Shown here one piece after another: positions 1 through 64,000 of a stretch of 64,000 bases of DNA. The notes under the pieces were generated by a model. The model was not told the origin of the DNA, did not search any database, and was given only the letters and a program-made list of their open reading frames with translations. Origin of the DNA: Ceratodon purpureus (Eukaryota; Streptophyta; Bryopsida; Pseudoditrichales; Ditrichaceae); contig CM026422.1 in assembly GCA_014871385.1 (NCBI GenBank), forward strand, positions 12,450,831-12,514,830, given 5' to 3'. The translations under genes were made by a program, and so were the position numbers. Within the stretch, counting starts at the first letter, position 1. Each line of letters starts with the position of its first letter.

Positions 1-29
1 TTGCAAATGGGATCAGAGTCACCTTTGCA

Positions 30-431
30 GTGGGCGAGCGAGGTGCGTGCTGTAGCAGATCTACAGTTCTGAGTGGCGGAGGTGACGATTGTCGGGCGCA
101 TGGGAAAATTCTGCCACTGCATTGGCTTCTCTTCTTCAAATATCCAGCGTCCTTTGTCTCCCATCATCGTGCAAATTTAATGAGAAAGGGACTCCTTGGA
201 GAAGCAGCCGGAATAAAATTGATTGATGGGGAGTACAAGCACTTGCTGAAGCAACCCGTTAAATACTACGATGGGAGACTCTTGGGTCAGCTCCATCAAG
301 ATGCTTGTTCCAGGTTGTCTAATCCGAGTACATGGATGATGGAACCACTAAAGAAAAGGCTGCTGACCACGATGACATCCGATTTTCATCCACCTTCAGT
401 CGATGAATATTTGGACATACGAAGAGGATAA
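30..431 (+). CDS. Unrecognised ORF, possible 3-prime terminal exon
   Basis: An open frame of 133 codons that ends in a proper stop and is followed by AT-rich, UTR-like sequence. I do not recognise the protein. The part after about residue 35 has ordinary globular composition (KGLLGEAAGIKLIDGEYKHL and the residues following), while the first 30 residues look like translated non-coding DNA. It may therefore be the last exon of a gene that begins left of the window. No partner gene or promoter is visible. It could also be a chance ORF. Confidence 0.25.
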   Translation: MGERGACCSRSTVLSGGGDDCRAHGKILPLHWLLFFKYPASFVSHHRANLMRKGLLGEAAGIKLIDGEYKHLLKQPVKYYDGRLLGQLHQDACSRLSNPSTWMMEPLKKRLLTTMTSDFHPPSVDEYLDIRRG

Positions 432-685
432 CCAGCGCTGGATGAAAAGGGGGATGGGCAGTGTATCATCCTTGCAAATCTGTTGTAACCATTTGTAACC
501 GAAATCAAATCATGTTTCTTGGCGGAGTTTCCGCATTGAAATTATCTGTTATTGGTAAGAACTACATCTTCCCCTTTGCTTTAGCAAACGTTTTTCTCTC
601 CTTTAATTTTCACAAGTTCTGTGCACACTCATGAAGGAAGATTGGTTCCCTTTGATATCTCTTTTATAAATTTTCAGCTTATAGA
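432..685. other. AT-rich non-coding stretch
   Basis: No gene is seen. It may hold the 3-prime UTR of the preceding ORF, and it ends where the long inverted arm starts. Confidence 0.4.
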
Positions 686-1063
686 TATACTTTTTGACCC
701 ACCGTTGCTTCAATTAACTTTTAATTTTTTAATTTGGTAATGCTATCTGCTTCACACTGTTCTCTATTTCAGTTTGATCTTTTTCCCAGTTATAACTCAT
801 ACATTTATTTATTACTCATACATTTAATTCATTTCATGTTTCTTTCAAGTTTGAATAATTATTAGAATTTCAGTTTTTATGCAATCCCGGGTTTGGAATA
901 TGGAGATGCTTATTAGTTATGCAGACGCAAGATAAGCCTTGAAGCCTGATTTGCTTGGGCAATGATTTAACGCCCTTGCCTAATTTGGCGTCCACTTAAA
1001 GCCATTAGGAATTTTTCATTTTTTTATTTTTTTAAATTTTTAGCATCTCAGATCGATATAAGT

Positions 1064-1240
1064 ATGCTCGAAACATTCACTATCTCGTCAAAGCCTTGGT
1101 GGCTTGGTGTTCCGAGGCTTCGGACCGAACTGACGTGGCAGCCCCAGGGTGCTGGTGCCGGGTTCGAATCCACCCTCCAACACCCACCCCACCACGCTTT
1201 CGGTTTGCCAGTTGACGGTGCTAAAACAATCATTTTTTTT
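1064..1240 (+). mobile_element. tRNA-like SINE copy 1 (left arm)
   Basis: It contains a Pol III box-A-like sequence TGGCTTGGTG near 1100 and a perfect box B GGTTCGAATCC at 1161-1171, spaced as in a tRNA gene. The flanking sequence does not fold into a full cloverleaf that I can defend, so a tRNA-derived SINE is more likely than a functional tRNA. A near-identical unit follows at 1279, and two more copies lie inverted at 10.8-11.2 kb. Confidence 0.65.
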
Positions 1241-1278
1241 AATTTTTTAGTTTCCAGAATGCAGGATTCGATATAAGT

Positions 1279-1441
1279 ATGCTCGAAACATTCACCATCT
1301 CGTCAAAGCCTTGGTGGCTTGGTGTTCCGAGGCTTCGGGATTTGAACTGCCGTGGCAGCCCCAGGGTGCTGGTGGCGGGTTCGAATCCACCCTCCGACAC
1401 CCACCCCACCACGCTTTCGGGTGCCCAGTTGTCGGTGCAAA
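1279..1441 (+). mobile_element. tRNA-like SINE copy 2 (left arm)
   Basis: This is a second unit in direct orientation, with the same start (ATGCTCGAAACATTCAC) and box B at 1378-1388. It differs from copy 1 by a short replacement near GGATTTGAACTGCC. The two units are separated by about 40 bp of A/T-rich tail, which gives a dimer-like arrangement. Confidence 0.65.
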
Positions 1442-1532
1442 AATTATTTTTTTATTTTAGTTTTTTCTTTTATAAATGATTTTCACTGAGGTGTTCTTTT
1501 ACTGGATATGAAGATATTACTATCACCATATG

Positions 1533-2759
1533 ACAGTTTGCAGGTTCGTCCACGTGTGAACAAATACTTGTTTATATTTTCTGAGAAAATAAGATTTGTC
1601 TTTGCAAAAAATAAGTTTTTGGTATTTGAGTATTTAAAAAAATTCTCTCCTAATAACCTTGCATGGCTTGATTTAAGCTTGATAGATATTAATTAAAAAA
1701 ACTTTTCATGTTTCTATTTTTTATTGATAGAATTTTATTTTTATTTTTATTCTTAGATTTATTTGTAAATAAACCTACTACCCTATTATAATAATGGACT
1801 ATAAAGTCACAAGATAATGTGGTTTGGACTAATGTATTCATATGATTTTTTGTAGGTGAAACGAATGGAAAGGGATGAAAATTACCAAATTGGATGGAAA
1901 CTTGCAAGGAAGAATGAATGTTTATGAACCTAATAAATGAAAATCACCATAGTAAACAATCCCACTTTATTCAATCTGACACCTATAGTGGGTGGCTCGG
2001 AAACCGTACCAATTTTAGATTTGTAGGCTCGGTGGGGATCTATAAAAAGAATTCAATTTTGGAAGATGGATAAAGTGTACAGAAAAGTGGACCAATTGGC
2101 ATAATTAAGTTTGGATTAATACTGAATTAGTTATGAATTTTGGAAGGGGAACTTGTAGGTGGCTCAAGAACTGCTCGGCCTAAATGTACACCATAAGTAC
2201 ATGGAAATTTGAAATTGCAAGCTATAATGTACCTTCTGCTTGGAGAGGTCTACCCTACGATTTGAGGCCCTCGCGTGGGTTTTGAGCCACATATCTTATA
2301 GGTTGGTTTTCAATATCCATATGCATGGTACCTTTAAAAGATATTCTCTTCATTTGCACAAAGTTCCAAAGAATCCAAGTTTCCGGCTAGGGTGGTTATT
2401 CTTTCGCCAGTTTTCTCATACATGGGCCCCCTCGGTCTTGCAGCGGCGCCATTTTGTTCTTACTTCACAGTGGAATAAAATTGCTCCATTTGTTTAAAAA
2501 ATAAAAAATAAAAAATCTGAGTTTCTATTATTCATTCCAATGTAATATTGGTATAATGTTGGAAGAAGTAATACATCCATGAGTCAGACTATGACTATTT
2601 AATAATATTGTGAGCTGACTTTTTTTGAGAAAAGTTCCTTTTCAGAAACACAGTGTAAATAGTACTGAGTTACCAAGTCTATTTTGAATTCCATCATAGT
2701 TGGTGACTGTAGAAATCTGATTGAGAGTGAAATGGACGTATTGTAGAATTCAGGAGACA
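1533..2759. other. Non-coding interior, nothing recognised
   Basis: AT-rich DNA with only short, composition-poor ORFs. No domain, promoter or repeat stands out. Confidence 0.4.
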
Positions 2760-3990
2760 CGACTTGTCAAATTGACTCTACCTACAGGGACACCTTTTGG
2801 GAATTAAGGCATAACTAGGAAACAAGGAAGAAGAAGGAATTACTTCACCACACCACACAACACAGTGTGAGTGATAGTCACATTATGTAAAAAATATAGA
2901 TATAGAATTCCATTGTCTGATTGATTGGCAACTTGACTATGAGTAGCTTACTGTTTAACTGATTTGCAATGTTCTTTGTCAAATTGAAACAGTCAATTTG
3001 CTGCACAGTGAATTCATCTGAACAACAGTAGAAACCAGAATGGAGGATTTGATTAAACTGGCTACTGTCTAATTGACAATTGAATTCGATTACCTGCTTC
3101 ATAATGTCTAGTTGATACTGGTCAAATGGAGAGGATGGTGGTCCAGCATGCGTCCATGTGCATACATACATTGTCAACTTGTGACTCGCATGGATCATGT
3201 CTAATTGACACAGTGGAGAGTGGGTGAGAGTTACACAGTGAATGTGGTGACTCACACTGGATACTGTCTGTTTGAAAATTGAAGACAATGGAGCAAAGTG
3301 CATGGTGGGAGAATTTGTCTAATTGAACTCAGGGTGAATGGAGATTTACTAAGTGTATTGGAAAATAGAAATTCCAGATAATACTAATACAGCAGTTTGT
3401 CCAATTGACATTGCATTGTTGTGAATGAGAATTATGGAAGAGTAAGAATTCCATGTGAGTACTGGAACAATGAATTGAGTATTACTTGATAGTCTTTTAA
3501 ATTAGATTGGCCATATGAAATGGAAGACTGAGAATGACTTGAAGCATGATAGATATATTGAGTACATTGATGGACAAAAGTGGAATTAATTATTAAGGAG
3601 TGATCAATCTTAATGATTATTAGTTTTCATTATAATAAAACTTAAAAGTATTCATTTGGGGAAATAGTACAGTCATTGTAGTGAAATTGAGTAATGCAAT
3701 TGAGGAGTTTAATTGAAATGAATGGTAGACTTGGAATAAGATTGAATGTGAATGAGTAATTACTATGTCTAATTGAAATGTGATGGATGGAAGGAAAAAG
3801 ATGAAGACACGGAAGGAGTTGCTTGAGATAAGTTAATCTATCATAACATATCCCAAAGCATCATTCATAGGCATAAATAGGTAGAACACTAGATTCTAAC
3901 CTAGTAATGAATGAACTTGCATATGTATAGTAAATGCATTGTCTAATTGAACTTGGAAGGGAGTGATGGCAATAAACCTCGAGATGGTAC
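2760..3990. repeat. Dispersed TGTCTAATTGA motif cluster
   Basis: The motif TGTCTAATTGA and close variants (GTCAAATTGA, GTCCAATTGA, GTCTGATTGA, GTCTAGTTGA) recur at least ten times, at spacings of roughly 30-350 bp. Examples are near 2768, 2914, 2977, 3068, 3106, 3208, 3316, 3396, 3765 and 3944. The motif extends to include the half-palindrome CAATTGACA. No gene lies here. The spacing is irregular, so this is a binding-site-like cluster and not a satellite. Confidence 0.6.
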
Positions 3991-4181
3991 GGGTCAAATT
4001 AAACTCCCATGACCTTTAAACCAATTGAGAGTATGGATTACTTGGGTAATGTGATACTTAGGGTAATTAAGACATTAGAGTTATAAAGAAGTTCTTTAAA
4101 GGGTTTAGGGTGCATTCTATAATTCTTTACTTACTACAGTGACCTTTAGTCGTTAAAAGCTAAACGACAAGACCTATTCCC

Positions 4182-5290
4182 AGGAATGCTATCTTGTGAG
4201 CGGTGAGCGGTGAGCAGTGAGCGGTGAGCACTAAATTTTCAATTTTTGGACTATTTATTTGATATTTTGAAATGATTTTGCATGACATGGCATATATGGG
4301 ACCTATGACCGTGGAAGGTGTTTTACGGTATATTCCAAAAATAATGGCTTCTAAATTGATAAATGTAGAAATTTACACCTATTCATACCCGAATAAATTG
4401 TGATTATTTTTTCATATATCCTATCAATTCCACGCCATGAAGACCAAGAGGAAAAAAAAAAAAAAAAAAAGAAAAAAAAAGAAAAAAAAAATGAAAGAAA
4501 GAAAAAAGATTAAAAATAAGTAATGAAAAGGAATATAGGGAAAACAAATTGAAAAATTAAGGAAAATAAGAAGAAAAAAAAGAAAAAAAAGAAAACAACA
4601 AAAGATGAAAACAAACAAAAAAATGTAATAGAGATAAACAAAATAAAAGATAAAACATAAAAAGGAATTAACAAAACAAGATAAACAAAAAAAATTGAAT
4701 GAATATATATAGGAAAGGAAGAAGAAAGATAAAAAAAAAGTAAAACAAAATTAGGTGAAGACATAACAAAATTAGGTGAAGACAGATATACACAACGGCT
4801 ATTGCAGATGAATGTGGCTTCTAGTTTATTGGGATGATTGTTTTTTCATCCAAGTGGTGGATGACTGATTTTAAGGTGGAGAATTACTTAACTGAGAATT
4901 AATTACTCCTAAAACTGACTTTGGATTTGTATTCGTAGGGGACCCCTGGTTCTTCTTGTTGGTTCGGTGCTTTGTAAGTGAAGGCTTGTAGTCGGAGGAG
5001 GGGTGCTCAAGTACCCCAAGTAATTACTAGGGGTGCTCAAGTACCCCAAGTAATTACTAGGGGTGCCCAAGTACCCCAAGTAATTACTAGGGGTGCCCAA
5101 GTACCCCAAGTAATTACTAGGGGTGCCCAAGTACCCCAAGTAATTACTAGGGGTGCCCAAGTACCCCAAGTAATTACTAGGGGTGCCCAAGTACCCCAAG
5201 TAATTACTAGGGGTATTTGCATAATAAGGAAGGGAAAAATACATGAGAAAGGTTTTACGAAAACCACATTTTTCCATGACTTGCCACTAT
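4182..5290 (+). mobile_element. Partial copy of the MULE left end
   Basis: It starts with AGGAATGCTATCTTGTGAGC and the GTGAGCG heptad cluster, then follows the same sequence as the left 0.85 kb of the complete MULE at 25705. It keeps the AT-rich polypurine stretch and the TTTGCATAATA segment, up to about 5290. Beyond that, homology stops. I find no matching right terminus (inverted GCTCACCG with GATAGC), so this is a truncated copy or an end fragment. Confidence 0.7.
5000..5209 (+). repeat. 30-bp minisatellite, seven units
   Basis: Seven near-perfect tandem units of 30 bp beginning GGGGTGCYCAAGTACCCC and ending TAATTACTA. The first two carry GCTC and the later ones GCCC. The unit has internal dyad symmetry around AAGTACCCC/GGGGT. 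The same site in the MULE at 26.46-26.52 kb has under two units, so the array expanded in this copy. The array stays open in several frames, which creates artefactual ORFs. Confidence 0.9.
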
Positions 5291-7320
5291 TTGTAAATTT
5301 TACCAATTACATTTTGGCAGAGATGTCGGGGAATAGGTTCCGGTTAAGCGGTAGCTAAAAGTGTAGTTGAAGCAAAGAATAGAGGAACTTTGTGCTTTAA
5401 GCTAGAAGATACCTTGTGTTTTATCAGAATTGAAAATTACAACTTTTTCTTAAGAAAAACTTCCTAAGCAAGTGGTTGTACATTCCTTGAAGGTGTCACT
5501 TACGACACAAAAAATATGTTGAGATTAAATAAACAAAAACAAGTTCACAAGCCATAAAAGGGCCTTACAGGGCTGCATAGCTTAGAAGGTAAATACAAAA
5601 AGTCCCCAAAAATTCTCTACAGATTCTTTTCAAACGTAGATCATGATCACAAACTGTACAGGTTCAGATTCAACCTCTACACCAATGGACGTGTGGAGAG
5701 TAGGGAAGCCTGCGCCAAGTACCTGCTCTCATCACTTGTTATGTTGCAAAGCAAACTGTCTACATCATCTAATATCCAAACAGTGATGCACAAGTGTGGA
5801 TAGGCATGTCATTGTTCTGTTACTTGATGCAGGTTGAAGGCCGTAGGCTTTGGGTAATCAAATGAGGGTTATAGAATAAAAATTATAGTCTTTGAATATG
5901 AGATTCTAGCGAAATGGTTGGATTTAGAAATGATCAATAAATAATGTATGTTTTAGAAGCTGAACTCTTCAATGCTACTAGATTATGGTCAAAATTTGAA
6001 TATTTTGTTATCAAAATTTATTGAAGTGGAAACAAAGACGAAGATAATTTTAAGGTGGTCATTTTATTTTATTTTTATTTTTTTTCTCATTATTCAATTT
6101 CTGACTCTATTTTTGCAAGATCAACTATGATTCATGAACTACAGTGAATGCAAGTTTTGCATGGGTAGAATTTTACATACTCTATTTATACTAATCTTAG
6201 TATATTATCCACTTTTCACACCAAATTTAGGCATTGGATAAGATAATTTACTATGCAGTTCTTTATATTTAAACAACATTTTTAAATTGAGGCGGTTTTT
6301 AATATCAGAGAATTTTCACAGGTTTCTATACATCCAATATGGATCTTTGATCACGTCTTATTCATGTAATCTATAATCATTCTTCAAACATTTTAGCACC
6401 TCTGCAAAAGCAAACCGTCGATTGTTGGATTCTTGGGAAGAATTATTTTCAAATGAGTTCTAAACTAACTTCTTTAACGAAATTGGAATCATTTTGTCAA
6501 AGTGCTGTAAACCCAACCCAAAGAGAACTCGCAACTCATATATGCTAACAATTAAATGGTCATCTCTCCTTTAAAAAAACGAATAAATCATTATGAATAC
6601 CAACAACCAATGATTTGGGAAAGGATGAAGAATGACCTTACTTTGTAAAACATTGAAACGTCTGAACTAATATCTTCAACTATTACAAACTATTAGAAGC
6701 TTTAACTTGACTTTTGTTTAAAGGAATGATTAGTCCACTCTAAAGTTTCTTCGGTTATTTCTTATATACACCATCCATCCATTCAGTCCTTTCTTTTAAT
6801 TGGATTTATTTTCTCTGCTTCACTTTTCTCTCCAATCTTACTTTTCCGATTTCTTTTTTTTGAGTCTCTTTTAAGGGGAAAGTAGTTCAGTTTTTGGCTT
6901 CCTCTAAGCTTTTGTTTTCCGGTTTTTTAATACTATCTCTTCTCTTAATATATTTTATATATATCTTCAATTTTTTCCCTTCTTTTTATGTTTTTCTCTT
7001 ACACCCTCTTAGGGTTCTCTAAATTTATATGTTTTCAATTCTTGAAATAAGGGATCAGGCTGGTGGGCACATATTTTGAGCATTAGATCCTCAATAGCTA
7101 CTCCTCATAGAAGTCTACTGTCCCTGTGTCCAACTCATGTACCCCGCAACATCAACATCTCGAATACAAACCACCCAAACTAATTAATGAAATGTGACAT
7201 GCTTCTGTTTTGTTTAACCACTTAATGGCTCCATCGGATTTTACGACTAAAGCATCTCACGCCTGAACTATCGATTCAAGCCAAGCTACCGTATCAATTT
7301 GCGAGGATGAATCGTACCTT
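5291..7320. other. AT-rich non-coding stretch upstream of the RING gene
   Basis: No gene is recognised. The part nearest 7320 probably holds the upstream region of the RING-family gene. A T/A-rich tract near 6950-6965 (TATTTTATATATATC) is only a weak TATA candidate. Confidence 0.35.
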
Positions 7321-7568
7321 TGCAACTTAGAGAACCACTTTCAAACCTCTGGAACTTGGCAGACGATGTTGCGTGCACCTCTTGTTTGCTCTCGCGATTG
7401 TTGCAGCTTGTTGGAGCTTCAGGTTTGCGTTGTGCTCATTCTTCCTGCCGTCGACATTTGTGCTGCCACAAAGTGTTGCTACTGCGTGTCGAGGTTCGAT
7501 TTCCTTAGTTTCTTTTAACACTCTGCGTGGACTTTGTTCAGGAAAGGTCAGAGGAAACCTCAAGCAAC

Positions 7569-9023
7569 ATGGTGAGTCAGAAGCGCCGCAAGTCCGGGCC
7601 CGGCAGCCCGTCCACGCCGAAACCCCGAAGCACGCCCACGCTCGAAGACGACGGAGATGTCAGCTGCGGCGACGATGACGTGACCCAACTTGCTGCGGCG
7701 CATGCTTGGGCCAGCTCCGAGTTCGATTCTCCATTCGACCTCGCGGGAATCCCGGATGCGTTGCAGGATAGGTTGGTTGCAGCGGCGCCTGTACTACGCG
7801 GCCGCTTTGCAGAATACGACCATGTCTTCTTCCGCGACGTTGTGGGCCTCTGCGACTAGGGTCCAATGGTGGACGATGTCTGCAAAGCCTACCCGCAGAT
7901 CACGGAGGCAGCAGTCAAGCAAGTGTGGAGAGTCGGTGCGCAGCCAAATAGATTCGAGGTGGCGAACTGCACCGACAAGGAACAAGCACAGAAGTTTCTA
8001 CAGTTTAACTACAAGGTTTACGGAAATCGTCCCGACAACTTCTACTTTGCTATGCGGTTTTTGAAAGCAGCTTTCGCGACCTTTGTCCACGGGTTCCAAG
8101 TGAACTGGGTTGCTGAAGCCTCATGTCGCCGATCGAAGCGCCTCGCCATGGCTCCCAAGAACCCCTTGAAGCTCGGACCCGTTGCTTTGCGTCGACAGAT
8201 CGAGGGCCTGTGCTTGATCATCAAAGAGTTGACAGACGATGCTCCAGCACACCGAAGTATGCCTGCTTCTGTCCGTGCAGCGCAGCAGTTGGTTGACGAC
8301 GCCGTGGAATCTGAGGCAAAAGCATCGGCCGCACTTCAGGCAATCAAACGCCGACATGCTGAGGCAGAGAGGAGCTTGATGAAGACCACTGTCCACAACA
8401 TCGGGAGAGTTGAAGCAGAGCACGGAGACGCGATGAGGGAGCTTCAGCGTGTCTTCCGTAGCGGGACGCCAAACCAATACAAGGAACAGGCTGAAGCTGC
8501 AAGAGTCCTGTCGGTGAAGCTGACACAGATGCATGAGGAGCACATGCTTGGACGCGACACTCTCAACTCACTCACGCAAGCAAATGGACCCCTGGACCAT
8601 GCGAAAGAAGCTCACGGCAAGGCCCAAGATGTGCTCGGGGAAGCAGTGATGGAGTTGTGGAATGCACAGCGCCAGAACCTGATTTTGCGTCCGCGACCGG
8701 TGTTCAAGTATCCTTCCGACCAATCTGTTCCCGACATTGAAGTGCCACCCCTCCCGGAAACGTGCCCCCTTTGCAGCAAAGGATTCGTTGCCAAAGCAGC
8801 CATCCTCGGAGCTTGCAATTGCCTCTTCCATCCTGTCTGCGTTGCGGAGATGGTTGACGCTGCTCCCGCATATGTCTGCCCTTCCTGTAACCTGACCATG
8901 GATCCAGCGTGGGTTGCACAATTTAACGGCAAAGTCCATGTATTTCAAGATCCTGAGATCGAAGCCACTCACCAGAAGCTGAAGGACATTGCGGTCTTGT
9001 GTAGCCAGTACATGCAGATATAG
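7569..9023 (+). pseudogene. RING-finger protein of an unnamed family, interrupted by one TAG
   Basis: One reading frame runs from ATG 7569 to the stop at 9021-9023, broken only by TAG at 7857-7859. The paralogue at 12822 has GLCSEGP where this one has GLCD-stop-GP, so the stop replaces a Glu codon (GAG to TAG). The protein has three parts: a basic Ser/Pro-rich N-terminus; a conserved block (PFDLAGIP, AYPQIT, KVYGNRPDN, NPLKLGPVA); and a helical, coiled-coil-like middle. It ends in a RING-type finger with CPLC, CNCLFHPVC and CPSC as the metal ligands. A RING suggests an E3 ubiquitin ligase role, but the family itself is unknown to me. A shorter product could start at ATG 7866, losing only the N-terminal block. 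It lies inside the long inverted repeat. Confidence 0.7.
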
Positions 9024-9744
9024 TGTGACTGTCAATGTGCACTTGCTTGGGGTGTAGGTAGCACATTCTGTTGATACTGTCTTTTGCCTTATAATCAAGC
9101 TAGACCGCTAGTTTCCGTCCTTTGAACTTCTTGAAGCTCCATTTTGAACCCCACGGTTATTACACTCGGAACTTTCGAACCTAACTTCCTATGTTTAAAA
9201 CAAGGCTTTTAAGTTTGCACCCGTTTAAATGGCAAGTTATGTATGTGTTGGAAAACTTCTTCTTCTACATACTCCCAATTGCATGAGTAATTTCAATTTG
9301 ATCCTCGTTTAGTTGCTTAAGATTTGTGTCCTCGTTTTCGCTTGAAGCCATATCCACTTATGCTAATTAGTTATGCAAAGCTGTCGATGCAAACCAGTCA
9401 TGCAACGAATTAGTTATGTTGCACGTGCATTTAGACCCTAAACCTGCAGGCTCAATTGCTTAAGCCCAGTGTCTACTCTGTATTAGCTGCAAGCCTGATT
9501 AGATATGCTAATTAGTTACGCAACTGTTAACTAGTTGTGTAAAAGTTATGCAATTAATTGGTTATGTCCATAAACTTCTATGTTTCCAGACCTTGAATTG
9601 CATGTGTAATTTGAAATGGATGCAGGCTCAGTTGCTTAAGCCTAGGGTCCACTTTGTTATGATTAATGAAGCCTGATTCGCCTGGAACTTGACTAAACCA
9701 CCTTCCTCAATTTGGTGCCCGACATAGTTCTTTCAAACTTGAGG
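9024..9744. other. AT-rich non-coding stretch
   Basis: Downstream of the RING gene. It contains repeated phrases such as TAATTAGTTATGCA and CTCAATTGCTTAAGC, which suggests degenerate repeats. No gene is seen. Confidence 0.35.
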
Positions 9745-10464
9745 CTTGGAATCTTGAAACATTGAAGTGAACTTATCTTTTATGGGTGGGTGAAAAATAG
9801 ATGAATGAAAAATGAAGTTTCAGTGAAACATGAATATGAACTAATTCATCCTTAATCAATGCACACTAAAGCATGGCAAGGGTGAAAACAATAGCCATAA
9901 TCATTGAAATTTGAAAGAAACATAAAACTTTAAAAGTCACCTTATCTTTTATGGGTGAATGATAATAGGATTAATGAAAAAATCCAGTTTCAATGAAACA
10001 TGAATAAAAACTAATTCATCCTTAATTAGTGTGAACAGAAGTAAACCCAATCAGAACCAAATAAAAAAAGAAAAACAATGAAGCATGGCAATGGTCAGAA
10101 CAATATTTATTATTAGTGAAAATTGAAGGAAACGTTGAAGTGAACTTATCTTTTATGAGTGGGTGAAATGAGAAATGAAGTTTCAGTGAAACATGGATAA
10201 GAACTAATTCATCCTTAATTAGAGTGCACATAATTGAACCCAGTTACTTCACAGTTTAAAAAAAAGGCAGTGAAGCATGGCCAGGGTGAAAACAATTTCC
10301 TTCTTAATTGAAATTTGAAAGAAACATTGGAGTGAACTTATCCTTTATGGGTGGGTGAAAAATAGATGAATGAAAAAAACCAGTTTAAGTGAAACATGAA
10401 TAAGATCTAATACAACCTCAATCAGTGTACACAGAACTAACTCGGGTGGGTCAAAAAGTATACC
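9745..10464 (+). repeat. Degenerate tandem repeat of about 190 bp, four units
   Basis: Units begin near 9760, 9935, 10136 and 10328 and share ACTTATCTTTTATGGGTGGG, then GAAACATGAATAAGAACTAATTCATCC. A fifth unit lies at 11889-11993, on the far side of the right inverted arm. The arm region therefore interrupts the array. The array ends at GGGTGGGTCAAAAAGTATACC (10444-10464), a motif that recurs in direct orientation at 11571-11591. Confidence 0.7.
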
Positions 10465-10741
10465 TAACCACCCTTCAGATTTTTCTAAAACAAAAATATA
10501 CGTGACGTCATGCATGTTCTACTTTATCAACGTTTTCACCGCTACTTCTAGAAACCAATTTTTGCAAGAGCCAAAAAAAGGAATGAGTCTCCCAAATTTT
10601 CCATGCAGGTACTCCACTCGATACGACTTTGGAATATAAAGATACTTCTGGAAAGAACCTTGAATACTCAGTTGCTTAATTTAGTTTTAGAATTATACAA
10701 GACTATGCTAATGGTTGAACATAATTCTAAATATTGAAAAA

Positions 10742-11590
10742 ATGGTGATAGTAATATCTTCATATCCAGTAAAAGAACACCTCAGTGAAAATCATTTATA
10801 AAAGAAAAAACTAAAATAAAAAAATAATTTTCGCACCGACAACTGGGCACCCGAAAGCGTGGTGGGGTGGGTGTCGGAGGGTGGATTCGAACCCGGCACT
10901 AGCGCCCTGGGGCTGCCACGGCAGTTCAAATCCCGAAGCCTCGGAACACCAAGCCACCAAGGCTTTGACGAGATGGTGAATGTTCCGAGCATACTTATAT
11001 CAAATCCTGCATTCTGGAAATTAAAAAATTAAAAAAAATGATTTGTTTTAGCACCGTCAACTGGGCAACCGAAAGCGTGGTGGGGTGGGTGTTGGAGGGT
11101 GGATTCGAACCCGGCACCAGCACCCTGGGGCTGCCACGTCAGTTCGGTCCGAAGCCTCGGAACACCAAGTCACCAAGGCTTTGACGAGATAGTGAATGTT
11201 TCGAGCATACTTATATCGAATCTGAGATGCTAAAAATTTAAAAAAATAAAAAAATGAAAAATTCCTAATGGCTTTAAGTGGACGCCAAATTAGGCAAGGG
11301 CGTTAAATCATTGCCCAAGCAAATCAGGCTTCAAGGCTTATCTTACGTCTGCATAACTAATAAGCATCTCCATATTCCAAACCCGGGATTGCATAAAAAC
11401 TGAAATTCTAATAATTATTCAAACTTGAAAGAAACATGAAATTGAATTAAATGTATGAGTAATAAATAAATGTATGAGTTATAACTGGGAAAAAGATCAA
11501 ACTGAAATAGAGAACAGTGTGAAGCAGATAGCATTACCAAATTAAAAAATTAAAAGTTAAATTGAAGCAACGGTGGGTCAAAAAGTATAC
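10742..11590 (-). repeat. Right arm of the long inverted repeat
   Basis: This is the reverse complement of 686-1532, ending with GGTGGGTCAAAAAGTATA. The SINE pair is present in inverted order: box B complements lie near 10890 and 11105, within units at about 10837-10992 and 11051-11215. Mismatches to the left arm are few, for example GCGCTAGTGCC against GTGCTGGTGGC. The arms are therefore fairly young or homogenised. Confidence 0.8.
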
Positions 11591-11591
11591 C

Positions 11592-12151
11592 AGTTTTTTT
11601 AATATAATCCATATTTGATATGGATTTTCTTTGTTTGTTTTGATTTGAAAATTTATAATAATTACATAATAAAACCATTAATTTAGAAAGAAATATTGCT
11701 TGTAGATTACATGTGTATCTATCTAAGAAAAATTAAAAATCTGTATTTTACATTATTTATAGTGCAAAAACAGAGCATCCAAAGTCAAAGTCTATTTCCG
11801 TGGTCATAGGCTTAGGCATTTGGGGGTTAAAAAGTAGAAGAGTGCAGCACGGCAAGAATCGAAAGCAATATTCATAATGATCGAAAATCAAAGGAAACAT
11901 TGAAGTGGACTTATCTTTTATGAGTGGGTGTAAAATAGATGAATGGCAAATGAAGTTTCATTGAAACATGAATAAGAACTAATTCTTCCTTCATGATCTC
12001 TTCAAACTTTTGTTGTGGGATTATGTTTTTACCCTTTTTGGGCTTCAGTTTTTGTTCTTTCATTTATCATATACTTTTATGCCTTTCGTTTTAAATTTTA
12101 TGGCTACTTTCCGTTGTTTTCATATTTTGTTATTTATCAGCAATTGACTTA
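11592..12151. other. Non-coding flank with a fifth 190-bp repeat unit
   Basis: Contains the outlying repeat unit at 11889-11993 and AT-rich sequence leading into the next promoter. No gene is seen. Confidence 0.4.
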
Positions 12152-12159
12152 TATAAAAG
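12152..12159 (+). promoter_or_regulatory. TATA box of the RING-less paralogue
   Basis: TATAAAAG within CTTATATAAAAGCTCC, followed by a C/T-rich, less AT-rich leader. The first family ATG is 660 bp downstream, so a long 5-prime UTR or an unseen leader intron is implied. Confidence 0.5.
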
Positions 12160-12821
12160 CTCCAAGGTGGCAATAGGCGTCCACCCCCATCCTTTTTCCC
12201 ATCTACTGAGCCTACCCATTTCCCTCCTGCTATCCACCTATCCATCCAGCTCTACCTTCACTGCTTCAGTCCCGTATCCTTTATCACCTGTCACCTAGGA
12301 CCGTTAAACCTTTCAATTCAGACTTCCCACGATTACCGTAATTTCAGAGCCCATCGACCACATCTTTGTTGAAGCACCCTCATCCTACGGTGGTCACTAA
12401 CTTCACTTCTCATGTAATGATACTACTCACTGTTTTCCTACACTAGTGTGACTCACTGTAGACTCAAACGTCCCTTCCCCATGCAATGAACGCAATCCCT
12501 TGAGAGCCATGGGGATCATGTAAATATTTGCCATGACACCAAACCGTCAAGTCCCACTAACTTCACACTTGGTACTGGCAGTGCTGGAACATTGGTGGCC
12601 ATGTCCGTCTCTCCACAACACCTTTATGCTAAATCGCCATGTCTGGGTTTTGCTTCAGCTTCACAGTCTACTCTGGTCCAGTTTGCATCCATGCTTTAGA
12701 TCTTGCTTGATTGCTTGACATCCTCCTAGAATTTTCTGTTTATCTTGCCGCTTGTTGTTATTCACCTAAGCTCACAGAACTGGGTCACTCTTACCTTGGT
12801 TTTCTCCGTCTTCTCGCTCCC

Positions 12822-15142
12822 ATGACGTTGCGTTCCAAGAAGATGGCGAAGCGCGCCAAGCGGAAGCCAAGCCGCAGCCCACCCCCGACTCCTCATGGTT
12901 CTCCATCGCAATATGCTTCCGATGACTCCTCTTCAGACGGCAGTAACAACGAGCCAGCGAACGGGCGGGCAGTGACAATGGAGGAGTTTGATGAACCGTT
13001 TGATCTGTCTGGAATCCTCCCCGAACTTCGTCATCGCATGGTGGCTGCAGCACCAATGCTGCTTGGGCGTGAGGCGCGTTACGGCCCTGAGTTCTTCATG
13101 TCTCAGGTGGGCCTCTGCTCCGAAGGTCCGTTGCTTACGCTTTTGCCGAAGGCCTATCCCTTCATCACCGAAGAGCAGATTGTAGCTGTGTGGAGGCCAG
13201 GTGGTCAACCAAACCGGTACGAGATCTCGAGGTGTACAGATCTTGCTGAGCGAAAGCAATTTGCGATCCAGCACTTCAAAGTCTACGGGAACAAGCCTGA
13301 CAATTCGTACTATTCTCTCCGATTCTTGAGGGCGTGCTACGCTACTTTTGTCTATGGTTTACCTGTGAATTGGCTTGCGGAAGCAATGTCACGCATGGCG
13401 CTTCGACAGAAGAATCAGCGCCGCAATCCCCTAAAGCTTGGGCCGGTGGCGACGCGCTGCCAAGTCGAAGGATTGTGCAAAATCATTGCACAATTGTCGT
13501 GCGGGAGCGCAGTAGCGGTGAACCTCGACCTTGGGGCATCCACTTCAGGTTCTTCAGTTGCCTTTGCTTTATTCCACTTTGTAATATTCCACTTTCATCT
13601 ATAATTTGGGAAGACCTGTTTTGAGTCTTTATGTTATATGCTTAAATGTTTCTCGTTTTCTGTCTTTCTTTTTCCACTCTGTATCGACGATGCTCTTTAC
13701 TTCTAAGGTTTCGTGAAAGTTCTGTCAAATTGGTTTTTTTGGTTTCAATGTTTCATCCTTTCACTGTCTCGTCCAGTCTGAACAGTGTTGGAAATGATTC
13801 ATACGTAATCAAGATAAATGTACAGGAACAACTTCTCAATCTATTATTTACAAGTCATGTGATTAGGGATAAGATCAGAATTAACAAATCTATCCCAAAC
13901 TTTGATTTATTTTAGAAGAGTTTGTAATATGAAGAATGTTAGAGTAGAGCAGAACGATCTTCTGGCCTCGGCTATTTCAATTTTTGGTATGTTCAAGTGC
14001 AGTGAGTCATAGGTCTAAATTGATCATCCTCAAAGTCACCGTCTGGTAACTGTTAGTAGTAGTTTGCAATTCCTATGGAGTCTGTTCGATTCCTAACCAC
14101 TATTATTTGCGGACTGTTTTGTTGATTCATACAAGGCATGTCCTGTATGAATCGTGAGACCACTCTGATACCCGGAGTGGGATTTATTTTGAAATTTCTC
14201 AAAAGTAATACATAGCGTTGAGAAGTTCGTGTTGGCAGATTGGGAAGTAGTTATATTTTTTAGCACATTGGAAATGTCGGCAATTTGTGGAAAGAACTAA
14301 AAAATGCAGAGTCCCTCAGCTTCAGTCTTCAGTGTTCTTCTATTGAATGATACTCGACCAACTTTGCAATGTTTTTAGTAAAAAAAAGAAAGATAGATGT
14401 CGGCGTTCGCTTAATCATTTCTGACTTGTGCCTTCATAATTACTTCAGAAGAGTGTTTATTTGTTTTTGATATTTAACGACTTTGCAATTTGCTAAAAAT
14501 GAGGGTGGAATATCACGAGCTCAAATCTAAAACACTGCCTCTAGTTTATGGGGAGTTTTCTTCTCTAGAGAATCTATGTACTCACCACGTACAATCAGTT
14601 CATCAAGACCTACTAACATCAATGTTTGCAAAACAGCGGTTACCTGCAACAAATGGACGCAGACTCCAAACGCACTTGTTGACGCACAGGAGGAGGAGTC
14701 AGCGGCGGCAAAGGAGGTTGCTAAGACAGAAGCGCCTTTGAAGGAGACGCGGATAAGGCACCATGCTGCTTTGGAGAAATTGCGTGAGGAAGACGACGAG
14801 GCCTCAGTTGCGCTTCATGCAGCTTATCTTGCAGCATCGAAGGAGGCAAAGCAACTCCTACGCAAGGGCGCTCCACCTGCCGACTACGCAAAGAAGGCTG
14901 CGGAGGTGAAGTCATTGGCCACTGACCTTGATTTGTTGCGAGCAGCAGACGCCGCTTTTCGGGAGGAGGTGTTGAAGCTCGAGTCCACCTGGGCAACACA
15001 GGGTGCAGCACACCACGCGGCGGTTGAAGCGTTGACTCATGCTCAAGCAAAGGTTGCACAAGCACGCCAGCAGTCACTCAGACTTTCTACACCGAGCCCA
15101 ATTCAGAATGCTACAATGCTTGATGCAGAGACGCAGACTTGA
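12822..15142 (+). CDS. RING-less paralogue of the 7569 gene, two exons
   Basis: My model joins 12822-13548 and 14637-15142 into 411 codons including the stop. The donor is TCAG|GTTCTT and the acceptor AAAACAG|CGG, with a perfect TACTAAC branch-point consensus at 14611-14617, and the phases match exactly. The N-terminus is basic with a Ser/Pro-rich stretch (SRSPPPTPHGSP). The conserved block PFDLSGILPEL, AYPFIT, VYGNKPDN and NPLKLGPVA aligns with the 7569 gene. Exon 2 is Ala/Glu/Lys-rich and probably coiled coil. The RING of its paralogue is absent and the protein stops at DAETQT. I do not recognise the family. Unlike its neighbour it has no premature stop. ATG 12822 is chosen because upstream codons look non-coding. 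Confidence 0.7.
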
Positions 15143-15495
15143 CCTATGTACATGTTATTGCAAAAACGAGAACAACGGCGACGCCCATGTAAACTTCCAC
15201 GACGTCTTCTGTTACGGAAGGACAACGACAACGCCCATGCAAACTAATGTTTGTTCACAATTTGCAAAAAAAACTAATACGGTATATATGGGTTTTTTGG
15301 GAACGAACAACAACGGCTACAATGTGCTGCAAATTATAAGCTTGATCGGATGCTTAAATTGTCACATGTGACTTCCAGGATCTAGGAGGACGAGCAAAGT
15401 ACACCTTGTTTTTATAATTCCCACCGTTTCTGAATTTCTATACCATGCACGTTAAAGTAAGGGAAAATTATGTGCGCAATGGAAATATAGACCAG
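15143..15495. other. Intergenic stretch
   Basis: Contains an AACAACGGC/ACGACAACGCCCATG short repeat near 15170-15240 just after the stop of the preceding gene. Otherwise nothing is recognised. Confidence 0.35.
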
Positions 15496-18400
15496 CTAAT
15501 TAATATTCGTAACATGGTCTTCACCGTACTCTGTTTCTTGACTCTCTTCTGTACTCCCCGCATACTCTACTGTCCTACTTGGACCATCTTCATCCTCCCA
15601 TTGTGATGCAATATGATCTTCCGTCGAAGCCGCAGGTGTTGTATCAATAGTGTCACCTGTGTCTAGGCCCTCTTGACGGATATTTGTTTCGGCAACTGGC
15701 ACCCACCTCCGTCCTTGCCGCACACGTCCTTCGCGCCACTCACTGAGCCTTGCTGCAGCTCCAGAACTGGTCCACGCCCTACGTCGACGTTGAGCCTCCT
15801 CCGCAACGTGGCTGGCTTCCGCAGCAGAACAGGCACTTGCCGTTGACTGCTGTGCCATCTTCCTAGCATATCTATGCTGAATATTCCTGTACCAATGTTG
15901 ATATTGTTGCACTATGATACTTGTTCGATCCTTCGTACCTCCATGCTGCGTATGTGCTTGACTAGCCGCCTTTGCAGCATGATGCGACTTCTCCATCCCT
16001 TGGCAGCTCCAGACCGACAAGGATCCATATTTCTCCACAAACCATGCTCCATGCCGCACAATTACGTGCTGCAAAACCAATCAATATAGCAAGTAATGCC
16101 GTCAAATGTTTAACCATAGCCTTGCTTCAAGCAAAACTTGACTGGGACCCCTCGCTCCACATATCCATAGTAGAAAGAAATCACGACGTCCACATCAAGC
16201 TCCAACTCACCATGTAGTGTGTAACATGGTTTTCTCCGAATGCTTTTAAGAAAGCCTTTCCAAATTGATCCAGCTTCGCCTTGCAAGCTCCTCGTTGCTC
16301 CGCTGTTAGCACAAGCCCAGTGAGGTATGGTTGTAGTTCTTCCAAGGCTTCCCACACCTGAAAACGGTTCCTTCGTGCTTGACCATTCTCCAGGTGGTTA
16401 TTCTCGGACATGACCACATCTTTCCATGCCCTATCCTGATTTGACCAAGAGCTAGGCTGGAAAAGCCTGCTTGCTACTACTCCGCTCAAGCTCGGCTTCA
16501 TCACGACGTTACCTGCTTTACCAGACAGTTTTTCGTCCTTCCTCAGTTGGCAATTCCCTCCCTCCACCCCAATAGCAGACAAAGACTTCTCCGTAGACTC
16601 AATCGCCACGGCCCTCCTCTCTTCGTTTTGCATGTTCCATACAAAAATGAAATGGAGATGAAGCAATTTCTCTACCATGCGAACCTGTGCATGCAAGGTA
16701 CACATGTGTGTTCTTGATAGAGGAATTGGCAGCACCATTTTCCACCGAGGGTGAGTAGCGGCATCACATGGTTCTCCTTGGATTCCGCTTGCAAATAGTC
16801 CACCCTGCCACTTACCTTTCTCTCGACTTGCATGCTCACGATGTGCCGCTGAAGCATTGGCACACTTCTTCGGTTGCTCTCTAACCTGTTCACAATAAAT
16901 GCAGTTCATTTTGCTGGAAGGGCCATGCTGAAGCCCGTGCATGCACTTGATAGTTTTCATGTCTGCACTCATGTGCCATTCCACGGTGAAAGATCCAACA
17001 CCATCCACGCACAACTCTTGACCATTGCTTTGTGCTTCTATTACCTCTGGGAACTTGGTTTTTTTAAAAACCCAGTCAAGCACATCAAATGACTCCTTAC
17101 CGACTTGGAAGCATGCAATTGGCCATATCTCCTGCTCTGACTGCACTGAGAAATATCTGTCATCATTCTTCTGGATCGCTGGATCGAGTGCCCGGTTCAT
17201 CAACGTTAAGCTGACACGCTCGTATTTCTTGCCCTGTTGAACTTCCGCTTCGTCCAGCTTCAGCACAAAGATAAGCGGTCCACCATTGCACTCTGCAACA
17301 CTCTGAAGCACTGTCAGAAGTTTACATTACAATTTTTTCATTTCACTTTTTCAATAGTAATGCAAAAGCATGACTACAAAGTAATTGAATAATTTGATAT
17401 TTAAATTTTAAATGTTGCTTTATATCCCTTTACACACATTGACTCGTGCATTTCATAATCACATACCTTATAAATCATAAAATTAGAACAACAAGACCCT
17501 CTCTACTGTTGGTAAGTCAACTTCTACTTATCCACAACTGGGCAGCACTGCATATATGGAAATGGCAGAATCTATACGTTGAAATGAATGAACAGCTAAG
17601 TTGAGTTGACGCAGCAAAGTACCTTCAACAGTGATGTTGTAAAACAGAACCATAGATCGTTGAACAACTTCGAGGTCCACAAACAAATTATTCTTGCTAT
17701 GAAGGATGACCTCCTTTGCTGGCGTTATCTCCTTCTTCCCTTGACGAACTGCTGGAATCACACGTCTACCCTCAATATGGTAGTACTCGCCGATGAATTG
17801 AGGCAACTTAGCATTCATATCTTGTCGCAAACTAGCTAGTCGATGTGGAGCAGGCAAAATGCTCGCGGTCATACCAGGACCAATCAACCCAATCCGGTTC
17901 TTCAGTGTTCGATAGATCGCCTTGTATCCTCGATGAGTCACCCCTGCTCCATCACATGCGTCCAGCATGGCATCAGGCCCCACACTGTCGCCAATCTTCT
18001 GGAGAACCTTCTTCGCTACACCGGCGCTTGCTTGGCTCATTCTAGGTTGGTCAATAAGCGCATTTGCTTCACCTTGAGATAGCATGCTGGCAACGGCTGC
18101 AGCAGTTACACCTTGAGCACATGAATCTCCCATCAACCGTTTCCTGGACCCGCCAAGTCTATTACTCGTTTGCACGCTCTCAACGATAGATGGTTGTAAT
18201 TGTGCTCTCACCATGGTCCTGCGACGCTTAGCATGTCCTGACCCACTCGCAAGCTCGTGTAGGCTCTTCATTCTCTTCCGGACCCGTTCGCGATAACCAA
18301 GAGGGGTCTTCACCATCGACCTACATTTTTTTTCGACCCTATCATAATCAGCTTGGCATTTTTTAAGTTTCTCTTGGAGCACCCGCACCTCCTCCTGGCA

Positions 18401-18997
18401 TCGTAAGCCCTCTGCCCCCACAGTACTTTCCGCTTGAGTTAGCAACACCTTCAACTCTAAGACTGCGGACTCCAGTGTTTTCACATTACTTTCTAGCTGC
18501 TGACGTTCCTCTATGTGACATGCTTCAGCAGTGGACATGGTCCTCATTTCTACGTGGAGTTGATCACATTGACTTCGCAGCTGCTGTATCTCATTCTCGT
18601 AGCCTCTCACTCTTTCTTCTAACAATGTGACGGTACTCTGCAATGATTCAGCCATTGGCCTCCACCGCGTGCTTCCATCACTGTTCAGACCAGCAATCTT
18701 CAAGCGCTTTGTATAACCCAACATTCCACTCTCACCATGGCACAGGAACTCTAAATATTGTTTGGTAGTCTTGAATTCCGGCGGAGAATTGGTCGCAGGA
18801 TCTGGCGGGTACAAGCTCCCATCAACCCACAGATCAATATGTGTTTCGCCTGCTGCTCTCCGTGTAGGGAAACTAGAACGACTCACTTGCTCTTCAATTA
18901 TCCTCCCCTTCTGAATGACCGGAGTATATTTCTTGTCCATCGAAATCTGCACTGCATAATTACCAGGCACTATATTCGTCACATCTCTCAAGGCCAT
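15496..18997 (-). CDS. Probable DNA transposase of unassigned superfamily, three exons
   Basis: My model is complement of join(15496-16068, 16211-17310, 17623-18997): 3,048 nt, 1,015 aa, with GT-AG borders and matching phases. Exon 1 starts at ATG 18997. It has an N-terminal globular part, then a long coiled coil (about residues 120-240), a basic stretch, and a motif DACDGAGVTHRGYKAIY before a helical region. Exon 2 has DGVGSFTVEWHMSADMKTIK and then HGPSSKMNCIYCEQV, a compact Cys pair. Exon 3 has HGAWFVEKYGSLSVWSCQGM and HHAAKAASQAHTQHGG. The order of a Gly/Asp-rich motif, a CxxC knuckle and a late Gln/Glu-His segment resembles large transposase-like ORFs of animal and algal genomes. I cannot place it in a named superfamily or identify its terminal repeats. 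Confidence 0.6.
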
Positions 18998-19961
18998 CCT
19001 GCTAAATCAACTACTACTCACACTCAACCTCGCTTCACAATTCATGCAGCAAACTAGCGCCCCCTGCTGAATGACGTTCATAACGGTCTGAACTAGTCCA
19101 CGCGTGCTACCCCCTCCACAAGCTCTCCCGCCCAAATCGGCACAGTTGGCTCATACACCTGGATTTGCCGCCAGTCTGTCCCTAAAGCTCCGCACACTAT
19201 ATTCTTTGTTTACACATTTCTTTATTTCCAACCCCATCATGACCATGACCCTATCTCCTCGCAGCATTGGCCACGGGTGACTCCATGTAAGCCCACGGCC
19301 CAGAACTAACCCATCCATCATTTGTTTCAGAGCATGCGGATGCTGACACATTGGGAGCTGCCCGTCCCTCAAAGCACACTGCCCGCCCTGTAAGTCAACT
19401 AATATGTGCTGCCCCGACCCGCCTTATAGGGCCCTCCCATGATCCGAAATTGTTTCTAATGATTACAGCAGGACAATGGGAAAAAAGAAACCAAGGTTGA
19501 GTCCCTGTACCATCAAAGGGGTTGGAAAAACGTCGCAACGAAATGCCTTTGTCATTACAAAAATGTGGTCATTCAAAACGTAGAGTCTCAGACACTACCT
19601 CTTGTCCCTCTAGGAGATGAAGTCTACCACCTGCAAGTACTCAAAAAATTGCAGTGCCGCGGGGTGTGCCCCTTGGGTCGAAGGTTCGGGAGTTCCTCAT
19701 TTGCATGAAGACCGAAATGGACCACGTTCAGATCCTGGATGCCGTGAAGACTAGCAGCAGCAGCTCGGTCAAGCGGGCTCGGGGCTGGTCAGTTGCACGC
19801 CTCAGCAACTGTGCCGCATGGTTGGTTTACCGCCACGACTGTAACTTCCCTGCCCAGGAGTGCGGCAAATCACCTCGCCCACCCACGGAAGTCCTTGAAG
19901 TGCCCGTACTCGACCCTGCAGCAACCAAGTTCAACCATTTGTGCAGAGATGAGGAAACACG
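18998..19961. other. Upstream flank, no gene recognised
   Basis: This likely contains the promoter of the 15496-18997 gene in its first few hundred bases. The rest has moderate GC content and only short overlapping ORFs without recognisable motifs. Confidence 0.35.
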
Positions 19962-20213
19962 TTAGGATTGGAGGCGACTTAGCCTCTCGTGAATGACATG
20001 GTAGCAACTTTGACGGCACATCCATTTCCATCCACATGCAGGACAATACCAACGCCCAAGAGCACCGCATTCGATGCACTTCCGCTTCAATGAAGAATGC
20101 CAGTGGGAGTGAACAGGGGGAGGGCGTCTCTGCCGTGGAGGGGGGCGAGCCTGGGCGCGAGGCCTTCTCTGCAACCAATCCGCCACCAGGTGTTTGCCAA
20201 CAGCAATGTTGAA
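19962..20213 (-). CDS. piggyBac-type zinc-ribbon exon (partial)
   Basis: A terminal exon opening after the acceptor ACATGCAG|TTC and ending in a stop at 19962. It encodes FNIAVGKHLV, a basic Pro/Arg-rich linker, then a Cys/His cluster: CIEC, seven residues, CPAC, five residues, C-x3-C, then two His residues. This spacing matches the C-terminal zinc ribbon of piggyBac (DDE_Tnp_1_7) transposases, including an aromatic residue after the last Cys and a following His. The catalytic part is not visible upstream, where a CACTA terminus begins within 75 bp. The CACTA element may have landed in or beside this gene. A generic zinc finger is the alternative. Confidence 0.45.
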   Translation of the reverse strand, partial: FNIAVGKHLVADWLQRRPRAQARPPPRQRRPPPVHSHWHSSLKRKCIECGALGRWYCPACGWKWMCRQSCYHVIHERLSRLQS

Positions 20214-20286
20214 CTGCATGTGAGTTCTAACTCTCTAACCGAGACTCTCCATCTGGGAACAGTACACAATGTAGGAATTCACCATC

Positions 20287-21254
20287 ACTAGAGCAGAAAA
20301 GCATTCTGTCCTGCGTTAAACTGCGTCAACAGTGACGTAAACCTGGACTTATGGAAATTAGTGTGGAAATGTGATCCAAATAAACATACTGCGCGTTAAA
20401 CGTTTTAACGTGCATGCGTCACTTTTGACGTTGTTTTAACGGGTTCTGTGAAAGAGTGTCAACTTGAATTTTGAAGTGACGCTTCAGCGTTAAAGATAAC
20501 AATGGGAGACAAGGACGCGTCAACTTTGACAGAGCTCTGCTTTGTGGAAAGTAACTTTTCCGGGGAGTTTTTTACCTCAAGGTAGTTTAGTGATGGATCA
20601 ATTTAGTCTCATTCCACGTCAGCACGTTTCTTTTAACGTGGAGGGCGTTTAGGGTGACATGAGAGACGTTCAACTGCGTTATTAAAAACGTAGGTCTAGA
20701 GTTTAGGTTCTGCTGACGTGGCGGCTAGGTTCTCTGTAGGCTACATCGTAGGGGGTGTCATCTGTGACGCTCGCGTTTAGGATGACATAAAAACACGTCA
20801 CTCTTCGTTTCAAGAAACATATGGACGTAGTTGACGTGTCCCCTATGCATGTAAGGTAGGGATGACGTGGCGGCTAGGTTTTCACGGGGTCTATGTCCTA
20901 GGGGGAGTCAATAGTGACGCGCACGTTTTGAGTGACATAAAAACGCGTCTAATTTACGCGCGCGTTAATTTAAACGTCGCATGCATTGCGTTAGGTTTTG
21001 ATGTGGAAGTGTCACTACTGACATGGTTTTAACGTGAACGTGACAGACTGTACGCAGGTTTAACGTGAAAGCGTCACTATGAACAAATTGGTAACTATTA
21101 CAGTACTTTTGACGTTCACATGTCATTGTTAACGTAGCTTTAGCATGCATTGCGTTGTGAACGTTACTAAAAACGACAAGTGCTGTTCATTACACGTGGA
21201 ACTGCGTTACGTTAAACATCATTTACAGTCATTTGACATGAAATCTGTGAAGGG
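20287..21254 (+). mobile_element. Left terminal and subterminal region of the CACTA element
   Basis: The sequence starts with CACTAGAGCAGAAAAGC, the expected CACTA terminus, and is followed at once by dense subterminal motifs built on AACGT, GTGACG and ACGTCA. There are dozens of copies on both strands. The same motif fills the introns and 5-prime flank of the CACTA exons at 54.9-60.3 kb. It is non-coding. CACTA subterminal repeats normally bind the element-encoded TnpA-type protein. Confidence 0.7.
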
Positions 21255-22059
21255 TCAATGCTCACTATCTGATGAATCGCCGAGGAGGTGGTCCGCTTCC
21301 TCATCGTCAGTGTCCGCTGCTAGGGGACCAACCATGTGCCTTTCTACAAAGGACCCGTTTACTATGAAGTCCTCCGAGTCTGAAGATTCGGGCCTGCTGG
21401 TGTCAATGTTATTGGCACGTGATGACAGAAGGCCGGTGATCTGTGCATCTGCGTCGTCCTCTTCTTGTGCAAATGCGCAACCTCCACAGCTGCCTCGAAC
21501 ATCAACCTTGCAGACCACCTTCCACGGCCCGTCGTCGGTCGCAAAAAACACTTGCTGTATATGAATGGGAAAAGCAAATGACTGGGGACCAAGAGGTGCT
21601 CTGTACTGATCTGCGAAGTTCACGGAAAGGAACCCGTGTTCATCCCGCTTCATTGTAGGAGCAGCACCTCCTGTTCTTCCTTTAACCCAGGAACATACAA
21701 GAACTACGACGCACGTACGCCTGTAGTCCAATTCGAGTATTTCTTCAACATGGCCCACGTACTCCTCTGTCTCTGCTCGTCCATCATCTGTGAAGGATGC
21801 ATGCACTCCACTGTCCATGGTGGTGTTTGAAGCTTCGACTGAGCGGCAACGAAAGTGCATGCCATAAGCCTTCATTGACCGATACGCGGTTGCAATAAAT
21901 GATGGAGGCCTCGACAAATCGAACGTGGTCTGGTCGACGCGCCTGGAGCCAGTGGCACGGTCGGTGACAACCGCGGCAGTCAGCCAATCTGAAAAGGCTG
22001 GCAAAGCCCGCAGCTCAGGGTTGTTCAAATAGACGTCCGACCCGGCTCCGGACGTCCCC
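21255..22059 (-). CDS. CACTA transposase C-terminal part (DUF4216-type), separated from its other exons
   Basis: An open frame ending at TGA 21255-21257. It encodes a DUF4216-type region: PELRALPAFSDWLTAAV, AYGMHFRCRSVEAS, VHASFTDDGRAETEEYVGHV, LVCSWVKG and FAFPIHIQQVFFATDD. DUF4216 follows the tnp2 and DUF4218 domains in plant CACTA transposases. Here the preceding domains lie 33 kb to the right on the same strand. The acidic tail EEADHLLGDSSDSEH is a natural end. The coding frame meets the inserted block at the direct repeat 22050-22059. One open frame of the 54.8 kb side reads into this frame without a stop if the block is removed. Confidence 0.75.
22050..22059 (+). repeat. Direct repeat flanking the 32.7 kb block, left copy
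   Basis: GGACGTCCCC, repeated at 54786-54795. Its length fits a hAT (8 bp) or MULE (9-11 bp) target-site duplication. Caution is needed because GGACGTCC-like words recur several times at both junctions, so this could be coincidence. Confidence 0.45.
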
Positions 22060-22139
22060 CGTCCCGGACGTGGCGTCCCCGACGCTCGAGAATTACGCCG
22101 CGGTAATAATTTTGCGACCCCGAAGGGGTAAAAACATTC

Positions 22140-22880
22140 CCCAGCCGTCCGATCGGCCGATCCCGCCACCACGCCTCATCTCGGCCGTCCGTTCACGGGG
22201 ACGGCCGCGGGGTCGTTGCGGACGGCCGCACGTCGATCCGACGGCCAAGATGCGGCCGTGCTGGCACATCGCAGGCTGTCGGATGTGGGCGGCCCTCCAG
22301 GGCCGTCGGATCCCACCGCCGTCGCCGCGGCCGACCGCGGGGACGGCCTCGGGGACGGCCGCGGGATCCGACGGCCCAGATCGATCCCGGCGCAGGCCAT
22401 CGGGGACCGCTCGATCGGCGCGGCCGACCGCGGGCCGTCCGATCCCGCGGCCGTCCCCGTGGCCGTCCCCGCGGTCGGCAACGGCGACGGCCGCGGGATC
22501 GGACGGCCCGCGGCAGCCATGGTCGGCCTGGGTGGGCCGTCCGATCGGGCGGCCGTCTCCGCGGTCGGCCGCGGGGACGGCCACTGGATCGGACGGCCCT
22601 CCGCGGCCGACCATGGCCGCCGCGGAGGGCCGTCCGATCCCGCGGCCGTCCGCGTGGGCGACCGCGGGGAGACACGGCCGTCCGCGTGGCCGACCGCGTG
22701 CAGACGGGGCCGACCGCGGAGACGGCCGCGTCGGTCGGACGGCCACGCGGCGCCATCGCCCGACGCGGCCGTCCGATCGGATGGCCGGCGCCTTCGGGCG
22801 GAGTCGCGCCCGATCGGACGGCCGCGGGGGCGTAGATCGGACGGCCGCGGGGACGGCCGTGGGGACGGCCGCGAGGTCGG
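22140..22880. repeat. GGACGGCC array upstream of the kinase-like gene
   Basis: About 740 bp of extremely GC-rich DNA made of interleaved GGACGGCC, GGCCGTCC, CCGCGG and CGATCGG words, without a fixed period. It is open in nearly all frames, so its long ORFs are artefacts of composition. It ends directly at a TATA-like box. Confidence 0.85.
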
Positions 22881-22889
22881 CTTCCCCTC

Positions 22890-22896
22890 TATAAGG
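22890..22896 (+). promoter_or_regulatory. TATA box of the kinase-like gene
   Basis: TATAAGG in CCTCTATAAGGGGAAG, immediately after the GC array and about 270 bp before ATG 23165. The leader carries a 13-G run (23020-23032) followed by ACTTTTCGAATTTTT, a layout shared with gene C. Confidence 0.55.
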
Positions 22897-23164
22897 GGAA
22901 GCCGCCTCTTCATTTTTTACCTTTTTTCTCCCTTTTCGAGTGAGGCTGATTGCTACTGGTGGGGGACTTGATCCTTCTCCGTTGGTCGTTCTCACCGGGA
23001 GGAAAGGGGTCCTTCATTTGGGGGGGGGGGGGACTTTTCGAATTTTTAAACGGTTTTTTTTTAAAACCCTTTGGATTTGTATTGCTCTTATTAATCATTG
23101 TGGGAATTGAGGGTTTCTTTGGAGTTGCAGTTACGATTTCTTGAAGCCTTGAAGGCTTTCCACG

Positions 23165-24640
23165 ATGCCGAAGAATAAGAAGCAGAAGAATGTGGGGGAA
23201 TGGGCGAACAAATTCGATGACGTGCCGAGCTTACGTTGCAAGGATTATATTGTGGCACTCATCGTGGAATTTTACCAGGAGAATACCCTTGTTTCATTGA
23301 ATAGTCGTTACGTTCGGTATGAGGAAGATGGGCCCAGGAAATTCAAGTCAGAGATGGAGACAAAGATTAGGGATCGTTTGATGGATCCGTGCTGGCATTC
23401 GGATACACAGAAGCCCGGTTACGATCATTTCGTGTCACAACGTGCACACGATGCGTTATGGAATGCTAAAGAGGTTATTACTAAGTATGCAAAGGCGCAA
23501 AGGGGGGGAGTCCAGGCCTTCAAGGACACTATTGCAAAGGCAGATTGCTTCACGAGACTAATGGCGTCCCATAGCTCAAGAAAGCATCGACGGGCGTCTA
23601 TTACTTGGTGGAATTCTCCGATTGGGATGGAGACGGCGGATGACTTACGTAAACGGCATTTGACTATCTTGGCAGACTTTGCAGTTTTCTATTACTTGGA
23701 CAAGGAAGTCCAGAGAGGTGGTTATGCTACCATACGTAGGGTTCGTATCGAAGGAAACCCGCAAATCCCACCGTACTGGGAGTTTGCTGAGAAACGGCCG
23801 CTCAATTGGTCTATGAGGCCGGATTTGGCACGTGTGGACCACAACAATGAATCTCTTGCGATAAGGATTCCCCATCCTGGTGTCATCCGCTTCCAGGCCA
23901 TTCATCAGTTGGAACATGTGGGATTCATGTTCTGGTGGAACGGTGGGACCCTTCGAGCCATGCTACAGAGAGACAACGAGGCCCCGGGTGACCTCCCCAT
24001 CAACTACATCTTCAGAGAGAATGCAGACGACAGTCCGATTCTAGGGAAGCGTCTCCAACTTTTCCGAAGTAAGCGTACAGAGCTTGCTTGGGCATTGTGT
24101 AACATCATAGATGCCGTACACAAATACGGTTACCTCCACAATGACTTGTCACCGGACAACATCCTACTTCACTTTCCGGAAGATGAGTCCAAGATCTACA
24201 TCGGGGTTTGTGATTGGGGCTTGATGACGAAGACACTAGAGAACAGAAGGTCGCCTTGGGTTTTTGAGAATGTCCATCAGAAGGAGGAGACTATGAGGAG
24301 GCGATACTGGGTGGATCCTCGCGTGGTATACGTACACAAGGAAAACCAAGATATTCAAATCATTCCAGATTTGACGGTTGCATCGGAGGATTTCGCAGCT
24401 GCGAAGATAGCGGCGAAGATCAACAGGGGCAACATGTGCACGGCATACCACGAAGCCGAGCCAGTAGAAACACGCCATTTCCAGAATATCGGAGAACTCG
24501 CAATGGTTTTCGAAGGTTACCTTGAGAGAGTTTGCCAAAACAACAGAGGAACGATTGGTGGACTCGGACATCTTATTAACCGTTTCAGAGATACACACAA
24601 CTGGCCCACTCCCATCGAGCACTATCGCGAGGGTTACTGA
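23165..24640 (+). CDS. Protein-kinase-like protein with N-terminal CK-x-Y domain
   Basis: Intact 491-codon ORF. The N-terminus is basic (MPKNKKQKN), followed by LRCKDYIVALIVEFYQEN and a helical region. From about residue 180 it has a kinase fold. A glycine-loop-like GGYATIRRV starts at Gly185, with a candidate lysine at K210 (FAEKR). The catalytic loop is YLHNDLSPDNIL (H325, D327, N332), where HND replaces HRD, and D350-W-G replaces DFG. The key Asp, Asn and Asp are present, so catalysis is possible. After residue 400 the C-lobe is short and divergent. CKDY resembles CKEY in gene B and CKKY in gene C, suggesting a shared N-terminal domain. It is probably Ser/Thr-type, and its substrate is unknown. 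Gene B lies convergent downstream. Confidence 0.75.
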   Translation: MPKNKKQKNVGEWANKFDDVPSLRCKDYIVALIVEFYQENTLVSLNSRYVRYEEDGPRKFKSEMETKIRDRLMDPCWHSDTQKPGYDHFVSQRAHDALWNAKEVITKYAKAQRGGVQAFKDTIAKADCFTRLMASHSSRKHRRASITWWNSPIGMETADDLRKRHLTILADFAVFYYLDKEVQRGGYATIRRVRIEGNPQIPPYWEFAEKRPLNWSMRPDLARVDHNNESLAIRIPHPGVIRFQAIHQLEHVGFMFWWNGGTLRAMLQRDNEAPGDLPINYIFRENADDSPILGKRLQLFRSKRTELAWALCNIIDAVHKYGYLHNDLSPDNILLHFPEDESKIYIGVCDWGLMTKTLENRRSPWVFENVHQKEETMRRRYWVDPRVVYVHKENQDIQIIPDLTVASEDFAAAKIAAKINRGNMCTAYHEAEPVETRHFQNIGELAMVFEGYLERVCQNNRGTIGGLGHLINRFRDTHNWPTPIEHYREGY

Positions 24641-25590
24641 TATGGAGTTACATATCTACCTTTCCGTATTCCTATAAAAGCATAATGTTTTTTTTGTTAC
24701 CGGACGGCGGGCATAGCTCTCAGTAGTGAATAGTCCTATTTACACTCTATATTATTATGAGATGTTGGAATCTCTATTTTTGTACACCGGTCAATATTTT
24801 GTTTATAAAGTTTATTTGCATTTGGTTCAAATATGGTCTCTGTACTAAGATTGGTCTATTTCTACCCCTTGTATTATGAGGAAAACGGATTGGCTCCACA
24901 CATCTAGCTAAAAGTCGATACTCTCAATTCTAATTATGAAAATTATGCGATATGTGAATTGTAACCGTTATGCTTTGTAATTTTTATTCTTACAAATATT
25001 GGCAAGCGTATACTCAAGTTCTTTTCGTGAAGACGAAAGCGTAAGGGCCGCAAAACGTGATTGCTCATAATCCTTTGTACAAACAAATACCTTAGATATA
25101 AATATGCAGTCATCAAAAAATATCATTCACAATATTCTTATTAATTTAGCCAAAAAAATAATTGAAAATTATTTTGCATACTGGTCTTGAGATTCATTAT
25201 ACTCTAGTGCTCGTAAGCCGTAGACTCGTAACCCATGTCAATAGGAAGTTGTCATTTTAAAAATAGTGATTTTCATAGTAATGTGCACTTCGAATACGGC
25301 TACAAGAATATTAAAAAGGTAAATTCCTTTCAAATGTGAAGACAACTACAATATAAAAGACAACACAACTACACTCTAAAACACTAATTATATCTATTCT
25401 ACTTCCAAAATGTGGCACGTGCCTGTATTCTTGAGTCCTTACATTTTAAACCTCCATCTACAAAACTGCAAACTACGTACATACTATGCTTGCATCTTTT
25501 ACTTTCCGTTGTAAATTTGTAATATGCGAAGTCCACATTAAAGTCTTGGTACGCTCCGATGCTGTAGAAAGTACTACCATGCACCCCATT
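24641..25590. other. Spacer between the convergent kinase-like gene and gene B
   Basis: AT-rich, with no ORF of note. It presumably holds both 3-prime UTRs. Confidence 0.4.
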
Positions 25591-25704
25591 CTAATAGTCT
25601 CCCCTCCACCCTAATCCATTGTAGTCATATGGATGATAATAGTTCCCATCATTGGGGAGTTCGCTTGGACCTCCCCGATCGTACGTTTCTTGTGGCCCGT
25701 GCCT
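25591..25704 (-). CDS. Gene B, 3-prime end (severed by the MULE)
   Basis: A frame running from the MULE target duplication to TAG 25591-25593. It encodes RHGPQETYDRGG and about 25 more residues rich in Tyr, Gly and Asp. The other part of gene B (38591-39990) reaches the MULE at ...NCARHGP in the same phase, so the two pieces join in frame once the MULE and one target copy are removed. With the MULE present the upstream part terminates with six foreign residues (ATLSCKR region). Confidence 0.8.
   Translation of the reverse strand, partial: RHGPQETYDRGGPSELPNDGNYYHPYDYNGLGWRGDY
25694..25704 (+). repeat. MULE target-site duplication, left copy
   Basis: GGCCCGTGCCT, identical to 38591-38601 on the other side of the element. 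Eleven base pairs is within the 8-12 bp range typical of Mutator-like elements. Confidence 0.9.
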
Positions 25705-25710
25705 CAGGAA

Positions 25711-25776
25711 TGCTATCTTGTGAGCGGTGAGCAGTAAGCAGTGAGCGGTGAGCACTAAATTTTCAAATTTTTGACT
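25711..25776 (+). repeat. MULE left terminal inverted repeat with GTGAGCG heptads
   Basis: GCTATCTTGTGAGCGG, three further GTGAGC-type heptads, then CACTAAATTTTCAAATTTTT. It matches the inverted sequence at 38517-38585 with few differences (GTGAGC against GTAAGC). Tandem heptads at both tips are plausible transposase or regulator binding sites. Confidence 0.85.
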
Positions 25777-26800
25777 ATTTATTTGATATTTTGAGATGAT
25801 TTTGCATGACATGGCATATATGGGACCTATGACCGTGGAAAGTGTTTTAGGGTATATTCTAAAAAGAATGGCCTCTAAGTTGATAAATGTAGAAATTTAC
25901 ACCGGATTCATACCCGAAAATTTTTTGATTATTTTTTCATATATCCTATCAATCCCACGCCATGACGACCAAGAGGGAAAAAAAAAAAAGGAAAAAAAGA
26001 AGAACAAAAAAGAAATAAATGAAAGAAAGAAAATAGATTAAAAAAAATTAATGAAAAGGAATATAGGGGGAAAAAATAAAAAAATGAAGCAAAATAAGAA
26101 GAAAAGAAAGAAATATAAATAAAACAACGAAAGATAAAAAACAACGAATAAATTTAAAAATAAATTAAAAAAATAAAAGATAAAACATAAAAACGAATTA
26201 ACTAAAAAAGAAAAAATAAATAAAAATGAATGAATACATATAGGAGAGAAAGAAGAAAGATAAAGAAAAGAAAAAAACAAAGTTAGGTGAAGAACGGATA
26301 TACACAACGGCTATTGTAGATGAATGTGGCTTATAGTTTTTTGGGATGACTAATTTTTCATCCAAGTGTTGGATGACTAATTTAAAGCTTCAGAATTAAT
26401 TAACTGAGAGTTAATTACTTCTAAAACCGACTTGGGATCCCGGATTTCTGTTCGTAGGGGGCCCCAAGTAATTACTAGGGGTGCCCAAGTACCCCAAGTA
26501 ATTACTAGGGGTATTTGCATAATAGGGAAAGGAAAAATACATGAAAAAGGTTTAAAGAAAACTACATTATATTCTGATGCCTTCAAGTTTTAACCAACGA
26601 ATGTTCAACTTCTTCATAAATTAGTACCATCTTTATAATTCAATCATGTATGAAGACAATTTTAAATATATGGCCGGTAGAGAAACTCATAGAAAAGTAG
26701 AGTAAAGTGAGGTTAAGGCAAAATATAAAATCCAAAGCCAAAGCTATCATATAATATATAAGTAGGGAAAACATAACAATGTAGAGTAAATATGCAATGA

Positions 26801-29800
26801 TCAAGTAGACATCTCGTCATCGCTACAAGTACCAATCCAACCATCATGAGAATCGCTATCACTAGATAATACCACTCTGGCAACTTCTGCAGCTATGTCA
26901 AGATAAATCTCAGCATCACGACAAATGCTATCTCTGTCAGATGAAATAGATGGAGAAGGAGCAGCTAAATAAGCTTGAGCCTGCATCTCTGCATAATGTG
27001 GAAGCTCTAAAGCTCTAACTGGACTCTTTATCTTACTAAGATGGCGCGAGATAATAGAGCCACCAATGTCATTCTTCAACGCTTTCTTCCGACTGCACAT
27101 GACAATTTCACAGTTCAATAAATATTGAACCGGAGTCACTTAAACAAATGAACAAATGTCAAATGAATGTAGAGACTTACTTACAAGAACGCTTGGGGGC
27201 AGTCTTCCTCTCAGGCTCATCATCTGATTCAATGGCACGTTTCTTCTTTGGTGATGCCACAGGAATTGGAGCAGACTCAACCTCTTCTGCGCTTGGAAGA
27301 AGAGGCAACAACACCTGCTTGTACAAGGTGGTGTCATACTCAAAGCCTATGACATGGCGCCGGAGACTCTTCGATGCTCGAATAGAAGCACCTGCAGACA
27401 AATCGAAGCTCAATTGCATGAGATTAAAGAATAAAATGAAATACAGAAAACAACAATCAAAAAACAGAAAGACTAAAAAATACCTGTAGAAGCTGTGAGA
27501 TCCATGACAATGTCATTCTCTACAGTGCAGAGATCAATCAGAGCCTGCAAGAGGTTAGAAGTCTTCTCTCTAGGACCTCTGAATGGCAAACCTGTCTCTG
27601 AATTATAAGTCAGAGAATCTGCAGTTATCAAATTAGTACAGTGACCATCAGTGGAGAGCTTGATGCCTTGGGCACCAAGCTCAGCCCTATCATGAAACTG
27701 GAACTTAGACCTTGGAACACCCTCCTCCGCATTCTCCATCTTGATGAAGCACTTCACCATAAAAGTCTTGTGCTCCCGTGGATAACGGTCTGGAATAGTC
27801 AATGGCAGGCCATTGATTGCAAACCACTTGGCCTCCTCCTGAAAGTTAGCCCACTCTGCCCAGGAAATAAGCTCATTCGAAATGAACCTTGAATCAGGGT
27901 AGAATACAATCAAGGCTCCATCATCCTGCAGAAACTGCATAGCAAACTCAAAATGGGCCTTAATCCACGAAGACTCCATCTTCTTCCCTGCTGAAATCTT
28001 GGGGTGCTTGTTCCAGAATGGAATCTCACCATCCTGCCCTAAACCTGGAACTGGTAAATCCTCTGGAACATCAAAAATGATGAGGTCCACAGCAGCCTCT
28101 GCCTCTTCACCTCCAAACTTCCTAGCCTTGCTACCGAGATTCTCCTTGATCCAGTCCTTCACCTTGATCCAAACCTCAGGCTCATCCCCCTCTGATACAT
28201 CATTAAACAGCTCCAAAATGCCCATAGGGGAGTCATTGATGATCTCAACCCTGGTGTCTACCTCATCCAACTGCGAGCATGGAATGGTGTAGATAGTCTG
28301 AGAAGGCATGGGGGTAGAAAAAAGAGGCACCTGAGGAGCTACAGGAACTATGGCAGCAGCCATGCTGCTACCTGAAGGAGAAATGCCAACATGAGTCAAC
28401 ATCTTCTCTGGCCCTTCCTTCAAAACAAGCTTGGCAAGCTCCCTGTTCCTTGCTGCCAATTCTCTCTTGAGCTTGACTCCTTCCTCCTTCTCCTTCTTCT
28501 TGTCCTCCTTCTCCTTCATCCTTGCCTCAGCCTTTGCCTTTCTCTCTGCTAGTTTCTTCCTTTGCTTCTCAGAAAGAGAAGCATCATCACCAATCTCCGT
28601 GGCAATCTCCTCCAAATTCATGGTATTCTCATCCCCAAGCTGCAGCACCAAGTTGTCACAGCTAGCCTTCAAAGCTCTCTCATCACCAGGACACTTCTCA
28701 TTCTCCTTCAATTCAAGGTACCATGGACATTGGTGGAGATGTGGAGCTCGAAAATGCCTCCTCTGGTAATCTGTAAAAATGCACTCAGAGCTAGAAACAT
28801 CCACCCATTTCTTGAAACGCTGTGGAATATCATTCCTATCAATGGCACCCTTAACTACCAACTCCCTCCAGAAGTACCTCAATATAACCCTCTTCATAGC
28901 ATTCTCAGCTCCAGCTTGGTTAAGAAATGGTTCTTTCTTGGTGAAAGTGCCAGCCTTGGGGAAGAAACCAGTGAAGGCCTTTCCCCAAAGAGTAAGAGAA
29001 TGAGCCTCAATCCATGAGCCAATATCATCTACAGGATTAGGTAAATCCTCTGTCCTCAAAACTATAATATCCTCCTCTACAATCTTGGCATAACGAAGGC
29101 CTGCCTCTTCTTCTAACTGCAGGATAAGAATCAAACCAAAAATATTTTAATGCATTACATTAGAAAGAATGTGGTTTTAATTTCAATTGCAACATTAAAA
29201 GACATAGATCAATTCAAATTATGAGAGAAATAATGATTGTGCTTACCCCGGCCCAGAAGGCTGCTTGATCAATCCAAACTCGAAGAACTAAGTCTGAAGC
29301 TGGTGTTGGAGGAAAGTTGTACTCCACCCGACTCTCCTTGCTCATGTTCCACCACTTTAGCCAACGCTCTTTGTACTTGGGAGCAACCTTGGCGCTTGCA
29401 AAAAGTTGCAACTTCTCCGGGGTCATTTCTGCGTCGCTCTGATAAACATCAAAATGGCGAATGATCTGCACAAAAGAATATAATCATATGAGAATAAAAG
29501 ACTTCTAAAACATAGAATATCTAAAACATATAGTTGCTTTCAAGTGAACATAACAAAGTAAATAAAAACAGACTAAATCATGTTTATCAAAGAAGTATAC
29601 AATACAGAACCCAAACAGCGTACTTGCAGCAGCCGGTAAACAATGAGTGAGAAATCTTGCTTGCATTAGGCAGGTATCACTCAACACATTTATAGCCCAA
29701 ACAAATACCAAGCCCAAGGCTCCAAATAAACAACACAAAATCCGAGCCTCCACTGGAGGCAAGGACCAAATTTAAAAATTAAACCGGAGTCACTTGCTTG

Positions 29801-31562
29801 CAGTAAGCGCACAGCATCCCCCTAAACATGATATCAGTCACCGAGCCATGCTCAAAGACTCACCACAATCACACAGCCAATGCAAGAAGAAGGCAGCAGG
29901 CTCAGCAACCATGAGCAAAGGACTCGTGACATGCACCGAAACCTTACAATAAATCTCAAAAAAAAAAAACTCAGCAGGTCCCGGCCTCATAGTTTCACGC
30001 AGTTTGCACAAAAAAGTAAAGTTCCGGAGTGAGCTCCAGGCACCCCTCGGATCCGAGAGATGGTCCGGGGGTGCCGCCTGGAGACACTTTTTTTGAAAAA
30101 CATCACAAAATCCGAGCCTCCACTGGAGGCAAGGACCAATTTTAAAAATTAAACCGGAGTCACTTGCTTGCAGTAAGCGCACAGCATCCCCCTAAACATG
30201 ATATCAGTCACCGAGCCATGCTCAAAGACTCACCACAATCACACAGCCAATGCAAGAAGAAGGCAGCGGGCTCAGGAACCATTTACGAGAATATTACAGA
30301 TTCATGGATAATTTATGGAAATAAACTTACCTCTTTTAGGAAACCTTCGCCATTAGCTGGGTTGGCAATGGCCAAGTATAGGTCCAATTTAGTGGAAAGG
30401 GATGTTTTCTTCACCGCTACGGCCTTCTTGGCAACCGCAAGGAGCTCAGAGGGACTTCCCACCTTGTCCTCTCCGCGACCTGTGACTAATGTGTCTCTAT
30501 AGATCCGAATAGCTTCTTCTTGCGCCGCTGATATTTCTCTCTAAAAAACATACAGTAGCTGTTAGTGTATTCGCTTTGGCAATAATCTGAGTAATTACTG
30601 ATAAATATTTGACAAGGATAATCCTTTAAACATTCTCACCTCGTATAAGAAGTCAATAAATGAATCATGTAATAGATGATACCACTTTCTGTTCTTGATA
30701 CGCCCCCACTCTATTATGCTTGCTTGCAAATCCTCATCTTTGACTAGACCCTTCAGCTGGTCAAAGTCCAGAAGACCTAGCTGTTGGACCCGCTTCACCT
30801 CATGGGTCCAATGTTGAACAACATGGTCCACTTCATTTTTTCTGTAAACAGTAAACAGTCAATCCATAAAATTAAAATATGAAGCATTTGTAAGTTAAAT
30901 AAAAGGATCATGTTCTAAAAATTCATATACTTTAGATTGTAATGAGTTTGAACTATATGAATTACTTACTTGTTCCAATCTGTCATGGCATGCAACAACA
31001 TATTGCAATTTGCAGGCGTCACGTTGATGATGATTGAACGGGCTGAAACATGGAAAGAAGCATCATGCTTGTGGAGAGAATTGATCAATTCTGACCAAGC
31101 AATGTGGCGATGATTCCCGTCCCATACATAGAAGTAGCGATTGGAGTATTTCTTCAAGTCAGGATTTGACAGCAAACGTGCTTCAAACTCAAGGTCCTCC
31201 TTCTGCCATAAATCGGACCACGTTGACCTGTCAGCCTCGGTGACACTTGACTCTTCCATCCTAAAGCTCTTCAGTGATAGATAGAAGCTCGATGAACCTC
31301 GCTTGTATCCGTGGCTGAATTCAGCCTTTAGCTTCTGTATGTCAGTCTTCAAAGGCTCCCTCACATCCTTCATAGGAATCATCCTGCACAATGGGACATC
31401 AATCTCCATGCTTGGTATGTCCACTGCATCTTGAAGAGCAAAATGTGAGCTACCCTGCACAGCCTTGCGGAGCTGATCTTCCATCTCAGCCAGACCCACG
31501 TCGGTAGAGTCCATGGCTGTAGACGGGCTGTGCACCTCTTCCATGCCCAGGTCACAGCTCAT
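26801..31562 (-). CDS. ParB/sulfiredoxin-like plus N4/N6 DNA methyltransferase-like protein
   Basis: Seven exons: complement of join(26801-27092, 27181-27391, 27484-29116, 29247-29465, 30331-30540, 30640-30841, 30970-31562). All have GT-AG borders and matching phases, giving 1,120 codons. Further upstream exons probably start at ATG 33684. Near residue 148, YVWDGNHRHIAWSEL resembles the ParB/Srx DGxHR signature. A Lys/Glu-rich coiled segment lies in the middle. From about residue 745 there is a methylase-like domain in permuted order. First comes DLIIFDVPEDLPVP (D757-V-P-E where DPPY is expected), then FAMQFLQDDGALIVFYPDSR. Last is motif I, DLTASTGASIRASKSLRR, with IGFEYD; D947 starts it and it spans an intron. 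That order fits beta-class enzymes of PF01555 type. DVPE makes adenine or cytosine methylation doubtful, though SAM binding may persist. Confidence 0.75.
29733..29911. repeat. Intronic direct duplication, first copy (second at 30103-30281)
   Basis: About 179 bp from CACAAAATCCGAGCCTCCAC to GGCAGCAGGCTCAGCAACC is repeated 370 bp away with only a few differences. Both copies lie in the intron between 29465 and 30331 of the methyltransferase-like gene. They add length without touching exons. Confidence 0.85.
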
Positions 31563-33684
31563 CTGCATGCCAAATATATAACCAGTTTAGCCCAAAGCGA
31601 TCAACTTCCATTGCAGCTTCTACTACATTTACCAGGACTTATAATGTAAGCTAAAAACATTATCCAAGTCAGATGTAACAGTTCAAAGTTAGTTCTATTG
31701 GCTCTGCTAGATTAATTATCTCTAGAATAACATACTACGTGCATTCAACAAGTCTCTTGCGCTGAGAGGATTAAATTATTCACGGCATCCCAATGGCTGC
31801 CTGCACCCATCTTGCTCTGGTCATGGATGCCACTGTTCAAGATTCGGCATTGCCTGGGGCGCCTCACATCCCTCTAGTATCGATGCTACCTCCGGGGCAC
31901 TTGTTTCCGTTTACGAGCTTTGCAGTCCAGATAGCAGCAGCTGCTGCTCAGTGCTTCACCACGGGCTATGTTTTTTAATTATTTGCGGCACCGACTGGAC
32001 AAAATCTACCGGGATGGGAGCAGGTTGAGGTCCTCTACAAAGTCTAGCAGTGTGCATTTCGAAGGGCTCTTACACTTCGCGGACATACAGGAGATTAACA
32101 TGGACGATGTGATGGGCTGGTTACCTTGACTGAATTGGAATTCGAAACCGACAGGTCTCTTTCCACCTCCTGGAAAACAGTTCGCTCCTCTCTCACGTAT
32201 TCTTCGAACTGGTTTACCTGGATCTCATACAATGTGTCAATTATTATATAATTCAAACTTAGAGTACCACCTTACATTCAGAAAGCACAGAATCCAATTC
32301 AAAGTCCCATTACGATTTCCATGTATACATACCTCAAAAGCTTGTGACTCATTACCATCAGCTATGTTTGCGCAGCCTTCACCTTCTACGATGCCCTCCA
32401 ATACCTGCACAGACCATTTCAAAGCAGTCAGCTCACTCGCAAATCCAGCCTCACAGCACCATGCGAGAGATCGTACTAGAAACAATAAACACATTTATTC
32501 AACTGAGATAGCAACATCGCATCCACTTTGTCCCTTGGCATTACTAAAAATTCACCCTCGTCTCTCTGAAATCCACAGAGTTGCAGGAACTCCACTCCAC
32601 CATTAAAACTTCCAACTCTCTCCTGGAACAAGCCGAGAACGACACTGCCGAAATTAGAACATTGGAAACAAGAAGAATTCGAAGGGACTCACCGGAACGA
32701 AATTGCTGGTTCCCCTTGCCGTAATCGTTGACTCCAGCGGAGCAGTAGATTCTTCTACTGTCCTGACAGTGTCAAGACTGCCTCCCTCTTCAAATCCTCC
32801 GACCCGAATTTCCTTTATCCATAACTAGGGTTTTAGTTTCCAAGAAATGGCTACAGACTTGAGGAACCAATCTTTCTCCGAACTCCACGAATCGTAAGGA
32901 AGAACTTGACAAAAACAAGATTGAACCACTTACAGATTCAGGCGACGTGCATGTTGGGTCGCTGTGCGTGTTGGGATGGTCGCTGTGCGTGTTGGGATGG
33001 TCGTTGAGCGCAGTGCCTGATGGGTCACAGGCTTCGCCCACTTCGACAACTCCAGGTCCTAAGGGCAAGCTGCTCTGCAAACCGACCCAACATTTTTTCA
33101 AGAAGTCAACTCTATGTACTTGATACTTTGACGTTATCATCCAAAGTCCGTTCCGTGAGTTGTATAACTGGTTACATCCTAGATATTGGACAATGATTAT
33201 CCACTTCCTGTGAAAGCAATGCGTACTTCCTCGGGGTCTCCTCTTCGTGGGTTTCTACTCTACCTCTGTAAAGGAATTCCTTTGCGGCAAAATAAAAAAA
33301 AATATATAATAATGCAATACGTACTGCATTTAATGCTGTTGACCCCCGGAGTAAAATAAAACAATTCTACAATAATCCATATAACATAATGATGCAGTAT
33401 TTTAAATTACTTACAATTAGACAATTACACATATGAGCAAACCGTATGATGTGGTATACCTGGCATATGGTGGCTAATGCTTTGATTTTGAGATGCTTGG
33501 GATCATCTGAGCCATAATCCACTTCTGCAATACGGTCAAGAGCGTCTTTCTCCTTCCGTCTCTTCTGGGCCGCCACCTGCTTCGGATTAGTAAAACCTGA
33601 ACCACGCTTTCTCCCTCTACCTCTAGTCGTACACGATCTAGGAGCCCTCGGCACTCTGGAGCTTGGCTCTTCCTCTTCCCTCAT
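31563..33684 (-). other. Probable upstream exons of the methyltransferase-like gene
   Basis: Several short open segments have good splice borders on the minus strand. One runs from ATG 33684 (MREEEEPSSRVPRAPRS, a basic RGRGRKRGS stretch) to donor CAG|GTATAC at 33460. Another is 32934-33074, in phase, with repeated DHPNTHS. Further pieces end at 32693 (GTSNFVP), and others lie near 32.34-32.40 kb (EGEGCANIADGNESQAFE) and 32.12-32.22 kb (NQFEEYVREER). They are low-complexity and charged. The exact exon chain is not settled. Confidence 0.45.
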
Positions 33685-34425
33685 AGGTCTCAGTAACGCT
33701 ATCCCCTGCACATAATTCTAACTAAGAAGAATGCTTTGGATTTGAGAAGAGTTCACTCCAGTTATATAGTCGTCTCTTAGACCCTAATCCTTTCATAACT
33801 GTATGACATGCATGATCAATATGTGATTGCTAAAGTTTGTGTCAGTATCCTTGTTATATATAATAGTAGTATATATTTATAAAGTTAGGTGCACATTACT
33901 GTAGAAAGGCAGATTATTATCTGTAAAGGGAATGACAACATATTATGTTGAAATGCGACAAAACCACTGTCTGCCCAGGTATAATATCTTTCCTTAATAT
34001 ATTGTAAGATATGGAACTCTACTTCTAAACAAGAGAACCATTTAAATTAACGCTACTTTGATCACGCTGACATTGACGGCTAATTGTTATAAATGTATTG
34101 GTGCACATCTGTGACGTTTCAAATTCGCTGCTAAATGGAATAACTGTATTAGCTGATCATGACGTGGTTGGCGGACTCAGCCGCCTAAGCACTTTATTAT
34201 GTCAGACACATTCAAACTTAAATTAAGCTATACAGGTCATGGTGAATTCGCCAGTAGACTCTATTTCATTTTAGAGTATGTTAGTTGTCCCACCACACTA
34301 ACCACTAACAACTATATAATCTCTACAACCTGGAACACACCAAGCACATCTTCTTACACTCTGCTTGCACAAGCTTTCCTCCAATGCATGATTGTACTTC
34401 TCCTATCTTCTATAGTACACTTAGA
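33685..34425. promoter_or_regulatory. Divergent promoter region of the MULE
   Basis: AT-rich spacer between the divergent start codons of the methyltransferase-like gene and the transposase. It contains several TATA-like tracts (for example TATATATAATAG near 33854 reading plus) but no clear single TATA box. Shared control of both genes is likely from the layout. Confidence 0.4.
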
Positions 34426-37400
34426 ATGGCCTCTCTACGGTCTCATGATGGAGGTATTCCTTTTGTGATGTCAGTAGGTCCAGACAATAAGGTAGTTGTG
34501 GAGGAGCGATTACTTAGCCTCAGGTTTGGGTTTAGAGCTGGGACTATTTACGTGGAAGAAGAGATCTTCGATGATAATGGTGAGATTCTTGAGTGTGTAT
34601 TTCAAGTGAAGGATTGTACACCCGATGGTTACGTCTGGACTCTTAGCACTGGAACTTTCAAGGTTTATGGGTTATCACATGCACAGATGTCTGAGTCTAC
34701 TGTTCTTTTGACCCCTCCCCCCTCCACGTCAACAGTTCAAGTTCCTGGTCTAGCATCTGTCAAAATTGAACCCAGTGACAACTCAGTACATTTGTTGAGT
34801 GACTCGGATGATGACACTCACAGTGAGATCAAGCTAGGAGACACTAGGTCAAATCCATTTCAGAGTCGTGGATCCCAAGACTCAGGTCGTCCATCTCGAC
34901 AGGGTAGTCGTTCTAGTATATCTGCGTCATTGTCTACAGGGCGTCCACCTATTCACCCTGCTTCAAAAAAAAACAGGAGCATTATGTTTTCCATCAGAAT
35001 GACAGCATCAAGAAGGGGCTCCCGATCAGAATTATCGAAGATTGATTTCGATACTATTGAACATGAACAAGTGAAGTACTTACCGCCAGTTTACGATGGA
35101 GACAAGATTTTCGAACTGCCCCCTGTACCAGAAGGAGTTCCAAATCCATTTGGAGGTGGAATGGACGGGATGAGCAAGCAGTATGATGGCCACACCTGGT
35201 GCAAGACCATGACCACAAACATCAAGAACGAGTATGGCCTCACATATCGTAAGTCATCCTGTACTGGACACTTACAATGTCCCAACCTGAGTTGCGATTA
35301 CATCTGCAGGAATAATGGGATGGTAAATAGCACAGAATGGTCAGGCGTAGCTTTAGTACCATTCTCTGTGGGAGGCTCCCCCACAGAGAAATCTACTTTA
35401 GCATGCAAAGTATGTCAGACACCTCCTAATTGTCTAGCATTGTGCGACGCAAGGATCTATCATGTGTCGTCTTCAGACAATGATATGACCCCTGCGGCGA
35501 TTCATTTAGGACGTCATAGACATCCTGTATCTCAGGGCAGATGTCAAGATTCTATGGATATCATGTTTGACTGCATAGCTAAGGAGGTTCAGAGGACACC
35601 TAACGCCAAAAACTCTGCTATAGTTCTAGCGGCCAGCAAGCAGTACCTTGCCGATGCTCTGATCCGTCCTACTGCAGGAGGCAGTCATCTTCGAGGAGCA
35701 TCTATGGATGCTGTAATGGACCAATTTGAAACTCTTTCTTCACCGAATATACGCAATTTTGTTTCTGGATCGAAGAGGTTTTTCCGTCAAGGAAGAGGAG
35801 TCACAGATAGCATCTTGGAGCTGAAGGATTACTCCAACTTTGATTTCATCCACCGTAATCAATTCCCTGGACAGAATGAAGGCAAGGTGTTTCTGTTCAA
35901 GATGTCCACTGATCGTCCAGGAAGCGGTGTGGATCTGGTAAAGCGCATGCAGCCTGGAGGTGATCTTCAAGACTGCTGGATCATGTTCGACCATGTTAGG
36001 CGCGTAGCTGACTGGACCACTATGGCATGCCACGTTTATGACAGTAAGTATTGTAAAGTTATGACAATTGCTCTTTGTGACATGCAATCCGAAGATGCTG
36101 CTGCTCAAGAGTTATTTTGGCTCCAGCTCAATGAAGTTATGCGCAAGAACGGCCTTGAAAATACAAATTTCAAAGGATTCATGGCTGACAATGCTGGAGC
36201 CAACTGGCACGCTGTTCGGAAGGTGTATGGGAACGGAGACCCCAATGATCCCATGGAAGAACGGGAGCGCACTTGTCTTTTCCACTGGACAAAGTGCCTT
36301 CAGAGAGCTACTTCTCGGAATATCTTGCCAAGCTTTCAAGACCAACACAAAGCTTTGTGCAAAGTATGGAAGGACGCAAAGACCCAAGAGGAAGCAGAAG
36401 CGCAGTACAACGTCATCCGCGGGTGGTGGCTTTCGTCAGGCGCTACAACTGAAGAAGGAAGGCGTCATCTAAATGATTGGATGGTTTTCTGGCACTATCG
36501 GTATAGACAATGGGGAGGCTCGATGCAGCTTGTAAGTTCGTTCATCTCTAAACCTACCATAAAGTATTAGTATACCTCGCTATTTAACTGTAATCCTGAA
36601 AATGACATGATTTATTTTATTGTATTTCCCAGGATCTTACCCTTGACGAGAGAGCCGACATGCCTTCCTGCAACCTTGCGGAAACTGTGCATAACAGATG
36701 GCTTCAACAATCAGGAAATACAATGACCTGTTTGTACGAGGCAACAGTGGATGATATGATCCGAGCATTCATGCAGATCACTAGCTACCGGTCTTGGCTG
36801 AAGGGAGGAAAGGGCGGTAAAGGTCCGGACAGAGCAGAACTTCGTTTACGCCACGCTCAACGGTCTGGTGACCCCAAGTTGATTGCTGAAGCAGTTAATT
36901 CCTACCCGGGAGCCGAGGATTTAATGACGAAGAAAGGAGGCTTGGAAGGTGCAGAGATCTTTGGATCTACAAAACGGAAGTTAGATTTGCCGCCTGGTTC
37001 GAGTCATGACTCACATCGCTATGATACAGTGAATTATTCCATTCCTCGTGATGGCACGCGATCCACCAGGGCACGCATTGAGGAGGCTCTTTCTCAACCT
37101 GACTCTGGTGTTGAACACATTACTTCAGTGCAGGAGACAGATTGCGATCCGTCTAAGTGGCACATTGCCAGACTGTCCGGCAAATCTAACCGAAAATGCC
37201 AAGCAATGCAGGCTCATACAAATGAGAAGTGCGATACCCGAGTGCGCCGAGGTACACATGGTACGCCTGCTCCTACCTATGTAGGGCTGAAGAAGGAATT
37301 CAGAACCGATCGCCATATTTCTACTGACTTCTGGTTTTGCGCCGATGACATTAATAGATGTGTGAAGGGCACAAAGAAGTCGTTTGTGATCGATTGGCCG

Positions 37401-38010
37401 TCTATCCCGCAGACCTGGCCTGTGAAAATGGGCACGAACCTAACCATCAAAGAGATTTTGGCTCTTGAAGAGGCCGGCTTCCAACTCCAACAACGTGGAC
37501 GGTGGAGTACTATCACCTCGTCGTCAGTTCCAGGTTTCTGCTAATATGCCGCTTCCAAGGAGTCATTTCCCGGTTCCTGTCGATCCGGATACACACCCGA
37601 CGACTCGAAACGGATATGCCATCAGGAGAAGTTCTGACGCTCCTACCTCCGACCACCGAAACAAGTGGAGCAGCGCTGGTCTCATGAACAACTATTGGAT
37701 TACAAATGTAACATCGATTCCATATCCAGGATTTGGCTGCGTCATCTCCTTGAAGAGCCCAAGTGAAACGATATATTGTATCACCATCACGGACTTCCCT
37801 GGATGTACTTGCCCCGACTTCATGAAAATGACTTCGGAAACCCTTGGCAAAAGAGGACAGTGGAAGTACTGCAAACATGTTTATTATATCTTCCGCTATC
37901 TATGTGAGATGGATTACAAGGTTGATACTTTTATGCACGCCCCTAGCTTCAGCTTCAACGAAGTTATGCGTGTTCTGGAGATGGCCAAAGTTGCTGAACC
38001 GCTTCAGTAG
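34426..38010 (+). CDS. MULE transposase with SWIM zinc finger
   Basis: Exon 1 is 34426-36531, with donor CAGCTT|GTAAGT. Exon 2 starts at 36633 after TTTCCCAG, in phase. The N-terminal third is Ser-rich with Gln/Arg stretches. It is followed by a Cys-rich knuckle (CTGHLQCPNLSCDYIC; CKVCQTPPNC), a core with WIMFDHVRR, a GFMADNAGAN segment and CLFHWTKCLQR, then NLAETVHNRWLQ. The C-terminus has a SWIM finger, CTCPDF...YCKHVYYI near 37.80-37.88 kb. Between about 37450 and 37560 the frame shifts by one base; only a 34-nt intron-like interval would repair it, so a frameshift or assembly error is likely. The family acts in the nucleus, binding the terminal repeats and cutting as a DDE enzyme. Confidence 0.8.
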
Positions 38011-38217
38011 TTTCTTATGGTTAGACTGTGAAATTAAGTGACCAACACAGTTCAAGAATACATTATATGAATAGCGGAATTGATTTGTTTTGTCTTTGTG
38101 ATGGATTTGGAATCCGCAGAACATAAATAAAGGTCACTATTTCTTTATATATTGTCCACCTCTCGAATGTGTTTCTGGTAAAATGAAAGAAAAAAAAAAA
38201 AAATCTTCCAATGTTAG

Positions 38218-38255
38218 GGAATATTCTTCTCTCGGATCCGAGAGAAGAATATTCC
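38218..38255. repeat. Perfect 38-bp palindrome
   Basis: Two 19-bp halves, GGAATATTCTTCTCTCGGA and its exact complement, centred on GGATCC. A third half-copy follows at about 38264-38281. It is 0.2 kb downstream of the transposase stop, inside the MULE. It could form a cruciform or a strong RNA hairpin. Confidence 0.95.
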
Positions 38256-38516
38256 TTCATACCTTGGAAATATTCTTCTCTCATATCAGCGTCCACAGAA
38301 ATGCAATAAATTTTTTTTTAAAAAAGATTGGATATACATTCTGTATGTGACTTAAACAGTAAGATTTTCCCTCCAACCATTCACATTTTATTAATTCCAC
38401 GGTTATAGGGTCTACTTTATTTGCATTCATATATTCCAACAAAGTGTCCTAAATTGCTCATCATTGTTTGATTGTTCTCCAAAAAATTCAAAAAAAAAAA
38501 AAAAAAAATTCAAATT

Positions 38517-38585
38517 TTTACCTAAAAATTTGAAAATTTAGTGCTCACCGCTCACTGCTCACCGCTCACCGCTTACAAGATAGCG
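38517..38585 (-). repeat. MULE right terminal inverted repeat with heptads
   Basis: Reverse complement of the left tip: AAAATTTGAAAATTTAGTGC, then GCTCACCG-type heptads, then ACAAGATAGC. The target copy GGCCCGTGCCT follows at 38591-38601 after a few terminal bases. Confidence 0.85.
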
Positions 38586-38590
38586 TCGCT

Positions 38591-39990
38591 GGCCCGTGCC
38601 TTGCACAATTTGTAGAGGCTCTCAGAAGTCTCTCTCTCTCCTCCATCAATCTTCGATTATCCCGTCTTAGGTGGAACGCATGATTCTCCATCTGTAGTAC
38701 GTAATTTTGCCTTGTTCGCTCCAACTCTAGTTCTTCCTCAAAATAGCTATCTCTTACAACTCGACCGGGAGGGTATCCAAAAGGAGGAGGTGGTACTCTG
38801 TCATCGCGATGAAGTACGTTGCGGTTGTCCCCGCTATTGTGATCAGTACCGTCGGTGTGATAACCTAGAGGTGGAGGAAATATTCCAGGCGAAGTCCGCG
38901 AAGATGATCTGTAATCATCTTCTGCAAATAGGGCAGATGGGGTACCATGACCACCATATCCGCGGTATGGAGGGGGAGTTGCGTAATCATCACGTCCCAG
39001 TCTCTGCGTATCTTCTTCGCGATCTGGGGAATAACCGTGAGGTACCTCTCTCGGAGGTGTTCGATGGCGCGGACTAGCACTCCTTGGAGGACTCGGTATT
39101 TCCGACCAGCCGTCGTCATAGTTACTAAAGTATCTTGATCCCGTTGCATAATCTGGCCACGGTCGTCCCCCATAGGGTCCATACGTGCTATCCGCAAAGT
39201 CAAAGGGTAAATCAGCTCCTTCCGGTTTCCCGTGGCCATAGCCTTGTTCGTGGGGTCCCATGTCCTGACGATCTAGCGAACGGTGTCCCCCGTGGGCAGA
39301 GCTTTGTCCATACTCCTCATGGTTGGTACGTGATGACTCTCTGGCACGATGCCCTCTGCGATTCCTTGGATTTTCGTTTGAGCGACGCCCTCGATAGTTG
39401 TCTTCATCATCATAGCTTAAACGACGTCTCTCCTGTTCCTCATCATTATATTCGATGGCTAGAGTTTGTATTCCTGCATCTTGTGCCGGTGGACTCCGAC
39501 GGTTTGAAATATGTAATGGGGGACAATCGCTATGTCCACTCCAGTCTGTTACAAGATCCATGCTGTCTCTGTTCATTCTATCTGTCCTCAGGCCCGAGAC
39601 TGTGGTCCAGTCAACCCTCTTATGTAAGACTATCTCCGCCCACACCATTGCCATATTCGAATACAACATGATATGAGGTCGGGAGTTCTGGATTCGTGCT
39701 GCTCGAAAAACCTCGTTGTATCGAATTTTGAAATGATTACTTTCACAATTGTCGATCCTGATCTCTCCCCGTGTTGCTTGTTTCTCCGCAGCCTCGGTAC
39801 GTAGATGTACTGGGATCAACTTCATGAGGTGCTTCATCTTGACATATTCCTTGCAAGTTACCATCCGCCATGGTGATGGTTCCCCCTCCCATCCAATCTC
39901 TGCTACACAATCAGGGTCATTCGTAGCGTATGGATCCAAGGGGTGTTTCCTTTTAGGAGTGGAGGGTCCTCCCCGGTCGTTACGAGGCAT
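38591..39990 (-). CDS. Gene B, 5-prime part: CK-x-Y domain protein with charged, RS-rich tail
   Basis: Starts at ATG 39990 (MPRNDRGGPSTPKRKHPLDP), ahead of which codons look like UTR. The globular domain spans about residues 30-150: VTCKEYVKMKHLMKLIPVHL, then MLYSNMAMVWAEIVLHKRVDW. It aligns with gene C (KECKKYVKMYHIDKLWP and AELILKRKIRWCTY). The rest is low-complexity Arg/Ser/Gly/Tyr/Pro-rich, then a short helical segment ending RERLLRASTNCARHGP at the MULE. The C-terminal 35 or so residues are now at 25591-25704. The gene would be intact without the MULE. I do not recognise the family, and function is unknown. Confidence 0.7.
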
Positions 39991-40374
39991 GGCGAAAGTC
40001 CGGTAAGCGAGTAGCTGTGAATACCGTGTATCGTACCAACCTCGTAACAATGCCTGTAACTTCTCCCCACCGTATAAAAGTTGATTTAATCTCGTATATA
40101 TCTAGTGCATAAGGACTAAAACAAAACCCAGAACTCCTGCCAAAAAACCGTACGTATGAAGCACTATATTGTTGGTTTCATAATAACCAACAAACGGTGC
40201 TGACAACCCTAAACACAATCCCACGATAACCCGTAGGGAAGTAGTAAAAGCTTGGAGGAACGCAACTGAGCTGAAGTAAATCCAGCACATGTAGCACGAG
40301 CACCCAAGTGAAGAAAAAGGAAGAAGGGCCAGCCATTTATGCTGGCCCGAACCCCTAGGCAGCCAGTTAGGTCA

Positions 40375-41037
40375 AACGACGGCCCCCCTACGGCCGTTGG
40401 ATCTCGGGGAATGGAGAATCCAACGTCCGTAACTGGTCCGTCGCGGGAGCGGTCGCGGCCGTCCACGATCGCGGCCGCGACCGGTCGTGCGGCCGCGACC
40501 GCTCCCCAAAGGGTGCGTCGGTGGACCGCCGCCCCGCGGTCGGGACGGCCGACCACGTCGACGGGCGTCCCCGGGGTCGGCCGCGGCCCACCGCGGGAAC
40601 GGCCGTGCTCCACCCCGCGGTCGGAGGCTGCAGCGGCGTGGTCGGCCACGGCCGACCACGCCGACGGCCCTTCCGACCGCGGGGTGGGCCGTGGCCGTCC
40701 CCGGGGACGGCCGTGGTGAACCCCGCGGGGACGGCCTTGTCCGACCCCACGGGGACGGCCTTGTCCGACCCCACGGGGACGGCCGTGCTCCACCCCGCGG
40801 TCGGCCACGGCTGTCCACGCGGTCGGCCAGGGCCGTCCACGCGGACGGACCTTCCGACCGCGGGGTCGGCCGCGGCCGACTCCGGGGTCGGGGGGCTGCG
40901 ACCGCGGTGTCGGCCACGACCGTCCCCGCGTGGACGGCCGTCGTCCGCAGCCGTAGGATCTTCTCGTCGTAGAAGATCCGACGGCCGTGGGCGACGGCCG
41001 TCCACGCGGGGTCGGCCGTGGCCGTCCCCGGGGACGG

Positions 41038-41040
<3 letters not shown>
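40375..41040. repeat. GGACGGCC array upstream of gene B
   Basis: About 665 bp of GGACGGCC/GGCCGTCC/GCGGTCGG words, like the other three arrays. Internal short tandem units such as GACGGCCTTGTCCGACCCCA occur twice near 40730. It lies upstream of gene B on the minus strand and separates it from a poly-G tract. Confidence 0.85.

Positions 41041-41068
<28 letters not shown>
41040..41068 (+). repeat. 29-nt poly-G run
   Basis: An unbroken run of 29 G at the distal edge of the array, followed by a C/T-rich stretch (CTCCTCCCC type) on the same strand. Such a run can form G-quadruplexes, and its exact length is prone to sequencing error. Confidence 0.9.
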
Positions 41069-41152
41069 AGGGTCGAAGGAACTCCCCTCCCCTTGTGTTT
41101 TCTCTCCTCTCCTCCCCCCTCTCCTCCCCTACTCTCCCCCCTCCTTCTTGTC

Positions 41153-41180
41153 CCAAACAATCCCACTTGGGATTGTTTGG
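41153..41180. repeat. 13-bp stem hairpin with 2-nt loop
   Basis: CCAAACAATCCCA, CT, then the exact complement TGGGATTGTTTGG. It lies at the outer end of the array-bearing unit, comparable in position to the GC hairpins near the block ends. Confidence 0.9.
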
Positions 41181-43254
41181 ACAGCATATCTCCTACAAAT
41201 GGAAAATTCAGACATATCCCGGATATTGTGGGGAATGTCCTGAAGATCCTGTGATCGGGGAGGTGGGGTCGACGTTTGAAATTGGGATCCAATGAACTAT
41301 GTGATATTTTGGTTCTTTGGGGGTGGATAACCCCCTAGGATCTACAAATAATGTGAACACGTTTATGAAGAAGAATATATATCCTATTGAATGGAAAGAA
41401 CCGTAAACATTGTGGGTACACTAAAACAGTTTTTACCAATTGTCATTTAAAGAAACGAAGTTACTCATGTTTAGCATACGGTAATGAATTAACATTTTAT
41501 ACTAACGAATCAAAAGAGTAAATGTCAACAACAATATGATAAGAGGAACATCGCGGAGAGAATGCACTAGAAATAATTCAACGCATAAATTGATGTACAC
41601 ACTTGGTTTTTCATGCGGCGCACCTTACGTTTAAATGGTTAAGAGATTTGCATTTATATTTCACCGGTTTACGGTTTAGGGTAATCTCTTAGAAATATAG
41701 ATCCAATTTCTTCTCGATTAGTGGTATACAATGAAAATATTTATATAGATTCTTTGACTCTAATTTTTAATGGAATGATTTACCCCAGTTTTATTTCTTT
41801 AATTTTACATACTCTCGTTCTTTAGTATTATGGTAGAATCAAAAATAAAAACATAAATAGTAGTTTAGATTATGAGAGAAACTAGAGATAATAATAAAGT
41901 GAAATAAACCAAAACAAACATTCAATTCTCTTGGGATTATGCAATTCATGGGAGGAATAAAACTCAAATCATTGTTTTCATAACAAATGGTCCAATTCTA
42001 ATTTCTCATGGCTGGTTTAGAGTTATTTGAAATATTAAAACTCTCCTTCCTCTTTAATGTCTTTTATTTTACAAACTTCCATACCGTAGTACTGTGTTAT
42101 CATTAAAAAAAAATAAAAAAAATCACTAGCTCACATTATGAGATGAGGAAGGGATAATAGTAAAAAACAAATTTAAAACAGAAAACATTCAACCGTCACT
42201 GAATAATGCCAATTTGTGAACGACTATAATTGAAATCATTGTTTTTATAAACAACTCTAGTTTCCAACGCCCAGATTTGAGTTGTACCTTGCAACTTATA
42301 TGAAATAAAATAAATAAATTAGGTAATACATTTACATTATACTCTATACAAATATATGTTTATTCATATACACTTTAACGTAAATATAAATATGGAATTG
42401 GATTCTAACTTGTACAATGTATAGTACATACGTACAAAAGTAATCACTTACTAATGACACAATGAGAGAATTTAACAAGCACGAATGAGAGAATTTAACA
42501 AGTAAAATGGTGGAATAGTGGTCGAATTAGTAAAATATACTTTAACATGGGTCATGGAGGAAATAAATCGAAATACGAACGTTCAAAACGATATGAAAGG
42601 AAAAAATTCACGAAATGACATTTATGGAGCTTCGAGGGTTGAAGTTCTAAATTAGACAAATTAGACGTTAAAAAAAGGGCATAAACTAGAGGGGAATAAA
42701 CATAGAGGAAAATAAAGAAGAGGTAAATGAATACAATATTCGAAATTGGAAATTGTATAGAGGGAGGAACGTTAAAAGTACATAAAGAGATGGTAACTCG
42801 AATTAAATTGATAATATGAAGCCGTTTAATGAAAGTATAATAGAAGCACTTATGTATTTAAAAAAACAAAAATTCAAAGCGGAGAATAAGAAGACGGAGA
42901 ACTATTTAGATTACAATCCCTGAAACAAGTTTAGATGAGTTCGATTTCTGCAAGGAACTTTTGGAGTGCGATGATAGACCACCTTGAAATGCGTACGATA
43001 GAAACAACAGAAATAATGATTCGAATAAATGACACATACATTAACTTCAGTGGAGCGTACAAAATAATGACTCGTTGAAGAATTTAGATGCTTTGCATAC
43101 CATGAAGTATTTTAATTCATGTTTACATTAACTGCTGTTCTCATTTTAATTGGTGAAAGAAATTAACAGGTTTAGTGTAATATGTGGTCGGAAGATGTAG
43201 CATTATATGTTTTTTTCATTTGTATTTTAAAAAAGGGGGGGGAGGGAAATTTCC
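41181..43254. other. AT-rich spacer between the two array-bearing gene pairs
   Basis: About 2 kb without a plausible gene. Polypurine/AT-rich sequence with local near-duplications such as AATGAGAGAATTTAACAAG (42463 and 42485). It separates the kinase-like/B pair from the C/hAT pair. Confidence 0.45.
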
Positions 43255-43800
43255 CGCGGCCGCGACGGCCTCGTCCCCACGGTCGGGGGCCGTTTCCACG
43301 GCCGTGGGCCGTCTCCGCGAGGGCCCGTCCGCGGGGGCGGCCCTTCGATCGCGGCCGTGATCGAACGGCCGTCGCCTTGGAGACGGCCCCGATCGGACGG
43401 CCGCAGGCTGTCGCCGACGGTGCCGTCCCCGCGGCCGTCTCCAAGGCCGTCTACGCGGCCGTCCCCGTGCGGTCGGCCGCCATCGGACGGCGACGGCCGC
43501 GGGGACGGCCTTGGAGACGGGGGGCCGCAAGCCGCCCCCTTGGGGGCCGTCTCCAAGGCCGTCCCCTCGGCGACGGCCTTCATCGGACGGCCGTCGCCGA
43601 GGACGAGGCCCGATCGGACGGCCGCGGAGGAACGGGCCTCCGCGGCCGTCGCCGTGGCCCCCGACCCGACGTCCCCCAACGGCCGTCGTCAGGTTCGGGA
43701 CGACGGCCATTGGCCGCGGCCGTAGGATCGGGGGGCGACGGCACTAGGCTCGGGGGGACGGCCGTAGGGTTGCGGGCCGTCGCCATATATGGCGACGGCC
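43255..43800. repeat. GGACGGCC array upstream of gene C
   Basis: About 545 bp of GACGGCC/GGCCGTC words. It ends at a CArG-like TATA element and is followed by the leader of gene C. It generates long spurious ORFs on both strands. Confidence 0.85.
43783..43792 (+). promoter_or_regulatory. CArG-like/TATA element of gene C
   Basis: CCATATATGG, a perfect CArG consensus with an embedded TATATA, at the downstream edge of the array. It lies 240 bp before ATG 44033. The leader then carries a G run (about 43921-43929) followed by AGTTTTTGAATTTT, as in the kinase-like gene. Confidence 0.5.
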
Positions 43801-44032
43801 GTCCCCCACTTCCTCACTTCACTCTCCTCAATAGTCCCTCTCCTATTGCTACAGTTTCCCAATTCACTTGGGGGCTTGTTGGTACGTGGGGGTGAGGAGA
43901 TGGGGGTCCCTTTTTATTGTGGGGGGGGGAGTTTTTGAATTTTCTGTATTCGTTATTTTGTAAACGTCATTTATCAACTCCTTGTTTTCTTTAAAACAAA
44001 ACCATATCGTTTTTGTTTAAAACGAGGTTACT

Positions 44033-46300
44033 ATGGCGGATCCGGAACATGATGAGATTGGAGGAACCGGGAAGAGGAACAGGCCGAAGGGAATGTGCCA
44101 CAACTTTTCTTGGGAGATCCTAGACAACAAAAACATTGTAGCAGAAGAAGGCTGGGAATCTGTAGGGGAGATTTTCTGGACTTTCAAGGAGTGCAAGAAG
44201 TATGTGAAGATGTATCACATTGACAAGTTATGGCCCCGAGAAGAACACGAGATGAACACACGGACTTTTAGTTGCAAGCCCTGGTCATGCATGGATGACC
44301 ATTTCTTGCATCGGGCATATGAAGTCTGGACTACTATGTTTGGGCAACGGAAGCCCAGCAAAGGCCATTTCAATTATACCATTTGCAGTATGGTATATGC
44401 GGAGCTAATATTGAAGCGGAAGATTAGGTGGTGTACGTACCCCACTACGAAAGACAGGCCGTTGCAAATTGGATGGATGGTAACAGACATTCCGGATTTA
44501 TATCTGATCGATCCTTTGCAAGCACAGAAGGTTGTAGCGGAGTTCCGAAAGCGGCAGTGGCCACATCTAAAGAGCTTTCCGAAGAATGAAGTAAAAAAAG
44601 TACAGAATGAAACTCCGCATCGTCCAGAGGAAAAGAAGCCCGTTGCCATTGCCAATGTGATCGCTACGATGTTCCCCGTTGCCACAGAAACTAATGCCCC
44701 TACTATTCCTAGAGCAGACCTGGAAATCACGGTGAAATCTTCCAACGATACAAAGGGCAAGGCAGCCGTAGATGAGGTGGAAGTGGAGGTGGACAATGAC
44801 TGCTCAACACATCTTACGGCTGCGGAAGCCGGATGCTCCAACCCTCGTTCAGTGGATGATGGTCCAAGTTCCTTGGCAATAGTACAAGTGCCTACCGAAG
44901 AGGATAGCACAAAGGATGCAGTTCATTCCATTTCGGAGATTATGGAGCTGGTGAAGTCGATGCCAAACAATGAATCATTGAAGGAGTTACTAGATTTTAG
45001 CATCAAATTGACGGAGGTGTCCTCTGATGAACAGCGTGGGGGCTTAGAGAATACCACAGAGGGAGACGCTGCAAGAAAAACCACGGAGGAAGTGCAACAA
45101 ATTCATAATGTGTTGAAGATTGCACACACCCTGAAAGAAGGGGCTTCCGTATTATGCGCTATGGCACCAGATCTCATAAATATGGCTCATGCATTTGGAA
45201 GTATCACTCCGGGCATGATACAGGGTGCCCTTGGCTTTGACACTTTGGCATCTTCCATTAAGCCTCTTCTGGAAGACCGTGTGAAGTTAGGCGAAGAGAA
45301 CGTGGCTCTGAGTAAGGATTTAATGGATGCAACGGAACAAATCAAGAGTTTGACAAGAAGGTTGGACCATGTGAAGATGAGTTTTTTTGCACAATTGGAA
45401 GAGTGCAAAATCTACCACCCGGTAGAGAAGGAGAAAAACAAAACAAAAGAAGTGAAGCAGGAAGTGGTGAAGAAGGAAGTGGTGAAGAAGGAAGTGGTGA
45501 AGGTGGAAGGAAAGGATCGTATCATTGAAGTACTGAGCGATGGTGAGGATTCCGATGACCTTGGCCTTTCTAAATTTTCAAATAAAAGTGGAGATGGGGC
45601 CACACAAGGGATGGCGTCTCAGAAGTCTATAATGACATCTGGTCCAGTTCCATTGGACATTGGCTCTAGCCAAGCAACACCAGGACATGAGGATAGAGGA
45701 AAAGGGCCAATGGATGATTCAATAGAATTAGACATTCTTTTACGGGATTTGGAGGTGGCTAGAAGGGAAAGAGACGAGGCCCGTACGGAACTGGAAAGGC
45801 TGAAGACCACCATAAAGATGGTAGATGATACACCATCTTCCATAAGGGCATTATCATGGCTTGGTTGGGTCCACAAACTACGAGATAAGGAGACAATAGT
45901 CTCTAGAGCACAACAGGATATGAAGAAATGTGCAATTACTTCCATGGATGTCGAAGAAGCTATCCAATCATCTTTACAGAAGTATAACGAGGCAGCAGCC
46001 AAGGGCGGCGAGGATGCTACAAAAATCACAATATGGCGCGATGTAGGAGAAATGATGGAGCGCACATTACATAGTTCCAAAAATAAAGAAGGGGTCATTG
46101 ACTGGGCGCTAGAGGTCGAGGAGGGGTGGATGCCGTACGATGTACTATCATCTCATTTGGATGAATCGAAACGTGTGGTTATCCATACCCGCAAACCGTC
46201 GGAGGAATATTCGAAGGAAACGTGTCCCATCTGTAGCACGACGTGGTATACGTATTCCTCCGGAAGGCACTTAATTGACACTAAACACCCTCCAAAGTGA
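44033..46300 (+). CDS. Gene C: CK-x-Y domain protein with coiled coils and C-terminal zinc knuckle
   Basis: Intact 755-codon ORF. The N-terminal domain (about residues 35-140) has FKECKKYVKMYHIDKLWP and SMVYAELILKRKIRWCTY and is homologous to gene B. A Ser/Thr/Glu-rich linker follows. Residues 290-460 are helical with coiled-coil character. Around residue 470 there are four tandem KKEVV-type pentads (KQEVVKKEVVKKEVVKKEVV). Another coiled coil (RERDEARTELERLKTTIK) precedes a C-terminal cluster CPICSTTWYTYSSGRHL...H, a possible C2H2-like zinc site. I do not recognise the family. The shared leader and array with the kinase-like gene suggest common control. Confidence 0.72.
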   Translation: MADPEHDEIGGTGKRNRPKGMCHNFSWEILDNKNIVAEEGWESVGEIFWTFKECKKYVKMYHIDKLWPREEHEMNTRTFSCKPWSCMDDHFLHRAYEVWTTMFGQRKPSKGHFNYTICSMVYAELILKRKIRWCTYPTTKDRPLQIGWMVTDIPDLYLIDPLQAQKVVAEFRKRQWPHLKSFPKNEVKKVQNETPHRPEEKKPVAIANVIATMFPVATETNAPTIPRADLEITVKSSNDTKGKAAVDEVEVEVDNDCSTHLTAAEAGCSNPRSVDDGPSSLAIVQVPTEEDSTKDAVHSISEIMELVKSMPNNESLKELLDFSIKLTEVSSDEQRGGLENTTEGDAARKTTEEVQQIHNVLKIAHTLKEGASVLCAMAPDLINMAHAFGSITPGMIQGALGFDTLASSIKPLLEDRVKLGEENVALSKDLMDATEQIKSLTRRLDHVKMSFFAQLEECKIYHPVEKEKNKTKEVKQEVVKKEVVKKEVVKVEGKDRIIEVLSDGEDSDDLGLSKFSNKSGDGATQGMASQKSIMTSGPVPLDIGSSQATPGHEDRGKGPMDDSIELDILLRDLEVARRERDEARTELERLKTTIKMVDDTPSSIRALSWLGWVHKLRDKETIVSRAQQDMKKCAITSMDVEEAIQSSLQKYNEAAAKGGEDATKITIWRDVGEMMERTLHSSKNKEGVIDWALEVEEGWMPYDVLSSHLDESKRVVIHTRKPSEEYSKETCPICSTTWYTYSSGRHLIDTKHPPK

Positions 46301-47288
46301 ACCACTCCGTGTTCGTTCCCACGAAGACCTATAGTTTTCTTTCTTTTAGACTTTAACGGAAATCACCACCAGTGTCCGACCGTACACCGTCTTACAGACG
46401 GTTGGACAAATCCGGTAGTTTTTGCCTCGTTCCTATTTTCCGGCTTTTTAGACTAGTGGCCGGTTCCCACTGATCCGTCTATCCTTTCAAGTGGCTGGAT
46501 TTTCCACCGTCCCGTAACTTATAGTGGCTGGACACCCCACTGTTCCTATCTACCACCCGAGAAGTGGAGTAATAATCCTTCCGTACGGCTAGGGACCGGT
46601 CCGGATAACTACTCAGTGCCGGTTACGGATACGGAAATCATACTACAATGACATCACCTTACGGCTGCGCAGTATTCTACTATACTATCTCCCTTCCGGA
46701 TTGGTTCGCAGTAGGACATCCGGCTTTTATCCCATCTACAGGAAGCGACCGGTCCGTTTCCGGATCCCGGTGTACACACGACTCTCCGTGTCCTTGAGAC
46801 TACCAGCCCTGCTGCAATACGTCTCTCCTTCCCTACGGGCTCCTTCCGGGACTGGAAACCGTCAACACTCGACGCTTGACACCTCCCCAGTCTCTCCGGG
46901 CGCTCTCCTGACCTTCCTACTGTTCAACACTCCTCCGGAACACTACTGAAGACAATAGAACCACAAACCATACGGCAACGGACCCGTCAGCAGCCGGTTG
47001 ACACAACAAATCCAAAAGTATATTCTAAATTGCAACAACAAAACGGCGTACAAAAACAAGGCCCCGGCCTTGGGAAAACGTCTATCTTAAATACTAAAAC
47101 CTATCGGTTCCTAAAGCGACCAAGTGGCCCACCGAGATCCAAAAATTCCGGATCTTGGATCCGGGAATCCCGGACCGGTGGCCGCCTTCTATTCCTAGTT
47201 ACTGCCGTTATCTATCCGGATTGGCAGCCGGGTGCACTGGAGCCCCATCGTTAGTCGCTGCCATTTTATCCGGTCCTTATCCTAAACC
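46301..47288. other. CCGG-rich downstream spacer
   Basis: No convincing gene. The words ACCGG, TCCGG and CCGGT occur very often, as they do within and around genes D and E, and are rare elsewhere. This suggests the D/E unit begins about here. Confidence 0.45.
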
Positions 47289-49157
47289 CTACTCCTTGTG
47301 CTTATCGAGCCGGGGACTGTGCCGGGTTCCGTCCAACCGTTCCTTCCTCTGTACCCGCTTCAGTTTCTTCAACGGGGGGTCTTCTTCCGGAGCCGCAGAT
47401 GCTGACGGTTCACTGGACTTCCGGGATCGTTCTGCTTGAGCTGCCGGGGATGGAGATCGTGCCGCCACCGGAACTGCGCTGAGATCCACCTGGAGCGTTT
47501 CCGGAGATCCCTGTACCGGTATAAAATCTTCCGGTGGCGGTCTCTGGTCCGGTTCCAAGGGAATGTTTCCGGGGTTAACAGTCTCGACTCCATCCAAGTT
47601 GGGTAGAGTGTGCAGACTGCTCAAGGTGTCCGGAATAGGATCCTCCAGCGGGTGTCCTATCTCCTGTTGGGCGGGCCGGATGGCCGACCGTATCGGAGAG
47701 GCTGGAGGTGGCACCGGTGCCGGTTCCCTGGTTGGGGACGGTGGTCTGGGATCCTCTTGGTTTGCCGGTGGCCCTGATGACGGACCGGCCTCTGCATAAC
47801 CGAGGATTTCCACCAGGTTCTTCATCATCGTCCATGTGTCCCTCATCACCTGCGTCCGGTCGTGCATGAACTTTATAATATTCTTCGTAGTCGGATCCGG
47901 TTGACGGGTCAGGAAAGCTTGGTAAACGGCGCACTGATTGGCCACATCTACCGGAAGAGCTAAAGTGGCCTTGATCTCGGCGACCGACCGGATGGCCTCG
48001 ACTGCCCGCTCACGGGCGTCATTGAAATCCTTCCGGGCATCACGCACCTCCTCCTCGAGCTTCCGATTCGTCTCCCGGTACTTCGCCAGCCGGTCCATGT
48101 GCTTCTCCTGGAGACCGGCCAAGTCCCGCTGCTTGCGAAGAATGTTCAGGCAATCCTCCAACCGGTCCGAACCCGTAAGGATCATTACCTCCCTAGCCAA
48201 CCGGCCCTCGGCCTTCCTAGTCGACTGTAAGAACCGGGCATATGTCGTTGCCTGCTCCGATAGGTTAACTAAGTCCTGGTACGGATCTCCGGTGTGCTCC
48301 GGTGGTCCGGTGGGCTGTTGGACCTCCGTGTTCAGGGTTCGCTTGGCCGGTGCGGGAGTCCGAGGTGATCCGGATGGCTGTCCTTTCTCCGGGCTAGGAC
48401 GGGGTCTCTTGGCCGGCGTGGGGGAGACCTCAATAACATCATCCTCGTCGTCCTGGTCGGACACTTCTTCCGGCTCAGCGAACTGCTGATAGCTTAAGAG
48501 CATATCGTACTCCCGGACCTCTTCAGCAGTCAACAGTCCCTTAGTACGGTAGAGGTGGATGAGGAAAGACGGAAGGCAGGTGGCCTGCTTCTTGGTCTTC
48601 CGGAGATTGGCCACCTGTCGGTCGACTATCGTCTTCATCATGACCCCCCAGTCCACCGTGAATTCACCGATCATGGCCCCAATGAAAACGGACGCCCACT
48701 TGTTGGTGATCCGTTTGGGCTTTTCCGGATGGAAGATAGGGTTCATAAACCCTACTACTCTCCGGGCCTCCGGATCCGCAATGTCATCCACCACCCATCC
48801 TTCTCTCGGGTCTCCGGTCCCCTTGAGATACTGATGTACGAAGTCCCGGGGCTCCGGCGTCGAGACCTCGCCGCCGGAGTTCTTGAAACCATACGTCTCC
48901 CTCCAGAGCTGGGCCGACCACTTATCCGGCTCTCCCCGGATGGTTCCTCGATTCTCAGGATCCTTGACGAGGATCTCCTGGGCCGGAAGGGCAAACTTCC
49001 AACCCCATGCCTTGTCCAGTAGGACCTCACAACCCATAGACTCTAAGGCGGTCCGGAGGAGCTCCTTCTCCTTTTCTCCGGCCGGTATCAACGGCATCAC
49101 CCGTTGTACCCTGAACGACTGTCCTTCCGCCGCCGGTTCTTTCCCTTTCCTACCCAT
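47289..49157 (-). CDS. Gene D: globular head plus long coiled coil, plant-transposon-associated type
   Basis: Intact 622-codon ORF from ATG 49157. Residues 15-230 form a globular domain (WGWKFALPAQEILVKDP, WSAQLWRETYGFKN, VVGFMNPIFHPEKPKR, FIGAMIGEFTVDWG). An acidic EVSDQDDEDDVIEVS patch and a basic Pro-rich linker follow. A coiled coil spans about residues 290-430 (YRETNRKLEEEVRDARKDFN). The tail is Pro/Ser-rich with a basic end. The overall build resembles the protein at 61080-63455 and plant ORFs annotated as putative transposon proteins, but I cannot identify a catalytic site. It is transcribed divergently from gene E across a 560-bp spacer. Confidence 0.68.
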   Translation of the reverse strand: MGRKGKEPAAEGQSFRVQRVMPLIPAGEKEKELLRTALESMGCEVLLDKAWGWKFALPAQEILVKDPENRGTIRGEPDKWSAQLWRETYGFKNSGGEVSTPEPRDFVHQYLKGTGDPREGWVVDDIADPEARRVVGFMNPIFHPEKPKRITNKWASVFIGAMIGEFTVDWGVMMKTIVDRQVANLRKTKKQATCLPSFLIHLYRTKGLLTAEEVREYDMLLSYQQFAEPEEVSDQDDEDDVIEVSPTPAKRPRPSPEKGQPSGSPRTPAPAKRTLNTEVQQPTGPPEHTGDPYQDLVNLSEQATTYARFLQSTRKAEGRLAREVMILTGSDRLEDCLNILRKQRDLAGLQEKHMDRLAKYRETNRKLEEEVRDARKDFNDARERAVEAIRSVAEIKATLALPVDVANQCAVYQAFLTRQPDPTTKNIIKFMHDRTQVMRDTWTMMKNLVEILGYAEAGPSSGPPANQEDPRPPSPTREPAPVPPPASPIRSAIRPAQQEIGHPLEDPIPDTLSSLHTLPNLDGVETVNPGNIPLEPDQRPPPEDFIPVQGSPETLQVDLSAVPVAARSPSPAAQAERSRKSSEPSASAAPEEDPPLKKLKRVQRKERLDGTRHSPRLDKHKE

Positions 49158-49718
49158 CCTGCTAAATCCTCCTCTCCGTCACTCCGGTAACACCTGCACG
49201 CACGATCCTCACCACAATCTCTCGCCTAACGGAAACACTTCCGTCTCACCGTCTCTCTCCTACCGTCTAACCCTAACTGCGCCCACCGCCTTAGAGCGCA
49301 AGGACCCGTCGTGCCACAAAATGACAAAGAGAAAGGAAGAGCATGGCGGTCCTTCCTCCTTTTATACCTGCCCTCGCGCCTACCCGTTCGTAGCTCATCA
49401 TGACGGACGGTCGTAGCCCCTCATCATTGGACGGTCGCGACCGGCGGCGCTTTAATGGTTGCAGCCATTATCCCCGTGTGCGTTGTACCGTTTGGCGGCT
49501 ATCCTTAAGTCTGCCGGGTCAGGGCTCTGTCATATGGACTGTACCCGTCTCTCCTCCACCGCAGACGACCGGATCTCACCCGGCTGGCCTTCCGGTCACT
49601 TATTTGTTCAGCCGACCGGCTTAACCGGTTGTTTTACTTATAGGCTTAGGACTTCCGTATTTCTAACATAAAATTTTTAATTTTTTTATCATTTTCCTAC
49701 CGGAATTAGTATTCCGGC
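49158..49718. promoter_or_regulatory. Bidirectional promoter between genes D and E, CCGG-rich
   Basis: A 560-bp spacer between divergent genes with many ACCGG/CCGGT words. For gene D a TATA box reads TATAAAAG on the minus strand at 49359-49366, about 190 bp from its ATG. No equally clear TATA box is visible for gene E. Confidence 0.5.
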
Positions 49719-50741
49719 GTGTCAACCGTGGAAATCACTTTCCACACCATCTGTCAACAATATTTTGGGCCGGAAGGGGCCTTTGAGATGGGAAATTGTA
49801 ATCACAAGTTCCACATAACTTGCATCGCGAAGGCTGCTTTAAACAACAAACAGTGTGTTATGTGTCGCTCCCCAATTAGTTCACGTTTTTACGAGATGCT
49901 GGGACTACAACACGTGATGCCGCCTGGGCATGAGTTTGATCGGTGGAATTTACCACTAGACCAACTACCTAAGAAAGAGCTGAATTATTATGATTGGGGC
50001 AAATCACTGGCTTGGAACCCGGAGACAATGACTCACCAACTATCTACGGCTAACGATGCCGGAATGGACGATTTTTCATGGATGACACACGACTATGAGG
50101 TGGAGATGAGGGCAAGTGAAATTCCGGATGCCAAGGACCGAGAATTTTTTTGTAGGAACTTCGGTGGACATTGGAGTATACATGGCAATCGCTTCTTCCG
50201 GTTTCCAAAACCGGAAGTTGTGGTAGATGCCGACGGTAAGAGAAGAGAAGTAGAACGGGACTATGGCCAACTTGATGAGTACAAGATGTATGACAGAACC
50301 CCGGTTGGTAGGGCACTTGTATTGGCCAAACTAGAAGAAGCCATTCAGCATCGTCGCACTTTTACAGAGGAATCCTTCAAATATTCGGACCTAGACTACT
50401 GGGTGATCACTAAGAAGTTTGACGATGCTCTTCATAAAATAGTTAACGACTGGAGGAGGGCACTTCGTGCGGAGGATAATTCCTCTCGTTGGTCACGCAA
50501 TAGGATTGAGAAGATTGTGCAAGAAACAGTAGCCAAGATTGACAAGGCAAAGGAGTTGTGGAACGGGAAGAATTCCAAGAAGCGCAATCGAGACAACCCT
50601 TATGAAGATGATCCCGAATGGGGGGAAGATAATCGTCGTTCTTTGGATCGCGTGGAAGAAGAATATCGATCGGGGGGTACGATTACACATCCAAGCCAGC
50701 GACGCCAAACTCGGAGGTCAAATGCAAACAATGGACGTTGA
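49719..50741 (+). CDS. Gene E: RING-like protein with variant first ligand
   Basis: The open frame begins after an in-frame TAG. Its first in-frame start-like codon is GTG (49719), and the first ATG lies inside the finger, so an unseen 5-prime exon or a non-ATG start is needed. An acceptor TTAG|TATTCC precedes it. The N-terminal finger reads HTIC, then CNHKFHITC, then CVMC: a RING-H2-like pattern with His instead of Cys as first ligand. The middle is rich in aromatic and charged residues (GGHWSIHGNRFFRFPKPE), and the C-terminus is basic and acidic-mixed (KNSKKRNRDNPYEDDPE). An E3 ligase role is possible, as is a DNA-binding or structural zinc role. It is divergent from gene D. Confidence 0.6.
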   Translation: MSTVEITFHTICQQYFGPEGAFEMGNCNHKFHITCIAKAALNNKQCVMCRSPISSRFYEMLGLQHVMPPGHEFDRWNLPLDQLPKKELNYYDWGKSLAWNPETMTHQLSTANDAGMDDFSWMTHDYEVEMRASEIPDAKDREFFCRNFGGHWSIHGNRFFRFPKPEVVVDADGKRREVERDYGQLDEYKMYDRTPVGRALVLAKLEEAIQHRRTFTEESFKYSDLDYWVITKKFDDALHKIVNDWRRALRAEDNSSRWSRNRIEKIVQETVAKIDKAKELWNGKNSKKRNRDNPYEDDPEWGEDNRRSLDRVEEEYRSGGTITHPSQRRQTRRSNANNGR

Positions 50742-51207
50742 GTAGAGTATTTACGTTGGACATGGTACCCGCATTACTACGGTTAATGTGACAATACACT
50801 GGGTGATAGTCGTATTTAGAGCAGTATATATATATATATACATTGGTTGCGGAGCCAAGTGTATGGACTTTACACTACTTCTATATGTACTTGCAAAAAT
50901 TACCTTTGGTTTTAATACAATTTCATTTATGTTTTATCGGAGTTGCATTTGTGTTGAAAGAATTGTTAGTACTTAGATGCATCGAACTTCATATGTAGAT
51001 TGTGTACATTCATTACGAGAAAGAAATTGCGAGAAGTACAATCCAAGTAAAAATAAGTACACAACGTGGAGGACAATATTGAAGAGGCAAGCACCACCGC
51101 TTAAATGAGATATAATATGATAATGGTTTCTAGAAATGGACATTCATAAAAGAGTGGCATTCTAGGGTGGTGCACTGGAAATGCCGCCTTCTAACTATCG
51201 TGCCCAA
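50742..51207. other. Spacer between gene E and the hAT gene
   Basis: AT-rich, with an (AT)n tract near 50824-50840. No gene is seen. It probably holds the convergent 3-prime UTRs of gene E and the hAT transposase. Confidence 0.4.
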
Positions 51208-54200
51208 TCAGGCCACATAATCGCTGTCGTCCTTCACTTCGGCCCCACTAGGACCGGAAGAATCGTATTCGTCATCGCCATCGCTCTCGCGTACCTTCTT
51301 CACCCTCGCCTTACTCTTCTTCTTTGACTCGAATGGGTTCAGGAATTTCTTTGGGCCATTCGGGTCATCCAAAGGAGTTTTTGGCCTACCAGGATTGAAA
51401 GCCAACACCTTCTGAGTCTTGTCTACAGCCTTTCGCTTGGACGTGGCTCTAGCAGGGGGTTTCTCAGGAAATATGTCCGGTTTTCCCAAAGCCAACTTCG
51501 GCCCAAAGAGATTCCCAATTGGAAGTCCGTCATCAGTAGAGAGGAGGCCCGGGTCCGCTTGTTGGGTTCGGACCAATCTCTTCCTACATTTCTCCGCTAC
51601 TTCAGCAGCCTTAGCATCTGCCTTCATTTTTTTAGACAACTCAACCAACCTCGTGGACGATTCGAACCCACCAACTTGGACCCTAGTCTTTGCAGTTCCA
51701 AACAATGTGCGAGATGCACCCGATACGGGTACGGGCACATCCTCCTTTGTAGTGGGTGGAACCATATCGTCCTTCAGGCGGTTGAAGTTTGGAGAAACAA
51801 CCTTAGAAGTATCAATGGTGGGGTCTCCCTCTTTCTTTGGTATGACCAAATCCACGGTAGTATGAGAGGATCCTCCCCGGAGAATCTTATCACTGTTTAA
51901 TAAACCGTCTCCATTCAAAAAAGAGGAAAGAGGAATCGTATCCTCCTCGTTGGTACCTTCTTCTTCGACATCATCATACTCGAAAGCACGCTCCATTGGC
52001 GCATGAGAACAACGGGATTTTCCTTTCGGAGACACCTCGAGGTCGTCGACTGGGGCCTCGATGGGGGGGTCAATTGATAGATCATCGAAGGGTAGATCAA
52101 CATCAGACTCACTAGAGTAGTCAACATCCTCGGTTTCCACGGCCTTCGGATCCTCCTTCCCCTCCAACTCCCCGTAGAACCTGCCTAAGGCACTCAACTT
52201 GGACTGGGAAATTATCTTGGAATTTGTATACACAAACACGAGGTCATTAGCCCTCTCCGGAAGTAAACGGTTTCGCTTCCTGTCGTGGACAAAGGAGTAG
52301 CTACTCCAATTCCGCTCGCATGAAGAAGAAGACAGGGGCTGAGCTAAAATCCTTTTTGCAATTGGGGAAATGAATTTACCAGCGGATCCGTATATATCCC
52401 ACCAACCAAAAGGCGGCAGTTGTGACTTAGAGGATTCACGTACGTCACGAAACGGAGGATAAGCTTCACGAAATGCAAAGAACTCTTCTATGACCACTTC
52501 CTTCAGTGTCGGAGGAGCCATCGACAACAAGACCTCCTTCGCCGATGCCATTGCATCACTATCATTGCGAAGGTCCTCATCGTCAATAAGATAAGGGTTT
52601 AGAAGCGCAGCAGCACACTGTAAGGGTGATTTAATCATGGCTTTACGCTCGTAAAATGAGTCCTTGCAGTAATCAGCATTGTCTGAGTCTAGTTTGAAGG
52701 GCTCTTGGCGTAAAGAGAGAACATGCTTCTCAAGGTTGCGGAGAACAACGTAGGCTTTACCCAATGCTGATTCCTTCGCATCAAACTCTCGTAGGGCATA
52801 TACAACGGGACTCGTCATCCACTTGAAGTTTGCACATTGCTCCCAGAAAACGTCATCCAAGACAACCCTCTTAACATCGCGTGAGATCTTCGCTTTGTCA
52901 CGGGCAGATAAAGTCTTCTTCGTTTCGTAGTTTCTCCAGTCAGGATCCACAACGCTCTGCTCCAATGCTCCTCGAACCTTCAGTAGACGCGAAATCATAA
53001 TGTAGTGCGATGCAAACCTAGTCTGACCAGGCATCAGCAAGCTAAGTTTTGCCTCGTGCTTTCGAAATACCGAGAGTGGCATTTGCCTTATCTTTATGAA
53101 CTTAACCAAGTTCTTAGCCCGATCTAGGAGCTCCTTCACCCACTTCATCTTACTCCAATCCTCCAACAAAAGGTCCATCGCATGGGCAGCACATCCTTGG
53201 ACAAATATGGATGGATAGAGTGCTTGGACCAACTTTCCGGCATTAAGCATCACCGGAGCATTATCGTAGCATACTTGAATGATGTTCTGTTCTCCAACTT
53301 GTTGGATAAACTTCTCAATGACGGTTGCTACGAAAACAGCATCCTTCTCTTTCCCACTCGTGTCAACGGCTCCCAAGAATAACTCACTAGCTGGAGATAC
53401 CAGCATTGCGTTTATTAGAGGGCGACTGCTTACAGAAGTCCACCCATCGAGGGCCAACGTTCCCCCGTACTTCCTAACACTTGAAAAAATCCTATCATTC
53501 AAGGAAGTCTCCAAATCAGTCCTTGCTTGGGCTAGTAAATTTGTTCGGAGATGGTGGTAAGATGGAGGTGTGTATGATCTCTTCATGTTGGACGTCTTCA
53601 ACACCGCGTCCTTGAAAGAGGCACTCTGAGCCACGTTAAACGAGATACTGTTCTCGTAAAAAAATGTGGCCCATGCTTTGTCGCATTCCCGCCTCTGAGT
53701 CTCTTCGAAGCCCTCTTGAAGGGTAGATTGCCTCTTTGCCTTCAAAGGAGGAAACGGTCCACTACCTTCCCCCGGAAAAGTGGAAATGAAAGGTACACCC
53801 TCACCAATTAAAACGGGTTCATTCTTCGGAGTAGAAACCCGGGATCCAGCGCATGAGTCCACATCCATGGGAGTGTTCACTCTCGGGGATATATTGCCAC
53901 GAGTCACCGGGGAAGTACTCTGCTCCGACATGAATATTCTGGAGTCGTTAGGGAATTTGCCACCGCAATTCTTGAACAAGGACAGTATAGCGGGTGACAA
54001 ATTAGTGCAACGACCTACTCCACTAGTCCGTACCCCTAGAACTTTGTCATAGCCCAAATGACTGAGCATCCGCTCAATCCTCATTGCGAAAGTGTTCTTG
54101 CATAGCATACATTGAACCATCTCAGTCTTCTTCTTCTCCGCATCGCTCATATGGACTTCGGTATACCATGGGGAGTAACTTTTAGACGCCATTGGTGCAC

Positions 54201-54288
54201 TTGATAGATCGCCCGGAAAAACTTCAAAAAATCGGGGTACCACGTCCTCAAGAGAACTAGAGCCTCCGAAGAAGCTCCAATTCAACAC
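51208..54288 (-). CDS. hAT-family transposase (DUF659 plus hAT dimerisation domain)
   Basis: Intact single-exon ORF of 1,026 codons. A degenerate BED-like finger (CMLCKNTF...SHL) lies at residues 40-80. The DUF659 core has candidate catalytic Asp residues in LDGWTS (D281) and CYDNAPVM (D342), then GCAAHAMDLLLEDW and GQTRFASHY. The C-terminal hAT dimerisation block is at residues 625-690 (FGWWDIYG, LAQPLSSSSCERNWSSYS, KRNRLLPERANDLVF). An acidic, low-complexity tail of about 330 residues follows, longer than usual. ATG 54288 is chosen because it is the first after the TATA box; ATG 54192 (MASKSYSPWY) is an alternative. All expected blocks are present, so it could be active. Short hAT terminal repeats were not found. 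Confidence 0.88.
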   Translation of the reverse strand: MLNWSFFGGSSSLEDVVPRFFEVFPGDLSSAPMASKSYSPWYTEVHMSDAEKKKTEMVQCMLCKNTFAMRIERMLSHLGYDKVLGVRTSGVGRCTNLSPAILSLFKNCGGKFPNDSRIFMSEQSTSPVTRGNISPRVNTPMDVDSCAGSRVSTPKNEPVLIGEGVPFISTFPGEGSGPFPPLKAKRQSTLQEGFEETQRRECDKAWATFFYENSISFNVAQSASFKDAVLKTSNMKRSYTPPSYHHLRTNLLAQARTDLETSLNDRIFSSVRKYGGTLALDGWTSVSSRPLINAMLVSPASELFLGAVDTSGKEKDAVFVATVIEKFIQQVGEQNIIQVCYDNAPVMLNAGKLVQALYPSIFVQGCAAHAMDLLLEDWSKMKWVKELLDRAKNLVKFIKIRQMPLSVFRKHEAKLSLLMPGQTRFASHYIMISRLLKVRGALEQSVVDPDWRNYETKKTLSARDKAKISRDVKRVVLDDVFWEQCANFKWMTSPVVYALREFDAKESALGKAYVVLRNLEKHVLSLRQEPFKLDSDNADYCKDSFYERKAMIKSPLQCAAALLNPYLIDDEDLRNDSDAMASAKEVLLSMAPPTLKEVVIEEFFAFREAYPPFRDVRESSKSQLPPFGWWDIYGSAGKFISPIAKRILAQPLSSSSCERNWSSYSFVHDRKRNRLLPERANDLVFVYTNSKIISQSKLSALGRFYGELEGKEDPKAVETEDVDYSSESDVDLPFDDLSIDPPIEAPVDDLEVSPKGKSRCSHAPMERAFEYDDVEEEGTNEEDTIPLSSFLNGDGLLNSDKILRGGSSHTTVDLVIPKKEGDPTIDTSKVVSPNFNRLKDDMVPPTTKEDVPVPVSGASRTLFGTAKTRVQVGGFESSTRLVELSKKMKADAKAAEVAEKCRKRLVRTQQADPGLLSTDDGLPIGNLFGPKLALGKPDIFPEKPPARATSKRKAVDKTQKVLAFNPGRPKTPLDDPNGPKKFLNPFESKKKSKARVKKVRESDGDDEYDSSGPSGAEVKDDSDYVA

Positions 54289-54396
54289 ACTTCTGAACGC
54301 CGCCGTTCACCATGCAACAGATCCACACGTATATTAGTGCAACTAGTAGCACATGGAGTACAATTCAGAAGTGTAATGGCAACTTTCAGGAGGGGT

Positions 54397-54404
54397 CTTT
54401 TATA
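54397..54404 (-). promoter_or_regulatory. TATA box of the hAT gene
   Basis: TATAAAAG on the minus strand (GAGTATAAAAGACCCC), directly downstream of the GC array and 109 bp before ATG 54288. This is the clearest core promoter in the block. Confidence 0.75.
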
Positions 54405-54439
54405 CTCATTCCCTGAAATGCCAAGGGGTAAGCCCTAAA

Positions 54440-54720
54440 AATCAACGGAGGACGGCCGTCGAGGCCGTAAGTCAACGAGGGGCCGTCCGATCATGGACTG
54501 TCACGGCCGTCGAAGGGGCCGTCGCCGGGGACGGCCCCCCCCTCCGCGGCGACGGCAAGGGGCCGTCGCCGGGGACGGCCCCCCCCACCGCGGCGACGGG
54601 GGGGGGCCGTCGCCGGGGACGGCCCCCCCCCCACCGCGGCGACGGCAAGGGGCCGTCGGCGGGGACGGCCCCCCCCGCTCCGCGGCGACGGCCGCACCCT
54701 CCCCCGCAACCCCTCTGCCG
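54440..54720. repeat. GGACGGCC array upstream of the hAT gene
   Basis: About 280 bp, more regular than the other arrays. A unit of about 63 bp containing GGGGCCGTCGCCGGGGACGG and GCGGCGACGG repeats roughly four times with poly-C interruptions. Confidence 0.85.
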
Positions 54721-54732
54721 CGTAGAAGATGT

Positions 54733-54754
54733 GGTTTCACCCCGGGGTGAAACC
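54733..54754. repeat. 22-bp perfect palindrome near the block right end
   Basis: GGTTTCACCCC followed by its exact complement, 32 bp inside the right direct repeat. The left end has ACCCC-GAA-GGGGT flanked by TTTT and AAAA in the corresponding place. Confidence 0.9.
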
Positions 54755-54785
54755 TATGCGGGTGATTTTTTTTTTCTAAGTCACA

Positions 54786-54795
54786 GGACGTCCCC
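54786..54795 (+). repeat. Direct repeat flanking the 32.7 kb block, right copy
   Basis: GGACGTCCCC, matching 22050-22059. It lies inside a coding-like stretch (54786-54970, minus) that would continue the CACTA exon series toward the DUF4216 part. Confidence 0.45.
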
Positions 54796-57700
54796 TGGCG
54801 CTGGCGGACGTCCGCGGACGTCCCTACGTCCCGAGCGTCCCAGACGACCGTGACAACCCTGCCGCAGCTCAGAAGGCGTATTAGAGGGCCTCCGTCCCCT
54901 TCGAGGAGGTCTTCCACGATGGCGCTGGCGGCGTAGTGACGACCTAGACTCCTGTTCCGCCTCGTATGCTCTGAAGTGCGCAATTATGAAGACATGTAAC
55001 ATCTGTTGCGTTAGATTTAAGGGAAACAGTGTAAGCAGTGACACGTTTTAACGGATGTTAACATGATTTCCGGTGACGTTCAACGTAAAATCATGTTTCT
55101 AAAGACATTACATCATGTTTACGGACGTCAACACATGAAGGGGAAAAAAAACAGGGAAGGGTCACAGCTATAGTTTAGGGTGGCACCGTCTGTAGTGTTG
55201 AAGTGAGGCGGCGTTCGTGATTACAAAGTTGTGAATCCATCCACGAAGAGTGCGGGACATCAGTCGCCTTACTCCCTTGCCCTCCACCATTTCATCGTGC
55301 ATTGCCTGCTCTTCATTTGCGTCCCACACTCTGCGGGACGTAGCGCCGTAACGTTCCATATACTCTGAGCAGAATCCAAGAGTTTCTTCCATAGAGTATG
55401 CCTCTGCCATGCAACCTTCGGGCCGAGCGTACGAACGCACATAATCCTTGAGTGTCTTCATGTATCTCTCCATTGGATACATCCAACGACTCTGAACTGG
55501 GCCGCATAGAAATAGCTCCTCCATGAGATGCACAAGAAGGTGCGCCATGATGACCATTGAACCTAGAGGAAACTCGCGCTCAATCATACAGAGTGTCTCG
55601 TTTGCGTCTGCAACCCACTCCTGTTCTTTGGCCGGGTTGATTGTGCGACTGCACAAGCGCCTAAATACCCTGCTGACTCTCATGATGCAGGTCCGGACTT
55701 CGCGATTCATATCGACATTCCTCAGTGACACGGGTAGTATCTGCAAATGCCAAAAAGAGAGTTAAATAGAATGTCAGAAAGTACGGAATTAATATTCTGT
55801 TTACATACTACAGAAAGGTACAAGACGGCTCATTGTTTTCAAGGGACATGAATCTGCATACGTGCTTTGTCTTCAACCTGGGTTACCCCTTGTTTCCAGT
55901 AACGTGGAATTGCGTTTCATCAAATTTAAAATAATTGGCAAGAACATGTTTCGACGTCAAAGGTACGTTACTCATATTTCAAGTAACGTTACACTGCGTT
56001 TCCGAGGAATTTAGCATAACACGAAGGAACATGCAAAAGTGTTAACTAAAACATTCCATTGACAGGAAGTAACATATTGCATGTATCTCTATAGCTGACA
56101 CACATTCAGTAGGTCAACTTAAACATAATAGCAACGAAGAATTGAAATTTGCTTACCTGTTGCATTAGGATGTGAAAGTCATGGGATTTAAGAAATCTCA
56201 ATCTTCCTTCAGACACCCTTTTGTGAATGGCGCCTGCGTAATTCTGTGGCACCTTCGTCGATCCTATTACGGCTAGCATGTCCGTCTTCGCTTGTGGTGG
56301 GAGAACATAAGGTGCGTGTGGCATGAATAGCCGGCCGTCTCTGCCGTCAGTCTGTCTCAACCATAAGTTAGACCTCACTCCCATATCTTTGAAGTCCATG
56401 CGTCCTCGAGGAAAGTCAGTCTCCCCAAACATAGTCTTTATTATATTTTCACAAAGGTTTTTCTCGCAATGCATGACGTCCAAGGTATGCCTGATCAGCA
56501 AGTCCTGCACCACATTGAGGGCCACGGTAAAAATTCCTAAATTCTACATGTTTTTGTGGGATGACAGAAAGGGACGTTTTCAAGTGACATAGGTTGACAG
56601 GTTTTAACGTTGTTCAGCGTTTAAAGTGACGGTACTCTATGTCACAGGTTCATCATTTAAAGACATCGTGGTGACACGGGATAACAGAGTTTCACGTTAC
56701 AAAGCATCTCTTGCACTTAAACGTATCGACGACTGGAGCAAAAATAAAAAGTGATGAGTGACATGGGACAAACCTTCCAAATAGGAAGGGAGAAAAGCGC
56801 GGAAATCCTCTTCACTCCGTGCCTCCTCACAGGATCGCCTAGACCATCTGCCCTGCCACCGGAGGCAATGTACGCCTCCCTTTCCTGTGCAAATTGCAGG
56901 ACATCGTTTCCTGTCATCCTTGAACATGAACAACCTCTCTCTTCAAGACCGTTGAATCGCATATCGGTACGGAATGCATGGTCCTCCGGAAGACGCTGGC
57001 GTGCACCTACGTACACTATCTTCTGGCCGTTAGGACCCCTCGCACTTCTGGAAACAATGTTCGGACCACAAACTGGGCAAGCCCTATAGCCCTTCGTTTG
57101 TTGTCCAGAAATCAATCCATAAGCGGGAAAATCTGAAATTGTCCATAATAAGAGGCCACGGAGTGTGAAGGGCCTCTCCGCTGGATCTGCTGAAGCGTCC
57201 ACGGCTGGTACGCCTCCCCAGAGGGCATGCAATTCTTCCAAGAGTGGCGCAATGAAAACATCTATGTTCTTGTCCGTCGGTGACTCCTTGCCCGAAATTA
57301 AAATGCTCAGCATGATGAAAAAGCGTTTTGTGAGTAACCACGGCGGTAGATTGTAAATTATTAAGAGAACAGGCCACGTTGAATGTGACGTACTACGAAC
57401 CAAAAAAGGGTTCAGTCCATCAAGTGACAGTGCCATGCGCACGTTCCGATTCTCTGCTTGAAACGTGGGATCTATGACTCCAATGTGTCTCCAAGCGGGA
57501 CTGTCGATTACGGAGTCCATTACGGGCTCGCCATCCCCGTTTGTGGTCACCCCACGCTCTGAATGCCATTTCAGAAGCTTTGCAATTGCAGGAGAGCCAA
57601 ACATGCGCCTCAACCTCGGAATAAGGGGAAAGTGCCTTACAACCTTCGTCGGTGCTGTCTTCGTACCTTCATACAGATACAGAGAAGTTAGAACACTACA

Positions 57701-58801
57701 TCACGTTACAGATGACACAAATTGTGTGACGCATGACACAAACAATGCGTCTAAGATGACATGAATGCATTCTTAATGGTGACATAAAGTGCGTTTCAAA
57801 TGACATAGACTGAGTTACTCATGACATTGCCACGTTTCCAATGACGTATACTGACTTACAGATGTAGAAAACTGAGTCACAGATAACATAAGGTGCGTTA
57901 CGGATAACACATAGTGAAATTCCGTATGACATACACTACGTTCCAAGTGACACAGAGTACCTTCTTTGTATCTGCTTTTCCCGCAACGGGGGCATGATTC
58001 GCAGTCCGCGTGCTCTCCACGAAATAGAACGCAACCTGCAGGACAAGCATGTATAACATTGTACGCTAGTCCGAGTGCCTGCAGCATTATCTTTGCCTTG
58101 TAGTGCTTCGCAGGCAAGACGTTTCCCTTTGGAAGAAGCTCCCCCGACAGATAATGAAGCAGCTCAGTTACAAATGCGTTGCTCACCCCATGCGTCGTGC
58201 ACAGTGTCATGATGACAACCACTGCCGAAATTAGGCTTACAGAACTACGTGCATACACTGGATGTGAGGCCTCCGAATATAGTAACTCCAATGCCTCGAC
58301 TGTGCTATCTGCGAAGTCTGCTTCATCAGTGTCATCGTTGGGCCTATTCTCAGAATCTTGCGCAATCTCCTGTAATTCTTCAGCGGTTCGCAGAGCGTCC
58401 TCAAACTGCTTATGAACATCGTGGTGGCCAGGTGGATCATCACTTGTGTCTTCGGGTTCAAGATGCTCAAAAACCTCTTCATTGCGGCCATCAGTATTGT
58501 CTACCGTCCACTCCTCATCGCTGTGGTACCATGCTCCATCCTCCGGGTACCCCTCTGGGGGATCTCCTCCAATCATAGAGCGGTACAGAAATGGGTCGCG
58601 TCCATAAGATTTCAGATGCTTAGTTATTGCTCGCACAGGCAAGCGTCGGCCTCCGTGACAGTACGTGCATGGGCATGACCACCTCGTTATAGGAACCTCT
58701 CTGCTTGCAGCGAATTGAAGTTCGTGATGGTGAATTATCTCCTCAGTCGATCTCCACTTGCGTTTTCCACTGTTGAACGCCATTTCTGCATAGGAGGCCA
58801 T
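54786..58801 (-). CDS. CACTA (EnSpm-type) transposase, tnp2 and DUF4218 exons
   Basis: Four firm exons: complement of join(55187-55740, 56157-56543, 56774-57666, 57961-58801), with matching phases and GT-AG borders. A fifth, cut by the block, starts near 54951 or 54970. Exon 1 has the N-terminal CPCTYCHGGRRLPVRAITKH zinc region, an acidic linker and a CPRCGKSRYKEG finger. Exon 2 has the tnp2 core (LSLDGLNPF, GKESPTDKNIDVFIAPL, FPAYGLISGQ). Exon 3 has LLIRHTLDVMHCEKNLCENI, the usual CACTA segment. Exon 4 has the DUF4218-type FPLGSMVIMAHLLVHLMEEL and WMYPMERYMKTLK. The C-terminal DUF4216 part is now at 21255-22059, so the element is inactivated by the insertion. Introns are full of AACGT/GTGACG motifs. 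Confidence 0.85.
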
Positions 58802-60270
58802 CTGATAGATTAGGACGCGGACTCAATGCAGCTAATGATGTAATTTACGCATGTGCAGTTCACCGTAAGGTCCGTTTAAAGTGATAGTAGAACGCGTTTT
58901 AGAATGCGTTATATGCCGTTTCACGTGACATGCACCATAACGCGCAAAGACGCTACAAAATCATATATCGCGTTTCATGTGACGTGACATGACGTCTCTG
59001 TAGATGTTACATTATGTCACAACACATTTTCTATGACGGAAACTGCGAGACACATCTGACGTAGTGAGAACATATATCCAAAGCGCGGTTGCCATTCTCA
59101 GGGGCTCCGTAGGCGACGGTACGTTTGCTGCCAGTAATGCGTATCACAGGCTGCCGATTTGATAGCCCTACTTCCGCTCATGAATCCAGCACTGTTTGGA
59201 TCAGTCAACGGAGTAGTCTAATTTGTCCCAGCCTTCGTGATCTTCAAGGGTGATTGCTATATCAGTCTCCTGTGTCACTGAAGATGTTGGTATCGGTGAA
59301 CGCTTGGGCAACTGCGACACGTACATCTTCCCGTCCCCGATGGCGCCTACGTATGGATTGGCTATGCGTTTCATTGCCCTTGAAGCAACCGGTCTGGTCA
59401 TTTTCGGCTTCCAACTCGGACTTGCGATCCTAGGAATGTTCCGGGACCTGCGAAGCTCACAGTACGGGCCCAGACGCAAAGGATTCAAGGTTCGTATGTT
59501 TTCAGCCTTAGTGATCACAGCCTCCGTCCTTTCAAGGGGGGTCAAATACTCGTCTAGATTTGAGAGGATAAGGATTACTTCACACTCTTCCGCAGTCGGA
59601 ATCCAAACTTCGTGTTCCTCATCAGAGAACCCCCAACTGCTTGTATCTTGCGGACTTTGACGGCAGCGGTCCGTTTTGTGGTCACCCATAACTTGAAAGG
59701 TTTATGTCGCGTTTCACGTGACGGCATGTGATGTCTTGGTAGCATTCCATTACGTTAGATTGCGTTTCCAGTGACGGAAAATAATGACGCATGCAAGACG
59801 TACTAAGACTATTCCACGAAAGCAGTGGCAAAAGGTAATATTGGTCACATCTTCATCAAATAAAGTTCGTACTAAGTGGAGAGTGGGGTTGCTACCTGGG
59901 TTTATGGAGTCTTGTTCGCTGTGTGTGTCCAAGAATACAGTCTCAATGACCCGAATCCCTGTGTCAAACCGAACTGTATTCACATGTCGGACACCATAAT
60001 TCAAAGCTCATGGCATATTTGGCAAAAATAGGTACGAGGTTTAATGCTTGCAATCGGACTCGTTCAACCATCGCCACCACGGTAGTCCATTTCAATGGCA
60101 ATCAAGTCCTACTTTGAGTTAGATTTTCTGGACTAAAGCGTTAACTATCACGTTACGTCTCGTTATGCATGACGTTGCGATAAGGTTCTATCACGTCAAG
60201 AGTGACGGTAAATTACGTTAAAGGAGACGTAGAGTTTAGTTACCTGTGACAGTAGATGACTTCATATCGC
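58802..60270 (-). mobile_element. CACTA 5-prime flank with subterminal-type motifs
   Basis: GTGACG, AACGT and ACGTTA words are dense at 58.80-59.20 and 59.69-60.27 kb, as in the left terminus, and they fade near 60270. No convincing TAGTG-type right terminus matching CACTAGAGCAGAAAAG was found. The right end may be truncated, or it may lie under later insertions. Confidence 0.6.
59201..59689 (-). CDS. Small accessory ORF in the CACTA leader
   Basis: A 162-codon ORF (MGDHKTDRCRQSPQDTSSWG) with natural-looking composition. It contains HEVWIPTAEECEVILILSNL and a basic middle, and ends in an acidic HEGWDKLDYSVD. It lies between motif-rich stretches upstream of the transposase exons. A second open piece at 59750-60004 may be an upstream exon, but I could not find splice phases that join them. 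CACTA elements often encode a second, TnpA-like protein, but no similarity is visible. Confidence 0.35.
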   Translation of the reverse strand: MGDHKTDRCRQSPQDTSSWGFSDEEHEVWIPTAEECEVILILSNLDEYLTPLERTEAVITKAENIRTLNPLRLGPYCELRRSRNIPRIASPSWKPKMTRPVASRAMKRIANPYVGAIGDGKMYVSQLPKRSPIPTSSVTQETDIAITLEDHEGWDKLDYSVD

Positions 60271-61079
60271 GTTTATTCAAATTGAGTGGACACCGCAACA
60301 CAGAATGAGAAAATCATTAAGTAGGATTGTCACCTGTGTCTTCGATTCACACCGCGACGGGTCTCACGTGCTCCAGTCGTCTTCCTCCTCCTCCTCCTCT
60401 GGTTTCCAGCTCACCTATTTAACTGTACACAAAACAGTTGGACAGAGCTATATGACTGGTAAAGGGAGGATTTCCCATAAAACCCTAACCTTCACAACCC
60501 ATCAAAACCCTACAAAAACCCAACTAACAATGGTGCTGAAACACTCATACAATGCTGGAAACACTCAAAAGAAGTGGAAAAGTGAGTCAAAACTGTATAA
60601 AGAGGGTCAAATCTGCCCCAAAATCATGGTACAGTAGCTCATAAAGACTCCTCAGTCTCTCCTAACTCTGAGTGCACTAGTGAGGAATGATCCAAGAAAC
60701 CCTAAAACTTGCCTTAAGAACCTAGCAGAAAACATCCAGTCGGCTACGACAGAGTTCATCCAGTCGGCTGTGACAGAGTTCATCCAGCCGACTGGATGAC
60801 TGTCGGAGCCAGGGATGAAAAACTGCGAAAAAGGCTACTGAAACTGAGAGAGGGAAGATTAAGAAATCTCCGGTTAACATTATCCCCTTTTTCCGGTAGT
60901 TCTGTCCTCAGAACGTAGGGGCAATGGGAAAAAAGGGAATAAGAAAACACGACCTCGGTGTAGGAAAAATGAAAAAGGCCTAAAAAAAATAAAAATGGAA
61001 AAGAAAAAGACTAAGCAAATCGAACTAAGGAGAAGAAAAATAAAAAACAGGTCGCGGCCGACAGTCTTCAAGTAGTCGG
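60271..61079. other. Spacer with CAGTCGGCT tandem words
   Basis: Probable 3-prime flank of the following gene. At about 60735-60800 the phrase CAGAGTTCATCCAGTCGGCT recurs two to three times and ends in an inverted copy (AGCCGACTGG). A (TCC)n tract lies near 60380-60398. No gene is seen. Confidence 0.5.
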
Positions 61080-63455
61080 CTATGGCGAAGTCGGTGCTGC
61101 GCAGGTGGGCTCCTCATCCTCCAGCCAAGGCTCAAACGTAGGGTCACGATCTTCAAATCGAGTTAGCCAGCGCTGCTGTCGGGCGAAGTCGGCGCTGTGA
61201 GCAATCAAGGCAGCAGCGATGTCCTGCTGTTTAGTAACAGCATAATCACGGACAGCTCTGCTAAGCTCTCGAGGCTGAAGGGTGAGAGTTGCCAACTCTG
61301 TCTTGAGGCGCTGGTTCTCCAAAATAAGATTATCAGTCTGGAGTAGGCGAGCATTGAGGCTGTGCTCAAGTTCAAGGCGCCGAATCGAAGGTAACGGCTG
61401 GGCTGGAGGTTGTGGCTTGGCGACTAGCTCGGTCTGAAGAGTCTGGACCGTATGCCTAAGCTCGAGGTTCTCCATGGTTAGGTGATCACGGATGGCCTCT
61501 GTAGATTGCAGGCGAGCAGTAATGTCTGCGACCTGGGAGTTGAGCGTCGCAATCTCAGAGGCGAGCTCAGTGGCGCGGGTAGCTGTGGTCTGCCTGGTGG
61601 CTTCTAGCTGGCGAGCCGCAGTACCTGTCCGAACGAGGACCGTGGCCAACGCGTTCAGGTTGTTCAGGAGGATGCTGAAGTCGGAAGTCGTATTCAGGCT
61701 AGCTCCAAGACCATCAGCGGAGTCATCAGGCGGACCACCTGAAGAGCCAGTGGAGTTGTGTCGGCCAGGTTGATGTGATGGCGGTGCCGGCGAGGGCGGT
61801 CGTTGCGGAGGAGGGGTCGGACGTGATGCTTGTGACTGTGGTCTTGACGACGACGGTTCGGCGGTGGGAGTGGCGGTCACTGTCGGGGTTGAAGTCGGCT
61901 GTGTAAACCAGGTAAAAAACGGTTGAGGCCGCCAAACAATGATGTCCATGCTGGAGGAAAGTCTACCCGCGCCAGTCGGCAACGTGGTACTATCAAGCTC
62001 TTGGTCTTCGGAAGGCAGTGCCGTATTGAGGTGATCCGGCGAACGGATGGGCTCGGGAGGAGGCTGGTCCGGTTCGTCCGAGGCGGAGGACTCGTCGGAC
62101 GAGCTGCAAACCACAACTGGGGGTTGCCTTGGTGGAGCAAGGGCTCTGCCGGCTGTGAAAGGAAGTTCTGAGTCAGAGGAAGGGGCTGCGTACCGAGTGA
62201 GTGGTGTGCGAGATCGCAGGGGGTATCGGCAGGAGGGTGATACGCCTGTCGCCGCAGCATCAGGGGAGGATAATGGGCGTTGTATAGGGGGCAGTTCCAC
62301 CGGCGTAGCCTGCTGACAGAGTGGGCGCAATCGCTTCCGTGGCCGACCAACATCGGAGGAGCCTTCATGGGAGCGGGTCGAAATAGGTGTGGTCGGCTGC
62401 GGGTCTACTGAATCGGTGATGGTCGCTGCAAGTGCATCGCCACTAGTTTGAGCGCGTAGAGCAGAGCCAACAACGGCTGGGGTGCTATCGGGGGGGCCTT
62501 CGTGGCTGCCGTCGGCTGTGTCAAAACTCGAAGAAACCTGGCGGGGTTCAGTGACCTGCTCACGCTCTGGAAACCAGTAAGAGAGGATAGCATCCATTAC
62601 AGGTGCTCCGCGGAGGCGGCGCGTGCCCGGAGCTTGCGAGTGGATATACACTAAATGGCGTCGGAGGTTGGTGAGGACGAACTGGGACCAATCGAATCTC
62701 CTCCCTTGGTCGCCAGCAGACTCGGCCGCACAGATGTGGTCCATGAGGTCATTGCTGACAAACAGCAAGCGCTGTTTAAATCCAATGGCGTCGCCAATAG
62801 CCTGGGTCCGCACCTGATAAGCGGGCAGGAGGGCTGTAACTCTGTTGCCGTCGTGCTGCCAGTCTGCCTCAGCTAGACCGTATCGGCGGTACCGCTGTTG
62901 GTATCCCGTCACCTGCTTTCGACCAGCCATATCCACTCCAGCCTCAAAGCCCAATGCAGCACGAATAACGTAGGCAGTGATTTCAACGGGCTTACCTCGC
63001 ACCATGGAACGGATAGGTCCTCCTAGCTCGCTTGCAGGTCGTCTTTTTCCCTTGGGCGGCTGTGTATACTCGAACCCCTCAACAAAATCAAGCAGCAGCT
63101 CTGTCCGAGGCTTCGGCCACTGAAAATGATAAAACACTTCCAAACTGACCTGAGCCGCCCAATCCTCGTCTCCCATAGTGATCCAAGGAGTCCACTGTGT
63201 GTAAGGTTCGAAGACAAAGTCCCACCGACGGTTAGGGTTGCGAGGAACCTGAATGCATTTCGGAACGCGGCCGTCTACGGGGGTGAGCTTGCGTTTGGTG
63301 CCCCGGCGCTGATCCTGGCTGGGAGGCGGGGACGCATCTGTCGGTAATCGTTGAGCGATGGTCGCCACAGGGCTGAGCAGCGTCTCTGGCTGTGCGGCCA
63401 GACTGGGTGGTGTAGCCAGAGTCGGGGAAGGCTGGCTGGGACCAGGATCCTCCAT
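61080..63455 (-). CDS. Gene H: plant-transposon-associated protein with coiled-coil tail
   Basis: One open frame runs from the stop at 61080 past ATG 63455 and stays open to the window edge, so the gene may start outside. ATG 63455 (MEDPGPSQPSPTLATPP) is the first good start. The globular domain covers about residues 75-290: WTPWITMGDEDWAAQVSLEV, FYHFQWPKP, PIRSMVRGKPVEITAYVIRA, ALGFEAGVD and WSQFVLTNLRRHLVYIH. The VRGKxVxxTxxxIxxxLG pattern resembles plant proteins annotated as putative transposon protein (Transposase_32-like). A long Pro/Ser-rich linker and a C-terminal coiled coil follow (NLELRHTVQTLQTEL). No catalytic site is recognised. Architecture parallels gene D. Confidence 0.6.
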   Translation of the reverse strand: MEDPGPSQPSPTLATPPSLAAQPETLLSPVATIAQRLPTDASPPPSQDQRRGTKRKLTPVDGRVPKCIQVPRNPNRRWDFVFEPYTQWTPWITMGDEDWAAQVSLEVFYHFQWPKPRTELLLDFVEGFEYTQPPKGKRRPASELGGPIRSMVRGKPVEITAYVIRAALGFEAGVDMAGRKQVTGYQQRYRRYGLAEADWQHDGNRVTALLPAYQVRTQAIGDAIGFKQRLLFVSNDLMDHICAAESAGDQGRRFDWSQFVLTNLRRHLVYIHSQAPGTRRLRGAPVMDAILSYWFPEREQVTEPRQVSSSFDTADGSHEGPPDSTPAVVGSALRAQTSGDALAATITDSVDPQPTTPISTRSHEGSSDVGRPRKRLRPLCQQATPVELPPIQRPLSSPDAAATGVSPSCRYPLRSRTPLTRYAAPSSDSELPFTAGRALAPPRQPPVVVCSSSDESSASDEPDQPPPEPIRSPDHLNTALPSEDQELDSTTLPTGAGRLSSSMDIIVWRPQPFFTWFTQPTSTPTVTATPTAEPSSSRPQSQASRPTPPPQRPPSPAPPSHQPGRHNSTGSSGGPPDDSADGLGASLNTTSDFSILLNNLNALATVLVRTGTAARQLEATRQTTATRATELASEIATLNSQVADITARLQSTEAIRDHLTMENLELRHTVQTLQTELVAKPQPPAQPLPSIRRLELEHSLNARLLQTDNLILENQRLKTELATLTLQPRELSRAVRDYAVTKQQDIAAALIAHSADFARQQRWLTRFEDRDPTFEPWLEDEEPTCAAPTSP

Positions 63456-64000
63456 TGACTCGATGCTGGCGGAAAGGGGGAGAACCCCTCGAGAGAAATA
63501 CCGTTCGAGTGTCCCAAATCGGCCTCGTCTGCGTCTGCGGCGCTGGTTTTGATGTCGAGCACGGACCGGTGCAGCAGCGCTGGTGCTGAAGCCGCAGCGG
63601 GAGGAGTAAACCTGCGAACAATGCACTGGAAAGTCGAGCGGGTCTGATGGACTACTCCCCGACGTTGAAGTTGAGATTGGCTCTGAACCGTGAGCCCTAT
63701 TGGTAATACACTGTTGGTGATCAACAAGCTCGGGGGTAGGGAAAGTAAATGAGTCTGAAGGGTGGGCTACTGGCCGACAAACCCTATCACTATGCTGAGA
63801 CCGAAAGTCGGCCGGAGTGGTGATTACCGGAAGAGAAGAAACAACGCCAGGCCCCGCCTCACTAGCTACAAATTCCGATTTAACAGCAGCTAACAGGCCC
63901 GACCAGGAAGAGGGAAAGACAGTCGCACCACCAGGGGTCGGGCAAGAACTCGGGGTGTGCAAAGGACGAAAAACATGGACATCTAATGGGGAGCACGGGG

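Follow-up and report, generated by a model that had tools for sequence, protein, structure and literature searches.

Does a moss DNA transposon carry, beside its transposase, a gene built from a prokaryotic type of DNA methyltransferase, and if so, is the product of that gene still a methylating enzyme? The question is raised by an element of Ceratodon purpureus that lies within a 64,000-nucleotide stretch of genomic DNA, which was analysed in full and is called the window below. According to the original prediction, made by reading the sequence, a Mutator-like element (MULE) had captured a prokaryote-type ParB-methylase whose altered active site argued against ordinary catalysis.

The element and its transposase

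The element spans 12,885 bp (25705-38589), with bounds set by its inverted ends and a flanking 12-bp direct repeat, the left end also being defined by a second copy that begins at 4181. An exact-match search of the window finds the direct repeat, TGGCCCGTGCCT, only twice, at 25693-25704 and 38590-38601. The two terminal inverted repeat arms are 84% complementary: the left one (25705-25792, plus strand) contains GTGAGCG-type heptamer repeats with five heptamer cores, and the right one (38504-38591, minus strand) overlaps the flanking repeat by 2 bp. Between these ends lie two divergent genes, a Mutator-like transposase on the plus strand and an accessory gene on the minus strand. As the accessory gene adjoins the transposase within the inverted ends, and the direct repeat lies outside both of them, its earlier placement inside a transposon is borne out. 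The only other copy in the window (4181-5270, plus strand) consists of the left end and subterminal region, and neither the transposase nor the accessory gene can be traced in it. When the flanks are joined across the element they yield a frame of 537 amino acids in all, which continues for about 33 codons beyond the repeat; since a random frame would do so with a probability of about 0.2, this alone is no evidence that a gene was interrupted.

The first transposase exon (34384-36531), supported by 134 homologues, the alignment A4 and a splice site, encodes a cysteine-rich N-terminal part and the D..D..CxxH core. The second (36633-37541), likewise delimited by a splice site, encodes NLAETVH, and is followed on the same strand by a SWIM-like CxC...CxH region (37543-38007) that is out of frame with it in this copy and returned no Pfam match. 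The motifs MFDH, MAD and CLFH appear conserved by eye in A4, which comprises the window protein and 32 relatives taken from the 120 that were listed out of 134. Together with CxC...CxH, they may represent a DDE core with CxxH and a SWIM-like finger, a candidate for the catalytic E being that of NLAETVH; this candidate E and the SWIM-like region were seen only in the window protein. The window transposase matches neither a Pfam MULE model nor Transposase_mut, and PF00872 is matched by two of the 33 transposase members (best E 0.034). Moreover, the direct repeat measures 12 bp as against the 8-11 bp described for MULE target site duplications (PMC6446971), although one base pair may be a chance extension. 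We classify the element as of Mutator-like type, a membership that profiles do not confirm. With the transposase as query no relatives were found in viral contigs, and a weak, by-eye comparison of sizes detected no contig above 6 kb common to transposase and exon-1 relatives among the matches listed (120 of 134 for the transposase). The longest contig is 2518 for both P0113 and P0142, which derive from different sources.

The accessory gene and its methyltransferase domain

The accessory gene comprises seven minus-strand exons (31562-26801) separated by six GT/AG introns, which join in phase, with neither a stop nor a frame break, to encode 1119 amino acids, as the consistent splice phases noted earlier had indicated. 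Exon 1 (30970-31562; 21 homologues, alignment A2) encodes a conserved domain with the motif WDGNHR. Exon 2 (30640-30841), the start of which is joined to exon 1 in the Ceratodon protein P0123, is followed by exons 3 (30331-30540) and 4 (29247-29465), both placed by the splice model. Exon 5 (27484-29116) contains a conserved middle part, a lysine-rich stretch, the DVPE of motif IV and the first residues of motif I (DLTAST), and exon 6 (27181-27391) the remaining motif I region, GFEYD and a basic stretch, PKKKR, which we take to be a possible nuclear localisation signal. Exon 7 (26801-27092), again from the splice model, includes the stop codon. The quoted motifs are present, with WDGNHR at residue 147, DVPE at 757, DLTASTG at 947 and GFEYD at 968. 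Two of the six junctions have outside support: the first is crossed by P0123 (NK|KNEVDH), and at DLTAST|GA an extra stretch is inserted in the related proteins P0001 and P0002. The gene had been drawn as far as 33684, but the seven exons begin at 31562, and further upstream there are only candidate minus-strand exons recognized by eye. One of these (33460-33687), with an open frame, a donor site and no more than a sub-threshold Pfam match, would encode a basic stretch of about 75 amino acids; the others lie at approximately 33066-32940, 32797-32690, 32404-32331 and 32219-32131. Nothing in the region upstream of 31562 corresponds to residues 1-103 of P0123.

Exon 1 shares 93% identity with a protein of Ceratodon purpureus and has 21 relatives, every one at E 4.4e-11 or better. 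For the long protein, a search limited to candidates of 0.55-1.75 times the query length recovered two relatives (58% and 37% identity, covering 56% of the query). Given the relatives of both kinds, the accessory gene is more than a chance assembly of open frames. Four pieces searched against NCBIfam gave no match, alignment A1 as query found no relatives in viral contigs or prokaryote genomes, and a solved-structure search with the A1 profile returned nothing.

In the C-terminal part of the protein, PF01555 (N6_N4_Mtase) matches residues 790-977 with 35.2 bits (1.6e-8; cut-off 26.7). After removal of a read-through stretch, P0001 also exceeds this cut-off (31.4 bits, 2.3e-7) and P0002 falls just under it (25.3 bits, 1.7e-5), its best stretch being the motif I part only; as unspliced sequences they give 16.2 bits and no match, respectively. 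All these matched stretches start downstream of motif IV, the correspondence of which comes from other alignments. The PADLOC MTase_II model matches residues 750-977 (2.6e-9), and CcrM (6pbd) aligns to residues 51-276 of a 287-residue query with DPPYNL opposite DVPEDL (E 0.011). The phage methylase phiRM10 gp48 is found by tblastn (2e-6, 94% of the query, 23% identity), and a PHROG methyltransferase match (1.4e-8) is restricted to the motif I part. We also built profiles from phage loci with usable frames, namely 78 of 80 DIPY loci (D.PY demanded) and 71 of 80 ParB-methylase loci (DPPY demanded), and scored 23 sequences with 100 shuffles each, hmmsearch giving scores for only part of them. The DIPY-type profile, for which 19 of the 23 sequences and 1481 of the 2300 shuffles were reported, gives the three moss-type proteins 24.9-30.8 bits, with shuffles (n=2300) at 4.7 or less. 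The profile of ParB-fused DPPY methylases (22 of 23 and 1869 of 2300 reported) gives the moss-type methyltransferase half 5.9-9.1 bits, with shuffles up to 7.3. Both the CcrM comparison and the multiple alignment display the permuted order, i.e. motif IV and the target region followed by motifs X and I. By these sequence comparisons the methyltransferase half of the accessory protein is real, in line with the prediction of a permuted PF01555-type domain inside a Mutator-like element. Structure prediction for P0001, from an alignment of three sequences, gave an unusable model (mean pLDDT 37.8).

The aromatic residue of motif IV is required for methylation. In the three moss-type proteins the motif reads DVPE, DVPE and DIPE, a glutamate replacing the tyrosine in each and the catalytic pattern [DNS]xP[YFW] being lost, with the conservation of DxPE thus based on three sequences. 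Among 80 phage relatives fetched, 78 have DIPY and the remaining two were not read; the ParB-methylases were selected by DPPY, and hence their 71 of 71 is not an independent count. In motif I, DLTASTG, one of the two G.G glycines is kept in all three proteins and the first is replaced by serine, while the HPTQKP motif is replaced by G[PA]RE[KR]. On account of the DxPE reading and the glycine missing from motif I, ordinary base methylation by the accessory protein appears doubtful, as DVPE had already suggested in the original prediction. This bears directly on the alternative that the protein, despite its unusual motif IV, is catalytically active on N6 of adenine or N4 of cytosine and marks the DNA of the element. 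Such activity would agree with the strong homology to PF01555, the DIPY-type profile and PADLOC MTase_II, with the fact that all three proteins retain the aspartate and the second glycine in motif I as well as the two acidic residues, glutamate and aspartate, in the GFEYD box, and with conservation down to 37% identity, which argues for some role of the domain. Nevertheless, with the substitutions in motif IV, motif I and the HPTQKP motif standing against it, we consider an active enzyme unlikely.

We judge no more favourably the proposal that the gene is a captured host gene, or set of host exons, travelling as a passenger with no role in transposition. MULEs are prone to picking up host gene fragments (PMC6446971), P0123, which differs at its N-terminus, is annotated simply as a hypothetical protein, and the second copy in the window does not have the gene. 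Against this, the 1119-residue frame is intact across seven exons, and three of the 21 exon-1 clusters comprise 14, 18 and 23 members at 90% identity, as for a repeated element gene, though these members may derive from several assemblies.

The conserved exon-1 domain

The ParB/Srx superfamily is typified by a box with a G.[HR]R motif following a strand. The window reads FYVWDGNHRHIAW, of which WDGNH is nearly invariant in the 21 rows of A2 (the window and 20 of the 21 relatives, P0143 being omitted at 20% coverage). Of the 20 rows covering the arginine of DGNHR, 17 retain it and three have another residue, and P0123, with DENHR, has its glycine replaced. A Pfam search of the 21 exon-1 members produced no ParB family among its matches. 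Against a profile built from the N-termini of 71 phage ParB-methylases, for which hmmsearch reported 10 of 23 sequences and 1541 of 2300 shuffles, the moss protein scores -1.4 bits with shuffles reaching 6.1; and hhalign found no significant match between exon 1 and the ParB profile, these comparisons being low in power given an Neff of about 2 for A2 and a profile built from close phage relatives. The insignificant hhalign alignment does set DGNHR against the phage GGHQR box, and its score after insertion trimming is reached by 118 of 200 column shuffles. Structure prediction from 21 sequences gave an unusable model (mean pLDDT 48.9), with which Foldseek found no match at E 0.001 or better; by eye, the predicted order of helices and strands may be ParB-like, at very low confidence. 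Three other candidates were dismissed as chance: the one match of a solved-structure search with the A2 profile, PF11090 (T7 Gp13; three of 21 exon-1 members, best E 0.023) and T7-like phages in a tblastn search with exon 1 (E 5-9).

Pfam, profile and profile-profile comparison thus lend no support to the proposed ParB/Srx-like identity of exon 1, leaving only the DGNHR motif, which is itself variable. The capture of a ParB-methylase finds no support in the same three analyses, and as the stand-alone phage DIPY methylases score better than the ParB-fused ones, the taking over of a ready-made fusion is unlikely. In spite of the near-invariant WDGNH, the by-eye fold order, the facing DGNHR and GGHQR boxes and the nicking activity of a Bacillus cereus ParB-methylase (PMC5512222), these negative results, the replaced arginine and glycine and the closer affinity of the methyltransferase half to non-ParB methylases make it very improbable that exon 1 is a true ParB/Srx-fold nickase/NTPase in a protein that nicks and marks DNA.

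Possible function and known counterparts

A subterminal array at 26461-26512 contains two 22-bp near-palindromes at a spacing of 30 bp, of which one is exact and the other has a single mismatch; 20 of the 22 positions are self-complementary. The second copy has seven exact units (5013-5214) against two in the 12,885-bp element, and no other match occurs across the window with up to four mismatches allowed. The 10-bp palindrome core also occurs at 3755, outside the element, and at 30590, inside it, and a perfect 38-bp palindrome (38218-38255) lies close to the right end. The 22-bp array is a candidate cis target of the accessory protein. The transposase alone could, however, use the palindromes and subterminal repeats, and persistence of the array in the gene-less second copy fits recognition by either protein equally well.

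Taking these observations together, we give about even chances to the reading that this is a moss Mutator-like transposon encoding a transposase and a methyltransferase-derived, SAM- or DNA-binding accessory protein that acts on the element's own ends, probably as its helper and not as a functional methylase. The C-terminal third of the protein descends from a prokaryotic or phage-type beta-class amino-methyltransferase, and would have retained binding of S-adenosylmethionine, DNA or both without ordinary base methylation. Its PKKKR stretch suggests that it is nuclear, where it may target the ends of the element, most likely the array of subterminal palindromes together with the heptamer repeats, and either aid transposition or, like VANC in VANDAL elements, block host silencing. 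No methyltransferase domain is known in VANC, whose type of anti-silencing involves sequence-specific binding to noncoding repeats and a loss of 5mC; of these features the moss element shows the repeat array. The parallel, which is perhaps apt, is built on position and repeat behaviour rather than homology. A more specific version, namely that in a moss DNA transposon family a phage-type amino-methyltransferase became a non-catalytic SAM-sensing protein that binds palindromic arrays at the ends of the element and protects it from silencing, as a counterpart of VANC derived from a methyltransferase in a lineage of land plants, is put forward only tentatively, as something that may well prove wrong.

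Of the two methylase subfamilies for which profiles were built, the higher scores belong to the stand-alone phage D[IV]PY methylases (PF01555), such as those of Lactobacillus phage Lrm1 and Ruminococcus phage phiRM10 (gp48), which share with the moss protein the permuted order and D[IV]P at motif IV. However, the three that were read have 252-269 residues, DIPY or DVPY and a motif I with G.G, whereas the moss protein has at least 1119 residues, is spliced and has DxPE and ASTG. The VANDAL MULEs of Arabidopsis are likewise DNA transposons with an accessory gene and copy-variable noncoding tandem repeats, the latter being reported as the targets of VANC (PMC10398659). They belong to a different host lineage, and an anti-silencing role of the moss protein would be by analogy. 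In MuDR, mudrB is a second gene beside a Mutator transposase, described as of unknown function (PMC6446971) and compared here by its position. A PF01555 domain of bacterial or phage origin in a eukaryotic genome has a precedent in N4CMT of bdelloid rotifers, stated to have no eukaryotic homologues; but this is a host 4mC enzyme with a chromodomain, active in E. coli, and the portions of the source available to us do not describe it as part of a transposon (PMC8885841). Among the open-licence titles and abstracts covered, in part, by our search, no description of such a gene in a moss element was found.

Transposable elements that carry methyltransferases inform us on how transposons resist or exploit host silencing. 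The earlier cases, as far as the available portions of PMC5890265 go, are C5-cytosine methyltransferases encoded by retrotransposons of Symbiodinium and Klebsormidium, and DNA transposons of marine viruses are mentioned there as encoding a DNMT; the moss element, in contrast, is a nuclear DNA transposon, and the domain that it encodes derives from an amino-methyltransferase. If the proposed reading is true, beta-class amino-methyltransferase folds, too, would be reusable as accessory factors, here by a plant DNA transposon and with a conserved change of the catalytic site, and the palindromic array would offer a specific candidate DNA target for the accessory protein.

Boundaries and transposase of the element

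The element spans 12,885 bp (25705-38589). Its ends are inverted repeats (25705-25792 and 38504-38591) with 84% complementarity across 88 bp, and a 12-bp direct repeat TGGCCCGTGCCT, which has no further exact match within the window, directly flanks it on both sides. Its left end was set at 25705 because a second, partial copy in the window (4181-5270, plus strand) opens at 4181 with the same letters, CAGGAATGCTATCTTG. This second copy has the subterminal array and is devoid of both the transposase and the accessory gene. When the flanks are rejoined through a single copy of the repeat, a minus-strand frame stays open for 537 aa, about 33 codons of which lie past the repeat; this is not more than chance allows, and the long right-flank ORF matched nothing in Pfam.

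Two plus-strand exons, 34384-36531 and 36633-37541, splice into a long protein, the transposase; 134 relatives of the first of them reach E 0.001 or better (120 among the matches listed). D, D and CxxH positions are conserved and there is a possible SWIM-like region, a combination that, as a reading of motifs, we take to resemble the Mutator group. However, Pfam MULE models gave no match to the transposase, and PF00872 was touched by just 2 of the 33 members scanned (best E 0.034). "Mutator-like" is used here as a working label for a putative membership. The SWIM-like region is not in the frame of exon 2; the frame shifts within 37495-38007, where no intron of normal length was seen between the two. 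Given this difference in frame, the transposase of this copy may be broken, or joined by an unrecognised junction.

The window (64 kb, 45.9% GC) contains other repetitive and coding features. Two inverted repeats of about 845 bp (686-1529 and 10742-11589; 98% identity, 9 kb apart) surround the second copy of the element, and probably represent another transposon or a nested insertion. GC-rich islands at 22200-22900 and 40500-41050 contain CCGCGG/GGCCGTC repeats and many inverted repeats. A 1026-aa ORF at 51208-54288 has hAT transposase domains (DUF659, 1.3e-34; Dimer_Tnp_hAT, 6.4e-10), and another at 56717-57613 has a Transposase_21 domain (8.2e-65), presumably of CACTA/En-Spm type by association. 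A 491-aa protein-kinase-like ORF lies at 23165-24640, with a weak Pkinase match (3.3e-5, under the cut-off).

The accessory gene and its methyltransferase domain

Seven minus-strand exons join in phase into a 1119-aa reading frame that ends with the stop codon at 26801, confirming the consistent splice phases originally noted; exons upstream of 31562 are candidates picked by eye. Exon 1 (31565-30969) has 21 relatives; along its entire length it shares 93% identity with M758_9G115400, a hypothetical protein from the moss Ceratodon purpureus. This closest named relative marks the window as nuclear DNA of a moss, which, going by that single protein, would be Ceratodon or something close to it. 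The first 103 residues of P0123, a Ceratodon relative of this exon, lack a counterpart in the window. The third intron, at 865 bp, is far longer than the other five; a 185-bp direct duplication (29728-29912 and 30098-30282, 97.8% identical) lies within it. In the protein, the first domain is conserved and contains WDGNHR at residue 147, conserved cysteines and a lysine-rich stretch characterise the middle part, the methyltransferase domain spans about residues 750-980, and PKKKR at residue 1000 forms a basic stretch. The second half of the protein is related to P0001 (58% identity) and P0002 (37%), both of which read through the last-but-one intron position, where DLTAST meets GA.

Several sequence comparisons show that the accessory protein contains a methyltransferase domain, as originally predicted. 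The domain is matched by Pfam, PADLOC, PHROGs and, in tblastn, phage sequences, and weakly by the solved methylases CcrM (E 0.011) and DpnA (E 0.004); the motifs are ordered as in the beta class. Against a profile built from 78 Lrm1-type phage methylases, the three moss-type proteins (the window protein, P0001 and P0002) scored 30.8, 25.8 and 24.9 bits, the top score among 2300 shuffled sequences being 4.7 bits. On the other side, P0002 reached 25.3 bits with PF01555, slightly under the cut-off, and NCBIfam gave no match to the pieces tried. Since the PF01555 stretches begin downstream of motif IV, the recognition of DVPE as this motif depends on the alignments with CcrM, PADLOC and phage sequences.

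Motif IV reads DVPE, DVPE and DIPE in the three moss-type proteins, against DIPY in 78 of the 80 phage loci fetched (the remaining two were not read) and DVPY in phiRM10 gp48. The replacement of the tyrosine by an acidic residue is thus maintained among proteins of just 37-40% identity. In motif I the aspartate and second glycine are retained and the first glycine is a serine, and the HPTQKP motif is also altered. These changes bear out the earlier doubt about catalysis: base methylation by the accessory protein appears unlikely, and SAM binding is possible.

The first domain and the ParB question

The first domain had been predicted to be ParB/Srx-like. WDGNH is nearly invariant in it, but the arginine of DGNHR, a residue typical of ParB boxes, is retained in 17 of the 20 covering rows of the alignment, and the Ceratodon protein has DENHR at this position. 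Beyond the motif itself, the prediction found no support. None of the 21 exon-1 members scanned matched the ParB families in Pfam, and a profile from 71 ParB-methylase fusions scored the moss protein at -1.4 bits versus 6.1 for the best shuffles. In hhalign, comparison with 11 viral ParB domains yielded P 0.48 and an alignment of DGNHR to GGHQR; once the insertion was trimmed, 118 of 200 column shuffles matched or exceeded the score. The proposed link to ParB-methylases fares no better in the methyltransferase half, which scores 24.9-30.8 bits with non-ParB methylases versus 5.9-9.1 with the ParB-type (shuffles up to 7.3 for the latter). As these tests have limited power, a ParB identity is to be regarded as unproven.

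Subterminal repeats and known parallels

The left subterminal region contains a 30-bp repeat that includes a near-palindrome of 22 bp, self-complementary at 20 of its positions, with two units in the element and seven in the second copy. No further match was found in the window with up to 4 mismatches allowed, and the 10-bp core of the near-palindrome occurs twice more, at 3755 and 30590. Heptamer arrays lie within the terminal repeats, and a perfect palindrome of 38 bp is present at the right end. In VANDAL elements, the arrays targeted by VANC are described as expanding and contracting (PMC10398659), much as the subterminal array here varies from two to seven units. This likeness is the chief ground for the proposed mechanism, in which the accessory protein would bind the array and may affect silencing. 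Besides VANC, the known comparisons are the bdelloid N4CMT (PMC8885841) and the DNMTs found in retrotransposons and, by mention, in DNA transposons of marine viruses (PMC5890265). A plant DNA transposon with an accessory protein derived from a phage-type amino-methyltransferase, with an altered active site, is a real and unusual combination.
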